Of a stretch of 64,000 bases of DNA, positions 1-64,000 are shown piece after piece. This DNA comes from Xestospongia bergquistia (taxonomy: Eukaryota; Porifera; Demospongiae; Haplosclerida; Petrosiidae), in contig OZ014411.1 in NCBI GenBank assembly GCA_963965975.1, positions 498,501-562,500 on the forward strand. Reading direction: 5' to 3'. Each line of letters opens with the position of its first letter. Position 1 is the stretch's first letter. Made by a program: the position numbers and the translations under genes. A model generated the notes under the pieces. That model was not told the origin of the DNA, searched no databases, and saw only the letters and a program-made list of their open reading frames with translations.

Positions 1-1842
1 CATGCTAAGTTTAATGGAGTATTGCCATTCTAAATAAGTTATAACATTAGTGTCACCTTTAGTAAATTTGTAGGGAAAAAGTGAATGATACAACATAACA
101 TTCGTATTCTGTTAAAGTTACTTCATCTTAGATTATGTCTGTTTAATATAAAATTACATATAACTGCTTTAAATAATAAACTACACCTCAAAATTTAATA
201 TAAATTATGAAGTCATAACAACTATATTTGCAGTATGTACATTATCATCAGTCATTAAAAGCTAAGCAACAATGACACCTCAAATATACTTGTTATTACT
301 AAACACTTTGACTATTAACAAAAGATTTAAATTCACAAGTTATAATTTTGCTAACAAGTAATTTGGAAGAGATGTGAAGAGCAGTTAACATTGTATTTGT
401 GGTCATAGTATTAATGCAAATATAAAACATAACAAGAACAGTTAACATTGTATTTGTGGCCAGGTAAGGCTATATACATAAATGTTTAATTAACACCCCT
501 TGTCCATTTTAATACCAGGTTAAAAAGCTCCAATTACATACAAATGAACACAAAGGTATATACAGTAATTATCTTAATAAATGACTAGTTCAGGTGTACA
601 AGAGATAACTTACTTCATTTACGAGATCAATCTTAGCATTAGCCTTTAGTAACACTTCCACAATTTCACTGTAGCCTTCCTGTGACGCAATATGGATTGC
701 AGTATCACCATCCTATATATATATATACAGAACTAAATGTGATGTGGGAAACATCAAATTAGTATAATCATGTATATAAATATAAAATTATATAAAACCA
801 TTTTAAATACTAAATCATACCTCTAAGCTTTACATGTCAAAACTAAGTCCTAATATTAATGCAAATATAAATTGAATTCCAAATACAACTAAATTTACAA
901 ATGTATTGTAGTAAGGATAATACCACCACTCATTTTATAAGACAATTAACACTTTCATAAACACATTATCAAATTCATTTGTGTTTTTATGACCAAAGTA
1001 ATATTATTAATTTCTGTTGTGCTACTTAACTTAAAATGAACAAATGATATGTTACTGACCATGTCTTGAACATCCACTTGAACACCATGCTCTAGTAATT
1101 CTTGTACTACTTTATCATGACCATTATAACATGCTAAGTGCAATGGAGTTAAGCCATCCTAAATAAGATATAACATTATTGTCACCTTTAAGAAAATTGG
1201 AGGGTAAAAGTGAATGATACAACATAACATTCATATTCTGTTAAAGTTACTTCATCTTAGATTATGTCTACCTAATATAAAATTACATATAACTGCTTTA
1301 AATAATAAACTACACCTCAAAATTTAATATAAATTATGAAGTCATAACTACTATATTTGCAGTATGTACATTATCATCAGTCATTAAAAGCTAAGCAACA
1401 ATGACACCTCAAATATACTTGTTATTACTAAACACTTTGACTATTAACAAAAGATTTAAATTCACAAGTTATAATTTTGCTAACAAGTAATTTGGAAGAG
1501 ATGTGAAGAGCAGTTAACATTGTATTTGTGGTCATAGTATTAATGCAAATATAAAACATAACAAGAACAGTTAACATTGTATTTGTGGCCAGGTAAGGCT
1601 ATATACATAAATGTTTAATTAACACCCCTTGTCCATTTTAATACCAGGTTAAAAAGCTCCAATTACATACAAATGAACACAAAGGTATATACAGTAATTA
1701 TCTTAATAAATGACCAGTTCAGGTGTACATAAGATAACTTACTTTATTTGCGAGATCAATCCTAGCATTAGCCTTTAGTAACACTTCCACAATTTCACTG
1801 TAGCCTTCCTGTGATGCGTTATGAATTGCAGTATCACCATCC

Positions 1843-1873
<31 letters not shown>

Positions 1874-4111
1874 CTAAATGTGATGTGGGAAACATCAAAT
1901 TAGTATAATCATGTATATAAATATAAAATTATATAAAACCATTTTAAATACTAAATCATACCTCTAAGCTTTACATGTCAAAACTAAGTCCTAATATTAA
2001 TGCAAATATAAATTGAATTCCAAATACAACTAAATTTACAAATGTATTGTAGTAAGGATAATACCACCACTCATTTTATAAGACAATTAACACTTTCATA
2101 AACACATTATCAAATTCATTTGTGTTTTTATGACCAAAGTAACTTCATTAAATTCTGTTGTGCTACTTAACTTAAAATGAACAAATGATATGTTACTGAC
2201 CTTGTCTTGAACATCCACTTGAACACTATGCTCTAGTAATACTTGCACTACTTTATCATGACTATTATAACATGCTAAGTTTAATGGAGTATTGCCATTC
2301 TAAATAAGTTATAACATTAGTGTCACCTTTAGTAAATTTGTAGGGAAAAAGTGAATGATACAACATAACATTCGTATTCTGTTAAAGTTACTTCATCTTA
2401 GATTATGTCTACCTAATATAAAATTACATATAACTGCTTTAAATAATAAACTACACCTCAAAATTTAATATAAATTATGAAGTCATAACAACTATATTTG
2501 CAGTATGTACATTATCATCAGTCATTAAAAGCTAAGCAACAATGACACCTCAAATATACTTGTTATTACTAAACACTTTGACTATTAACAAAAGATTTAA
2601 ATTCACAAGTTATAATTTTGCTAACAAGTAATTTGGAAGAGATGTGAAGAGCAGTTAACATTGTATTTGTGGTCATAGTATTAATGCAAATATAAAACAT
2701 AACAAGAACAGTTAACATTGTATTTGTGGCCAGGTAAGGCTATATACATAAATGTTTAATTAACACCCCTTGTCCATTTTAATACCAGGTTAAAAAGCTC
2801 CAATTACATACAAATGAACACAAAGGTATATACAGTAATTATCTTAATAAATGACTAGTTCAGGTGTACAAGAGATAACTTACTTCATTTACGAGATCAA
2901 TCTTAGCATTAGCCTTTAGTAACACTTCCACAATTTCACTGTAGCCTTCCTGTGACGCAATATGGATTGCAGTATCACCATCCTATATATATATATACAG
3001 AACTAAATGTGATGTGGGAAACATCAAATTAGTATAATCATGTATATAAATATAAAATTATATAAAACCATTTTAAATACTAAATCATACCTCTAAGCTT
3101 TACATGTCAAAACTAAGTCCTAATATTAATGCAAATATAAATTGAATTCCAAATACAACTAAATTTACAAATGTATTGTAGTAAGGATAATACCACCACT
3201 CATTTTATAAGACAATTAACACTTTCATAAACACATTATCAAATTCATTTGTGTTTTTATGACCAAAGTAATATTATTAATTTCTGTTGTGCTACTTAAC
3301 TTAAAATGAACAAATGATATGTTACTGACCATGTCTTGAACATCCACTTGAACACCATGCTCTAGTAATTCTTGTACTACTTTATCATGACCATTATAAC
3401 ATGCTAAGTGCAATGGAGTTAAGCCATCCTAAATAAGATATAACATTATTGTCACCTTTAAGAAAATTGGAGGGTAAAAGTGAATGATACAACATAACAT
3501 TCATATTCTGTTAAAGTTACTTCATCTTAGATTATGTCTACCTAATATAAAATTACATATAACTGCTTTAAATAATAAACTACACCTCAAAATTTAATAT
3601 AAATTATGAAGTCATAACAACTATATTTGCAGTATGTACATTATCATCAGTCATTAAAAGCTAAGCAACAATGACACCTCAAATATACTTGTTATTACTA
3701 AACACTTTGACTATTAACAAAAGATTTAAATTCACAAGTTATAATTTTGCTAACAAGTAATTTGGAAGAGATGTGAAGAGCAGTTAACATTGTATTTGTG
3801 GTCATAGTATTAATGCAAATATAAAACATAACAAGAACAGTTAACATTGTATTTGTGGCCAGGTAAGGTTATATACATAAATGTTTAATTAACACCCCTT
3901 GTCCATTTTAATACCAGGTTAAAAAGCTCCAATTACATACAAATGAACACAAAGGTATATACAGTAATTATCTTAATAAATGACCAGTTCAGGTGTACAT
4001 AAGATAACTTACTTTATTTGCGAGATCAATCCTAGCATTAGCCTTTAGTAACACTTCCACAATTTCACTGTAGCCTTCCTGTGATGCGTTATGAATTGCA
4101 GTATCACCATC

Positions 4112-4145
<34 letters not shown>

Positions 4146-5701
4146 CTAAATGTGATGTGGGAAACATCAAATTAGTATAATCATGTATATAAATATAAAA
4201 TTATATAAAACCATTTTAAATACTAAATCATACCTCTAAGCTTTACATGTCAAAACTAAGTCCTAATATTAATGCAAATATAAATTGAATTCCAAATACA
4301 ACTAAATTTACAAATGTATTGTAGTAAGGATAATACCACCACTCATTTTATAAGACAATTAACACTTTCATAAACACATTATCAAATTCATTTGTGTTTT
4401 TATGACCAAAGTAATATTATTAATTTCTGTTGTGCTACTTAACTTAAAATGAACAAATGATATGTTACTGACCATGTCTTGAACATCCACTTGAACACCA
4501 TGCTCTAGTAATTCTTGTACTACTTTATCATGACCATTATAACATGCTAAGTGCAATGGAGTTAAGCCATCCTAAATAAGATATAACATTATTGTCACCT
4601 TTAAGAAAATTGGAGGGTAAAAGTGAATGATACAACATAACATTCATATTCTGTTAAAGTTACTTCATCTTAGATTATGTCTACCTAATATAAAATTACA
4701 TATAACTGCTTTAAATAATAAACTACACCTCAAAATTTAATATAAATTATGAAGTCATAACAACTATATTTGCAGTATGTACATTATCATCAGTCATTAA
4801 AAGCTAAGCAACAATGACACCTCAAATATACTTGTTATTACTAAACACTTTGACTATTAACAAAAGATTTAAATTCACAAGTTATAATTTTGCTAACAAG
4901 TAATTTGGAAGAGATGTGAAGAGCAGTTAACATTGTATTTGTGGTCATAGTATTAATGCAAATATAAAACATAACAAGAACAGTTAACATTGTATTTGTG
5001 GCCAGGTAAGGCTATATACATAAATGTTTAATTAACACCCCTTGTCCATTTTAATACCAGGTTAAAAAGCTCCAATTACATACAAATGAACACAAAGGTA
5101 TATACAGTAATTATCTTAATAAATGACTAGTTCAGGTGTACAAGAGATAACTTACTTCATTTACGAGATCAATCTTAGCATTAGCCTTTAGTAACACTTC
5201 CACAATTTCACTGTAGCCTTCCTGTGACGCAATATGGATTGCAGTATCACCATCCTATATATATATATACAGAACTAAATGTGATGTGGGAAACATCAAA
5301 TTAGTATAATCATGTATATAAATACAAAATTATATAAAACCATTTTAAATACTAAACCACACATCTACGTTTTACGTGCCACACACTAAGTTACAGTATT
5401 AATGCAAATAAAAATTGAAATCCAAATACAACTACATCTACAAATGTATTGTAGTAAGGATAATACCATCACTCATTTTATAAGACACTTAACACTTTCA
5501 TAAACAAATTATCAAATACATTTGTGTTTTTATGACCAAAGTAACTTCATTAAATTCTGTTGTGCTACTTAACTTAAAATGAACAAATGATATGTTACTG
5601 ACCTTGTCTTGAACATCCACTTGAACACTATGCTCTAGTAATACTTGCACTACTTTATCATGACCATTATAACATGCTAAGTTTAATGGAGTATTGCCAT
5701 T
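1..5701. repeat. Tandem segmental array of two-exon ankyrin units (~1.14 kb; 2.27-kb super-unit)
   Basis: Exons and introns repeat almost base for base. Positions 1 onward and 2271 onward match with a 2270-bp offset, and the 955 and 3225 segments are identical. Half-units recur at about 1.13-1.14 kb (exons at 614, 1743, 2884, 4013, 5156). Each half-unit holds one 'DGDTAIH' exon and one 'DGLTPLH' or 'NGNTPLN' exon. The introns are as conserved as the exons, so the duplication is recent or still homogenised. Copies differ mainly in (TA)n length next to the DGDTAIH exons. Confidence 0.9.
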
Positions 5702-8700
5702 CTAAATAAGTTATAACATTAGTGTCACCTTTAGTAAATTTGTAGGGAAAAAGTGAATGATACAACATAACATTCGTATTCTGTTAAAGTTACTTCATCA
5801 TAGATTATGTCTACCTAATATAAAATTACATATAACTGTCTTTAATAATAAACTACACCTCAAAAATTTAATATAAACTATGAAGTCATAACAACTACAT
5901 TTGCAGTATGTACATTATCACCAGTTATTGAAAGATTAGCAACAATGACACCTCAAATCTATTTGTTATTACTAAACACTTTGACTTTAAAAACAGATTT
6001 AAATTCACAAGTTATAATTGTGTTAACAAGTAATTTCGAAGAGATATAAAGAACAGTTAACATTGTATTTGTGGCCAGGTAAGGTTATATACATAAATGT
6101 TTAATTAACACCCCTTGTCCATTTTAATACCAGGTATATACAGAACTAAATGTGATGTGGGAAACATCAAATTAGTATAATCATGTACCTTGTCTTGAAC
6201 ATCCACTTGAACACCACGGTGTAGTAATACTTGTACTACTTTATCATGACCATTGTAACATGCTAAGTGCAATGGAGTTAAGCCATCCTAAATAAGATAT
6301 AACATTATTGTCACCTTTAGTATGGCAAAAGCAAATGATACAACATAACATTCATACTCTGTTAAAGTTACTTCATTATAGATTATGTCTACCTAATATA
6401 AAATTACATATAACTGTCTTTAATAATAAACTACACCTCAAAAATTTAATATAAACTATGAAGTCATAACAACTACATTTGCAGTAAGTACATTATCACC
6501 AGTCATTGCAAACTTAGCAACAATGACACTTCAAATCTACTTATTATTGCTAAACACTTTGAATATTAAAAACAGATTTAAATTCACAAGTTATAATTGT
6601 GTTAACAAGTAATTTCGAAGAGATATAAAGAACCGTTAACATTGTATTTGTGGCCAGGTAAGGTTATATACATAAATGTTTAATTAACACCCCTTGTCCA
6701 TTTTAATACCAGGTATATACAGAACTAAATGTGATGTGGGAAACATCAAATTAGTATAATCATGTACCTTGTCTTGAACATCCACTTGAACACCACGGTG
6801 TAGTAATACTTGTACTACTTTATCATGACCATTGTAACATGCTAAGTGCAATGGAGTTAAGCCATCCTAAATAAGATATAACATCATCGTCACCTTTAGT
6901 ATGGCAAAAGCGAATGATACAACATAACATTCATACTCTGTTAAAGTTACTTCATTATAGATTATGTCTACCTAATATAAAATTACATATAACTGACTTT
7001 AATAATAAACTACACCTCAAAAATTTAATATAAACTATGAAGTCATAACAACTACATTTGCAGTAAGTACATTATCACCAGTCATTGCAAACTTAGCAAC
7101 AATGACACTTCAAATCTACTTATTATTACTAAACACTTTGACTTTAAAAAAGATTTAAATTCACAAGTTATAATTTTGCTAACAAGTAACTTGGAAGAGA
7201 TTTAAAGAGCAGTTAACATTGCATTTGTGGCCAGGTAAGGCTATATAAATAAAACTTAAATCATAGCATTAATGAAAATATAAATTGAATTCCAAATACA
7301 ACTACATCTACAAATGTATTGTAGTAAGGATAATACCATCACTCATGTTATAAGACATTTAACACTTTCATAAACACATTATCAAATTCATTTGTGTTTC
7401 TATGACCAAAGCAACATTATTAAATTCTGTTGTGCTACTTAACTTAAAATGAACAAATGATATGTTACTGACCTCTTCTTGAACATCCACTTGAACACCA
7501 TGGTCTAGTAATATTTGTACTACTTTATCATGACCATTGGAACATGCTAAGTGCAATGGAGGTATGTCATTCTAAATAAGATATAACATTATTGTCACCT
7601 TTAGTAAAATTGGATGGCAAAAGCGAATGATAGAACAGAACATTCATACTCTGTTAGTTATTTCATCATAGATTATGTCTATCTAGTATAAAATTACATA
7701 TAACTGTCTTTAATAATAAACTATACCTCAAAACTTTAAAATAAAGTGTGAAGTCATGACAAATAAACTTGCAGTATGTATACTATCACCAGTCGTTATT
7801 ATTATATTCAAAGCACAAAGTTAACACGATCAATCTTCAATTAAATAATATATATTGTACATTATATGTGACTTGATTTGCAAAAAGGGACCACATCTGT
7901 CAAAATATTTGTGACCTGATTTGTTAAGACACTACTACTAAAACATACCAAACAACAGTTTTGCATACATATAGAATAGTTATGGATATATAGCAACTGT
8001 ATGTTTACAAAACTAAGATTTTTGAGATGTTTTAACAGTGGTTTGTTTACAAATCAGGTCACAAATGTTTTAACAGAAGTGGTCCCTTTTTGCAAATCAG
8101 GTCACATATAATTGCAGTGATATTTGACACTCTAACCAATAGTTTACTGTGATAGTCATATGTAACAATATAAACATAAAAGTCATGTACTTATCATGTG
8201 ATATTAAGTACATTACTAGAATAATTTGTAACATATAACATTATCTGCAAGTACTTACCTTATCCTGTATATTGGGGTCTGCACCAATACAAAGCAAACA
8301 ACTCATGATATTAATCTGTCCATTATTAGCAGCATGATGTAATATAGTCTTGCCATACTAAGTAGAGACAGAGAAAGTATCATATAATTTAATTACACTG
8401 TACTAAATCTACATGTATTTTTAGATAATAAATATCATTTGTAGATATCAGGTTCATATAACACAGTCACATGTACAATATAGAACTGTTTATCAGATAA
8501 TTGTGACATTTTTTACAGTTGTCATTCTTGATAGTATAATGTTAACCCTGTACAATAAATCTGGTATTACTATTTCTATGAATATTATTATAACTGTTTG
8601 TCATATTAATACATATTATTAAACAATGTCTACAAGTCAGTAATTATTATTATGTATATTATGTACTTACTTCATCTATAGTGTTAACATGAACAGAGCC

Positions 8701-9476
8701 ATCTTCTATGGCACTCTTTATTACATCAAGATCACCATTACGAGTTGCCTTAACAAGGTATTCCTCCTAATATAAAGAGTGAGACACACATTATACAAGA
8801 AATAACTTATAGTAGTATATTTTAGAACTATATCAGAGATATATATTACTAGACAACATTGATGATATGTAATCAATACATGTATTCATGTATATAATGT
8901 ACATGTACTTTACTCATAGTCTACTCCTGTTTTATCTACTAATATTTAACTGATAATAACATGTACTACCATAATACAAGTTTACTTGAACATCATGTAA
9001 CATCATGGAGACAGTGATAATAATTAAATAAAACAATGTACAGTTAATTATGATATTAATTTGTTTAGTGAGGAACTCTAATTAAGATAATTTTCAATGT
9101 CATGAATATTATTAATACTTTGTATATTATTCAAAGTATATCTCAATGATCTGTCATACAATATCTTAGACTACATATTAATTATCTATTTCTATATATT
9201 ATTGTTCTATTGTTCTATGTAACTATTAATACTATCTAATACTCCATGTAGTACTCATTGTCTCTATACTAATAGACCTAATATTACAATGTATTAACTA
9301 GTTTAATATAACATTACTTGTATCACATACACACACAGTGTCAACCTGTGAACTCAATCATATTAACATTGAAGTATATGCTATCATTATATAACAGTAT
9401 ATCTACTAAGTCATAGTGACTGTATTACTAGATCACTCTATAGTCATATATAGTAGGATCAGTTCATACTATTAAC

Positions 9477-9567
<91 letters not shown>

Positions 9568-9777
9568 TGAAGTATCTAAGTCTGTTGAAGAGTGCTCGAT
9601 GTCGTTTAGACAGAGCGGGTTAGAAAAGAATTAAAGGACAAAAGAACAGAGCTCTCGCTGTGTTGCTGTTACTCCGAGTTTCACGCGTTATGCGATCGTC
9701 AGACGATCGCATAACGCGTGAAACTCGGAGTAACCGCAACACAGCGAGAGCTCTGTTCTTTTGTCCTTTAATTCTGT

Positions 9778-9810
<33 letters not shown>

Positions 9811-9847
9811 TATGGTCACTTACCAGTTTCATAGATGGTCCAGCCAT
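1..9847 (-). CDS. Ankyrin-repeat protein, 5' part of gene (3' end outside window)
   Basis: Exons read on the minus strand, all phase 0: 9824-9847 (MAGPSMKL, ATG at 9847, then GTAAGT), 8671-8766, 8259-8357, 7473-7571, 6768-6866, 6189-6287, 5603-5701, 5156-5254, 4473-4571, 4013-4111, 3330-3428, 2884-2982, 2201-2299, 1743-1841, 1060-1158, 614-712 and a partial exon 1-29. Most exons are exactly 99 nt and encode one 33-residue ankyrin repeat; examples begin DGLTPLHLACYNGHDKVV and DGDTAIHIASQEGYSEIV. The second exon (starts EEYLVKATRNGDLDV) is 96 nt. Ankyrin repeats are protein-binding modules, so an intracellular binding or sensor role is inferred. The first-exon design matches that of the Roc/DEATH gene at the right end of the window, so the missing 3' part may encode signalling domains. 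No stop or frameshift is seen in these exons. Repeat number in the genome may differ, because the array is near-identical. Confidence 0.85.
5603..7245. repeat. Three ~580-bp one-exon ankyrin units with shortened introns
   Basis: Exons at 5603, 6189 and 6768 lie 586 and 579 bp apart. Their introns are related to those of the 1.14-kb units but lack the DGDTAIH exon. At about 6130 and 6708 the sequence jumps from the 'taataccaggt' motif, which lies below that exon elsewhere, to the 'tatacagaactaaatg' motif, which lies above it. A second junction (catgtac followed by cttg) creates a GTACAT donor in place of GTCAGTAAC. Confidence 0.75.
7861..8112. mobile_element. Foldback MITE-like element, ~252 bp
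   Basis: Two ~60-bp arms face each other: attatatgtgac at 7861 and its reverse complement ending at 8112. Each arm contains a 'gcaaaaagggaccac' block and a 'tttgtgacctgattt' block. The loop has no open reading frame. It lies in an intron of the ankyrin gene. Terminal duplication is unclear (TA or TATA is possible). Confidence 0.75.
9481..9566. repeat. (TA)n microsatellite, ~86 bp
   Basis: This is an uninterrupted TA run in the first intron of the ankyrin gene. A second TA run lies at about 9781-9809, beyond the GC-rich hairpin, so the hairpin element is inserted inside a TA tract. Confidence 0.95.
9628..9774. mobile_element. GC-rich near-perfect hairpin element inside a TA tract
   Basis: Two 73-nt arms are symmetric about position 9701, with one mismatch seen (gttgctgttact against the complement of agtaaccgcaac). 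The centre reads gcgatcgtc-a-gacgatcgc. Related outer ends (gacaga / ctgtcc) suggest a short transposon of the type that targets TA. GC content is far above the surroundings. It has no coding capacity. Confidence 0.8.
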
Positions 9848-10167
9848 TATCCTCTCATAACAACAAACCACACCTCCAAAATATGTTAATTAGTAATAGT
9901 ACAGGATTTATTATCAACTGGTATGTGTCAAAAATAATTTACCATAAAAGTCAATTTATTAATTATTATAATATGTCATTATTGTTCGCATAGTTAGTAT
10001 GTTCATTATCTTCTCAATATCAAGTACTAATGTTAGAGTCATCATATCATTTGATGTCTGAGATCATATAATGTTAATATCTACAAATAAAAACATTTAC
10101 ATTATAAATAATAAAGTATATAATTACTAGTAATATAATACTAGACTAGTTTATCATATTAATATAA
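9848..10167. other. Upstream region of ankyrin gene, no gene seen
   Basis: This is AT-rich DNA just upstream of the ATG at 9847, presumably 5' UTR and promoter. I see no clear core-promoter motif. Confidence 0.4.
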
Positions 10168-11146
10168 TCAGGAGCACATGAGCGTCGTAAAGCGACGAGA
10201 AGGAGCGTCAAACTCTACTGTTGTCGAATCAAGGCTTAGAACATATGTCCATATATGGACATAACTGCAAAGTGTTTTGCATTTTAATAGCTTCTGGGCT
10301 GTAACCTCTTAGTTAGGTGTGCTTTAAATAGATAAAATTTAAGAGAAGTCAAGAAGCGACTTTCTGAAGACATGGAAGTCCCTGCTACACGAAAACAGCG
10401 GCTTACTCAGTCAATGGACCCAAGAATGGCTGAACAAATGGGACATTTCAGGTTTACTGTTGGCACACCTGGGACTTACTCAGGCTCATGTATTATGGCT
10501 TTAAGAACTCATGTGCTGATTTCACTTCTGCTCACCCTGGGTACACAATATATCCAGTACATCTCAATGATATTGCAGTTGAGACTTTCTTTAGCCAGGT
10601 CAAGCATGCCACCTCAGGCCAATTATCATCAATGAACTATGCTATTGCCAGAGGTGCAGTAATAACTAGAGGGAGTGTTCATGACAAGCTGAGGCGTCTC
10701 TGTGGAGACTATAGAAATGCACCACTCTTTATATAAAAACATGATTTGAAACATAAACCATACAAGTAGTAAATGTTCATTCTATTAATAATGTTATAAT
10801 ATCAGATAATATTATCCATCATAGCAAAAAGGAGGTTTTAATAACACAGGTAAATAAAGATATATGTTGTTCAACTGTTTCCACCTCTTTAATGACAAAA
10901 GCCTCCATAACCTACCAGTCTAATTTTTTAAAATGTTTCTCGATGTACATAACTTCTTTCTTTTTTAGTTTTTTTCACCATGATAATTGTAATAATATTC
11001 ATTGCTCCGTCACGTACTTAACAGTACTTATGCTACTTAAGTGTATTTTCCTTATATGGAATAATCCATGACTGTGTTTCGACAATGGTTAGAATACAAA
11101 TATAATGGCAGTTTGACGCTCCTTTGCGACGCTCATGCGCTCCTGA
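10168..11146. mobile_element. 979-bp DNA transposon with TIRs and TATAA target duplication
   Basis: The ends are inverted: tcaggagcacatgagcgtcg at 10168 and the complement of gcgctcctga at 11146. The inner parts of both ends share aggagcgtcaaact. The left arm has an extra cgacgaga block. TATAA precedes the element (10163-10167) and follows it (11147-11151), a clean 5-bp target-site duplication. The interior holds a degraded reading frame, so this is a short derivative that probably cannot move on its own. Confidence 0.85.
10372..10736 (+). pseudogene. Transposase remnant inside the 979-bp element
   Basis: Two overlapping frames (10372-10635 and 10488-10736) together look like one broken protein. 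The second frame contains HLNDIAVETFFSQVKHATSG and ends in a stop at 10736. The 'ETFFSQVKHATSGQ' segment resembles the C-terminal part of some animal DNA-transposon proteins, but I cannot assign a superfamily. A frameshift near 10490 and the short length indicate it is not functional. Confidence 0.4.
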
Positions 11147-11420
11147 TATAATAGAGAGGAACTGACAATGATATAGTTAGTGTTTTCTATTAATACATTA
11201 TAATGGACATATCACTATATTAGATATTACTACCTTATGTCTCATATTAATATGATAAATATCATTTTAATAATATCTTGTTAATAACTTATATGATATA
11301 TTGATTTTATATAATGTCACTTACTTTTCTTTTAACTTGTCATAATATAATATATTGAGTTATAATGTACTCTCTAGTCTAAGGTGAGAGAGATCAGTAC
11401 TAACATATACTAGATATATT

Positions 11421-11520
11421 AAGTACATGTATCTATTATAACATGTATATGCATATACATGTTATAATAGATACATGTACTTTATATAATAGAGTACATG
11501 TACTCTATTATATAAAGTAC
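11421..11520. repeat. Two overlapping perfect palindromes (62 bp and 44 bp)
   Basis: 11421-11482 is a perfect palindrome centred on tatgcata. 11477-11520 is a second perfect palindrome centred on gtacatgtac. They share the gtac at 11477-11480. Either could form a cruciform or hairpin. Confidence 0.9.
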
Positions 11521-12955
11521 TTCATAAGCATCTGTTTATATGTTAGTGGTTTTATGGTGTGTTTAAATAAGTGACTTAAGTGTTTGTGGTAATATTACAT
11601 TGTATACAGTGGATAACACACATTTTAATTGATAATATATTGTACAATACTGACATTGTCTCCAGTTCACTTTACATAATCTGTGATAATATATACTCTT
11701 GACATTTCTTTTCAATCTATTATATCTCTTTATCTATTTACTTGTTATTCCTATTAATAATACATTGATATTACAGTATATATTGTAATATATGTAATCT
11801 ATAAATCAGTAACAATAAGAGTACAATCTTATATGTAACAATATATAATAAACCACTTGTTATCACAACTACTACACTTTACTCACTTAGTATAATTAAG
11901 TTATCCTGATGTTATCTATTATGTGGAGAGTAAATATGATGATTTATGGATTCTTTTGATAACGTGAACATACAATGTTACATTACATTAATAAAGTCAT
12001 TTACAGGTGATATATATATTAGGTTAAAAGTCAGTACAGTTTCCATGTACACAATAACATGATAGTATATAATAATAGTTATCTATTGAACTTTTAATAA
12101 AGTAGCGTAAATATTATTAATCTACTAACTACTTTATAATTCATTCTAGTCTAATATTAGAAAAGCTATTGTCCCAACTCATTTAATGTCATATTTGTCA
12201 TGACAAGAAACATCTACAACAACTTTTGTTAATAAAGTGGTCCCATTTAGTCTATTATTATTAAAATTAATGTATCTACACTTCATACTTGATATACTTT
12301 GTTTTATTACTACAAACAATCCATATACTATTATATACGAGGGAGTGTTATAACTGTGGCTTGTAATTTATTCCTACTAGCATATAACAGGAAGTCCAGG
12401 ATCTTTAATAATATTAGATTTAGTGACTTAATTAATCAATCATTAAGTCATTCAACTTACATGTCTTAGTATGAAAAGAGTGTGGAACAAAGCTTTGCAC
12501 ATCAAGGATATTATAACTCTACAACTACTCCATGTTAATACAAGTTATAAAAAGAGCTATTAAATACTATATATAACAGACCTACTACAGGTATACCTCT
12601 AAATATTGTACTGTTGTATATCATACTACATGTCATAACTGACCTTCAATGATAATAGTTCTGTTTTAAAAATAATGTCTTATTGTCAGTCTTTCCTTTG
12701 TTATGGTGGGTGTGTCAGTTGTTATGTGGTCTGTTAGTGGATGTGTCTACTCTCTTAATAGCTTCAGTTGACAAGTTAAAAGGAGATGAGTTGATAGATG
12801 GAGACAATGATGATATGAGAGATGAACAATATGAAGGAGAACAATATAAGAGAACATTAACTGTAGTAATTATTTGTCAACTAGTATACATTTATATTAC
12901 ATGTATAAATACAAACTAATAATAGTATCATTGATATTACTGTTATAATGACCTG

Positions 12956-13020
<65 letters not shown>

Positions 13021-15930
13021 GTGTGTGTGTGTATCTTACTTTATAAACTGTAGATATGATATAATAGTCATGATAAAATATTAAGTTATAATGTACTCTC
13101 TAGTTTAAGGAGAGATCAGTATTATATCTAGATACGAATGATAAAGACAAAAGTCTCATACTAAACAGTAATACTATATGTTATATTAATCAATATATGT
13201 ATAACATGTACAGGTAATACATGTACTGGATTAGGTCATGTAATCATTAGACAAAGAATGTGTTTAATTAATTTTTAGAAGATATACCAAATTCAATGTT
13301 ATATAAACACTACAAAGACATTGATATAGAAGTACTAGTTTCCTCTTAACATTGTAGAATTATGTGGACTAGTAATGGTTTCTCATATTAGACCTAGTTT
13401 AATATTAATACTGTACTGTACTACTTGATAAATTAGTAGTGTGTCTTGTAAGTGACTGGTATTGATAATTAGCAACACTAAATACAATAAGTTAAATCAC
13501 AAGTCATGTCTAGTACTGTCACATCTTGTCTTGTCTATTTTAAGACAATCTTAAAGTCTCTAGTATAAATAACTTAGAATATTTGGTATATTTTGAAATG
13601 GTTTGTAGGGTATAGATACTTAACAAAAATATTTTTTCCCAACTATAACAGTTTAAGAGGACTACATTATTACAATTATAGTTTATTACATTATTTTAAT
13701 GATATAAAGAGAGATCAAGGCTGAATTAGTCAATCATTGATCCTGTCACATACTGAATATTAATAACTTCCTGTTTAAGATAGCTGCATAGCAACAGTTT
13801 ACATGCAAGCGTTCATTTGAAATTTGCTTGCGCGTTAGGTACCATTTTCGTATTTATGGTCATATATATATGTGTATGTATATATTAATGTATGGCATTG
13901 AACAACTTTTATTATGCTTGAAGCTAATTACTATATACTAAAATTAAGGTGTGTCTTAAGCATACCTGGATGCAATATAAACTTTTCTGTTTCCCTTTGA
14001 TATGTTAATAAATACAATAATGAATACTATATAAAGCTAGGAGGTACATAATGTGACTGATATGTTCTATATGGTTTGTTATTATCATTCCTTTCTTGCA
14101 GTTCAATTACTAAATAAAACACATTGTAAAGGCTAATAGTTTGTGACTCAAACATACTACATGTGCTTCAGAGTCACTCATGTATGAACAGATAAAATTA
14201 GTTATTTGACTTATCTAGTTACTACTCTATTGTGTTATGTTAATATTATATAATGAAACCTTCATTAGTGCTTAGCCTAAGTAATCCTTACAATAAAAAA
14301 ACACTAAGCTCAGAATAGAATATGCACTTAAAAGTTAGAATACTTAGCAATATCCCAAAAAAGCACTTCTACATTTATATTGTCATAGTTAACATAACTG
14401 TATGATTAGTGGGTATGTGATATACCTTAAAACATACATAACCACTAATCAACAAGTACTAGCAACTAAGACAATTTACAGTCAATTTTGGTAAACCACA
14501 AAGGTAGGTTGCATATCAGTCACTGTAGTTATATTATTTGTGTGCTCTAATTTTGTAGTTATACAGCAATACATTTACCCAGGAGAATGAAGTGATGCTA
14601 ATAATAAGTACACTAGCAGCACTACCAGTAGTAGAAGATATGGTAGAAGGTAAAATAGTCTTGTGGGAGGAGAAGCTAACTATGCAAAAACTAACTTGAC
14701 ATGGCCAGTGAGACAGACATATTTGATATAATAATGACAGCTCATGTGTCCTAAGAAACTGATATGTATTGGGATTATCAGATATTACACTCAGTTGATT
14801 TGTTAAAAAGGGGCTGGTTAATGAGGCCAAACAATACAACTTTAGTTGATATTTATTGCTATGGTAACTAATGTGTCATCATTTCTTTAAGGTTGTTTAA
14901 TTTATCCTCCCAAATAGTGTGTTTCTAAGGTATCATTAGTGTCAACATTAGACCTGTAATGCTACTACTGTCAGTATGTCCTAAAATAAAGAATATTATA
15001 TAAAGACAAAAGATTGATTGGTAGATTCTCATGATGTATCTATGTCACCTGCTAATCACAAGTCACCTTTTTCATTTGGATGATGTGCAAGAATTGTTGT
15101 TAAAGCGTTTAGCACCTGTATTCACACATTTTCTGTCTCCCTGACAGAAGACAACATCCTCTACTTCTCGCCACTACCTTCTCCATTCATTGACCACACC
15201 CAAATTAACTAAATTTGGAATTTCGAAATACAATTTCTGAAAACATTACGTTTTGGAATCTGAATGTATCATTTTGTTATCATTTACAGATATTTGTTCT
15301 TTAAATAAATATTATAATCATTATCCATAAAATTAATTGAAAAAATTAATTACAAAATTACAATGGTATAAGGTCTCATATAATTTACAGCATATTAAAT
15401 GCATACTATACTATATTACAATTGTGGTAAAAGGTTTTTAATGATATTAGCAAAATTGTATCTAAATAAAATACAAATATATATATATATCCTCATCAAC
15501 TCCTAAAGATCTCTAACAATCCATAACATCATCATGAAGTTTTTTACAAAAATAGCTAAATGTTTGTCTTAATACAATTTTCTCTTCATATGTTAGATCT
15601 ACATGATGGACATTGTGACAATCTTTGATGGAACTAGTATTGGTAACTTGGATATTTGTACCACTAAAAATTTGGTCAGTAATGTAGTGATAGAAAATGG
15701 AATTGCTTGATCAAACAATTGATGTTTGAATGAAACTACATTATGTAGACCTAAAGTGATCTGACATCCAGGTGTCATGTTGTCTTCCATGACAGGTCAT
15801 TTATTAGGCTGGTTAAAAAAGTCAATACAATCTCCCTGTTTTTGGGCCTAGAGACCATTTAAACAGTAGGTCTATACACTATTTTATACTTATGTAGCAA
15901 CTCGTGTACAAATCTTAAAACCTCCATCTG
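11521..15930. other. Long AT-rich stretch without a recognisable gene
   Basis: Both strands hold only short reading frames with low-complexity, AT-driven composition. A TA/TG microsatellite lies at 12963-13032. A small imperfect inverted repeat around 14422-14452 has gattagtgg and ccactaatc arms. Confidence 0.6.
12963..13032. repeat. (TA)n followed by (TG)n microsatellite
   Basis: About 55 bp of TA dinucleotide passes into catgtgtgtgtgtgt. Confidence 0.95.
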
Positions 15931-16190
15931 AAAGCACTAGCAAAAAGACTTCATGCTACCATGACAATGACCTAATATTAATAGTGAATTATCAGGTAAA
16001 TCATAACTACTTCTAATAAATATTTATTTTAAAGTAACACTTAATTAAAAGCAAATGTTTCAAAAATACTACATACTCGTTTCAGAAGAAACAAGAGCAC
16101 AGCAAGCAAGTGATTATGATTTACCTGATAATTCACTGATAATATTAGGTCACTGTCATGGTAACACGACGTGTTTTTGTTAGTACTTTG
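15931..16190. mobile_element. Foldback repeat with ~80-bp imperfect arms
   Basis: The left arm around 15931-16016 and the right arm around 16096-16190 are inverted copies. Shared blocks are accatgacaatgacctaata / its complement and gaattatcaggtaaatcat on both sides. The loop is AT-rich. The outer part of the right arm (cgcgcac, gcgtagcg) is unusually rich in CpG for this window. It is probably a MITE. Confidence 0.65.
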
Positions 16191-17261
16191 CGCGCACTTT
16201 GCATCAGAAGTGCGTAGCGTTCGCAATCACGGTCCGTAATCTATACTACTTCGCAGTCCAATACTAACCACATTCCATAAATTATACGTGTTCGTCTGGA
16301 TGCTACAGCTTGTTGGGTAGACACTTCGACCCCCAAACTAGTACTCCACTCCTGTATAGTAGCTAATTGAGATAATAAAATTCAGTCGTTATTGAACATT
16401 ATAATATGTATACAATCATCATTCTATATGTACTGTCATGATGTACTTGTTTGTGCTAAATCTATTCTCCTTATTCTTATTCATTTGATGTTATTTTGAT
16501 GATATTTTTGTTTTTAAATTATTGAGTCAAACCTAATACACAGTCTTAGTAATTTATTTCTGTATAAAAAATAATATAAACAAAATAATAGACAATGACT
16601 AAATATCTAATATACCAACCGCTCCTGTATTTACTAGTGGAGAACAGTTCATGACTACATTTCTAAACCAAATGGAAAAGATATTATTCATATATCTGTA
16701 ATTCTCACTACTAATTTCATATATACTTAATGTAACATATTTGTGACGGAGCGAGAAGTATATTAAGAGGCGGAAGCAGGCGGATCACTTAGGTGGATCA
16801 AAACGAAGCCGACCAATGGAATTCCAAAACGGTCCAGCTACGTTAAGTGATCCGTATCAAGAATATAAATAAAGAACTAATACTCATGTATAATAGTTGT
16901 TATAGAGTATTTGTATATATTATTAAAAAGTTTTAAAAACCAATCTCTAGACAACTCATGACAATATTATTGACTCTAATTACCTAAAATGATTTATGTT
17001 GTGTATCTGTTGTGATAAACAGTAAAATATAAGGTAATAGGTGATCTGCACGCAATTTGTAACTGCCAAGTGATCTGTTACTATATGTATGTAAACGTTA
17101 ACAGTTTGTTGTAATAGTTTATAAATAATAACATTTGACAAAATAACACATTAAAGAAAACATTGAAGCAGGTAATTGTTATGCCACATAAGTTTGTTGT
17201 TATTCTTACTAAAATACTATTATAAATTAGACATGACAAACAACATAACATTATCATCTAA
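16191..17261. other. Non-coding stretch; 3' part duplicated from downstream flank of the beta-helix gene
   Basis: About 16780-16860 holds cggatcactta and taagtgatccg as an inverted pair around a GC-richer block with a ccaat motif. About 16990-17261 matches about 18385-18640, the 3' flank of the large gene, for example aagtgatctgttactatatg against aagtgatctgtcactatatg. It therefore belongs to the same duplication as the adjoining pseudogene. Confidence 0.55.
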
Positions 17262-17990
17262 TGTTGTCAGAATTAACATTAGACATCTTCATTGAACTGT
17301 AATGATTCTCATCTCATTACCACTGACACTATTGACACTGAACACTGAAATAGTTTTACATATACAACCAAAGGATCAGGACACGATAAAAGAAGTTATG
17401 TATCATTAGAATTAGAAAGTTGTGCAGGTTTCTTGAATATCCTCCTGATGTTTGTAAGGAACATTTAGTATAAATTTCTTCAACTAGACATTGTGATAAA
17501 AAGATTCCTCTACCTGACTTACTAGTGTGATTATTTAAAATGATAAATTTGTATGTTCCTTTAAAAATTATTGGAAAGATTTTTATAATAAAATGCTTCA
17601 ACCATGAAAACATGAATTGTTTACAAATATACTAGTTTTATCAAATTGTATTAGACTGTTGAAACTTATTAACCCACTTGTGTTATGATTACTAACCTCA
17701 ACTTGGCCAAACATAACATCACAATGTTGACTAATACCACAGCAGGTAGATATAGAGATGGTTAGTTTATTGAAATGAAACGTTTGTAAAAGGTAAGCTA
17801 ATAGTTATTTAAGTAAATGAATAAGGATAGATATACAAACTTGATCCAAAATATGAAGTATTGTTATGTATTGTGCAATTGCTAAACTCAATTCTACCTT
17901 TTCCATGCAAATCAATGAACACTCCTCCTCCATATGCTTAAACATCATTGTTGTATGTAGTGCGGTTAATCCTAATACTCCCATATGAAC
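17262..17990 (-). pseudogene. Truncated, internally deleted copy of the beta-helix membrane protein gene
   Basis: The minus-strand sequence follows the gene at 18644-22081, in pieces. 17262-17460 matches the 3' end (18635-18830). 17480-17770 matches the beta-helix part near 20740-21010. 17830-17935 matches about 21087-21200. The large middle section that encodes the Cys-rich and membrane part is missing. Stops and indels break the frame. With the shared 3' flank upstream, it looks like a tandem duplicate that later lost its core. Confidence 0.8.
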
Positions 17991-18643
17991 AACTTAATGA
18001 ATTATGTCAGAATTTTTATTTACTTGTTCCTCTATTTTTTATTTGAATTAAAAATTAGCTAAAATATTGACATAATTTATGATATGACTGTCATCTTTAT
18101 AATTATAAGTTGGATTAGTGTATTCAGTATATACTATACAACAGAGCATTGCTATAATTTCTTTATAATGCTTACTAATGTATGTGTAATCATGCCTATT
18201 AACAACTAGATATAGATAATTGAACTGGAATGTACTATAAATACATTTGTTACTTGAATGCTTGAAGATTAGACAAAGACTTAAGATTTTTGTCAGTCAA
18301 TACTTTAGTGATTGTACCCAGCAATGCAAATTCACTACTAATAATACATGTTTATGTACGGTATTAACACATTCATTTGTGTTATGTATTTGTTGTAATT
18401 AACAGTTACATGTAAGATATGAAGTGACCTGTATGCTATTTGTAATTGTCAAGTGATCTGTCACTATATGTATGTAAACATTAACAACTTGTTGTGATAT
18501 AAAAGATAACTTTTTAAAGTAAGAATAACAACATGAGCAGAATAGTCTTAAAATAACTGTTAGGACAGCACATTGTTGTTTCTACTACACAATCATTATA
18601 TATACAATGAAATACAATCAGCAAAATGTTGTTAGAATCAACA

Positions 18644-21600
18644 TTAGTCGTTTTCATCAAATAGTAGTGATTCTCGTTTCATTACTACTGACACCACTGA
18701 CACTGAACTAGTTTTACAAACAAGTGCAGGTGATCCAGGACAAATTAAAGGAACCTCTGCATCATCTGAATTAGAAAGTGGTGCAGGCTTCTTGTACATC
18801 CTCTTGATTTTTGTGAATAGTTTTTGTATAGGATATTTTAGCAGACGATCCCAGACATGATAGAGGATAATGCCACAGAATACTACAAATGACACTAGTA
18901 CCATAGCAATACTTAACTCTTGACTTAGCTTTGACCTCTCACAGGTTTGTACATTCACATAAGCCATAAACATGAGGTTAAGAAAAAAAGACATCTCCAG
19001 ACAAGCCAAAGGTAAATGTCGATATATTCCTCTCAAAAGGAAGTACATTGATATAATAACAATTAAAATAGATGTTAACACATCTAAACTTATAGTAGCT
19101 TTAGTATCTAGAGAAACAACAAGTGCTAAGACAACACGAACTAGTAGTAAAAATCCAGTCCAAAAACGACACTTGTCCTTATATGGACCTCCATATGCAT
19201 CAAAGAAAGGTTTCATATACATCAAAAACTTTTTGCAGCAGCAAAAGTACTTTGATAGATGTCTTTCAAATAATGGTATAGTCAGGAGGTAGAAGGTGTA
19301 TGGAAAAATTAGTAAAATTAGTATAGCCAGTGAGAACAACAACAATGGTAGATGACAGAAACCTCTCAGATATTGGACATTAGCATCTACGTACCACCTC
19401 AATAATTTGACATTAGTCTTTCCATTACAGTGAATATTGGTGTGATGAAGGATCTGGAAAACAATTCGAATTAGTTTGGTATAAGAGAGAAGGATCATAG
19501 TGGCTAATACTGGAATTGCTTGCCTTCCCACAAGCCGAACCATTTTGCTGGAATACTGGGACAATATTATGATGAGTATTAGGAGAAACCAAACATAGCC
19601 TGGAAAGACAAATTGTAGCCATGCTTTATGACAAGAGTTCATACCATGAAAAAAACAAGTCTCAACACCCAGATCTAGATTAAGCCAGGAAATGAACTGA
19701 CTAAGAAATGTTATGGAATGGTTAGGGAAGAAAAGTGGTTCATATATTTTGACAACATTAGCATAGAATATAAGGCCATTGATTGTACCCACAGACACAG
19801 TTAGATTTAAAGAAATCAGAAAAGCTACCAATACTATACCAGTAACAGCAAACAAAACAATAAGAGCTAAGTAATCATTAGTACATTGCCCACATTGATT
19901 GGAACCTAACATGAGACTGAGTCCCTCATTACATTGTCCACAGAGTAGTCCAGATCGATTGTAAAGACACTGTGTATTGGGTGATGTGACTGTAAAATGA
20001 ATGTTGTTGTTGTTACAATAATCATAAGGACAGTTTTGATAAACAATAAGGCAGTCTGAGTCTTTTTCATAACCAATCCACATGTTACCATCTCTAGTTA
20101 TAATTTGAATGTTAACATCACAACTTATTGGAGGTCTTTTTAATTCAGATCTACAAACACAAGTGTTATTTACTAATGGAAACCCAATTGGACAAGACTC
20201 AATTGTAACATTAATGACTTTAGCATTATGGTCATGTAAAGGTTCAATATACGAACCTTCAAGTGTTGCATAGACATCTGTAGCATTTAACAAATCAGGA
20301 TTTGCTCTTAACTTGAAGGTTACATTAGTACAAGTTGCATTTAGTCTATTATTGTCAGTTTGCAGAGTGGATGAACTATCTGGTGATGACAATTTTATCA
20401 CACCCTTTGTTAAGCCAAATTTATTACCAACAGTAGCTAGTGATATATTGACATTAATCCCAGGCATTGCAGTAACATTCTTTTTCAAAATGGAGCAATT
20501 TGGTTTGTCTGATACACAAAAACACACTTGGATAGGATCTGATGACACTGCTGATACAACACCTTGTTGATGGTAATGAAAAAGATCATTGAATCTACAG
20601 TAGTCATTAATTTCACCTCCATACAAGACATAGCCTGAGATGTTAGCCTTATTGTTGACAAAATATAACCCAGCACTAGCATTAAATGGAATAACTTGAA
20701 TGGTACAACTTCTATGAAAGCCTGCAACGATTTGTGATACAAACAGCCCTCCACCTGATTCACTAGCATGATTATTAAGAAATGATATATTTGTATGTTC
20801 CTTTAGTAATAAGTTGGAGGATTTATATAAAGCAATACCTCCACCATAAATGCCAGAATTGTTTACAAATATACTATTTTTATCAAATGTTATTAGACTA
20901 TTGAAACTCACTAAACCAGTTGTGTTATGATTACTAACCTCAATTTTGTCAAAAATAACGTCATGAATGTTGACTATTTCCACAGCAGATTGATATACAT
21001 CATATCTGTTGTTTACTTTATTGAAAAGAAACGAAACATTTACAAAACGAATGCTAGTTGTTGAAAGAAACCCATAAGCAGAGAGATACAAACCTGATCC
21101 ATAGTCTCCAGTGTTTTTATATATTATGCAGTTACAAAACTTAATACTACCATTTCCGGCAGAAAGAATTGACACTCCTCCTCCAGTAACCTTAGAAGTA
21201 TTGTTATATACAACACAGTTACTAAACTCAATACTACCATTCCCATGTGAATCAATGAATATACCTCCTCCTCCAATATTGTGTGAAAACTTACTGTGTT
21301 CAATAACTACATCAATGTCAGTATCATACAGCAAAAAAGTTGTATATCCTAAACTCAATGTAAAGTTTGATTGCACAATATTAGCTCTAAACAGGCTATT
21401 AAGCTGGGTATTATAGTATATATATGCATTGCCTCCAAAATTCTCAGGAGCTCCATTATTAGCAAATGAAGAATAACCAATTAACACATCAAAAGTATTG
21501 ACTAGACAGAGTCCAAAACCAGAACCATTCTGGACTGATATCCATTCCAATGTGACATTAATGATGTCAACAAGGTGTAAGCTGTTGATAATTGCTTGGT

Positions 21601-22081
21601 CATGGACGTGAGTATCAAACATACAATTTGCTATTACTAGCGATTTCAATATAATGTTTCTGCTACTAGTAAATTGTATACCAGTTCTGTTGTTATCACT
21701 ACACATTATTACTGAGGTGGATTGCATAACTGTCTCATGAAAGCCTTGTTCTATACGACCCAGTCCTTCTAGAGTTATATTACTTATATTGCTGATATTC
21801 AATATACCTTGTAGAGTATGAGTTCCTTCTAGGAAGTAGAAGGCAGTATCATCAGTGAAGTAAGAACTATAGTCAGAAACATAGTAGGAGAGGTTATGAC
21901 AAGGTAAGTCAGTAGTAGGACAAGGTACTCCATTAGGAACTGCAAAGACATAATACTCAGAAGCAATGACATGTCCACTGAAAATATACAGTATAACTGA
22001 TGTTACATAATAGATATGATACCACCTAATGTTCGCACTGGGTCCAAAAGAACAACTTGAAATAGACAAAATTGTAGACAT
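18644..22081 (-). CDS. Large single-exon protein: beta-helix ectodomain plus ~9 membrane helices
   Basis: This is an intact 1145-codon frame. I start it at the ATG at 22081; upstream in-frame codons lack an ATG. A hydrophobic signal or anchor lies at about residues 20-42, ending near GHVIA. Residues ~60-500 are rich in Asn, Gly and Ser, with many N-glycosylation sites and repeated patterns such as GNGSIEFSNCVVYNNTS and GNGSIKFCNCIIYKNTG, typical of right-handed parallel beta-helix coils. A Cys-rich stretch (CGQCNEGLSLMLGSNQCGQC, ~720) precedes about nine hydrophobic helices between ~740 and ~1075. A cytosolic tail ends at the stop. I recall similar proteins as an expanded, uncharacterised family in sponges and some other invertebrates. 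A receptor or adhesion role at the cell surface is inference. Fragments of the family lie at 17262-17990 and 33570-33840. No intron is apparent, which is unusual among the neighbours. Confidence 0.88.
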   Translation of the reverse strand: MSTILSISSCSFGPSANIRWYHIYYVTSVILYIFSGHVIASEYYVFAVPNGVPCPTTDLPCHNLSYYVSDYSSYFTDDTAFYFLEGTHTLQGILNISNISNITLEGLGRIEQGFHETVMQSTSVIMCSDNNRTGIQFTSSRNIILKSLVIANCMFDTHVHDQAIINSLHLVDIINVTLEWISVQNGSGFGLCLVNTFDVLIGYSSFANNGAPENFGGNAYIYYNTQLNSLFRANIVQSNFTLSLGYTTFLLYDTDIDVVIEHSKFSHNIGGGGIFIDSHGNGSIEFSNCVVYNNTSKVTGGGVSILSAGNGSIKFCNCIIYKNTGDYGSGLYLSAYGFLSTTSIRFVNVSFLFNKVNNRYDVYQSAVEIVNIHDVIFDKIEVSNHNTTGLVSFNSLITFDKNSIFVNNSGIYGGGIALYKSSNLLLKEHTNISFLNNHASESGGGLFVSQIVAGFHRSCTIQVIPFNASAGLYFVNNKANISGYVLYGGEINDYCRFNDLFHYHQQGVVSAVSSDPIQVCFCVSDKPNCSILKKNVTAMPGINVNISLATVGNKFGLTKGVIKLSSPDSSSTLQTDNNRLNATCTNVTFKLRANPDLLNATDVYATLEGSYIEPLHDHNAKVINVTIESCPIGFPLVNNTCVCRSELKRPPISCDVNIQIITRDGNMWIGYEKDSDCLIVYQNCPYDYCNNNNIHFTVTSPNTQCLYNRSGLLCGQCNEGLSLMLGSNQCGQCTNDYLALIVLFAVTGIVLVAFLISLNLTVSVGTINGLIFYANVVKIYEPLFFPNHSITFLSQFISWLNLDLGVETCFFHGMNSCHKAWLQFVFPGYVWFLLILIIILSQYSSKMVRLVGRQAIPVLATMILLSYTKLIRIVFQILHHTNIHCNGKTNVKLLRWYVDANVQYLRGFCHLPLLLFSLAILILLIFPYTFYLLTIPLFERHLSKYFCCCKKFLMYMKPFFDAYGGPYKDKCRFWTGFLLLVRVVLALVVSLDTKATISLDVLTSILIVIISMYFLLRGIYRHLPLACLEMSFFLNLMFMAYVNVQTCERSKLSQELSIAMVLVSFVVFCGIILYHVWDRLLKYPIQKLFTKIKRMYKKPAPLSNSDDAEVPLICPGSPALVCKTSSVSVVSVVMKRESLLFDEND

Positions 22082-25000
22082 CGTCAGAGAAGACAAGCGG
22101 TTGAATTATCACTGAAAAAATGAGTTGTCCCAGCTTCGCCTACTCCGTACCTACTAATTAATTCATAGCGAGTTATTGATTATTCAATGATTATTTATTT
22201 ATGTAAACACTAATTTCAAAATGGTGGCAAATATTATTATGTTAGAGTTCTTTAATCTTTGTCTTTTCTTATTGACCTTAAGGTCCTTCTAAGTGGTTAG
22301 CTCCTGTTGATAACTGCTGTAGAGATATTTTTATTGATGTTTGCTTTCTTTGAAAACCTACACATTCAAAGATGGTTTTCTAACTAGCAACAAAAGTTAG
22401 GGCAACTGTTTTCATCATGAATGATTTAAGTCTAAGATATTATCTTGAAAGTTTATTTGCAATCCTGTTATTTGTATTTTATACATAAGGACTTGACAAA
22501 ATCATAATAGCAACTGAAATCATGTATTGGAAATGTTAACTGCATTGCTTTATTTGTTAGCTTGAAATCACAACTGTTTGGGGATTTAAAGTTATTTGTA
22601 GTGTATCAGCCTTCTGTCTGATTAGGTTCAAAACCCTCTCTTATGTACTTCTTTATTTATTAGGAAGGAAGGCATAGATTAGAGGGGTGCTGCTGCTTAC
22701 TATAATCACTATGCATGCTTGTAAGCTTACAAGCATGCATAGTAATTATTTGGTAAAACAAATTTGAAATGTGCCATCTACATAATTATATCTGACTCAC
22801 ACAATAGCTCAACAATCTTGTCAGTTCCAAATAGTATCAGCTTTTCATCTCCATCTTTTCCAGTTGTAGTGTGACAAGATACACATGTACAAGTATGTAC
22901 AAGGTACATAGGCACAAAAAGGACTTTCAAACATCAGAAAGATTGTTACAACAGTAAAATATTAATTATTACATCATAGGTTTTACTTAGAACGAAGTCA
23001 GTAATAGAAAATAATGATAACTTTGAGGCTAAAAAAAACAATGGGTCTTGTTGAATGATTTTGCTGTATTAACAGGAGTAACCTATGTGATTGTACAAAA
23101 TACAATTTTGCACATACATTAGTGTTACTGATATAGAACCATTTAGTATTGTTTTCTGTGGGGCATATAATGCAGAGTAGTGTCTATTCTGATATTTCAC
23201 TGTCCCCACAAGTTTATAAATGGTACTACTTACTTTTAATGTAGTTTTCTGAATGGAATACAAATAAACATACATACAGTGTTAATATACAGATGTATGT
23301 GTTAGCTACATACATCTTATCTAATGTTTTATACCTTTACTTGAACAACTGGACACTCAGTTCTATTAAACATAACAATTGATGTCATAAGTGTTATTTG
23401 TTACAGTATGTTTAACTAACGATGTTGAAGTCTTTGTTATGTGAATGCATAAATGGTTGGGATGTTTTGTTACATCAATAGTCTGAAGAGATTCATCACA
23501 ACTTCTATACCTAAAAAATTTATATTATATTAAACATAGGGACAAATCTATGACTGATCATGTCAAATAACAGGATTATATGTGCATGCCCCTCACAAAT
23601 CTAGTCTAGATATAGTCTGAATTATCTAACTCATCAAAAATCAAGTCCTGAACATAATTTTGATAGATGATGGAAATAATTGATATAATGATATAGTAAG
23701 AATATAATTATAATAGTTTATAGATAGTGTTGCGTAGACAGTAGTACATTGAGTGTTTGGAGAAGATATTAAGATTTGAGTGGTATTGAGGTACAGTAAA
23801 TACATTTACTATATTACATATGATATCAATAAATTCATTAACTAAGATTATGTGTCTTGGTTCAGAAAGAATATTATCCAGTATTTTATTAAGTGATACA
23901 TGTACTCTGGTTAGATGAGCAGTCAATTCTATACAAGGCTTATGTACAAACTTATGTTGTCATAACTACTTTTACCATTGTTCTTATTATTCTATTAGAC
24001 AATCATATCCATGATGTACATACAAACTATCCAATAAATTGATACATCAGATATAACGGAAAGTACGAATACATTTCATGGACAACTTTTAGTCATGACA
24101 GCAGAAGAAAAGAATATTGAAACAAGTAATGTCAGATATCAATATTACTTGTTCTTTATGCATAAATATGTGAAGATGCTAGCCAACCCTCAACATGATT
24201 TGTTTGAGTTTGGAACTCAATTAACAAAGACAATATAGCTGTTTTGTGTGACTGCAAATTGCTTTGGTCTACTACAGAATCTGCAAAATAAATTTGCTTT
24301 AGATATTCCCTTTCTTGTTGCATTTGGGTTTGTTACAATTTCCATGGTTTACAATACTCACTATAACTATTATATTATAGTCATATAGAGAGGAAGGGAT
24401 GGGCTGCCTTGCAAGACCTTGACATTAACACATAATAAAATCAACCACACTTTACATAAATTTATCTTCATTTTTGATATCTGCAATATAAATGTTCTAC
24501 TAGACCTTTCCTTGTTAATCAAAGGAACAGGTTTGTGTTCATTTTATTGTGTATATTCATCACATATTCCAGACATGCCAGTAACAAAGAAGAGGGTGAC
24601 ATCAGAGAAACACTTGATGGAATCAAAGAAGCTTGTTCTTTACTCACTTAATATGTACCTGATAAGAAACTACAGCTGTTTCACTGATATGATTATATAA
24701 GTGTAATATAAATTATATCTATGGTATTAGTTAAGGCCATTGATTTAAGGTTAGGGGATGGAGTCAGTGTTGCAATTATGTAGTATAGATTTTGATTCAA
24801 TGTATAATGGCAGATGAAGCAAATATGTTTATGCATTTCTTCTGTGGAAAAAATATCTTATATACTAGTATTAGAAGGATAATTATAATTGTGTCATAAT
24901 CTATATAGTTGATTGTTGTTTGTATGTACTTTTACAATTTTGTACACAGACTAAAACATGTAATCTGTAAGTTTCTCATTTATTTGTCTATAAATAGCAA

Positions 25001-26521
25001 GGTTTCTGTTTAGTTCAGATCATCTGTTAATTTCTTTGAAGTAAATACTCACTTTCCCAATAGTGATAACAATCAGTCAGCTTGGTATGGTAACTTTGAA
25101 CATGTACTTGATTGTGGATATAACTAAACCATATTAACATTTTGTGTGTCAAGTATAATTATGAATCATTACTTAACACACTACCCTTCATTACAATCCA
25201 ACTATTGCAATTAATTTTGGAATAGTACATGTAAGGTACATCCACAATAGAGAGGAATCACACTGTATCCACTCAAAAGTTTCAGAACTATCATTGTTAT
25301 CTTTAAAACAGTGCCTCCTGCAAACTTTTGCATCATTTTTGCAAGTGTTTTCTTAACTATATTGATTTGCAATTAAGTTGGTTTTGATGTATATACTAGT
25401 TGCTGTTTTTGTCCTTTTCTAGCTCCTTAGTTGAAAAAACTTTTGTTCCTTTTAACTGGTAAAAACTTTTGTTATAGATATTGTGTGATAGCTTTTATGA
25501 CTGTGTTTGCTGCTTGAAGGTGTTTACTAGCTATAGATGTGACATGAGGTCTTTACAGTGTTCACCTAATAGTTCTAATTCATGAAGTTTTCTGATAAAG
25601 ATTTTTTTGTTGACACTATAGTGCTGCTAGCATCTTGTCACAAGAGTATGCTGTGTACTTTTCATATAGAAAATGTAAATTCCAGGCAATAGAAATAACC
25701 ACTGTTTATGTCATCTATTATATGTCTCACTACAATGGACTACATAACAGATGAGGTAAATACTATGTGAATACTATATGGTCAGTCTGAAGAAAATGAT
25801 TTCAGGTCATTCGAGTGCATATGGACAATATAATGGCTAAAATATTAAGAAACTACCAAAGATCAGGACATTGTCCCTTCACAAGATCAGTGTACAATTG
25901 AGAAGTTAATATTATAGAAGTACCTGAAGATCTTACACTTACTAAACAGAGATAAAATGAAGACTCACCTCTTTCTTTATCTCCATCTAGAAGGAAGTTG
26001 ACCCCTTTTCCTTATTGTCACTGACAATAATAGATTTATTATATTGAAAAACTGTTTAACAGGCATTTTAACTTTGTGGTTATAGCTTATTATTCACCTG
26101 CGTTCTTTTGATGTACTATATTTTTAAATTGCATTTCTTTTTAAAAAGCTTAATATTATGCAGCCACTTATAAAATTGAGACATAAAATTATCACTTTTG
26201 AATTAACTGTTCTATAATTATATGTCTTAGTTATCTCATCATAGTTACCACAAGATAAGTCAACAGCCATCAGCTGGAGAAAGTTACCCAATGTTGGAGC
26301 ACTCGAGGAACTAAGATAGAAGGAACAATAGATAATGAAGAAGATTGTTTTTAGGTAAGGGATTTTTATTTTTTAAAGCCTTTATAAAATTAAAACATGA
26401 TAAAGTTATCATAATTAGTAGTGTTGTTCGTAGTACTAGTTTTATTTTTGATCCTTAAAAGTATAGCTTTAGTTTAAATTATTCAGATAATAATCATATT
26501 CATAGTTATTGTTAATGAGAT
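22082..26521. other. Intergenic AT-rich region upstream of the beta-helix gene
   Basis: The first few hundred bases should contain the promoter of the minus-strand gene. Small frames on either strand (for example 23069-23275 and 24419-24700) lack splice context and recognisable domains. One perfect palindrome is listed separately. Confidence 0.55.
22708..22743. repeat. 36-bp perfect palindrome
   Basis: The sequence is symmetric about 22725/22726, centred on gtaagcttac, with arms that begin actatgcatgc. It lies about 600 bp upstream of the beta-helix gene start. Confidence 0.9.
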
Positions 26522-26845
26522 TCATAAGTATACACAGCATGCCCCACAAGAGGCTGAAGACAAAATATGCACTACATATAAAAAGAAATTAAAACAGTCG
26601 TGATTGCCAGTGTGTTGTAGACTTCTGAGAGCATACCCGTAAGAGTATCCAAAAGGCCGACTAGGATAGGGCTGGTAGTCTCCCTTTAAAAGTGATGAGA
26701 CTGGTGTATTTGTGGGACCCGGTTCCTGCTGACGATGACTGCATTGACATCCCGCAGAGCTCGAATCCCGTACGGCTGGTTTTTGAATGGTATATACAAA
26801 ATATGCAATTGGTATTACAAACATAAAACTAACAAAGAAAATTTC
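26522..26845 (-). CDS. Candidate exon of a membrane-anchored protein (unrecognised)
   Basis: A TTTTAG acceptor at 26846 opens a frame beginning EIFFVSFMFVIPIAYFVYTI, a good membrane helix. A Ser/Pro/Tyr-rich segment follows (LKGDYQPYPSRPFGYSYGYA), and the frame ends at the stop at 26522. Base composition is clearly richer in GC than the surroundings. A short, degraded copy of its kpaV-rDS part recurs on the plus strand near 35335-35385. It could be the last exon of a gene whose other exons I cannot find, or a piece of a repeat family. No function is assigned. Confidence 0.35.
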   Translation of the reverse strand, partial: EIFFVSFMFVIPIAYFVYTIQKPAVRDSSSAGCQCSHRQQEPGPTNTPVSSLLKGDYQPYPSRPFGYSYGYALRSLQHTGNHDCFNFFLYVVHILSSASCGACCVYL

Positions 26846-28302
26846 CTAAAATATTATTAGCATAACTTTTTCAGATAATAATTTGTAATTGGTTTGACTG
26901 GTTTAATAGATACGTTAAAATACTGGTATTGAGAATCTAATAAAAAATTAAAGATAAGATGTTTAAAATACTCAGTATCATTATGATTGAAGTCATAATA
27001 CCTGAGCACTAATATAGATTTATTTATTTTCTTTTGTAGGAGCAATTAATATTTACATTACTTATATTCTTAAGTGTTTAGGTAGCTTTCAAAGAAACAT
27101 CATACTTTAATCTAAAATTAATAACAGTGTTTTTTGTGTTAATTTTATTCATGAAATAAATATATTTACATGTATTTGCTGTTCATTTTTTGCTGTCAAG
27201 TTTGGAAAAAGATTGTAACAAAAAGTATAAATTTTATCTCTATGATATTATAATATCATGTACCAGATTAAGAGGCAATAGGTATAAACATGTTATTGGT
27301 ACATGTACATTGCTACCAGTAACAGTTTTATACTTCCACCTACTCACAAAAACATTTAATTATATAGAACTTGTAGATGTACCTTCAATGCACTTGTCTT
27401 TTTGTACATTAAGTTCTGTGTAGACAGAGTCAGACAAATAGTGCTGACAGTCTAAAGAGCATCATCTGAGATGACTTTTAAAGAGCATCATCTGAGATGA
27501 CTTTTATTTAACAAGAAATCTTCAAAGACAAATGATAGAGTAAGTAATGGCATTAAACAACCTATGACCAAAAGTACTATTAATTAATTAATTTTCATTA
27601 TTAGTATTACTCTGTACAACAGTCATACCTCGGAAGAGAGACAAATAAACAGAAACATTTGCTGATTAAGTATGTGGAGATTTTTGAGATGTACTCTTAA
27701 CTATGACAGCACATGATATAGTGAATGACATAGTACAGAAGATGTGGTTAAATATTATCATGTAATACATTACTATCACCTTGAAAGTACTATCATCAGT
27801 GTTACCATTATAAATTACTGGGCCAATTAAAAATTCTTCGAGTTCAATATTCACAAGTTTCTCAAAAGCACGCAGTAAGACTGTCTACTACTATTGATAT
27901 CATTATTGTGGCAGCTGGTCCTGTTTTAGCTAACTGAATAAAAACCAATTAGTTTTGTCTAGTTATGTTATAGTTAACTAACAATAATTAATTAAAAAGC
28001 CCAAAACCAACTAAAATAAGTTACTAAAACTAAAAAAGGGACTATATGAGGTATTATCTGATACATTACTACATGTCTGAAAATTAAGTAACTGTACTAT
28101 AACTGACAATTAATACAAAGTTAACACAAACTAATTGAGGACTACCTACATAATGTATTGTCTCATTAAACCTTACATTATAATCATTACTAAGATTAAG
28201 ACACCAATAAACTCAATGCTAACAAAAAATTCAAAGTATCAAGCTACAGTGAACTGACTGATGATATTGTATGTATAGTCTATAACAATGAGTCTTTCAC
28301 AC

Positions 28303-28350
<48 letters not shown>

Positions 28351-28847
28351 GTATAAACACACACACATATATATTTACAGATATATTTGAGGAGGCTAAA
28401 TCCTAAACTATAAACAGCTAAAATTTTAACTTGCTCAAACAACACACACCTACAATCTATTGTTGTTACACAATTACAGTCAAACATCTCATCTTCATCA
28501 AAGACTTGACAATAACACTAATATCTTCACTGTTTGACATCTGGTATTAGTGAAAGCAAGAAAGACAAAACAGGTGTATAAATGTAAAACGTAGTTTGTA
28601 ATTAATTAATAATTAAACTAATTAATGTTGCAAAACTTGGGCGGGGCTCAAGTGTATAAAACGGCTGTATCATAACATTTAAGATGTGAATGATTCTGCT
28701 TTACTTGTTCACTTATGAACTCACAAATTTTAACACTTAATTACTGTTATATTATTATTATTATTTTATTATTTTTATTATTATTGTTATTAGTAATAAG
28801 TAGTAAATAATATTATTGTTAAAATACCATTAAAAAGGCCTGATTGT
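26846..28847. other. AT-rich stretch, no gene seen
   Basis: It contains a 25-bp direct duplication (gagcatcatctgagatgac, twice within 27457-27508) and a TA microsatellite at 28306-28340 followed by CA dinucleotides. No convincing exon was found. Confidence 0.55.
28306..28340. repeat. (TA)n microsatellite
   Basis: An uninterrupted TA run, followed by a short (AC)n. Confidence 0.9.
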
Positions 28848-29209
28848 CTAATTATGTATATAGTCCCCGCGTATATTATATATTACCTTCTGTATAGGTA
28901 CCTAAAGTAAATGAAAAATGACTTCATGTCTTATAGGTAATATTTCAAATTACTTTGTTTAATTTATAGTTATATTTGTTGCCAGCTTGTTTTGACTTTT
29001 TTCTGTTCAGTATCTATAAGAATGTTAAAAGTGTTACACTTATTACCCATTATATTATATATACTTACACCCAGACTGGCAGCATGGAAATGGCAGACTG
29101 ACTGCCCTACTCCCTTTGTATTCATGCATAAAGAGAAAGGGCAGTTAGTCTGCTTGCAATTATGTATACAGTCCCCACGTATATTATATATTACCTTCTG
29201 TATAGGTAC
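28848..29209 (-). CDS. Duplicated, alternative 3' exons of the micro-exon gene
   Basis: These are three further phase-0 exons downstream of the main stop at 29252. Exon c, 29069-29209 (starts VPIQKVIYNIRGDCIHN, 47 codons, GTAAGT donor), resembles exon 29376-29498 in its second half (KQTNCPF and GVGQ-VC patterns). Exon d, 28945-29013 (starts ILNRKKSKQAGNKYNY), ends with a stop, as does its twin at 29252-29320. Exon e, 28848-28901 (VPIQKVIYNIRGDYIHN then stop), is a shortened exon c. They result from a ~307-bp tandem duplication. Splicing from 29376 to exon c, then to d or e, would keep the frame and give other C-termini. Whether these exons are used is unknown. Confidence 0.5.
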
Positions 29210-29461
29210 CTAAAGTAAAAGAAAATGACTTCATGTCTTATATGTAATATTTCAATTTACTTTGTTTAATCTATAGTTATATTTGTTGCCAGCTTGTTTT
29301 GTCTTTTTTCTTTTCAGTATCTATAAGAATGTTAAAAGTGTTACACTTATTACCCATTATATTATATATACTTACACCCAGACCAGTAGCATGGAAACGG
29401 CAGACTAACTGCCCTACACTCTTTGTATTCCTGCATGAAGAGAAAGGGCAGTTAGTCTGTT
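28848..29461. repeat. ~307-bp direct tandem duplication
   Basis: 28850-29157 and 29158-29461 match closely, for example tagtccccgcgtatattata against cagtccccacgtatattata. Each copy carries a terminal exon pair. Each copy also has an inverted pair around gcagactgactgcc / ggcagttagtctgc that could fold into a hairpin inside the exon. Confidence 0.85.
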
Positions 29462-31097
29462 TGTACCGTTCCCTCCATTTCTTTGCACCATCTGAAGTCT
29501 TTACAAATGAGATATAAATGCAATGGTGACAAATAGCTATAATTGTCCTTACCGTCAGCTCATAATAGTGCTGAGAGCATATTATAATCTGTCAAAGAAG
29601 AAACGAAATAGTGATATTGTAATTGCTAACTGAACTTACACTTTTCTTTATACCCCTGTAATTTCGTCCACTCTTGTGGCACCTCTCCACCTGACAGTTG
29701 GTTTCCTGTAATAAGTAAGTGAGTGATTGAGTGAGTAAAAAGTTTAACGTAGACTTACAACATCATGGTGACCATTTTTATGGGAGGAAGGATGGGGCTC
29801 AGTATCAAACTACATGAAGAATTGCACACAATATTAATGTATGTGTATGTTTGTGACTTACAGGACAGTGAACCTTTGCATGAGAGGAGGGGTGGGGCTC
29901 AGTATCAATCTACATGAAGAATCACACACAATATTAATGTATGTGTATGTTTGTGACTTACAGGACGGTTAAGTATTGCTTGGGAGGAGTGATAGAGCTT
30001 AGCATCAAACTACATGAAGAGTTGCGTACAATATCAATGTATGTGTATGTTTGCGACTTACGGGACAGTGAACCATTACTTGAGAGGAGGGATGGGGCTC
30101 AGTATAAAACTACATGAAAAATTTTAAAAAATAATGTATGTGTATGTTTGTAACTTACAGGAGAGTGAACCTTTGCATGAGAGGAGGGATGGGGCTCAGT
30201 ATCAATCTACATGAAGAATCGCACTCAATATTAATGTATGTGCATGTTTGTGACTTACAGGTCGGTAAACCATCGCTTGGGAGGAGTGATAGAGCTTAGC
30301 ATCAAACTACGTGAAGAGTTGCGCACAATATCAATGTATGTGTATGTTTGTGACTTACAGGAGAGTGAACCTTTGCATGAAAGGAGGGATGGGGCTCAGT
30401 ATCAAACTACATGAAAAATTTAAAAAAAATAATGTATGTGTACGTTTGTGACTTACAGGAGAGTGAACCTTTGCATGAGAAGAAAGATAGTGCTCAGTAT
30501 CAATCTACATGAAGAATCGCACACAATATTAATGTATGTGTATGCTTGTGACTTATAGGAGAGTGAACCTTTGCATGAGAAGAAAGATAGTGCTCAGTAT
30601 CAATCTACATGAAGAATTGCACACAATATTAATGTATGTGTATGTTTGTGACTTACAGGACGGTAAACCATCATTTGGGAGGAGTGATAGAGCTTAGCAT
30701 CAAACTACATAAAGAGTTGCGCACAATATCAATGTATGTGTATGTTTGTGACTTACAGGATGGCGAGCCATTGTTTGAGAGGAGGGGTAGGGCTTAACAT
30801 CAATCTACATGAAGAATTGTACACAATATTAATGTATGTGTATATGAGTGTGGTATGTGTGTGTGTGTCCATGCACTTATTGTAGACATGTACTTGTTGC
30901 AGAAATGCATGCAATGGACTATGACTGTTGTATAAACCTACAGAGGAAGTCAGTGGTAGCATTATAGACCTATCCAACTTCCAATTCTTCAAAATGTCCT
31001 AAAATGCCAGAAAGGTCACAATCATTGTTGTGTGTCATTTTATTGAAATTTTACTCACATCATCAAAATGAACATTTGCGTTTTCAGGAGTTGTCAT
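29252..31097 (-). CDS. Micro-exon gene with 11 tandem 48-51-nt exons (unrecognised protein)
   Basis: All exons are phase 0. Start exon: 31059-31097 (MTTPENANVHFDD, ATG at 31097). Repeat exons: 30757-30804, 30657-30704, 30557-30604, 30457-30504, 30359-30406, 30259-30306, 30159-30206, 30062-30109, 29962-30009, 29862-29909 (48 nt each) and 29759-29809 (51 nt). Final exons: 29640-29705 (22 codons, starts ETNCQVERCHKSGR), 29553-29588, 29376-29498 (starts TSDGAKKWRERYKQ) and 29252-29320, ending in a stop. Each repeat exon encodes 16 residues in two alternating types, IDTEPHPSSHAKVHCP and FDAKLYHSSQAMVYRP. Introns are ~52 bp with GTAAGT donors and CATGTAG acceptors. Predicted protein ~287 residues. 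The 30557 exon has ATAAGT instead of a GT donor and may be skipped. No signal peptide or membrane helix is seen. Cys/His residues in the last exons hint at metal binding, but no family is recognised. Confidence 0.65.
29759..30850. repeat. 100-bp minisatellite coinciding with exon-intron units
   Basis: Eleven units start 97-103 bp apart (29759, 29862, 29962, 30062, 30159, 30259, 30359, 30457, 30557, 30657, 30757). Each contains the acceptor, a 48-51-nt open exon and the donor of the micro-exon gene. Unit types alternate, so growth was by more than single-unit duplication. Confidence 0.95.
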
Positions 31098-31147
31098 CTA
31101 CACAAGAAACAAGTACACCAGTAACATAAATAGTAATTGAAACTTAC

Positions 31148-31234
31148 AATTTTCAGAGCAATCTAAAATGGACGTGCAGAAGGCCAAGGCGTCAAGCTAC
31201 AACAACACTCTGAGGTGACGATTCTTTGCACGTG
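31148..31234 (-). promoter_or_regulatory. Putative 5' UTR exon end and E-box of the micro-exon gene
   Basis: A GTAAGT donor reads on the minus strand at 31147, just downstream of a segment without an ATG. The next acceptor (TTGTGTAG) leads straight into the start codon at 31097. A CACGTG E-box lies at 31229-31234. This suggests a non-coding first exon with a promoter close by. No TATA box is recognised. Confidence 0.35.
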
Positions 31235-33109
31235 ATAAAATTAAGGTACTAAATTCTTGTAGGTGTTAATTTGTAGCTGCCTTACATGAAAGTTAAAGTT
31301 TCTGATTGATTACATGTGTGAAGTTTGAAGCGTTGATTACAGTCTCAAAAGAAATTGGAATTTGCGAAATGTTCTGAATTATTAATTTAGCATTAATGAT
31401 ATTCATCAGCTTGGGAGGCTGGGATTGAATTTTAAATATGTTTAGGCTGGCTCTGCTAACAAAGTTTTTTCCAGACATTACTGCATACGGGTATTATACA
31501 CCGACATATGTCTAATTGTGATTTATTAATATTGCAGTGATAACAGTCATAGGTCTTGGGAGGCTGGTATTGAATTTTAAATAAGTTTAGTGTGGGTTTA
31601 TAGGGTCTGCTAGTTTTCTAGATGTTATGGAATAGCCTCTGCTGAAGTTGGACTCAGCTGTGTATGGTCATATGGACATGTGTCCTTGTAACTTCTTGCA
31701 AGTAATAAGTAATAATATTTCTTATTAATATTCATTAATGATTTCCTGAAGACACTATTGAGTATTGACTATCCTAGCAATGGTACCTAGTAAGTTTTTT
31801 GTCAGATCAGCATATCATATTTTACTGTCCTCTAAGACTATTTGAAGTCATCCACTAGATTCTATTATGATGCTATTATATAACCCTGAAATAAATGATA
31901 CAAATGATGTATTAAATGACAATAACATAGTACAGGATGCTACAAAGTTCGTAACTAGACAGTTTGGATATCTCATCAATCAATGATACAGTTAGCTTTC
32001 TTGGTGACCAACAAACTGGAAGTATTTCTTGTAACATCATGATTCTAACTCTGACATAAGGTTATAACTTGTGATGATGACCATCCCAGGAATGCCCATG
32101 GGAGTCATAGTAACACTGGATTTAGGATCAACAGACTTGTGTTATGCTTGTTAATGCATCTAGTAATTGACCAAACAACACTCCCTATAAACTTCCTTTT
32201 AGGATTATGACTTTGTGGTCTTTCATGTTTTGTGGTGATACAAGAAGTAATTGTACAAAGTAAGTTTATCAAGTCAGACAGTTCAGTATACAATAACAGG
32301 AGTGTACCAGTTTTAACAATGAAATGCAACTTTCTTACAACCCACAAACATGGAAGATATAGATATTGGAGGATAGAGATGATATTTGACTGTTTGAAAG
32401 AAAAAAGGCTGGTAAAGAATTTTGGAGATTTTCTGATCAATTATGCATAAAGCTAAGACCACAATAGACGATGACATTGTCAAAGATGTCTGAGCAGGTC
32501 ACAATTGTATCTCAAACTGTGCTAATAGCAAAGCAGGAAAGATAGTACCTAGGATGAAAAAAGAGCCAGGGTGGAAGTTGAAAGTGTTTTTTGAGTTTAC
32601 ACAGATATCCTATAGGTATGTTATAAATACTATTGTAATGTAACAAACTACATCTTTTTATAGTACAATTCACTTTCTTGATAGTTGACATAGTGGGAGC
32701 TAACATTTAGTGAGACAGTACTTTAGGAAGTTGACAATTTGAGAGTTGATGTTATGACATTCTGAGACTTAACTGTGATGTTATATAGGTAACATATCAG
32801 AGCATCGTTCTAGTTTATGCATGTATGCAATTATGCACACTCATACATATATATGCATTGATGTGCGTGTAATTCTGGCCTTGGCGTTGATAGATTGATC
32901 AACTTTATCAACACAAGGTGTAACACATTGTATCCTCAGATCCCATTCATGAATTATTCTGTCATTCACTTTACCTCGTTAATATAGCCAAATATTATGT
33001 CTGCATATTATTATGTGTGTGTGTGTCTTTATAATAGTAATTATTAATAATTTAGGTAAGCTAATTACAAAAAGAAAAACATAGTTAGTCACGAGGTTTA
33101 ATTATTATA
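31235..33109. other. Non-coding region with dispersed duplications
   Basis: 31405-31440 and 31555-31590 share cttgggaggctgg and attgaattttaaata, a partial ~165-bp direct duplication. 31725-31960 is an inverted relative of 36330-36565. The small frames around 32105-32450 overlap on both strands and show no domain. Confidence 0.5.
31725..31960. repeat. Inverted, diverged copy of 36330-36565
   Basis: Read against the reverse complement of the second site, shared blocks include attcattaatgattt / attcgttaatgattt, gaagtcatccactaga, and ccctgaaataaatgat / ccctgaagtaaatgat. The pair spans about 4.6 kb. Neither copy is coding. Confidence 0.65.
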
Positions 33110-33530
33110 ATACATTCATTGTTTTAGGCATACCCTCTAAGGCTAGAGTAGCTAAATTAATAATCCTTAGTATATTACTCTATCATTTTATTAAGGCTGT
33201 GATATTGTTAAAATTATTATATTATAGAATGGCATGTTCTTATCATTAGACAAAGAACCTAAACAAGTTCATCTTCAACATGTCCTCGGTCCTATTGAAC
33301 ATAAATGAGATCAATCAGAGAAGCCTCAGAAATACCAAATCAAATCTATGGACCATGATGCTCATTATGATGATGATAATAAGTTTCCATAAGTTTTACA
33401 GACCTGGATTGATACACAAAGATCTGATGTGACCTGGAATCTGATGAAATCTTCTAAATACCGAGCATTTGTATTTTTTTATTTTGTTCTTATTTTAATA
33501 TAGTATTTAGCATGTACTCCAAAGCTTTGT
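33110..33530 (+). pseudogene. Inverted duplicate of the last DEATH-domain exon and its intron
   Basis: The plus strand matches the minus-strand sequence around 53600-54080, including intron sequence (ccctctaaggctagagtagc; ccttagtatattactctatc). Exon remains start after ttatcattag at about 33258 with DKEPKQVHLQHVLGPIEHK and then a stop. A stretch of roughly 150 bp is missing, and the copy resumes at cttctaaatac, the region of the original stop codon. It cannot encode a DEATH domain. Confidence 0.85.
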
Positions 33531-33569
33531 TCTATATGATACAGACCCTGTATTACTTATACGACTGAC

Positions 33570-33840
33570 CTCTGAAGTACCTTATAGAGTATGAATTCCA
33601 TCTAGAAATTAGAAGATTGCATCATCAGTGAAGTAAATATTATAATCAACAACACTGCAAGAGAGGTTTTGACAAAGTAGGTTAGTAGTAGGACAAGGTA
33701 CTCCATTAGGAGCTGCAGAGATATATTACTTAGAAGCAGTAACATATTCACTGTAAATATACAGTGTAACTGATGTTATATAATAAATATGACACCAGCT
33801 AATGATCTAGAGTCAATAGGGAATCTGAAAGAACAACTGG
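33570..33840 (-). pseudogene. 5' fragment of a beta-helix membrane protein gene
   Basis: The segment matches 21800-22060 in the same orientation, for example ggacaaggtactccattagg is shared exactly. It covers the N-terminal coding part and upstream edge. Substitutions and indels break the frame, and no ectodomain or membrane part follows. It directly adjoins the DEATH-domain fragment. Confidence 0.8.
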
Positions 33841-34789
33841 CCTAAAAAGTAAGCATATTGGAGAAAAAAATCATACTATCAATGATACACTATTTACTTA
33901 TTAAGATCCACACTAGCTACACAGTACCAGTGAAGAAAGTCACAAATTTCAGCACATGTTAATGTGACAGTTATTATAATAACATCATACATACGACAAT
34001 GTACCTTACTTTGCCAAATTTGTTTCTTAATGAATGCGTAATTATGTAATTAAAGCACAGCCAAAACGATGCTTTTATCTGCTGAGTTTTTGTCTTAATA
34101 CCCACCAATTAATGGGAACATAAGACTACACATAGTGTAGTTTATAATACTTTTATTGTACACTGTCCTATTGTGATTATTTTTATACTGTCTACTAATT
34201 CTTGAAATTTAGACAACTTCTATAATTATTTATCTGCGCCTTAGATTCACCCATGCATTTATAACAAGTTAAAATGCACTAAAGCATAATGAAATAGTTC
34301 TCACTGTAGAGTCTCCTTGTAGAATTAAACTGACATTATATATATAACAAAACAGAATAATGATAATACTAGAATGAGATTTGGAGAATAAATATTTAAT
34401 ATTATGATATATGCTACTGATGATGTCATTGTAATAACTATCACATTATATGATCTGACTTCCTGCAGTATTACCTTTTGTCAGGTCATTTATTGATTTG
34501 TCAAATTCATAATAAATGATAATTAAAACAGTATGTATTATTAATATTGTATGTATATGTGGGAAAATGACTGTGAATTGATTAAAACATTCAATCTATT
34601 TTATTTTTAATCAGACTTTTAATAATAAAATACCTTTTATTACCAAAAATACAAACATTAGTTACTAATACAGCAGTCCATGTAATATGTTATAAATGCA
34701 ATATAATAGAACATTATATAAACATATATTTTTTATAGTAATCGATCATGATAATAACTACTGACTAATATAGAAATTAAGATGAGTCA
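33841..34789. other. AT-rich stretch, nothing recognised
   Basis: No frame, repeat or splice signal with support was found here. Confidence 0.5.
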
Positions 34790-36000
34790 TAGTTATCTCT
34801 CTTACAAAATTTGTTTCATCAGATCACTTCACAAAATCACTTGAAATTTCTTGTGGGGTTAGCTATATAAGTCCTTGTTTAATGACGTTCGCTTTACTGA
34901 TCTAAAATGTTGTATTAACATATTTAACATAATGGCCTTTGTTCTACAAGTAAATACACATGGAAATTAATGAATCATTTCTGTTTCCTTACAGAATTTG
35001 TTGCACTGCACAAAATCACTTCTAATTTCTTTGGAGTTAGCTATATAGGTCCTTGTTAAGTGATATTAGAATTACTGCTTTAAAATTGTATAGTCTTAGA
35101 TTTTTAAAGATGTTTATTTAATACACTTTGTTCTAGTAGCAAACTTACTTGTAAATTGATGAATCTTTTTAGTTTCTTTACAGACTTTACAGACTAAACC
35201 CTAAACACTTACTCTATTTAACCAGACTTTAACAATATTTCAGACATTTTCCTCTTAAACTTTAAATTTGCATGGATGGACACAGTCTAACTTTTATATG
35301 TACACTTAAAAACCGACCGATTCTATTCACTTCAAACCAGCCGTATGGGATTCAAGATCTGCAGGAGTCTAAGCAAGTCATTGTAATTACATGTTTACAC
35401 TACATAAAATGTTAAGTTATCACTTTAAAATGTATATGGAAAGCCATGAATTGTTTTAGTTTCCTTACAGAATTTGTTCCACATCACAAAATCACTTGAA
35501 ATTCCTTAAAGAGTTAGCAAAATATGTCCTCGTGTAGTGTTGTTAGTGTTACTGCTTCAAAAGGTAGCATTAGATTTTTAAAGATGTTTATATGATCCCT
35601 TATTTGTACTAGTAAATCTACATGGAAATTAATGAATCCTTTTTTGTTTCCTTACAGAATCAGTTCAACTGAACATAATTTCTTAAAATTTCTTATGGAG
35701 TTAGCTATACATGTCCTTTTTTAGTGACGTTAAGTTTACTGCTTTAAAATATAGTATTAGATTTTTAAAAATGTTTATATAATGCCCTTTGTTGTACTAG
35801 TAAAATGTATATGGAGATTAATGAATCCATTTATGTTTCCTTACAGAATTTGTTCCACTGCACATAATTACTTAAAATTTCTTATGGAGTTATCTATTCA
35901 TGTCCTTGTTTAGTGACATTAGTTTTACTGCTTTAAAATGTAGTATTAGATATACTTATATAATCCCCTTTGTTGTACTAGTAAATGTATAACTAAAAAC
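34790..36000. repeat. ~187-bp tandem array, about six diverged units, interrupted once
   Basis: Units are marked by tttccttacagaatttgttc near 34983, 35458, 35647 and 35837, a diverged first unit near 34800, and a degraded one near 35172. Each continues with ttagctatatangtccttg-like and gatttttaaagatgttta blocks. About 35165-35440 is disrupted and contains the fragment related to the 26.5-kb frame. The cttacag motif looks like a splice acceptor, but no downstream frame is open. Confidence 0.75.
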
Positions 36001-36329
36001 ATCAAACAAGAGGCCATAATGCTAAAAGGAAATTTATTGGATGTTTGGTCAATTACTAGATATACAACTAATTTATCATTAATTAATTCATTCTAAAGTA
36101 GTAATAGAAGTTGGTATTTGGGAGTTGACATTTTAGGAGTGACATTTTGTGAATTGATATTATGTGAAGTAACCACCTCAAGATACAATTAATTGTGTTA
36201 TTTGTATGACATGACAGTCACACACGCACTTTCCAATGTAACTCTTGCAATTTGGGAGTAGTTTCGAGATAGAGACAGCAATGAGATATCCCATATGCTC
36301 ACCGCTCTCAGTTAAAGCTATGCAAAAAT

Positions 36330-36565
36330 TCTTAGCTCCTATATTATGCTATCATCATCGTTAAATACATCATTTGCATCATTTACTTCAGGGTTACAAA
36401 ATAGCGTAAAAGACTCTAGTGGATGACTTCTGATAGCCCTAGTGGACAGTCACAGTAAGATAGTATTCTGAGATAATGATCTGACACAAGATTTAGCAGT
36501 ACCTTTCTAACTATTGCTATGATAGCTCATTGTAACAAATCATTAACGAATATTAATTAATTTAG
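36330..36565. repeat. Inverted, diverged copy of 31725-31960
   Basis: See the partner at 31725. The inverted orientation and moderate divergence suggest an older duplication or a shared repeat family. Confidence 0.65.
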
Positions 36566-37335
36566 GTGATGAATACGTTGAATGTTTCTAACCCTCTGAC
36601 AACTTTCATAAAAAAGTTATTATGTGGTGTATTGAGCAGAGAGCTATGAATCCAGATGAACACTTGCCACTGATAACCCAGTTCAGAATGTTAACGATAG
36701 TAATCATATGATGTCATTATAGTGTCATTTTTGCTTCATGTATCTTTAACTTACTGATACCATTATTACAGTATTTATGCTACTTAAAACAATTGAAGTA
36801 TTTTATATTAATTAATTAAATGTCCATCCATCACCATTTTATATAGAATTTATTCTCATTAACCAAGATTTAGAAGAAACCAGAGAGATGTGTCAAAGGC
36901 AAAACGTAAATCATTACATTAATTTTACTTTGCCTACCTGTTCTTATATTAGCTCAGATATCAACATTGATGCTCAAACTTTACTCGTAAAATGTGTATA
37001 CCATTATCTAATGACTTGTTGTATTGTCTCCAGGAAATGAATATGATTACTGCAGTCACTTAAAAGAGCAAATGTAAACTTACATAAAGGATGCATGTTT
37101 GTATGTTGGGAGTGTGAAACTATGGGCAGCAGAGCAGTCAGGTTTCATACAGATAAACCACAATAATACTACTGTGATAATCACTGCAAACCATTTGATA
37201 TCTTATACCAGATGTTGAGATTTTAATTTGGTTCAGACGTGGTCTTCTAAAATGATTTGCTTGAAGTGCCAGAGAGAAAGTCAAGAAGGAAGGCAGCCTA
37301 AAATAACCAAAAAAGAGAATCAAGAAACCAAAAAT
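36566..37335. other. Non-coding stretch with one possible exon relic
   Basis: After a tttag at about 36566, the plus strand reads PSDNFHKKVIMWCIEQRAM in one frame, but a stop interrupts it shortly upstream. I cannot name the family; it may be a decayed exon. Confidence 0.3.
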
Positions 37336-37385
37336 CTGATGTAGATTCCATGTCTCATCAAGGAAAGACATGGAATCTACATCAG
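37336..37385. repeat. Short perfect hairpin, 20-nt arms
   Basis: ctgatgtagattccatgtct is followed, after a 10-nt loop, by its exact complement ending at 37385. Confidence 0.85.
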
Positions 37386-37679
37386 TTTGGGAAGATATAC
37401 ATAAAATATATAGGTTGCTGACAGTCAAATGTTTGCAAGGTGCACAATCAAATTGCAGAGTGTGCAAAAAATCTTGATGACTGAAAACCAATGTAGGTGT
37501 AATATTACTCTTAAAGTTAGCCTGCAATTTTTCTGCAGTTTCTAGCAAGACACCAAAACAGCACTATGACGCTCTTCTCGTATCAAGTAAGTAAATTATT
37601 AATGAAATTGAGTATATAATGTTTCTTTTAGACATGTAATGACACTTAACGCTTTGGGTTGTGGCCTTGAGGCACCCCT

Positions 37680-37925
37680 AGAAATCAATTTTTGCAAAGA
37701 TTTAGGCAAGGAAAGAGGTGTCTTTCCTCTTCAAAGAAATTCATAAAGGATCCTTCATATGCGAATACAAGACAACTTGTGTCTACTCAACACATGTTTT
37801 TAAAAATTGTGAGCTTCAATATAAACACAATATGGAGGTCTCTACTTTTATTGAAGCTAAGTTGATGGCAAGACATTGCATTTCAATGATACAAGATGAT
37901 TTAACAAATTTGGATCATTCGTAAA
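37680..37925 (+). pseudogene. SET-domain methyltransferase-like fragment
   Basis: In one frame the plus strand reads DLGKERGVF. After a shift near 37722 it continues with EIHKGSFICEYKTTCVYST and a Tyr/Asn-rich stretch, ending at 37924. The 'G.GVF....+KG.F+CEY' pattern is typical of the start of SET domains of the KMT5A-like type. The downstream catalytic NH and Tyr motifs are not seen. It is a broken fragment lying among transposon relics, and may have been carried by one of them. Confidence 0.5.
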
Positions 37926-38379
37926 TCACTGAATCGACCCAAACATCAAGCCTTTTCCTCCAATTCTAGTTAAGGTAAATATAGAATTGGATTTTTCTCT
38001 GCTCAAGATATAGCACAAAATGAGGAAGTTCATTAGGATTATATTTTTTCTCATAAAATTTCAAGAAAATGGTTTGTTGCAAAGGTGTGCTCTGTTTCAG
38101 TTGTACTACAAAACCTACCTAACAATTCAAGATTTTTTTTCTATAGGCATTAAGGAAAAAGTGCAGCCACTACCAGAGATGACTGCAACGACAATACATG
38201 CCTCTAAATTGAAACAAAAATAATTTGAAAAATATTGAAAGTCTTACTTTTGCCCTATTGGTGGGTGCCAATCAGTAACTGCATTACAAAAATTTTCAAA
38301 CCATCTTACTGATGTCCATCATATATTGGACAAAAGTAAAAGAAAGGAACTTCTGGTTCATGCAAAGGAGGCTGCATAA

Positions 38380-38520
38380 CAGGATATGCATTGTCATAAT
38401 AGACCAACCTCTGCCCCATCAGAATGCCTATTCAGCACTGCTGGAAATCTAGTTACTGCAAAGTGAGCAGCACTCATCCTGAAAATGTTGAGAAATTTTT
38501 TTGCATAATTATCTTCCCAA
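38380..38520 (+). pseudogene. hAT transposase C-terminal relic
   Basis: The plus strand around 38400-38510 reads PSECLFSTAGNLVTAK, then a stop, then a Leu-rich continuation. This is the hAT dimerisation region, where S-x-x-LFS-x-AG is characteristic. Frames upstream (38020-38223) may be other parts of the same protein but are not recognisable. Terminal repeats were not identified. Confidence 0.65.
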
Positions 38521-38861
38521 TCCATCTCTACCTTACAAACGAGCTAAAACTGATTAAATTTTTTAAAAATGTTTGTTGATTGTATAGAATTCTTTTTTGG
38601 TTTGTTTTCAAAAACTATTCAGTTAACTGAGTAGGTTTTAGTTCTTCATGCCCAGTTAACCAGTTATTTAAATATAACCAAGCTCACAGCACTAAACTGA
38701 ATCAGAAGTTGATAAGACATGTGATATTGAAGAAAGTCTAAAAGACATTAGGTAAGTTAATTTAGTAAAGGCATCAAAGGCTATATCCTAGCATTTATAA
38801 GTACCTGATAACACTGCTTTTTCTGTTATATAATAGCCATAATTATAATCACCATTCACTT

Positions 38862-39935
38862 TTGTTGTATAAAGATATGACACGTCAATCATTATCTTTC
38901 AGAGCTGACACAATTCAATGGTCAATAGAGCTCAAGGAAATCAAAACAAAAGAGTTCATACCATATGACAAACCTCATGGTCCAGCTAATAACATAAATT
39001 CATACTCACTGCTTGATCTATTTTACCTTTTCTTCACACATGACATTCTCAAATATCTAGCAGACCAGACAAACCTCTATGCTTATGGCTGTTTAGGATA
39101 ATATTTTGAATCATGGGATAAGGTAACAGCAGATGAAATAAAAGCTTACATGGGTTTTATGATATTGATGGGTCTCATTCAACTACCTGCTTTAGGTGAT
39201 TACAGGCATAAGGATTCAATGTTCCATTATGAGCCAATAGCAAGTAGGATTATTCGGAGACAATTTCTTGATATTCATCATTTTCTTCATTTTGTTGACA
39301 ATAGAGACTTACCACACTACGGTGAGCCAACTTATAGTAAGCTACAAAAAGTAGAACCAATTCTCACATATATGAATACAAAATTCAGTTTGTCATGGAT
39401 TTAAAATCTGGATGAGGGCAAATACTACAATAGGGTATGTGTGTGAATTAGACCATTAAACTGGCAAAAAGGTGACAAAATTGAGAAGGGTCTAGGTGCT
39501 GCAGTTGTCTTGAAATTGACAGAAAAAATAAACTCCCATTTTCCATCACGTTTATTTCAATAACTTTTTCACTGGGATTGATCTCCTTTTAGACCTGTTG
39601 AGAATAAAGATATATGCATGAGGGACAATGAGATCAGATAGATGAGGCTTTCCTACAACATTAAGTCCATCATGAAAAAGAGTCTCTCTCAGAGAGGAGA
39701 CACCAATAGTGTTCAAAATGGAAACTTAGTCATTACTATATGACAGGACACAAAGCCCTTCTGTTGTGCATCAACAAATGGTAATCCAAATAACAAGGTT
39801 TCCACAACAAGGAAGTTAAGAAATGGGTCAAGAATAACAATACCTTGCCCTAAATGCAATTTCTCTATAAAATAAATTCATGGGAGGAGTAGATAGAAAC
39901 GACCAATTGAAAGGATACTATAATGTAAGGTTAAT
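38862..39935 (+). pseudogene. piggyBac-type transposase relic
   Basis: A frame from about 38880 reads SLLDLFYLFFTHDILKYL, meets a stop at 39099-39101, and continues in the same frame with DKVTADEIKAYMGFMILMGL, RRQFLDIHHFLHFVDNRDLP and PTYSKLQKVEPILTYMN, ending at 39402. This order is that of the DDE_Tnp_1_7 (piggyBac) family N-terminal half. After that only broken pieces remain, with a kinsWeE.iEttN-like trace near 39880 where piggyBac proteins have the GGVDR region. Several stops and shifts make it non-functional. TTAA-flanked ends were not found. Confidence 0.75.
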
Positions 39936-39959
39936 GTAAGGTTAAAATCTCGTAAATTT

Positions 39960-41395
39960 TACAAATAAGTTTCTTCCATATGCTTTACGAGCTTATGGAA
40001 CAAGAATTAGAAAGACTAGAGAAAGCTAGCATCATGGATCCTATAGAATTTTCAGAATGGGTTACCCTTATATCCACTTCCCAAGGTTGAAGACCTCTTC
40101 TCTCAACTGTCTGGAGGGAAATTGTTTAAAAAACGTCACCTCACACATGCATACCTACAGATTGCTCTAGAGCCTGACTCCAAGCATAATTTAAATATCA
40201 ACACTCACAAAGTATTATATCAATACACTCATCTTCCCTTTAGAGTTCACTCAGCAACAGCAATTTTTCAGTGATTAATGGAAGGCATTTTGACAGGCAT
40301 TAAGAATGTTGCTGTATATATTGATGATACTCTCATTACAAGTGTATCTGAAGAAGAGCACTTACAAACATTAGATTGTTGAGTTGACTAGAGGCAGAGG
40401 GGATACGGCTGAAGTGAGACAAATGTGTTTTCATGCTCTCAAAGTTTGAATACCTGGGGCATGTTATAACAGCTGAATGGCTACACCCAGGTGAAGACAA
40501 AATACAAGCTAAAGCTCCTGCTCCTCACACAATTGTGTTCATTTCTCGATCTGGTGAACTACTACAGAGAATTCCTTCATCAATTATCTACTTTGTTAGA
40601 ACCAATTTAACACTCTTTTACAAAAGAATAAAAATGGTTTTGGGGACCAGACCAGAAGAAAGATTTCTCAGATATTAAAGGTATATTAACTTATCCAAAG
40701 TTGTTGGTCCATTATAATCCTCTGAAAAAGTTAATGGTCCCATGTGATGCCTCTGCTTATGGTATAGGAGTCATACTGTCTCATGTCATGGAGGATGGTT
40801 CAGAAAAGCCAGTAACTTTGCATCACGTTCTCTTGCTCCAGCAAAAGAAGTATTCTCAGCTTGATAAAGAAGCGTCAACAAATATATTTGGAGTGAATAA
40901 GTTCCACCACTATTTATTTGGTTGACATTTTACCAATTATTTGGATCACAAGCCACTCTAGCATCTATTTAATGAAAATCACCTCATTCAATCTTTAGCG
41001 TCAGCAAGAATCCAAGTCCCTATCCCTGGTGAATTGACAAAGTAAGTCTTGGATGGATAAAGACCCTATATTAGCTCAGGTACAAAATTGTATAGGGTGG
41101 ACTAAAACGTGTGTTGATGATTTATGCCCATTCTCCCACCAAAAAAAGGAGTTAAGTGTCCAAGATGGCTGCATACTTTTGGGTTGTCAAGTAGTAATTC
41201 TAAATACAGGAAGAGAGAAGTACTAGATAAATTACATGGAAGACATCCTGGTATCGTAAGAATGAAGAGACTAGCAAGAAGTACTGTTTGGTGGCCAGAA
41301 ATTAATAAAGAAATAGAAAGGAAAGTGAAGAGCTGTCAACAATGTAAGTATAATGAAAAGTCACTGGCAGCAATTCAAATGCACACTTGGGAATA
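39960..41395 (+). pseudogene. Ty3/gypsy retrotransposon pol relic (RT, RNase H, integrase zinc finger)
   Basis: In order on the plus strand: an RT start (MEQELERLEKASIMDPIEFS, ~39990); the RT palm with HLTHAYLQIALEPDSKHN (~40135) and the VYIDDTLI active-site box (~40315); the thumb part KFEYLGHVITAEWLHPGEDK (40440); the RNase H-like LMVPCDASAYGIGVILSHV (~40730) and YSQLDKEAST; and the integrase HHCC finger with HGRHPGIVRM and CQQCKYN (41240-41350). At least several frameshifts and stops break the polyprotein. No LTRs were seen on either side. The integrase core is absent here, but a related piece lies at 50069-50640. Confidence 0.85.
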
Positions 41396-41666
41396 GCTAA
41401 AAAAAACCTTGAGTGACTGTTTTCCACTTTAAAGAGAATTAAAACTTATTTAAGAACAACGAGAAGAGACTCACGAACATTGCACTTTTATCTATTAAGA
41501 ATGATCTAAGCGATACTATGTGTTGGACGATCTACTTATGGCATTCAAAGGAAAAGACAAACAGAACAATCATGTTGTCTTAGATCTAATTAAATTTTAA
41601 AATTATAATTATTAATAATAAACTGAACACGCCCACTTCTGGGGCCCTACCATCAATTTTTTCCAG

Positions 41667-42527
41667 GTACATTCCTGAGTGTAGGGCAGTTAGTCTGTTG
41701 GTATCATGCTGCTGCTCTGAGCGTAAGTATACATCATACAAATGTAATAATATTTGTTTCATAATTATAGATACTAAAATTCTTTTATCATCCTATCAGG
41801 ATGACAACATCCAAACACAAATTGAAGTAATGCAATGCATACAACACATAAGAACACACATAGAATTAAACTAAGAATAGTGCACCAAAAATAATATAAC
41901 CACATGATACAGACAACAGATTATCCATATCGTATTTATGTTAATTTTTTCTCCTATTTATGTAGGAGGAAGTAGATAATTCAAAAAATGAAGCAAGTTT
42001 TAGTGAATGTATTATCAGATGATATTAATTGTTAACAATATTATTGTAATAAATGTATTTGATATGCATGATTAATTCAAGTCATTTGTTCGTGTGTTTA
42101 GCAAAAATGATATATGTTTATAGAATTTCATGAGTATTTTATTGCTTTATTTTGATATAGGAAGATGAAAAAGAAACTGATACAGAAGTAAGTTTATATA
42201 ACTTGAAAATATGTAGCATGGATAGATTTTAAATGTACCTCATATGTGGATTTCTTTTATAAGACTCATGATATCCATACAAAAAGGAAAATAGAAAAAT
42301 TGACATCTCAAAAATCCAAAATATCCGAACATGAAGAGAAAAGACTGAGAAATATTAGCTACATCTCACCTTCTTGTACAGCATCACTTTAATAAAACAG
42401 TAGTAGGTACAGAAAAAAATGAATGCTGAAACATAATGTACAAGTCATGCAGCAATGTTACTTTCTTTTACTTCAGGTACTGATAAAGAAAATTATTAAC
42501 ATAAGAGGGAACTACATTCATCATTAG
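41667..42527 (+). pseudogene. Diverged second copy of the micro-exon gene's 3' exons
   Basis: 41667-41722, between TTTTCCAG and GTAAGT, reads TFLSVGQLVCWYHAAALS and corresponds to KSVGQLVCRFHATGLG in the gene at 29.4 kb. 42477-42527, after TTACTTCAG, reads VLIKKIINIRGNYIHH then a stop and corresponds to VPIQKVIYNIRGDYIHN. Between them are acidic micro-exon candidates at about 41967 (starts EEVDNSKNEAS) and 42164-42190 (EDEKETDTE, good acceptor and GTAAGT donor). Further downstream, a 30-nt candidate at 42761-42790 (MDNNNFLLGE) has clean splice sites. It may be a living relative or a decayed copy. I see no matching repeat-exon array. Confidence 0.4.
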
Positions 42528-43120
42528 GATTTTTTCTTTTTATTGACTGTCATTACAATTTTAATGACATACATATTTAACTTTTGAACCCAAAAGAGAA
42601 GTAACATCTGCAAAGAAATTAATACCTAATTTTAGGTGTCATCTCAGACTACTGGTGTATAAAATAGCTTGGTCTTTTAAATGTCCATTATTGATTAAGC
42701 TGAAAATTGTAAGTTCAATAATAGTTTGTGTCACTGTGGTTACTGTTTTTTACTGCAGATGGATAATAATAACTTTCTGCTAGGAGAGGTGAGTGAGATT
42801 TTAATAAAATGGCATGCAATTATTGCAATCTGTATGGCAAGTTAGGGCTTTTCCATGGACATTGGAGATAAGAATTCCTGCGTCTGGACAGACGGGACGA
42901 AAACATCTCCTCCTCCTCCTCCCATTGTAAGCAAATAATACAGCCATAGACCATTGCATGCACTTCTTCAATGAGTAATGTCTACAACAAGTGTAAACAA
43001 ACATTTATGTACATTATTGTGTTTGTTTAATTCTGTAGCAAAACAGCAGTTGTATGTGGGGGACTTCCCAACAGTGGGTGTAGGAGGAGGTGATTGAATA
43101 AATGTAAGTTCAATTATACT

Positions 43121-43180
43121 CTGAGAAGAGCCCTTCATTAAAAAATGGTGCTTTATGCATGGAATGCAAGGTGAGGTATA
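43121..43180. repeat. Partial duplicate of the left end of the Tc1-like element
   Basis: 43121-43175 repeats the segment at 43193-43247 (gagaagag.ccttcattaaaaaa.ggtg...). One copy of the element's end therefore sits next to another. Confidence 0.7.
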
Positions 43181-45175
43181 GGCTGTCCAAGTTGAGAAGA
43201 GTCCTTCATTAAAAAAAGGTGTTTTATGCATGGAATGTAAGGTGAGGAATTTCCTTCCCTATTATACACAATTAGCGCTGAAGCACATTTTAATTATATT
43301 CATTACTTGTTCATGTGAATGTCATGCGAACACACCACGTTTTCTCTCGTGTTTGTGAACATGCCAACTGGAAAGACATTGAGAGTGCAAACAAAGGAGG
43401 TTGTTGTGAATGTCTATGAATATTTTGAGGCATTTGGCAGGCGTAAATGGACTGAAGGATCTCTGAAACGAACCTCTGAGAGACTTAGCACAGGGGGAGC
43501 TGCCTTTTCAAATCCAACGAAGAGGTACAGATTCTACAGACGCCTGTTAGTTGATGATTTTGATCGTGAAGCCATCAGACGAAAAATATACCACCTCTAT
43601 AGGTGCAAAGAGCATGTGACACTATCCAAGTTGTTTGTTGTGTTGAAAGAGGATAACCTCTTTCACGGTCAGAGGTCAACCCTCCACACCTTGCTAAGGG
43701 AAATGGGTTTCAAGTGAGTCACCATAACTTTGGATATAATGCCCATTAATATTGTACTTTATAGACATAAGCAAGTGGATGACAGACGCCACTACTATGA
43801 ACAATCATGACTTATGGAACAGAGGCACTATTACCTTTGTCGAATGATGACGAACCGCCAAGAGAATAGGCCAGTTGTTTACCTTGATGAAACCTGGGCC
43901 AATGTTCATGTTGGTAAGGATTGTGCTTGGGTGGAGAGGGATGATGTGACTGGTGGAACCCTTGGTGGTATAAAAAGGCCTCCTGGAAAGGGTGCACAGC
44001 TCATTATTCTTGGAGCTGGTGGCGAGAATGGTTGGATTCCCAATACCACTCTCATATTCAGATCCAAAAAATAATGGTGATTATCATGATGATATGACTG
44101 CTGATCATTTTGAGGAGTGGTTTGGTACCAAACTTCTCACAAATGTTCCACCTAACAGTCTTATTGTCATGGATAATGCATCATATCATAGCCGTCGTAG
44201 TGATCCTGTTCCAGTCAAAAGTTGGACAAAGCAAAAGATGCAAGATTGGCTTCAGGCAAAGGGAGTTGAATTCCCAACAAATGCCTTGACTGCTGAATTG
44301 TATAGCATCATACAAAGATTGAAACCTACCCTTCGCTATGTTGTTGATGACATGGCTGCTGCTACAGGTAAGAACTTGTCAAGATAGCCTTTGTATTTAT
44401 TGATATGTACATCATACAGAGAATGAGGTGGTCCGACTCCCTGTTGTTCACTGCACTCTCAATCCTATTGAGTTGGCATGGGCACAGGTTAAAGGTCACA
44501 TCAAGGCCAACACTTGTACATTTAACCTCCATGAGGTTGAGAAGTTGGCATGGGAGGGTTTCGATGTTGTGACACCTGACTGTTGGAAGAGCCTCATTCA
44601 ACATGTTAAGATCCACTTTGAAGACCACTATTGGTCTAATGATGGCCTCTATGAAGAGTTCGTGGATGAGTTCATCATTCGAGTTGGAGGTGAATCGGAT
44701 GAGTCTGATGATTCGGATCAATCTGATAGTTCTGATGACGATTAGTTGTAGATATTCTTAGTCTTCCTTCTTTGTCGAAAGGTCTTTTTCAAAACCATGG
44801 TGGCTTTATAGCTGCCTCAAATCACAAAAGACGATACCTGGTGATTATTTTAATAATAATTGTTATAATATACCATTTGTTCATATATTTAGAATTGTAA
44901 TTTTGAATTGCAACGTGACAGATGGCTGATTTCTCAAAGTGAAAATTGTTTTTTATTAAACACTCGAAGGTGTGCAATTTGAAGTATGTGAAAGGTATGC
45001 CATTGAAAATGTATGGAGTTATCTAGTTTGGTACTTTCTCGTAGTGCTAGAGCCAAATTTTATATATAAAATGCGCATTTGCGAGCTAAATTGACTGTGC
45101 AAGTTTCATGTTGATAGCATGTAAAACGGCAAAGTTATTCACATGTCTGGGTGGCTCTTCTTAACTTGGACAGCC
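43181..45175 (+). mobile_element. IS630/Tc1-mariner-type transposon, ~2.0 kb
   Basis: Ends are inverted: ggctgtccaagttgagaaga at 43181 and the complement of tcttcttaacttggacagcc ending at 45175. Both ends are flanked by TATA (TA target duplication). It encodes one transposase with two small introns, now inactivated. Related deletion derivatives lie at 45242-45712 and 51011-51275. Confidence 0.9.
43361..44745 (+). pseudogene. DDE transposase with two ~51-bp introns; one stop and one frameshift
   Basis: ATG at 43361 (MPTGKTLRV; an in-frame ATG also exists at 43319). The N-terminal helix-turn-helix region is followed by a 51-bp intron (43714-43764) joined at a Lys codon. Catalytic motifs are present: VVYLDETW (~43878), VMDNASYHSR (~44168) and LNPIELAWAQVK (~44460), giving D, D and E. 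A second intron is 44368-44419. The C-terminus is acidic (ends with runs of DES) and stops at 44743-44745. An in-frame TGA at about 43808 and a one-base loss in the A-run at about 44070 inactivate it. Otherwise the frame is well kept, so inactivation is recent. Small host-like introns in the transposase fit long residence in this lineage. Confidence 0.85.
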
Positions 45176-45241
45176 TATAGTTCTTCTCCCATTAAATGCA
45201 ATTAAACAGGTGGAAACAGATTCAAGATCTCTGAACAAACA

Positions 45242-45712
45242 CCTGTTAGTTGATGATTTTGATCGTGAAGCCATCAGACAGAAAATCTACTACCTCTATC
45301 AGACATTCTCAGTCTTCCTTCTTTGTTAAAACTTTTTTCAGAACCTTGGTGGCTTTATAACTTCCTTAAATCGCAAAAGACAATACCTGGTTATTATTTT
45401 AATAATAATGATTGAACATCTGTTCATATAATTAGAACTGTAATTTAGAATTATCACGTGACAGATGACTGACTTCTCAAGGTGAAAATTGTTATTTATT
45501 AAATCCTCAAAGGTGTGCAATTTGAAGTATTTGAAAGGTATGCCATTGAAAATGTATGGAACTTTCTAGTTTGCTACTTTCTCGTAGCACTAGAGAGCCA
45601 AATTTTATACATAAAATGCACATTTGCAAGCTGAATCGATTGTGCAAGTCCCACGTAAAATGGCAAAGTTACTTATTTACATGTCTGGGTGGCTCTTCTG
45701 AACTTGGACAGA
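45242..45712 (+). mobile_element. Deletion derivative of the Tc1-like element
   Basis: 45242-45300 matches coding sequence at 43541-43600 (ttagttgatgattttgatcg). From 45301 it matches the 3' part from about 44752 to the right end at 45175, finishing with gaacttggacag. The left terminal repeat is not found. It starts just beyond the right end of the complete element. Confidence 0.8.
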
Positions 45713-45755
45713 GTATAGCAATTGTCATTATTGTTTTATTTCTTCTTCAACACAG

Positions 45756-45870
45756 ATGTCATTGTGCTCTAAGCACTTTGAATAGTTACAGTATTTGTTG
45801 CACATATATTTCTATTTGCAAAGACTTCAGAAGGATGGAAAAGTGGAGAGAGTCAGTATGGGCAGAATAA
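45756..45870 (+). pseudogene. Fragment of the micro-exon gene family (two exons)
   Basis: After CACAG at 45755, the sequence attgtgctctaagcact parallels the 29553-29588 exon (atatgctctcagcact on the minus strand). After TTTGCAAAG at 45823, the frame reads TSEGWKKWRES, like TSDGAKKWRERYKQ at 29498, and stops at 45870. Spacing and order agree with the intact gene. It lies between two transposons. Confidence 0.5.
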
Positions 45871-45954
45871 AAACATTCTAACAAAACATGTAAGATAAGG
45901 AATCTCTCCCCTACTGCTGACTTAGCAATAAAAAATTGGAATTTATTGAATGAA

Positions 45955-48652
45955 ACTATAGTAGGAATAGGGGGGGGCAACTTGCCCCCCCCCAATATTT
46001 TGTCAGGGGGAGCATAGCCCCCTCAATAGTATTGCAACAGCAGATGCAGATGTACATGACTCATGAAGCATGAAGTGTGATAACACAAATAGTGCTAATG
46101 AACTAGGTGATAGCACATGCTTCAAAATGGATGCTAAGAGAAAAAGACAAGCTGAAAGTAAATCCACTACAATTACATCATTCTTTACAAAAAGAAGTAA
46201 ACTCACCTCAGAAGAATCTTGTAAGTAAAGTTGTTATCATTTGTCATGTGTCAAAAATAATTATTTCTAGTACCTGTGACTACTGAATTAGCTTTGGAAA
46301 TAGCTGATGACATTGACCGTTCTTAAAATGATGATGAAGCCACAGAAGGGAGTGATGATGAAGAAAATCAAGATGATGAGGCTGTCTTTATGACAAATAC
46401 ACCAATTACAGTGTCTTCTTCTGACTTTCAATCAGAATGTTGTATGCACGCTTGCTGTTGTAATAATACACTTCAATTATCTCAACCAGTTGACCCAACG
46501 ATATTAAAGAAAACCGAGAAGTTTTATGGTTCTATTAAGAGGACCTTTAATCCAACATGGTACCAGTCACACCCATGGATTCATTTGTGTACATCAAATT
46601 TTAAAGTCTATTATTTCTATTGTAAGTATGTAGTTCACAACTTACAAATGTGAGCTGGTATGAAACTGGATCCCGCCTTTTACAAAAGTCGGTTTTTCAA
46701 ACTAGAAGAAAGGTGTAGAAAAATTAAAAGCCCATGAAGCAAGTGCTGCACACAACGATGCTTTTATTGCGTACGAGTCATAAAAAAAACACCTGTGTCA
46801 AACCTCATTTCTAAAAGCTTCGCAAATGACCAATTGAAGCATCGTAAAAGTTTTATAAAGCAGCTAGCAGCACTTAAATTCCTACTTCGCCAAGCCTTGC
46901 CTGTTAGAAATGAACACGCAGGAGGGTCAAATTTGACAGTATTACTAGACAGTGTACTTGAAGAAAGTCAATGGCTGAAGAATGGTAAATACCATTCACC
47001 AGAGGTAATTAATGAGCTGACTAAAATAATGGCACACAAAGTTCTACGGTCTCTGTTATCTGATATTTCATCACGTAAATGGTATGCCATCATGGCAGAC
47101 AAAACTAGAGACATTTCTAACCATGAACAATTAGTGTTATGTATTCGAAGTGTATCGGAGGATTATGTCGTACATGAAGATATGATTGGTATGTATCGGT
47201 TAGAGGATATCACATTGTCTACAATTTATGCATGTTTAAAAAATAGCCTTGTTAGAATGTGTCTAATGATCGAGAACTGTAGAGGTCAGGCTTATGATAG
47301 TGCTCAACCATTTCAAGGACACATAAATGGTGTTGCCAAGAAATTTAAAGACAGTACTGCATCAGCAATTTCTGTTCATTGCATAGTCCACTGTGTAAAT
47401 TTGTGCCTTCAAGAAATATCCAGAAACAGTAAACCTATAAAAGATGCTTCATATTTTTCAATGGAGGTGATTCAATTAATTAAGTATTTCCCAAAGCGTC
47501 AAAGTATTTTTGAAACAATAAAATCTCAACAAAATTCATCGTCAACAGCTGGAATTAGAACCCTATGTCCTACTAGGTGGACTGTGCGCTCTGGTGCCAT
47601 GCAAGCTATTATTTCTAATTATGAAGAGTTACAGGACGCAATGGAAGTATCATCATACGGGTCAGATGATTGTTCTCGAAGAGCAAATGGAATAATGGCT
47701 TTAATGGAACGATTCTCTACTTACTTTGGTTTGAAGCTTTCTATACTAATAGTCAGTATAACAGAGCATATGTCTATTCATTTGCAAAGTAAAGAAAGGT
47801 CAGTAGAAGATGGCTATTTCCTCGTAGATACTTACCTGAAATCTCTAAAAAAATTGAGATTGGACACTGAATTCAAAAAGTTTTTTGACACAGTGAAGCA
47901 AGACTATGTTAACATATGTGACCCACCTACTCTTCCTCGACGCCGCCAAATTTCTTGAAGGATAGATACTGGATCTTCACAGCACAAGTTTACTTCCGTT
48001 GATGAATTCTACCAAAAAGAATATTTTGAAGTGATAAATAATGTAACTGGCCTACTGGAAAATCACTTTCAACAAGAAGGATTTCTATTAATAAGAAAGA
48101 TGGAACGCTTACTTTTAGATAGTGCTAATTATAGAGGTTGTTATACCTAACGAAATAAAGAATCTGTATAGTGCTGATATAGATTTTGATAAGCTTTCAT
48201 TGCAGCTTAAATTGCTACCTGATACAATAAAAGCTGTACCCTTACAAGGAATAAGGATTACTCAAGTAACAAAGCTGCAAACAATCTGTACACTTTTTGA
48301 GGAGCAACATAGCCTTAAAGTCATACTGTCAGAAATACACAAACTTATTCGTATCTATTTAACAGTGCCCATTACAACAGCAACAGCAAAACGAAGTTTT
48401 TCAGCTTTAAGACGAATGAAGACATACTTACGAAACTCAATGACACAGCAACGACTCTATCACTGTATGATTCTACATGTTCACTGTGAAGAAACAGATA
48501 AACTTAATATAATAAAAGTTGTGAAAGAATTTGTTGAGAAAAATGATAGGAGGAAACAGTTTTTTGGACAATTTTGTTGACTATTGAAAACTACATGTAG
48601 CTCATTTAATATAGTTGCTCCCCCCAATATATAAATGATTCCTACTCCACTG
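45955..48652 (+). mobile_element. hAT-type transposon (ZMYM1-like), ~2.7 kb
   Basis: The right end reads gattcctactccactg up to 48652; its complement starts CAGTGGAGTAGGAAT, like common animal hAT ends. The left end near 45955 has the related tagtaggaatagggggg followed by C/G runs. An ttgctcccccc block occurs inside the right end. An 8-bp target duplication could not be confirmed. Confidence 0.65.
46127..48580 (+). pseudogene. hAT transposase related to zinc finger MYM-type protein 1
   Basis: First exon from ATG 46127 (MDAKRKRQAESKSTTITSFF), donor at 46221, 50-bp intron, resumption at 46271. An acidic linker with a stop (about 46324) leads into a TTF-type zinc-finger region (NPTWYQSHPWIH, ~46550). 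A stop at 46651-46653 and shifts around 46690-46790 follow. The frame 46795-47958 contains the DUF4371-like and RNase H-like region (HCIVHCVNLCLQE; LCPTRWTVRSGAM). After another break, 48122-48580 has the hAT dimerisation motif (VPITTATAKRSFSALRRMKT, ~48367). The domain order matches ZMYM1-like proteins. At least three disruptions make it a pseudogene, although most of the core is intact. Confidence 0.85.
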
Positions 48653-49159
48653 CTATTAAAAGTAATGAGCAGTAAGGTACTTTTTTGAATCCATAAAGCT
48701 ATTGATATTATGATATTAATTACATCTATTATGCAGTACCATTTCTTCTTGTATTGTAGTCCCACGGAATCAAGAAAAGACAGTTTTGTTACAGGTCAAG
48801 AATGCACAGCTCTAAGTAGTGATTCCTCATCATTAGAAAATGGCCACCCATCCTTGAAAGAACAGTCATTAAAGTTGTACATTCTTCTTACACAATACAA
48901 GCTATACCTGATAACTAATTAATGTATGTTCTTATGCAAGAAGAAATTATTACCTCTGAGGAAGTACAAAAACTATAAAAGCACAGTTTAATGGAAATTT
49001 TTTTATCATTTATAATAACATATCTTTCATGTGACATGTGACACTATTCACAGATCAATGCCAGTGGAAGCTCTACAAACAACTCTCTTAACCTGTTGCA
49101 AATACATAGTGTGAATTTATTGATAATAGATCTCGCCAGGAGAAGAAGGAATTCATGCC

Positions 49160-49604
49160 AAGATAAAGTTGTTTCCATACTGTGGTTTTACCACTCGTAT
49201 TACTGCTAATATATGCTATTATTACAAGTCTTTTGTTAGTTGTGATTTTAAAACATGGACACCAATGGCTCTTTTTATTACAAGACCATACTTATCAGAG
49301 TCTGAAAGAAAATGTTGGCTTGATTGGCTAAAGTCTACTACATTTACGCGAGCATATATTTAATTTGGTATTCCTGCATTAAAGGTCTTTCAGTTAGCAT
49401 ACTGTGTTAACTTTCAAGTTGATCGTGCTGATCAACATAGGGGAGTTGTGTTGTCCATTTATATTATCAACAGCTGAATATATGCCACTTTATTCTAATA
49501 GATTGAAGACACACATGGTCCTACATCTAGTAAAGAGTATAATTGAATTTGGTCCAACACAGTGTTATAATACCAAAAGGTTTCTCATTAATCTTGCAAT
49601 TTGA
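49160..49604 (+). pseudogene. Possible transposon-protein fragments (unassigned)
   Basis: Two frames, 49169-49363 (contains SCDFKTWTPMALFITRPYLS) and 49404-49604 (contains LKTHMVLHLVKSIIEFGPTQ), have protein-like composition. They resemble segments seen in large eukaryotic transposon proteins, but the match is from general memory and weak. They are not in one frame. Confidence 0.25.
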
Positions 49605-50068
49605 ATCCAATACTTTAATGTGATGACTATGCTGTTATTTCAGGATAGCAATACCTTCTTCATTCATCGATGTTAATAGTGCATAACCCTCTTTCCATTG
49701 ATTGCAATGAGAAGGGATATTAGCCAATTTCATTCGGCTAAAATAAAAGTAAGTCAAATGAAAGTATCAATCAAACTATGACATATATACAGGAAGATAA
49801 TACAGAAAAACAAGTATCACCAATGGGCAAGTCCACAATACAATTTGCTACATTCTATCCCATCTCAAGTTAAAGGTGCAGTTAACAGTTGTAAAAACAA
49901 CACTAAACGCATGCTTTGTGTGAAGCATTATTGTGCTTTTTTTTAAAGTAAGCATATTATGAGATGTTGTTATTACAATTAATGAACTGATAGAAAGAAA
50001 CAAACAAAAAGTATAGGAAGAGGAGGAAACAAAAAATATACATATAGTATATACTGCAATATTGTTAA

Positions 50069-50640
50069 TTGATAACACTTGGCTTGAATAAAGTGCTAAA
50101 GTGCTTACATTATAGATCACAATTTACCTCTGAACAATTTAGTACCTTCTTTAGGGAAAATGGCGTGAAGCATATCTGCTGCTCACAACTAAGATGGACG
50201 TTTGCTCGTTATGGACTTCTTGATACTTTCCTCACAGACAAATGGCACATGCTTTACCAGTCAAGAATTTGAGTCTCTTTGAAATTGTTACAAAAACAAC
50301 ACATTATATCTGGCCCATACCACCCACAATCTAATGGAATGGTTGAATGATGTATGAGAGTTTTTAAGACAACCATTTTATGATATAACAATCACAAAAA
50401 AGATAGCATAGCAACATGAAGGCACAAAGAAGAATTTAGTGAAGCACGCTGATATCATGCTGCTCTAGTGGTAATTAGATATATAATACACAATATAATA
50501 TCTGCATTCTTCTAGCTTCTGTATCCAAAAAAGCCCAAAAGCAGCAGCTGCCAAATAAGTACGATAAATAGCTGGGTCCATGGAATTGTACACCCAGCAT
50601 CCATTTAAGTTATGGGCACTTAAATAGATTCCTTGGATCA
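50069..50640 (+). pseudogene. Ty3/gypsy integrase core relic
   Basis: Frames read QFTSEQFSTFFRENGVKHIC and then FARYGLLDTFLTDK. After a shift comes ISGPYHPQSNGMVE followed by a stop. 'GPYHPQSNG.VE' contains the last catalytic Glu region of retroviral-type integrases. Two partly redundant integrase pieces seem joined, so more than one copy contributed. A weak GPxxY-like tail lies at 50560-50640. It could be the missing 3' part of the relic at 39960-41395, split by later insertions, or another copy. Confidence 0.65.
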
Positions 50641-51010
50641 ATTCACAAACATGCAACAGGTGATTCATTCATTTAAATTGATAATTGAAAAAATAGGTGA
50701 GTCATTTATATTAGTTCATTTAGAGTACTTAAAAATCTATTTTTGAAAATATTAATATATATAATATATATATATATATATTGAAATTTTGATATGATAG
50801 TATTATAGCCCTCAAAGAGATCTTCGTACTAATATCCATAATGCAATATTTGTAAAATAACTGAACGTCTACATATATATAAAATGAAACAATTAACAGG
50901 AAGTAATAAATGACATCATTGTTGCTATGGTAACAATTTTTGTGCTCACAGCATTTGTTTTAGTTCACAGCAATCACAGTTAATGCTACATGGTACTATT
51001 GGATATATCA
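50641..51010. other. AT-rich spacer with TA microsatellite
   Basis: A (TA)n tract lies near 50757-50781. Nothing else was recognised. Confidence 0.5.
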
Positions 51011-51275
51011 CAAGGTAAGGTATTTCCTATTATATGAAATTATTGTTGAAGCGCATTTTATTCATTATATTTCATTGTACATGTGTGAACAGACATTTTC
51101 TCTTTGTTGTAAAAGACAATACCTGGTAAAATCGTTATACTAGAACATGTATTCACATATTTAGAACTGCATATGACATATTCACATATTTTGAATTGTA
51201 TGTGACACAGAGCTGACTTGTCAGGGAGAAATTTTAGTCGTTAAAACCTTGAAGGTGTAAAATTTAAAACGTAAT
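51011..51275. mobile_element. Small internally deleted copy of the Tc1-like element
   Basis: 51011-51110 matches the 5' non-coding part at 43237-43345 (attgttgaagcgcatttta / attagcgctgaagcacattt). At about 51110 it jumps to sequence matching 44823-44990 (aaaagacaatacctggt). The coding region is gone. Confidence 0.7.
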
Positions 51276-52000
51276 CTACATCCACAAAATTCAACCAATG
51301 AAGCAAAGATTCCTTTTAAAGGTGATCATCATTTTCTTAGGACAAAGTTAGTGTAGTAACTTGTTGGTAACTAAAACAGTTGTGAGTCTCATGTCCATCC
51401 TTTTCAGTCTCTCATGTTCAACAAGTTGATTGAATGAAGACATATCAATGTCTTTTAATTAGGTACACTCATTACAGTGAACAGTAATGCTATAATCTAC
51501 ATCTACATCCACAGAATTCAATCAATGAAGCAAAGACTCCTTTTAAAGGTGATCATCGGTGAAACAATAAATTTCTTGAAAACTAATAAAACCAAGATAT
51601 AAAGACACTGGTCAGAACTAATGGTATCAATAATTATTGGTGTGGCTTTAGAGTTTATGTAGGAAAATGAGGAAACTACAATGAAATGAAGTTAGGTAGC
51701 ATAAAGCTTATATCGATAATTGTTGGAATAAACAATACCACTTCATGTATAAAGACAAAAGGAAAGATAAAAATTTTCATGCCATTTCAAGGCTACTGTC
51801 TCCAAGAAGTCACAAAGTATTTCAGGATGTTGTTAATATATAGTAGATGTTGGTATAGCAAATGCATACATTATATCATAATATATACCTTTAGAAAGAA
51901 ATGCAAAGTCTTTCCTTATGACAAAGTTAGCGTGATAACTTGTTGGTAATTACAACAGCTGTTAGTCTCATGTCCACCCTTTTCAGTATCTCACGTTCAT
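51276..52000. repeat. Duplicated non-coding segment; second copy split by ~360 bp
   Basis: 51280-51420 reads as one block (caatgaagcaaagattcctt ... gacaaagttagtgtagtaac ... gtctcatgtccatccttttc). The same order recurs, split in two, at 51495-51555 and 51919-52000. The 51562-51917 segment is therefore an insertion in the second copy or a deletion in the first. Confidence 0.7.
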
Positions 52001-52919
52001 CATCCAAAAATGCCACACTATCAGATGAAGGAAGAAGCATGGAGTAAATGTAACAGGTCTTAAAATAATGACAGCTAAAATACTTCTACCAGAGCAATAA
52101 AATGCCACATATGCCACATAGAAATAGATTGTTTATACTTTATAACAAGACAGAGAACATACAGTAAATTTGTCTTCAAACAAGCTCTAATATAGCAAAT
52201 ATAATCAACATCTACTAACACACATTCGTTATACATTATAAGAATACAACAATGATAGTATATTTACATACTAAACGCTTGTACACTAAAGGTGTCAAAT
52301 TCCCAAATACTATCAAAAACTCACGCTTTTAAGTTTGAAATTGTTTGCAAAGATAGCAGAAACATTTCCAAATCCTTGTTGAGTTGTTTCACTTGACTGT
52401 TGTAACGATAGAAGGCTAAACAATCTCTAACACAAAACACGTTTCTTTCTCTGGAGGTGTCACTAAATTGATTACGTCATACTACAATTAATGCGCATGC
52501 GCAATTCCGTTAATACTAATTTATCGGCAATCTAATATTAATATAAAAACTTTTCAATTTGTGTCTTTAATATTAAATTTTAAAACTCTATCATGTTACA
52601 TCTATGATGTCATTGAAAATATCTATAAAAAATAGAAATTTCATGTACTAACTTTGTCACTCTGTTCTCTTACCTAACATTTGCTATAGCGTGCATAATG
52701 TACTTAAGGTATAACTAAACATGATAATAACAATACATGACCACATTCTACAGATTGATTGTCAAAGTAATGTTTGAGCTCATATGTCTTCATCTACTTC
52801 AATTTCCATCTAATTTCATCCATTTCTAAATATTATTTTCAATATACTCTGTTGTTATTAATATTCATAAAAAGTAAAAATTCATAGCAGTTTCCTGTTT
52901 ACATTTGTGAAATACTTAC
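52001..52919. other. Non-coding stretch with putative regulatory sites
   Basis: AT-rich with no recognised exon. If the 52920-53005 exon is real, this is its first intron. Regulatory motifs are listed separately. Confidence 0.4.
52472..52503. promoter_or_regulatory. NRF-1-like palindrome and CRE-like half
   Basis: 52492-52503 is TGCGCATGCGCA, an exact match to the known NRF-1 consensus. 52472-52479 is TTACGTCA, a CRE/ATF-like site. Both are rich in CpG, which is rare here. No transcription start is known nearby, so promoter function is inference. Confidence 0.35.
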
Positions 52920-53005
52920 TACGTGGGTAATTCATCATCGCCTTCGAAAAAATAATCTTCAATAAGCTTAAGGCTAAAAACGCCCTCGTCATTACTTAGT
53001 GACAT
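52920..53005 (-). CDS. Candidate first coding exon of an unidentified gene
   Basis: The minus strand has TAGTAGA immediately before an ATG at 53005. It then reads MSLSNDEGVFSLKLIEDYFF, followed by an acidic stretch ending in a GTAAGTATTT donor at 52919 (phase 2). The region upstream (53010-53110) is richer in CpG, as promoters here may be. Later exons were not found before the transposon zone. Without a splice partner, the frame would stop at once. Confidence 0.4.
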
Positions 53006-53658
53006 TCTACTATGTTAAACAACCGAGCGATCGCTTCTTCACCACGTCAACTTTTGTTTAATCGCAATAACAGAGGCAAAGTGGTCTCAAAAGGCGAAAA
53101 TATTTGTTTCGTTTCTCAGCATACACGAACAAAAGTGGTTCAAATTTGATCTTGAATGAACAGTAAACCTTCGTTTAATGACATTATATAAAAAATAAAT
53201 TTCTTTTTATCAAGTCAATAAAAAGGTAGTCTAAATAAGTGTTAATAAAAAACCCTGCATACTACTGTAACCATTACAAATGGTCATGTAAGTAATATTA
53301 ATTGTGACATTTCATATCATATATAAGTCCAAAGTGACAATTAAGTCCATAGGATTTGACAGCATGATATTACCATCTTGTACCAGATATAGAAGTTCAT
53401 GTAATATGTCAAAACCTTTGGTATCAAGCCACAAATACCCAACCTCAGTACAATGTGATGTACAAAGGCTAAAAACGAACTTGTTTGTCATCACATGTAG
53501 CAGATAATTCCATTCTTATGTTTCTTTTTAATAATTGATAATTCATTTCTATTTAATAATTGATAGTAATTACAAAATAGGGTGTACCATCAAAACTAAA
53601 ATAGAGTAAAGACTAATAATTACATCAAAATAAGAACAAATCAAAAAACTACAATTGT
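53006..53658. other. Spacer between candidate promoter and the Roc/DEATH gene end
   Basis: Holds CpG-containing sequence upstream of the exon at 53005 and presumably the 3' UTR of the Roc/DEATH gene near 53600. Small opposing frames at 53304-53507 have no features. Confidence 0.45.
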
Positions 53659-56600
53659 TCAGTATTTAGAAGATATCTTTGGATTTGCTAAGAAATCTGG
53701 TATAGTCTTAGCTAAAGCGGGCTCATTGACAGGATATTCTGTAATGACATCAATAAGATTCCTCCAGGTCACATCTGATGGTTGTGTAATCCAGGTCTGC
53801 AAGACTTCAGAAAGCTTCCGAGTGTCATTATAACGAGCATCATTTTCAATAGATTGAATTCTTTCATCAGGTATTTCCAAGGCTTCTCCAATCTCTCTCC
53901 ATTTATGTTGAATAGGACCAAGGACACGTTGAAGATGAACTTTTTTAGGTTCTTTGTCTGAAGATAAAAACATCATTATTGCAATATTATGATGTTAACA
54001 ATATAATGACTGCAATAGAATGATAGAGTAATATACTAAGGATATTTGATTAGCTACTTTAGCCTTAGAGGGCACATTTAAAACAATAGATGTATTGTAA
54101 AAAGTAGCTGTACTATAAAATTATATATTACAATAATTATATTTATACATTTGAACTATGCAAAATGCTCTAAAACAAAGATTACCTAATAGATTTTCTA
54201 CTACTTCATTAAAGAAAGATGAATCAGTAGTATCACTTGATGACCCTACATTAAATGAGAAATGAGAATAGAACTAATGACAATTAATTAGTCATAATTA
54301 ATTACCTGAAATAGGAGTACTTGAACTAACAGCTCCTGCTACAGGAGAGCCTAGGGAAAAAACACAGAGGCAAAACATAACTGAACAATCTCAAAAGATA
54401 TGAAACGACCATTTTCGTGAGATCTAACCAATGATTTTTAACCATTACGTTTAACAACATGCTTCAAACAGAAGGTTATTATATTAATTCAGTATATATT
54501 TGTCATAATATTGACAAAAACATGTCTAAGGAATAAAAAACTCTGAGCTGTTATACCTGATGAAGGAGACAAGGTGGGGTTAGTAGTTACTTCTACTATA
54601 TCTAACACTATCAAATAGTATGTAATACATAACAAAATAAATGTAGACAAACCTTGGTATTTCTTGGAATGTGGTTTAGAGGTGTGTTCCATGTCATCTT
54701 TTGTTAATGTAGGGTAAGATACATCCTGTACATGATGTAGCACAATAACATAATGTTAAAAATTAAAACTACATGTATATTGTTACGTGTACACTAAAAG
54801 TAAATAAGAAGTAATACATTTATTTACCAAAGGTTTAGATTCAGCAAAAACATATTCACTATACACATCAGGTCTCTTTAGAAACGTATGAATATCATCA
54901 CTAATTTGACGATTGTTTATAATTGGACCTTCCACTTCCTTTAATAATGCTTTCCATGTGGCTTTACTTGATTTCTCATCTAGCCATTTATTGATCACAG
55001 TTGACAGGTTCATCTCTGTTGAGTTATTGCTTATTTTCAAGCTCTCTAATTCTCCAGTGTTGACTTCAAGTGAATCCCCAATAAGGTACCATTTATCTTT
55101 AATAGGCATTAATAAAGCTAGAACGTCTTTCTTTTTAGGAACTTTAGAAAGAATCTTGTCAATATCTACAACAGTATATACACAGCCTTAAAATCATATT
55201 TTAAACAGTATTATAGTAATAATGACAAACTTACAAACAAGCCATTAACTCTTAATAGTCTTACCTAATACATTTCCTACTAGTGTATTAAGATATGATG
55301 AATCAGTAGTGTCATTTGATGTTCCTATGTTATATGAGAAATGAGAATATCAATAGTAACAATGTTTAATAAATTACTTGAGGAAGTATTTAAGCTAGCA
55401 ATAGTTACTACTGTTTTATCAGACGCTATCAGATAATATGTAATAAAATAATATATCATTATACAAATAAAGACTAACCTTGGCATGTCTTCTCAACAAG
55501 TGATTTAGAGGCATGTTTAATGTCATCATCAGTTAATGGAGAATCAGCAAGGTAGGCAAGATCCTGTACATGATGTACATAGAGCAGTACAATAAGATAA
55601 AATTTAAAATTAAAACTACATGTATATTGTTACATGTACACTAAAAGTAAATAAGTAACAGTACATTCACTTACCAAAGGATTACGTCCAGAAAAGACAC
55701 TCAAACGGCTACAGTGCTCCTTTACAGAGATGTGAGTACATTCAATAGATGATAAGAATGAATGACCACAGACATCTTGAATGTGTTGAAGATAATCATC
55801 CCGAACTTGTAACTCAGCATTACTTGTATTGAATAGAGCTTTTGTTACCAAAGGAGCAATGTGAAGAAAAGGATCTTTATTTCCAACAATTTCTTTGATA
55901 TCAATTGTAATGCTATCTGTGCTGGTAACTTTGTCTTTAGTAAGAACAGCAAGAGCAACATCATGTATTATATAAAGTGTACGTTTGCAGACCTCAAGAG
56001 TACGAGCAGTAGATACCTGATCTGGTGCAATCATATATTCATCACTTGTACATGAACATAACTGCTCCTTAAGACTCATGACTTTCTTAATAACTAAGTT
56101 AAAAACTTGGCGACTTTCTTCCATTTCTTTGTTTGATGTAAGTACTGTAACACAACGATTGTGTTCAGATACTTCAACAACAACCTCAAATTTGTTTTTC
56201 CAGTATATACCATTAGTCCATACTGTACAATGACGAGCTAACTTCTGTACAGCAGGATTAGTTTCATTAATTATACCAGGTTTTCTTCGAGAAGGGAGGC
56301 AGTAAGTGTAGGCAAGGAAAAGGAGAAGGACATGGAGAAATCTTGTAGAGAGAAATTCATTAGGATCAGGACACCACAGACACCATCCTAATCCATTCTC
56401 TATTTTGATATCAGTGGGAGGTTCAGCACTGACAAGTGCTGGGAAAAAAAGGAGCTCATCTAATGGCAGAGGTATTGATGCAGATATGTTAGTTTCAAGA
56501 TCACCAATTGTACTTGACTCTATCATGTGACAAAACTGCAGACTTCTAAGAAAACCAACTAACATATCAGTATCGTGATCAGGAAATGCTTTCTTGATAG

Positions 56601-57735
56601 CTGATAGAGGCACAATGCCAGTATTACTAGCCATATCTCGATAAACTCGCTCAATTACTGCAGGGGCAAAAAGGACACCATTGATTTCTGAAAGTAGAGT
56701 AGCTCTATCTATAATTACCCAACTTTGATCTTCCTCACTTCTGAGGAATAAGATAAGACCCTTGTCACTTAAAGTGGTCAGAAATTCAAGTAACACTGAC
56801 ATTTCAGATGGAAGAGAGGGATCGTTACGCTCTTTTAATAAAGCACATAGCTCTTCTAAACTAATGGCTACTCTTTGAAGAAGCTGTAAGAAGGAATATT
56901 GGACATGGCAATAAAAACTAATTTTGTCAGATCGATCTAGAACAGCTTTACAGCTCTTTGACAAAGTAACAATGAACTCTTTGACTCCTTTACCTCCAGG
57001 ACGATGGCATTCCATTGGTACAAACCCACAAAATTCTTGTGTATAGATCGCCTTCTCAGCAACATCATGAATCAGTTCAGTTATTGGATCCAAACTAGTA
57101 GTTAGCTCATCTAGTCGACTTCCAATGACAATAATTTGCGATCGTTTTGAACTCTTCATTCCTTTGCTTATGTTTTCAATGAAGTTAAACCAGTAGTATA
57201 ATTCGGTTCTCATAGTCTTCCTGTGATTAATTAACTTGGAAAGAACCAGAAACACAGCAGGGGAGCTAAGCATTAGATTTTCCAGGACGGCAGCATGACT
57301 ACTGTAATATTCTCTATGACCAGCAAGGTCATAGAGAACAACATTCCCTATTTCCTGGCTGGTAAAGGTATGTGGATTAATCCCAGCTGTTAGTGGTTCT
57401 ACTGTGACACATTCGGATGTATCAAATTTGTAATTAGCTGGTTTCTTAGCTCGTTCCATGATGACAGCAGTAAGAGAACTTTTCCCTGTAGTAGTGTTGC
57501 CACACATAAAGACTTTACCATAGGATTCCACAGGGAAGTCAGCTCGACATTGTTGAAATGGCTCAAACAGTTTTAAAATCTGGAAGCGATTCTTGTGATC
57601 TTGAGGAACAAGTTCAATAGGTGTTTGTTCATTGTTATTCTTTGACATTGGATCCACTCGTCCAGATGATAAGAGAAACTTGATAGCATCAATGGAACCA
57701 TTAGAACAAGCATCGTGAAGTGGTGTGTTTCCACT
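53659..57735 (-). CDS. Ankyrin-Roc GTPase-COR-like protein with two DEATH domains
   Basis: Minus-strand exons: 55675-57735, 55479-55563, 55265-55324, 54828-55165, 54653-54725, 54557-54595, 54306-54350, 54186-54245 and 53659-53957 (stop 53659-53661). Phases agree throughout. The large exon opens, after an acceptor at 57736, with an ankyrin repeat (SGNTPLHDACSNGSIDAIKF). It continues with a Roc-type GTPase: P-loop GNTTTGKS, DLAGHREYY (Switch II-like) and GSRLDE in the G4 position. A long COR/winged-helix-like region follows. Two DEATH-type domains lie in exons 54828-55165 (KDKWYLIGDSLEVNTGELES) and 53659-53957 (QHKWREIGEALEIPDERIQS), joined by short Ser/Thr-rich linker exons. No kinase domain is seen. 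The likely role is an intracellular GTP-dependent scaffold signalling through DEATH-domain partners, in the broad manner of DAPK1/ROCO proteins; this is inference. Ser/Thr linker exons come in two related sets, so the DEATH module itself seems duplicated. Confidence 0.88.
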
Positions 57736-59014
57736 CTAAGAGAGAAAGAATAGCATTAAAATTCTACAACATTGTTGATTTTACACATAAAATGACAAAT
57801 AGTAATAAAATGTAAAAATCTTATTACAATTACATATACTGACTGTACAACTTACAACCTAGTTGTACAAACAAAATGTAAAGATATAGCCTATTTGTAT
57901 CAAGGTAACCAGATTACAAATATCAGTATTTATAGTAATTAATTGATGTACAAGTGTACAAGTTAATAAAGTAATAAAATTGATCATCTGTAAAACAGTC
58001 GAAGTGCCATAATGTTTATTATTATATTCTGAGCAGATTATGATTTTCTTGTTTTTAAGAATCATCAAAATATCTCAAGGATAACATTTTAATAATGTGT
58101 ATGTTTTGAGAACAATTCATATTTGTCTACTGAACATTTAAGGTCAGTTTTATTTTAAAACATGATCAAGCATTTTCTACAGACTTGATTGTCAAAGAAT
58201 AGATGAACCTATATGTACTATTATCAAAAGGTATGGATGTACAAACTATAGAATATTTTAAAATATCATTTATGTTTTCTGCAGTGCTCTAATCAAAATG
58301 TCTTGTATTTATATAAAAGTTATGATGAAAGTAATCAAGTTTGTATGCAAAAATATAATATGCAAGTTTAAAGAAAATGTAAAGGAAGATGCTTAACTAG
58401 AAACCCACAATGGTAATATTAAAATATGAATATAAGATTCAAGCATCTACTAAACTGTTTATTCACTCTAGATATTAAAGACAAGATAATGCTAATGTCA
58501 GTAGAGGCTACTACAAATCATATACTGTTTGACAGATATATTATTATATTATATTAACTGACCCTTAACTGTGAAGTAATGGCCATTATTTAGGTATCAT
58601 GAATATGATTATTTTGTCTATTATTTGAACCCCAAAGAGTTCTGTCATGCTTGTACTTTATTGTTGATGCAATCTAATTAATAATCATTACAAAGTTACA
58701 ATATGCAATAAATATAATAATTATCTTCAATTTCTAGATGAGCAATGTTTCAGCCACATTGTGACAACTTTGAGAGTTGCTGCTTAAATTATGTTAAATT
58801 GTAATAAATCTAGATGTCATTAAAGAATGCTATATAGTGGAAAATTTTGTGAGGTTTTAATTTTCATGATATTTGTGAATAAGCACTTTTACAAACTTTA
58901 GTGTCTACCAAATATTGTAATAAGCTACGTGCACTACTTTAGCCATGGTTTCCATTTGTCTGTCAACCGTCAGGAGTATGTTCTTCATTGACTTTCATTT
59001 CTGTTATCTAGAAA
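57736..59014. other. First intron of the Roc/DEATH gene, left part
   Basis: AT-rich with no ankyrin-like exon and no element recognised. Confidence 0.5.
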
Positions 59015-59700
59015 AAATGTCAAGCAGCAGTCAGTGATGCTAACAAAGAAGTTATTGAAGACTTTCTTAAATTCATCCACAAGAAAAATTGGCAAGATTG
59101 AGAATCTTTCTCTCTAGACTTTGTCATTTAAGAAACAAAGACATCCAGTACTTTAAGGAGAAACAATGATAGAAAACTAAAATGCTATTTTCAAAATGTA
59201 TGAGACCTGTTATATCCTCTCTAACTAAGGCAGCTGCAACAACTATTGTAAAAAAAAGGTATGGAAGAAACCTTCTTGGTGATAATGAACAGCCAATAAT
59301 GATAACTAAGACACGAGCAAATTCATTTCTCAAAAGAATTGTCTTAGTGAAGCAGAGAGGAAATTGATCACCAGAAATCCGTATCAAAACATTTCAAGCC
59401 TTAAAAAGAACACTATTAATCAGATAACAAAACTATCACTGAGATGAATGTGATTCATTGTTATAATGTGGATCAGACTGGGATTAGTGTCGTGCATAGG
59501 TCATAATGGACAATGAAGGTCAAGGGATTTAAAAGAGTTGAAATATAGACTGCAGCTAGTTTTCTCTGTGTCTCCATTATACTCAACACAATCAAGAAAA
59601 CATGATGCTAGTAACACAACTATTCATGCAAAGAATAATATTGCTACTATACACTGAGAAATCATAGTACAAATGAGGACGTACAATTTATTTTACAGTT
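59015..59700 (+). pseudogene. pogo-like transposase relic
   Basis: 59300-59367 reads TKTRANSFLKRIVLVKQRG, like the region before the catalytic core in pogo/jerky-type proteins. 59450-59510 reads YNVDQTGISVVHR, close to the YNVDETG.S.VH signature around the first catalytic Asp. A stop separates the two, and further stops follow. The ends were not found. It lies in the intron of the Roc/DEATH gene on the opposite strand. Confidence 0.6.
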
Positions 59701-60384
59701 TTACAAGAATCTTTATAAAATTAATAAGGATCAAAACTGGCAATGCAATTAGGCAATTGAGCATGTTCAGAATGATACAATAAGCTCATATGGTTGCTTA
59801 CAACACATGCAGTGAATCATTAATATCATATGCAGCCTATAACTGATCTGTGGTCTTTATAATACACACCTGTGGTACTGATATTGGTCTATATTATATG
59901 ACATGATGGCACATTCATTTTCTTATAAACTATGGTATGTTTAATTATATACATGTAATATGCTGATAATTTTATCACATTTACTTGAGAAATAGTATGA
60001 TTATTATTGTGAACTGAGAACACTAAAATATAAATGTGTTGTTAGGAATAATATAAGTTAATTCTCTTCAAAATACTGCATGAGGTGAGGTCTCATAACA
60101 AATTAATCAAAGTTGATCATAATGGGATAAGGTAGAGCAACAATCACTTATGACATTTTTTCTGGAAAATTGACCAATGACTACATTTGTCATAATTGCT
60201 AGTTTGTTACAGTAAATGGATTATGACATTTTCCTTCTCTCTCTGGCAAAACAAATTTTCAACAGTAAACTTGACATATTATGCTGGCATTGTTGAGACA
60301 TGTGCTTACTAACAACAGCTCAAAGTGTGTGGCGAGACATTAGTGGATTGTCAATGTATCTGAAGTTGATAAATTTGCAATATT
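59701..60384. other. Intron sequence, nothing recognised
   Basis: AT-rich, without frames or repeats that I can support. Confidence 0.5.
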
Positions 60385-61030
60385 TAACCTCGCTGTGCGT
60401 GGGTGCATAGCGAGGGTTACTGTAGTCTGTCAGTGTGTCTGTCTGTCTGCCTGTTACCCGGGCAAATGGCTTTGAACTGCTTTAACTTGGCAAATACACC
60501 ACTGGTAGCCACCAAACTATAGTGGACGGTAGCAAAACTTCTGTACTTCTTCAAAATACTGCCAAAAGAAGCATCACACAAACAAAAAGCTTTAAAAGTC
60601 TGAAAAACCTTTGAAAAAAAGCATAGCTTTCAGTGAAGATTCTAGAATTCAATCCTGCAAACAGCTTATGACATTTTCAAACTTTTCAAAGTGAGAATTT
60701 TTGCAAAAATACTTCTTTGGAAAGTTATGACGGTTTTACTAACTTTTGGCAGTTATCTTTGTCGATACATTGAGTGCGAACTAAAAATACTAGCACCATA
60801 GTTGTGATTGGAGAATCACTAACTTTTACTAAGAAGTTGGAAAGTATTGGACGTTTTAGAGTGCAAAGTACCCAGTAGATACACTAAAAGGCAAAGCTTT
60901 TTTCCCTTTGATTGAAGAGAAATTCTGAGTCATCAATAATCATCTTGTGCATTACGTGAGATTACGCCACTTGAGGAGGCTAAAAAGAATAAAGAAAGTC
61001 TCTGGATAAGACCGCGGTGAGATTAAGCAC
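60385..61030. repeat. Probable interspersed repeat starting with a GC-rich hairpin
   Basis: The left edge has cctcgct-gtgcgtgggtgcat-agcgagg, able to form a stem, followed by TG/TC-rich sequence (gtctgtctgtctgcctg). Composition differs from the flanks as far as accgcggtgag near 61020. No coding frame or clear terminal repeat is seen, so the boundaries are approximate. Confidence 0.4.
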
Positions 61031-61571
61031 TTTAGTGCATTTCATAAGAACTGCAAAAATGAAACATAATAAAATTTGAAAGTTTGTACTTGTAAATCTG
61101 ATAATATACATTAATTTGTATTTTGCCTAAACAGAGAAAAAATACTGTAAGGACCATAAGACGATTCAATTATCAAATACTACCAATTTACAGGACATAG
61201 ATGAAGTCAGTCAGCAAGGAAGATGTAGCAACTCCATGTGGTTGTAGGCCATTGTGTTCATAAAAGTGTCTGAACTCCTTACATTAACAACTGCTTCATA
61301 AGTAAGTGAAATGCAGACAACACAAACAAGCTAACGCATACCACTGTTGTGTTAACTGTTGATTCAAGTCTGTCATTTTTCTTATCTTTTTCCAAAGCTC
61401 TATGCAATTGAATACAGTACCACTATATTCTTATGAACTTCCAAGCAGGAACAACTGTGTATTACAACTTTAGACTAAGTCTGAACAAACTAAATAAAAT
61501 ATTGTGTTGAGATTAGTTGAGCTTTAAAAATGTGATATAACTGTAAAAAGATGTTAGACAATAAATTTATT

Positions 61572-61611
61572 ATACAGAATGTTTCGGCCTAAAGGCCTTC
61601 ATCAGCTGTAT
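61572..61611 (-). ncRNA. Hammerhead ribozyme motif, left copy (core intact)
   Basis: Read on the minus strand: stem I strand ATACAG (61611-61606), CTGATGA (61605-61599), stem II GGCC-TTTA-GGCC, GAAA (61585-61582), CATT, then stem I partner CTGTAT (61577-61572). Order and core match the minimal type I hammerhead known from Penelope-like elements, which have a very short stem III and may act as dimers. The short stem III sequence is ACAT rather than the self-complementary ACGT, which could weaken dimer formation. Confidence 0.75.
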
Positions 61612-61665
61612 GATATGAAATTAGCAAGTAGTAATAATAATAATAATAATTGAACCCTTTCTACC

Positions 61666-62250
61666 TTGGTGTACAGGAAACCAACTCACACAGATAGATA
61701 CCTCATCTATCGTTCCAACCACCACCCACGAATAAAAAATGGCATCATCAAATGCTTGAAGGACAGAGCCAACAAAGTCTGTTCTAAAGGTGAAATTTCT
61801 ACAGAGGTTAAAAGACAGAACGTCTTCCAAGCCAATGGATTTCCATCCTACATGGTCCACAGAACTCTCTGCAAGACAGCCAAAACAAAAGAAATTAATC
61901 CATCTACTGTAGCCATTTGTGACCACCTAATGAGCCTAGATCATCAAAGATATGTCAAAACTGGAGATCCAAACAATGCCATCGCATGCCACTACATTAA
62001 CACAGGACACAAGATCTTGTGGGAACAATGCCTTGTTCTGGATCAAGAGATTAACTAGTGGAAGAGAAGAATCAAAGAAGCCATCTACATAAAAACCACT
62101 CAGAACACCGTCAAGACTGATCCAGGACTCATACTGAATTCTACCTGGACATCTTTACTTGATAGAAGGATCTATTATTCATATCACTCTTCTACAAGCA
62201 ATACATCACCCTATAGGATTTCTTCGTGTCTATTCTGTTGATCGTCATGA
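61666..62250 (+). pseudogene. Penelope-like RT C-terminus and endonuclease part (truncated)
   Basis: The frame opens with VYRKPTHTDRYLIYRSNHHP, the conserved end of Penelope-type reverse transcriptase, then RAN-VC. It continues with NNAIACHYINTGHKILWEQC and stops at 62056-62058. Beyond the stop, in the same frame, KRRIKEAIYIK resembles the GIY-YIG endonuclease C-terminal motif R(R/V)KEAIYI. The RT core is missing, so the copy is 5'-truncated. Confidence 0.8.
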
Positions 62251-62393
62251 CAACCATCTCATTTAATTGTCTAGAGCATGAAAACAATGCATCACGTCTG
62301 ACAGAAGCACCTACAACACAATCCATGAACTATTGTAGTGTACACAAAGACTTTGTTTAATAAATAGCCAACTTTTTTTGCTAATTTCATATC

Positions 62394-62433
62394 ATACAGC
62401 TGATGAAGGCCTTTAGGCTAAAACGTTCTGTAT
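62394..62433 (+). ncRNA. Hammerhead ribozyme motif, right copy (G12 lost)
   Basis: On the plus strand: ATACAG, CTGATGA (62400-62406), stem II GGCC-TTTA-GGCT, AAAA at 62420-62423 in place of GAAA, CGTT, CTGTAT. The G to A change at 62420 removes the catalytic G12, and the adjacent C to T weakens stem II, so this copy should be inactive. It keeps the self-complementary ACGT of stem III. Confidence 0.7.
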
Positions 62434-62502
62434 AATAAATCTATTGTCTAACATCTTTTTACAGTTACATCACATTTTTAAAGCTCAACTAATCTCAACA
62501 CA

Positions 62503-63518
62503 GTAATGTGTACAACGTGGTAAAGAAAATTACAGTTTCTATTAAACTAAATAAAACTGTCATGAAGTTTTCACAATAAACATGCAAAAATAGTCCAGCC
62601 TACTGTAGGTCTAATTAACCATATGCTGGCCAAAAAATTCCTAAGCCAAACAAAACCTATAATATTAGAGTAAGCAAAATAGGAATTGACCAAAGATTGA
62701 AGAGTGGTCTTTATTAGGATTTATATAGTAACATGTTTGTAGAATAACATAACATCAGAGTACTTTATCCCATTTTATTCCATTACATATATACAAATAA
62801 GTTAGGCAGCCCTATACTCATTTTGGACAACTTGTCACACACACACACACACATGACTTCTCAAATTAAACCAACTGGTGTAAACCAAGGGGATTTCTTC
62901 AAGTTAATTAATTATTCACATAAAAAATTGTATGACGTGTTTCTTTCCTACTTCATCTAATAATATGAGAGTGACCATTTAACTGAAAGGTCAAGCAACA
63001 GAATACCATCAGTTAATGTACAATTACAATTAAAGGTATCTTAGCAAGAACAATATACTTGTGATTGTGATCATGATCATGTAGGATTATATAAATTTAT
63101 TTCACTGCTAAGTTATTAGTACAATAATGAAATTGAAAATAATATTCTAACAAAAAAAGACATTACAGCAAATTGGAGTATTTTATCCAATAAAAGTTTA
63201 AACTTTGACTCTGTTGTGCATCTTATCCACATGTTCTTTAATCATTAGAAATATTTCTTTTCTTTTTAGTAATAAAATCATTATATAATGATGTGACAAT
63301 GATAGTATTATCATAAGGAAGACTAACAAGTGGACACACTCCTGTAACCATCTCTTCTTTTAATGAGATACCCTCTCGTTATTACATTAGTACTAAGTAC
63401 TAACTCAGAGAGTAGGTCAGATTTATGGACTCTATACAATATATCAGGTTTATTATACATCTATAACATAGAGTACACTGTACCTGTTGTCACCATTAAT
63501 GTAAGGATGTAAACTTAC
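62503..63518. other. First intron of the Roc/DEATH gene, right part
   Basis: AT-rich, with a short (CA)n near 62835-62853. A 38-codon minus-strand frame around 63260-63375 (MVTGVCPLVSLPYDNTIIVT) looks protein-like but has no clear splice signals. Confidence 0.4.
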
Positions 63519-63542
63519 CAGTTCAACATTACACTCTGACAT
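63519..63542 (-). CDS. Probable first coding exon of the Roc/DEATH gene
   Basis: ATG at 63542 reads MSECNVEL and ends at a GTAAGT donor (phase 0). The length (24 nt), phase and final Leu codon equal those of the first exon of the ankyrin gene at 9824-9847. The next exon in frame is 55675-57735, which starts at phase 0. The link spans a ~5.8-kb intron full of mobile elements, and I found no ankyrin exon inside it. Joined, the protein would have about 1027 residues. Confidence 0.5.
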
Positions 63543-64000
63543 ACTTGCAATTATCTAGAAATATTTTTACACACACACACATAAAACTCATATGTGTCTG
63601 TGTATGATTGTTTTCATTGTCTCAATATAATCTTAATATAAATGATTTCTAAAGGTATTACATGAAATTAAAGTACATACTTTAACTTCCAACACATAAC
63701 TATAGGAACGACTAAATTTCATTAACTCTAACTGCAAGTATTATGATAATGGGTGTAACTAACAATGCTTGAAGTTTGTGAAGTCGGTACTTTCCATAAC
63801 AGTTATAGAGAACTTTTGTCAATTTTAATGTTGTTTTTCCCTCGACTATTACTTAGACTTTAGAAGCAAGATCATATAATTATAAAAATCGATCTGGAAT
63901 TATTAAGATAATATTGGTTTGCAAAGTCAAAAGACTTATAGAGTTACAGAAAATGATTTTTAATCTTCAATGGTTGTTTCCAATTCAAAGCACTCAACGT
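63543..64000. other. Upstream region of the Roc/DEATH gene
   Basis: Presumed 5' UTR and promoter of the minus-strand gene. No distinct promoter element was recognised. Confidence 0.4.

Follow-up and report, generated by a model that had tools for sequence, protein, structure and literature searches.

Tandemly repeated exons of 81 bases were reportedly described in Schistosoma by Davis in 1988. Among the systems closest to the one considered here, the LRR genes of Tetrahymena are characterized by tandem exons of exactly 90 bp separated by phase-2 introns, with a variable number of units and with thousands of such genes in the genome; ectopic recombination and retrotransposition have been proposed for these arrays (PMC6564038). 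The micro-exon genes of Schistosoma combine very short exons (6-81 bp), mostly multiples of three, with a signal peptide and with long introns (0.1-5 kb), and some of their proteins are fast-evolving (PMC10526429, PMC4350168). The PEVK portion of titin is described as a Pro-rich region encoded by repeated exons that changes by exon duplication and differential splicing, with 74-109 exons in the region in the mammals studied (PMC6469411). A contrary case is provided by earthworm metallothionein genes with minisatellite repeats, whose duplicated exons are absent from the final transcript (PMC12783039).

Here we describe an array of 48-nt micro-exons from the sponge Xestospongia bergquistia, found in a stretch of 64,000 nucleotides (C1:498501-562500; hereafter the window, meaning the whole stretch of DNA that was analysed). 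In its general type the array goes with the Tetrahymena, schistosome and titin cases, but by the features tested it belongs to none of them. It resembles the Tetrahymena LRR arrays in its constant exon length in tandem, uniform intron phase and variable unit number, whereas its exons measure 48 nt and lie in phase 0 (90 bp and phase 2 in Tetrahymena), it apparently encodes a linker instead of an LRR domain, and it is found at three loci of a sponge instead of in a ciliate. Like the described Schistosoma micro-exon genes it presents many short exons that could be skipped in frame (18 exons, between 36 and 141 nt long and each divisible by three), although two of them, Cc and Cd, are longer than the published range of 6-81 bp; unlike those genes, it has array introns of 49-56 nt, no visible signal peptide, and exons that are near copies of one another in tandem. 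With the PEVK region, as described, it shares repeated exons encoding a Pro-rich region whose make-up is altered by exon duplication; PEVK, in contrast, belongs to one giant muscle gene, and the likeness is one in kind. The present array is set apart by the 48-nt phase-0 units, the introns of ~52 nt and the unrecognized protein family, exon arrays being already known in kind. Searches of titles and abstract openings, with subscription journals mostly outside their coverage, found no report of micro-exons or tandem exons in sponges.

The gene is read on the minus strand as a phase-0 coding model running from 31097 to 28848, with exons e2 and e3, the eleven micro-exons u1-u11, exons Ca, Cb, Cc, Cd and Ce, and a stop codon at 28848. 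Its features, and one block beyond its 3' end, are as follows:

31059..31097, minus strand: exon e2 (39 nt), with the start codon, MTTPENANVHFDD, donor GTGAGT, and acceptor TGTGTAG before it
30942..30998, minus strand: exon e3 (57 nt), donor GTAGGT
30872..30949, minus strand: conserved stretch, mainly the intron past e3, CCATTGCATGCATTTCTGCAACAAG, kept in relatives
30757..30804, minus strand: micro-exon u1 of the gene model, IDVKPYPSSQTMARHP
30657..30704, minus strand: micro-exon u2 of the gene model, FDAKLYHSSQMMVYRP
30557..30604, minus strand: micro-exon u3, IDTEHYLSSHAKVHSP, donor position ATAAGT
30457..30504, minus strand: micro-exon u4 of the gene model, IDTEHYLSSHAKVHSP as in u3
30359..30406, minus strand: micro-exon u5 of the gene model, FDTEPHPSFHAKVHSP
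30259..30306, minus strand: micro-exon u6 of the gene model, FDAKLYHSSQAMVYRP
30159..30206, minus strand: micro-exon u7 of the gene model, IDTEPHPSSHAKVHSP
30062..30109, minus strand: micro-exon u8 of the gene model, FYTEPHPSSQVMVHCP
29962..30009, minus strand: micro-exon u9 of the gene model, FDAKLYHSSQAILNRP
29862..29909, minus strand: micro-exon u10 of the gene model, IDTEPHPSSHAKVHCP
29759..29809, minus strand: u11, final micro-exon of the array, FDTEPHPSSHKNGHHD(V), 51 nt up to the donor GTAAGT
29640..29705, minus strand: exon Ca (66 nt), ETNCQVERCHKSGRNYRGIKKS, C-x4-C
29553..29588, minus strand: exon Cb (36 nt), IIICSQHYYELT, C-x2-H
29376..29498, minus strand: exon Cc (123 nt), conserved Cys/His, ...TNCPFSSC...QLVCRFH...
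29069..29209, minus strand: exon Cd (141 nt), second copy of the Cc core
28848..28901, minus strand: terminal exon Ce (54 nt including the stop), VPIQKVIYNIRGDYIHN then stop
28604..28721, plus strand: block lying past the gene's 3' end, with GGGCGGGGC (GC-box) and TATAAAA, conserved in several relatives by reading of the sequence

Every one of the 18 model exons is a multiple of three and in phase 0, in agreement with the earlier note on this DNA, and the protein of ~287 residues that it predicted is approached by the 284-285 residues obtained when u3 and the duplicated exon are omitted; the maximal form, with u11 taken as 48 nt, has 347 aa. A further exon upstream of e2 ends at 31148, with a GTAAGT donor at 31147, and counterparts of e2 were read in four related loci (L009, L012, L019 and L026). 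The counterpart of e3 in relatives lacking the array is a Pro-rich hinge exon, and the GTAGGT donor of e3 recurs in a chaperonin gene of the same genome. Exon Cd originated in a 307-bp tandem duplication spanning 28850-29463. Judged by eye, the N-terminus (MTTPENANVHFDDDILKNWK) is without a hydrophobic stretch that could mark a signal peptide. The conserved stretch past e3 yielded 20 fuzzy matches over the window and the paralogous loci, of which 13 hold TGCATG somewhere inside; a role of this motif as splice enhancer was considered and dropped, since conservation in the relatives extends over much of the intron and chance may account for at least one of the matches.

The array proper occupies ~29759-30849 on the minus strand, a narrower span than the 29252..31097 first assigned to it, position 29252 being no array boundary. 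It comprises eleven units of ~100 bp, each with an acceptor, a short open exon and a donor position as previously noted, with exons running from 30804-30757 (u1) to 29809-29762 (u11); TRF gives a period of 100 with 10.7 copies at 29780-30843 (score 1330). The acceptor is exactly CATGTAG in nine of the eleven units, while the claim that every unit carries it fails for u2 (TATGTAG) and u6 (CACGTAG). GTAAGT lies immediately past the 48 nt in nine units as well. The remaining two are u3, where ATAAGT marks a lost donor, and u11, which carries GTTGTAAGT with GTAAGT three bases further on and is best read as an exon of 51 nt, which is divisible by three as well; the exons of 48-51 nt and the single lost donor reported before are thus both recovered. 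With its donor lost, u3 is probably skipped in splicing, and reading it on through its intron leads to a stop just within the following exon. The last unit represents a distinct type, present in all three array loci, and in the window it has three extra bases before the donor, which its counterparts in L009 and L010 lack. A higher-order period of 297 scores above the basic one (1490), and units three apart are more similar (0.859) than neighboring units (0.820), so that blocks of three units were probably duplicated.

The genome searched comprises 146.46 Mb in 21 contigs, and its introns and gene content mark it as eukaryotic. With the window stretch as query, at least 61 matches were obtained (40 of 52 first-look candidates scored), and among the scored candidates the array part matched at only three places, namely the window itself, L009 (C1:474663-476163) and L010 (C1:828503-829588). 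The L009 array used as query recovered the same three loci along with three short matches outside the array (all six candidates scored). The unit counts are 11, 10 and 6 respectively, 27 in total. In seven of the eight relative stretches read, an intron separates the hinge exon from Ca and the array is absent, the eighth (L011:2150) being without the hinge; the intron end in these array-free relatives resembles, by eye, the end of the unit intron. Among the eight, the start exon was observed in L012, L019 and L026, while L023 has a start exon without ATG and a hinge that holds a stop.

In light of these observations, we propose that the locus probably belongs to a gene family of many copies, Cys/His-rich and zinc-finger-like, its tandem 48-nt phase-0 exons serving as a linker of tunable length and the array having arisen by tandem exon duplication, with splice sites and exon length held over the peptide and with the copies partly decaying. 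The array sits between the N-terminal part, after the counterpart of the Pro-rich hinge, and the Cys/His-containing C-terminal part. It may have originated in the tandem duplication of a segment made up of the 3' end of an old intron and one exon, and could later have grown in single and multi-unit steps through unequal exchange. The Pro/Ser/His-rich linker that it encodes is probably disordered.

A possible if unlikely alternative is that of a plain minisatellite within a dying gene copy, where the repeat unit would merely enclose a fossil exon and the array would now be neutral. The higher-order repeat structure fits such a history, and so do the lesions seen in the array copies. L009 has suffered a 4-base insertion in exon Cc with a resulting frameshift; in L010 the gene match stops just upstream of the first remaining unit, the 5' part being missing in the stretch examined, and one array exon contains a stop. 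The TATA box (TATAAAAAGAGCTTGG or a near form) that lies upstream of the first donor in L009, L012, L019 and L026 is absent from the window copy, which places the expression of the latter in doubt. The array copies thus appear to be partly decaying at present. As a separate observation, L010 contains at 5088-9500 frames resembling, by eye, the gag, protease and reverse transcriptase of an LTR retrotransposon, which begin where the array match ends.

The exon lengths and splice sites, on the other hand, speak against a plain minisatellite. None of the 27 units has a frame-breaking exon length (by donor position 26 exons are of 48 nt and one of 51 nt, GTAAGT directly following the 48 nt in 25), whereas the array introns vary between 49 and 56 nt, with six of 24 differing from 52; the regular spacing of the units indicates that none was missed. 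When the 24 inner units of the three loci, which also form the diversity set, are placed on a tree, the ten splice columns show one change against ~14 expected, the mean across the other 90 columns being 1.42 (permutation p 0.001). The donor columns alone give p 0.023-0.025, although the unit intron has two more six-column stretches that are equally quiet, and the acceptor columns alone give p 0.034, a conservation partly built in because the unit search demanded a GTAG acceptor; both values are nearly unchanged on exon-only or intron-only trees. By eye, about 5-6 independent indels are found in the introns and none in the inner exons (P 0.01-0.02 if the risk is even). The exons hold one stop in 432 codons, in the damaged L010 copy, which weighs little against a minisatellite since about two are expected by chance, and the scarcity of stops was discarded as evidence of constraint for the same reason. 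The chaperonin gene mentioned above has introns of similar size (47 and 49 nt) and reads as a single open frame once these are taken out, so introns of 52 nt are not unusual for this genome. Judged from the sequence, this evidence appears to favor real splicing over a plain minisatellite; the earlier note's picture of frame-neutral, expandable exon cassettes gains from the 27 exons at three loci, the conserved splice columns and the growth by unit and multi-unit duplication.

Another alternative, which we regard as quite improbable, is a generator of diversity akin to the schistosome micro-exon genes, in which alternative inclusion along with diversifying selection would produce many isoforms and alleles. 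The cassettes are indeed frame-neutral and, as had been noted, the exons are more diverse than the introns (0.189 versus 0.102 in pairwise comparisons of the 24 inner units). Pairwise dN/dS is above 1 within all three loci (1.1 in the window, 3.98 in L009 and 1.44 in L010, with the stop-bearing unit excluded) and reaches 1.75 between the window and L009, but such values count a few old changes repeatedly over pairs that are not independent. In line with the earlier note, the window and L010 diverge more in the C-terminal exons (23 of 225 positions) than in the intervening introns (4 of 105; Fisher p 0.053). When changes are placed on the whole-unit tree, there are 52.5 nonsynonymous changes over 37.0 sites, 16.5 synonymous over 11.0 and 58 in the intron interior over 40.8, or 1.42, 1.50 and 1.42 per site. 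Exons and introns hence change at equal rates on this tree, a result also expected of a neutral minisatellite; its omega of 0.95, and that of 1.04 on the exon tree, argue against a diversity generator. The intron tree yields an omega of 1.54 in its favor, but it requires 107 nonsynonymous changes, many more than the exon tree, and its omega would be inflated if exons and introns were reshuffled (recombined) between units. The last units compared across loci (0.46) and the C-terminal exons within the array copies (pN/pS 0.38, 0.78 and 0.60) also run counter to diversification, as does the lack of a signal peptide visible by eye; for an active generator at this locus, the missing TATA box of the window copy, the frameshift in L009 and the lost 5' part of L010 are further obstacles. 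Positive selection, to which the pairwise values pointed, is not borne out by the whole-unit and exon trees and was set aside, and it is kept as a rival on account of the intron tree. The suggestion of selection for variety is thus not consistently borne out, the omega being 0.95, 1.04 or 1.54 depending on the tree. We read the array peptide as evolving about freely, and propose that selection acts on the splice sites and on the length of the exons more strongly than on the peptide.

In the C-terminal part the coding signal is distinct. Exon Cc has 53 matches in the genome, 26 of them without an internal stop, some copies yielding two matches. In a hand-picked sample of 15 of these 53 (14 stop-free and one with its stop codon skipped), the pooled dN/dS amounts to 0.27 for the gene frame, whereas the two remaining frames of the same strand give 1.20 and 0.94; the mirror frame of the opposite strand, which shares codon positions, gives 0.30. 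Beyond the Cc donor the values for the gene frame (0.51) and frame 1 (0.49) are alike, so that the coding signal fades at this donor. A C-terminus read through it (GVSIYNIACNKC) looks conserved by eye; as the gene frame is there no better than frame 1, that reading was rejected and the donor retained in the model. The C-terminal exons form a Cys/His-rich domain under past purifying constraint, and the constraint is weaker in the array copies, by the pN/pS values given above, than in the Cc set. The C-x4-C, C-x2-H, C-x4-C and C-x2-H motifs are presumably zinc-binding, as judged from motif patterns. Exon Cc also contains (29376-29498) an inverted repeat, CAGACTAACTGCCC / GGGCAGTTAGTCTG, whose arms code for QTNCP and GQLVC.

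The protein family remains unrecognized, as the earlier note had it, after Pfam, PDB profile and protein searches. Pfam returned weak matches only (E 0.026-0.14 over four families), THAP, SBP and C5HC2 being below their curated score, and no match on the array, for which the query was a typed chimeric protein with two array exons. The best hit of the PDB profile search was not significant (E 0.75), Rfam gave zero matches within the window, and no homologues outside this genome were found among the proteins searched, where a spliced gene is easily missed.

A plus-strand gene, having its promoter at 28604-28721 and its exons read the opposite way, is highly improbable: the GC-box and TATA-like block on that strand, the short plus-strand frames (one common to several near-identical copies) and the absence of stops in 432 codons of opposite frame 0 of the array exons agree with it, whereas the exon end has, by eye, no plus-strand donor and only ~25 nt would be left for an intron, the other plus-strand ATG frames differ greatly from one relative to the next while the Cc peptide of the minus strand is common to them, and the gene-frame dN/dS also opposes it, though the mirror-frame value leaves this point indecisive on its own. 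The 28604-28721 block is, as a candidate promoter, one that could drive an antisense or neighboring transcript.

Returning to the tunable-linker gene, each array exon has 16 codons, and the gain, loss or skipping of a unit would therefore keep the frame, so that the array would set the length of the linker. A linker in which length and not sequence matters would be the simplest account of frame-keeping exons that coexist with free substitution. Each of the eight 52-nt introns of the window array, if retained, leads to a stop at residue 35, shortly after the next exon begins, and mis-spliced RNAs would thus not yield long aberrant proteins; intron 4 (50 nt), when retained, gives no stop in the next exon. 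A more far-reaching version, which we consider unlikely, is that of a hypermutable minisatellite acting as an in-frame exon series, where unequal exchange would vary the number of 16-residue modules between alleles, alternative splicing would vary it between transcripts, and intron retention would lead to an early stop, placing a ladder of linker lengths on the Cys/His-rich domain. In this compact example the splice sites and the exon length seem to be kept while the peptide is nearly free, which would allow testing whether selection acts on the length of a protein rather than on its sequence. The array further suggests how an exon, together with the end of an intron, could become a repeat unit, a path from one exon to an array that might be traced across copies in one genome.

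Elsewhere in the window, a 189-bp tandem repeat of 2.8 copies at 35426-35951, each copy with an acceptor-like site TTTCCTTACAG, could be a second duplicated exon, though no donor was seen by eye. On the minus strand, 18644-22105 encodes a single-frame protein of 1153 aa that has no Pfam match at E 0.001 and belongs to a large family, with 321 database proteins, itself included, at E 1e-5 among 7991 scored. Also on the minus strand, the region 53659-57735 holds a frame with a Death domain (PF00531) and one with ankyrin and sub-cutoff Roc matches. Possible transposon remnants lie on the plus strand at 39102-39404, 43974-44387 and 46738-47958 (DDE_Tnp_1_7, DDE_3, below cut-off, and DUF4371).
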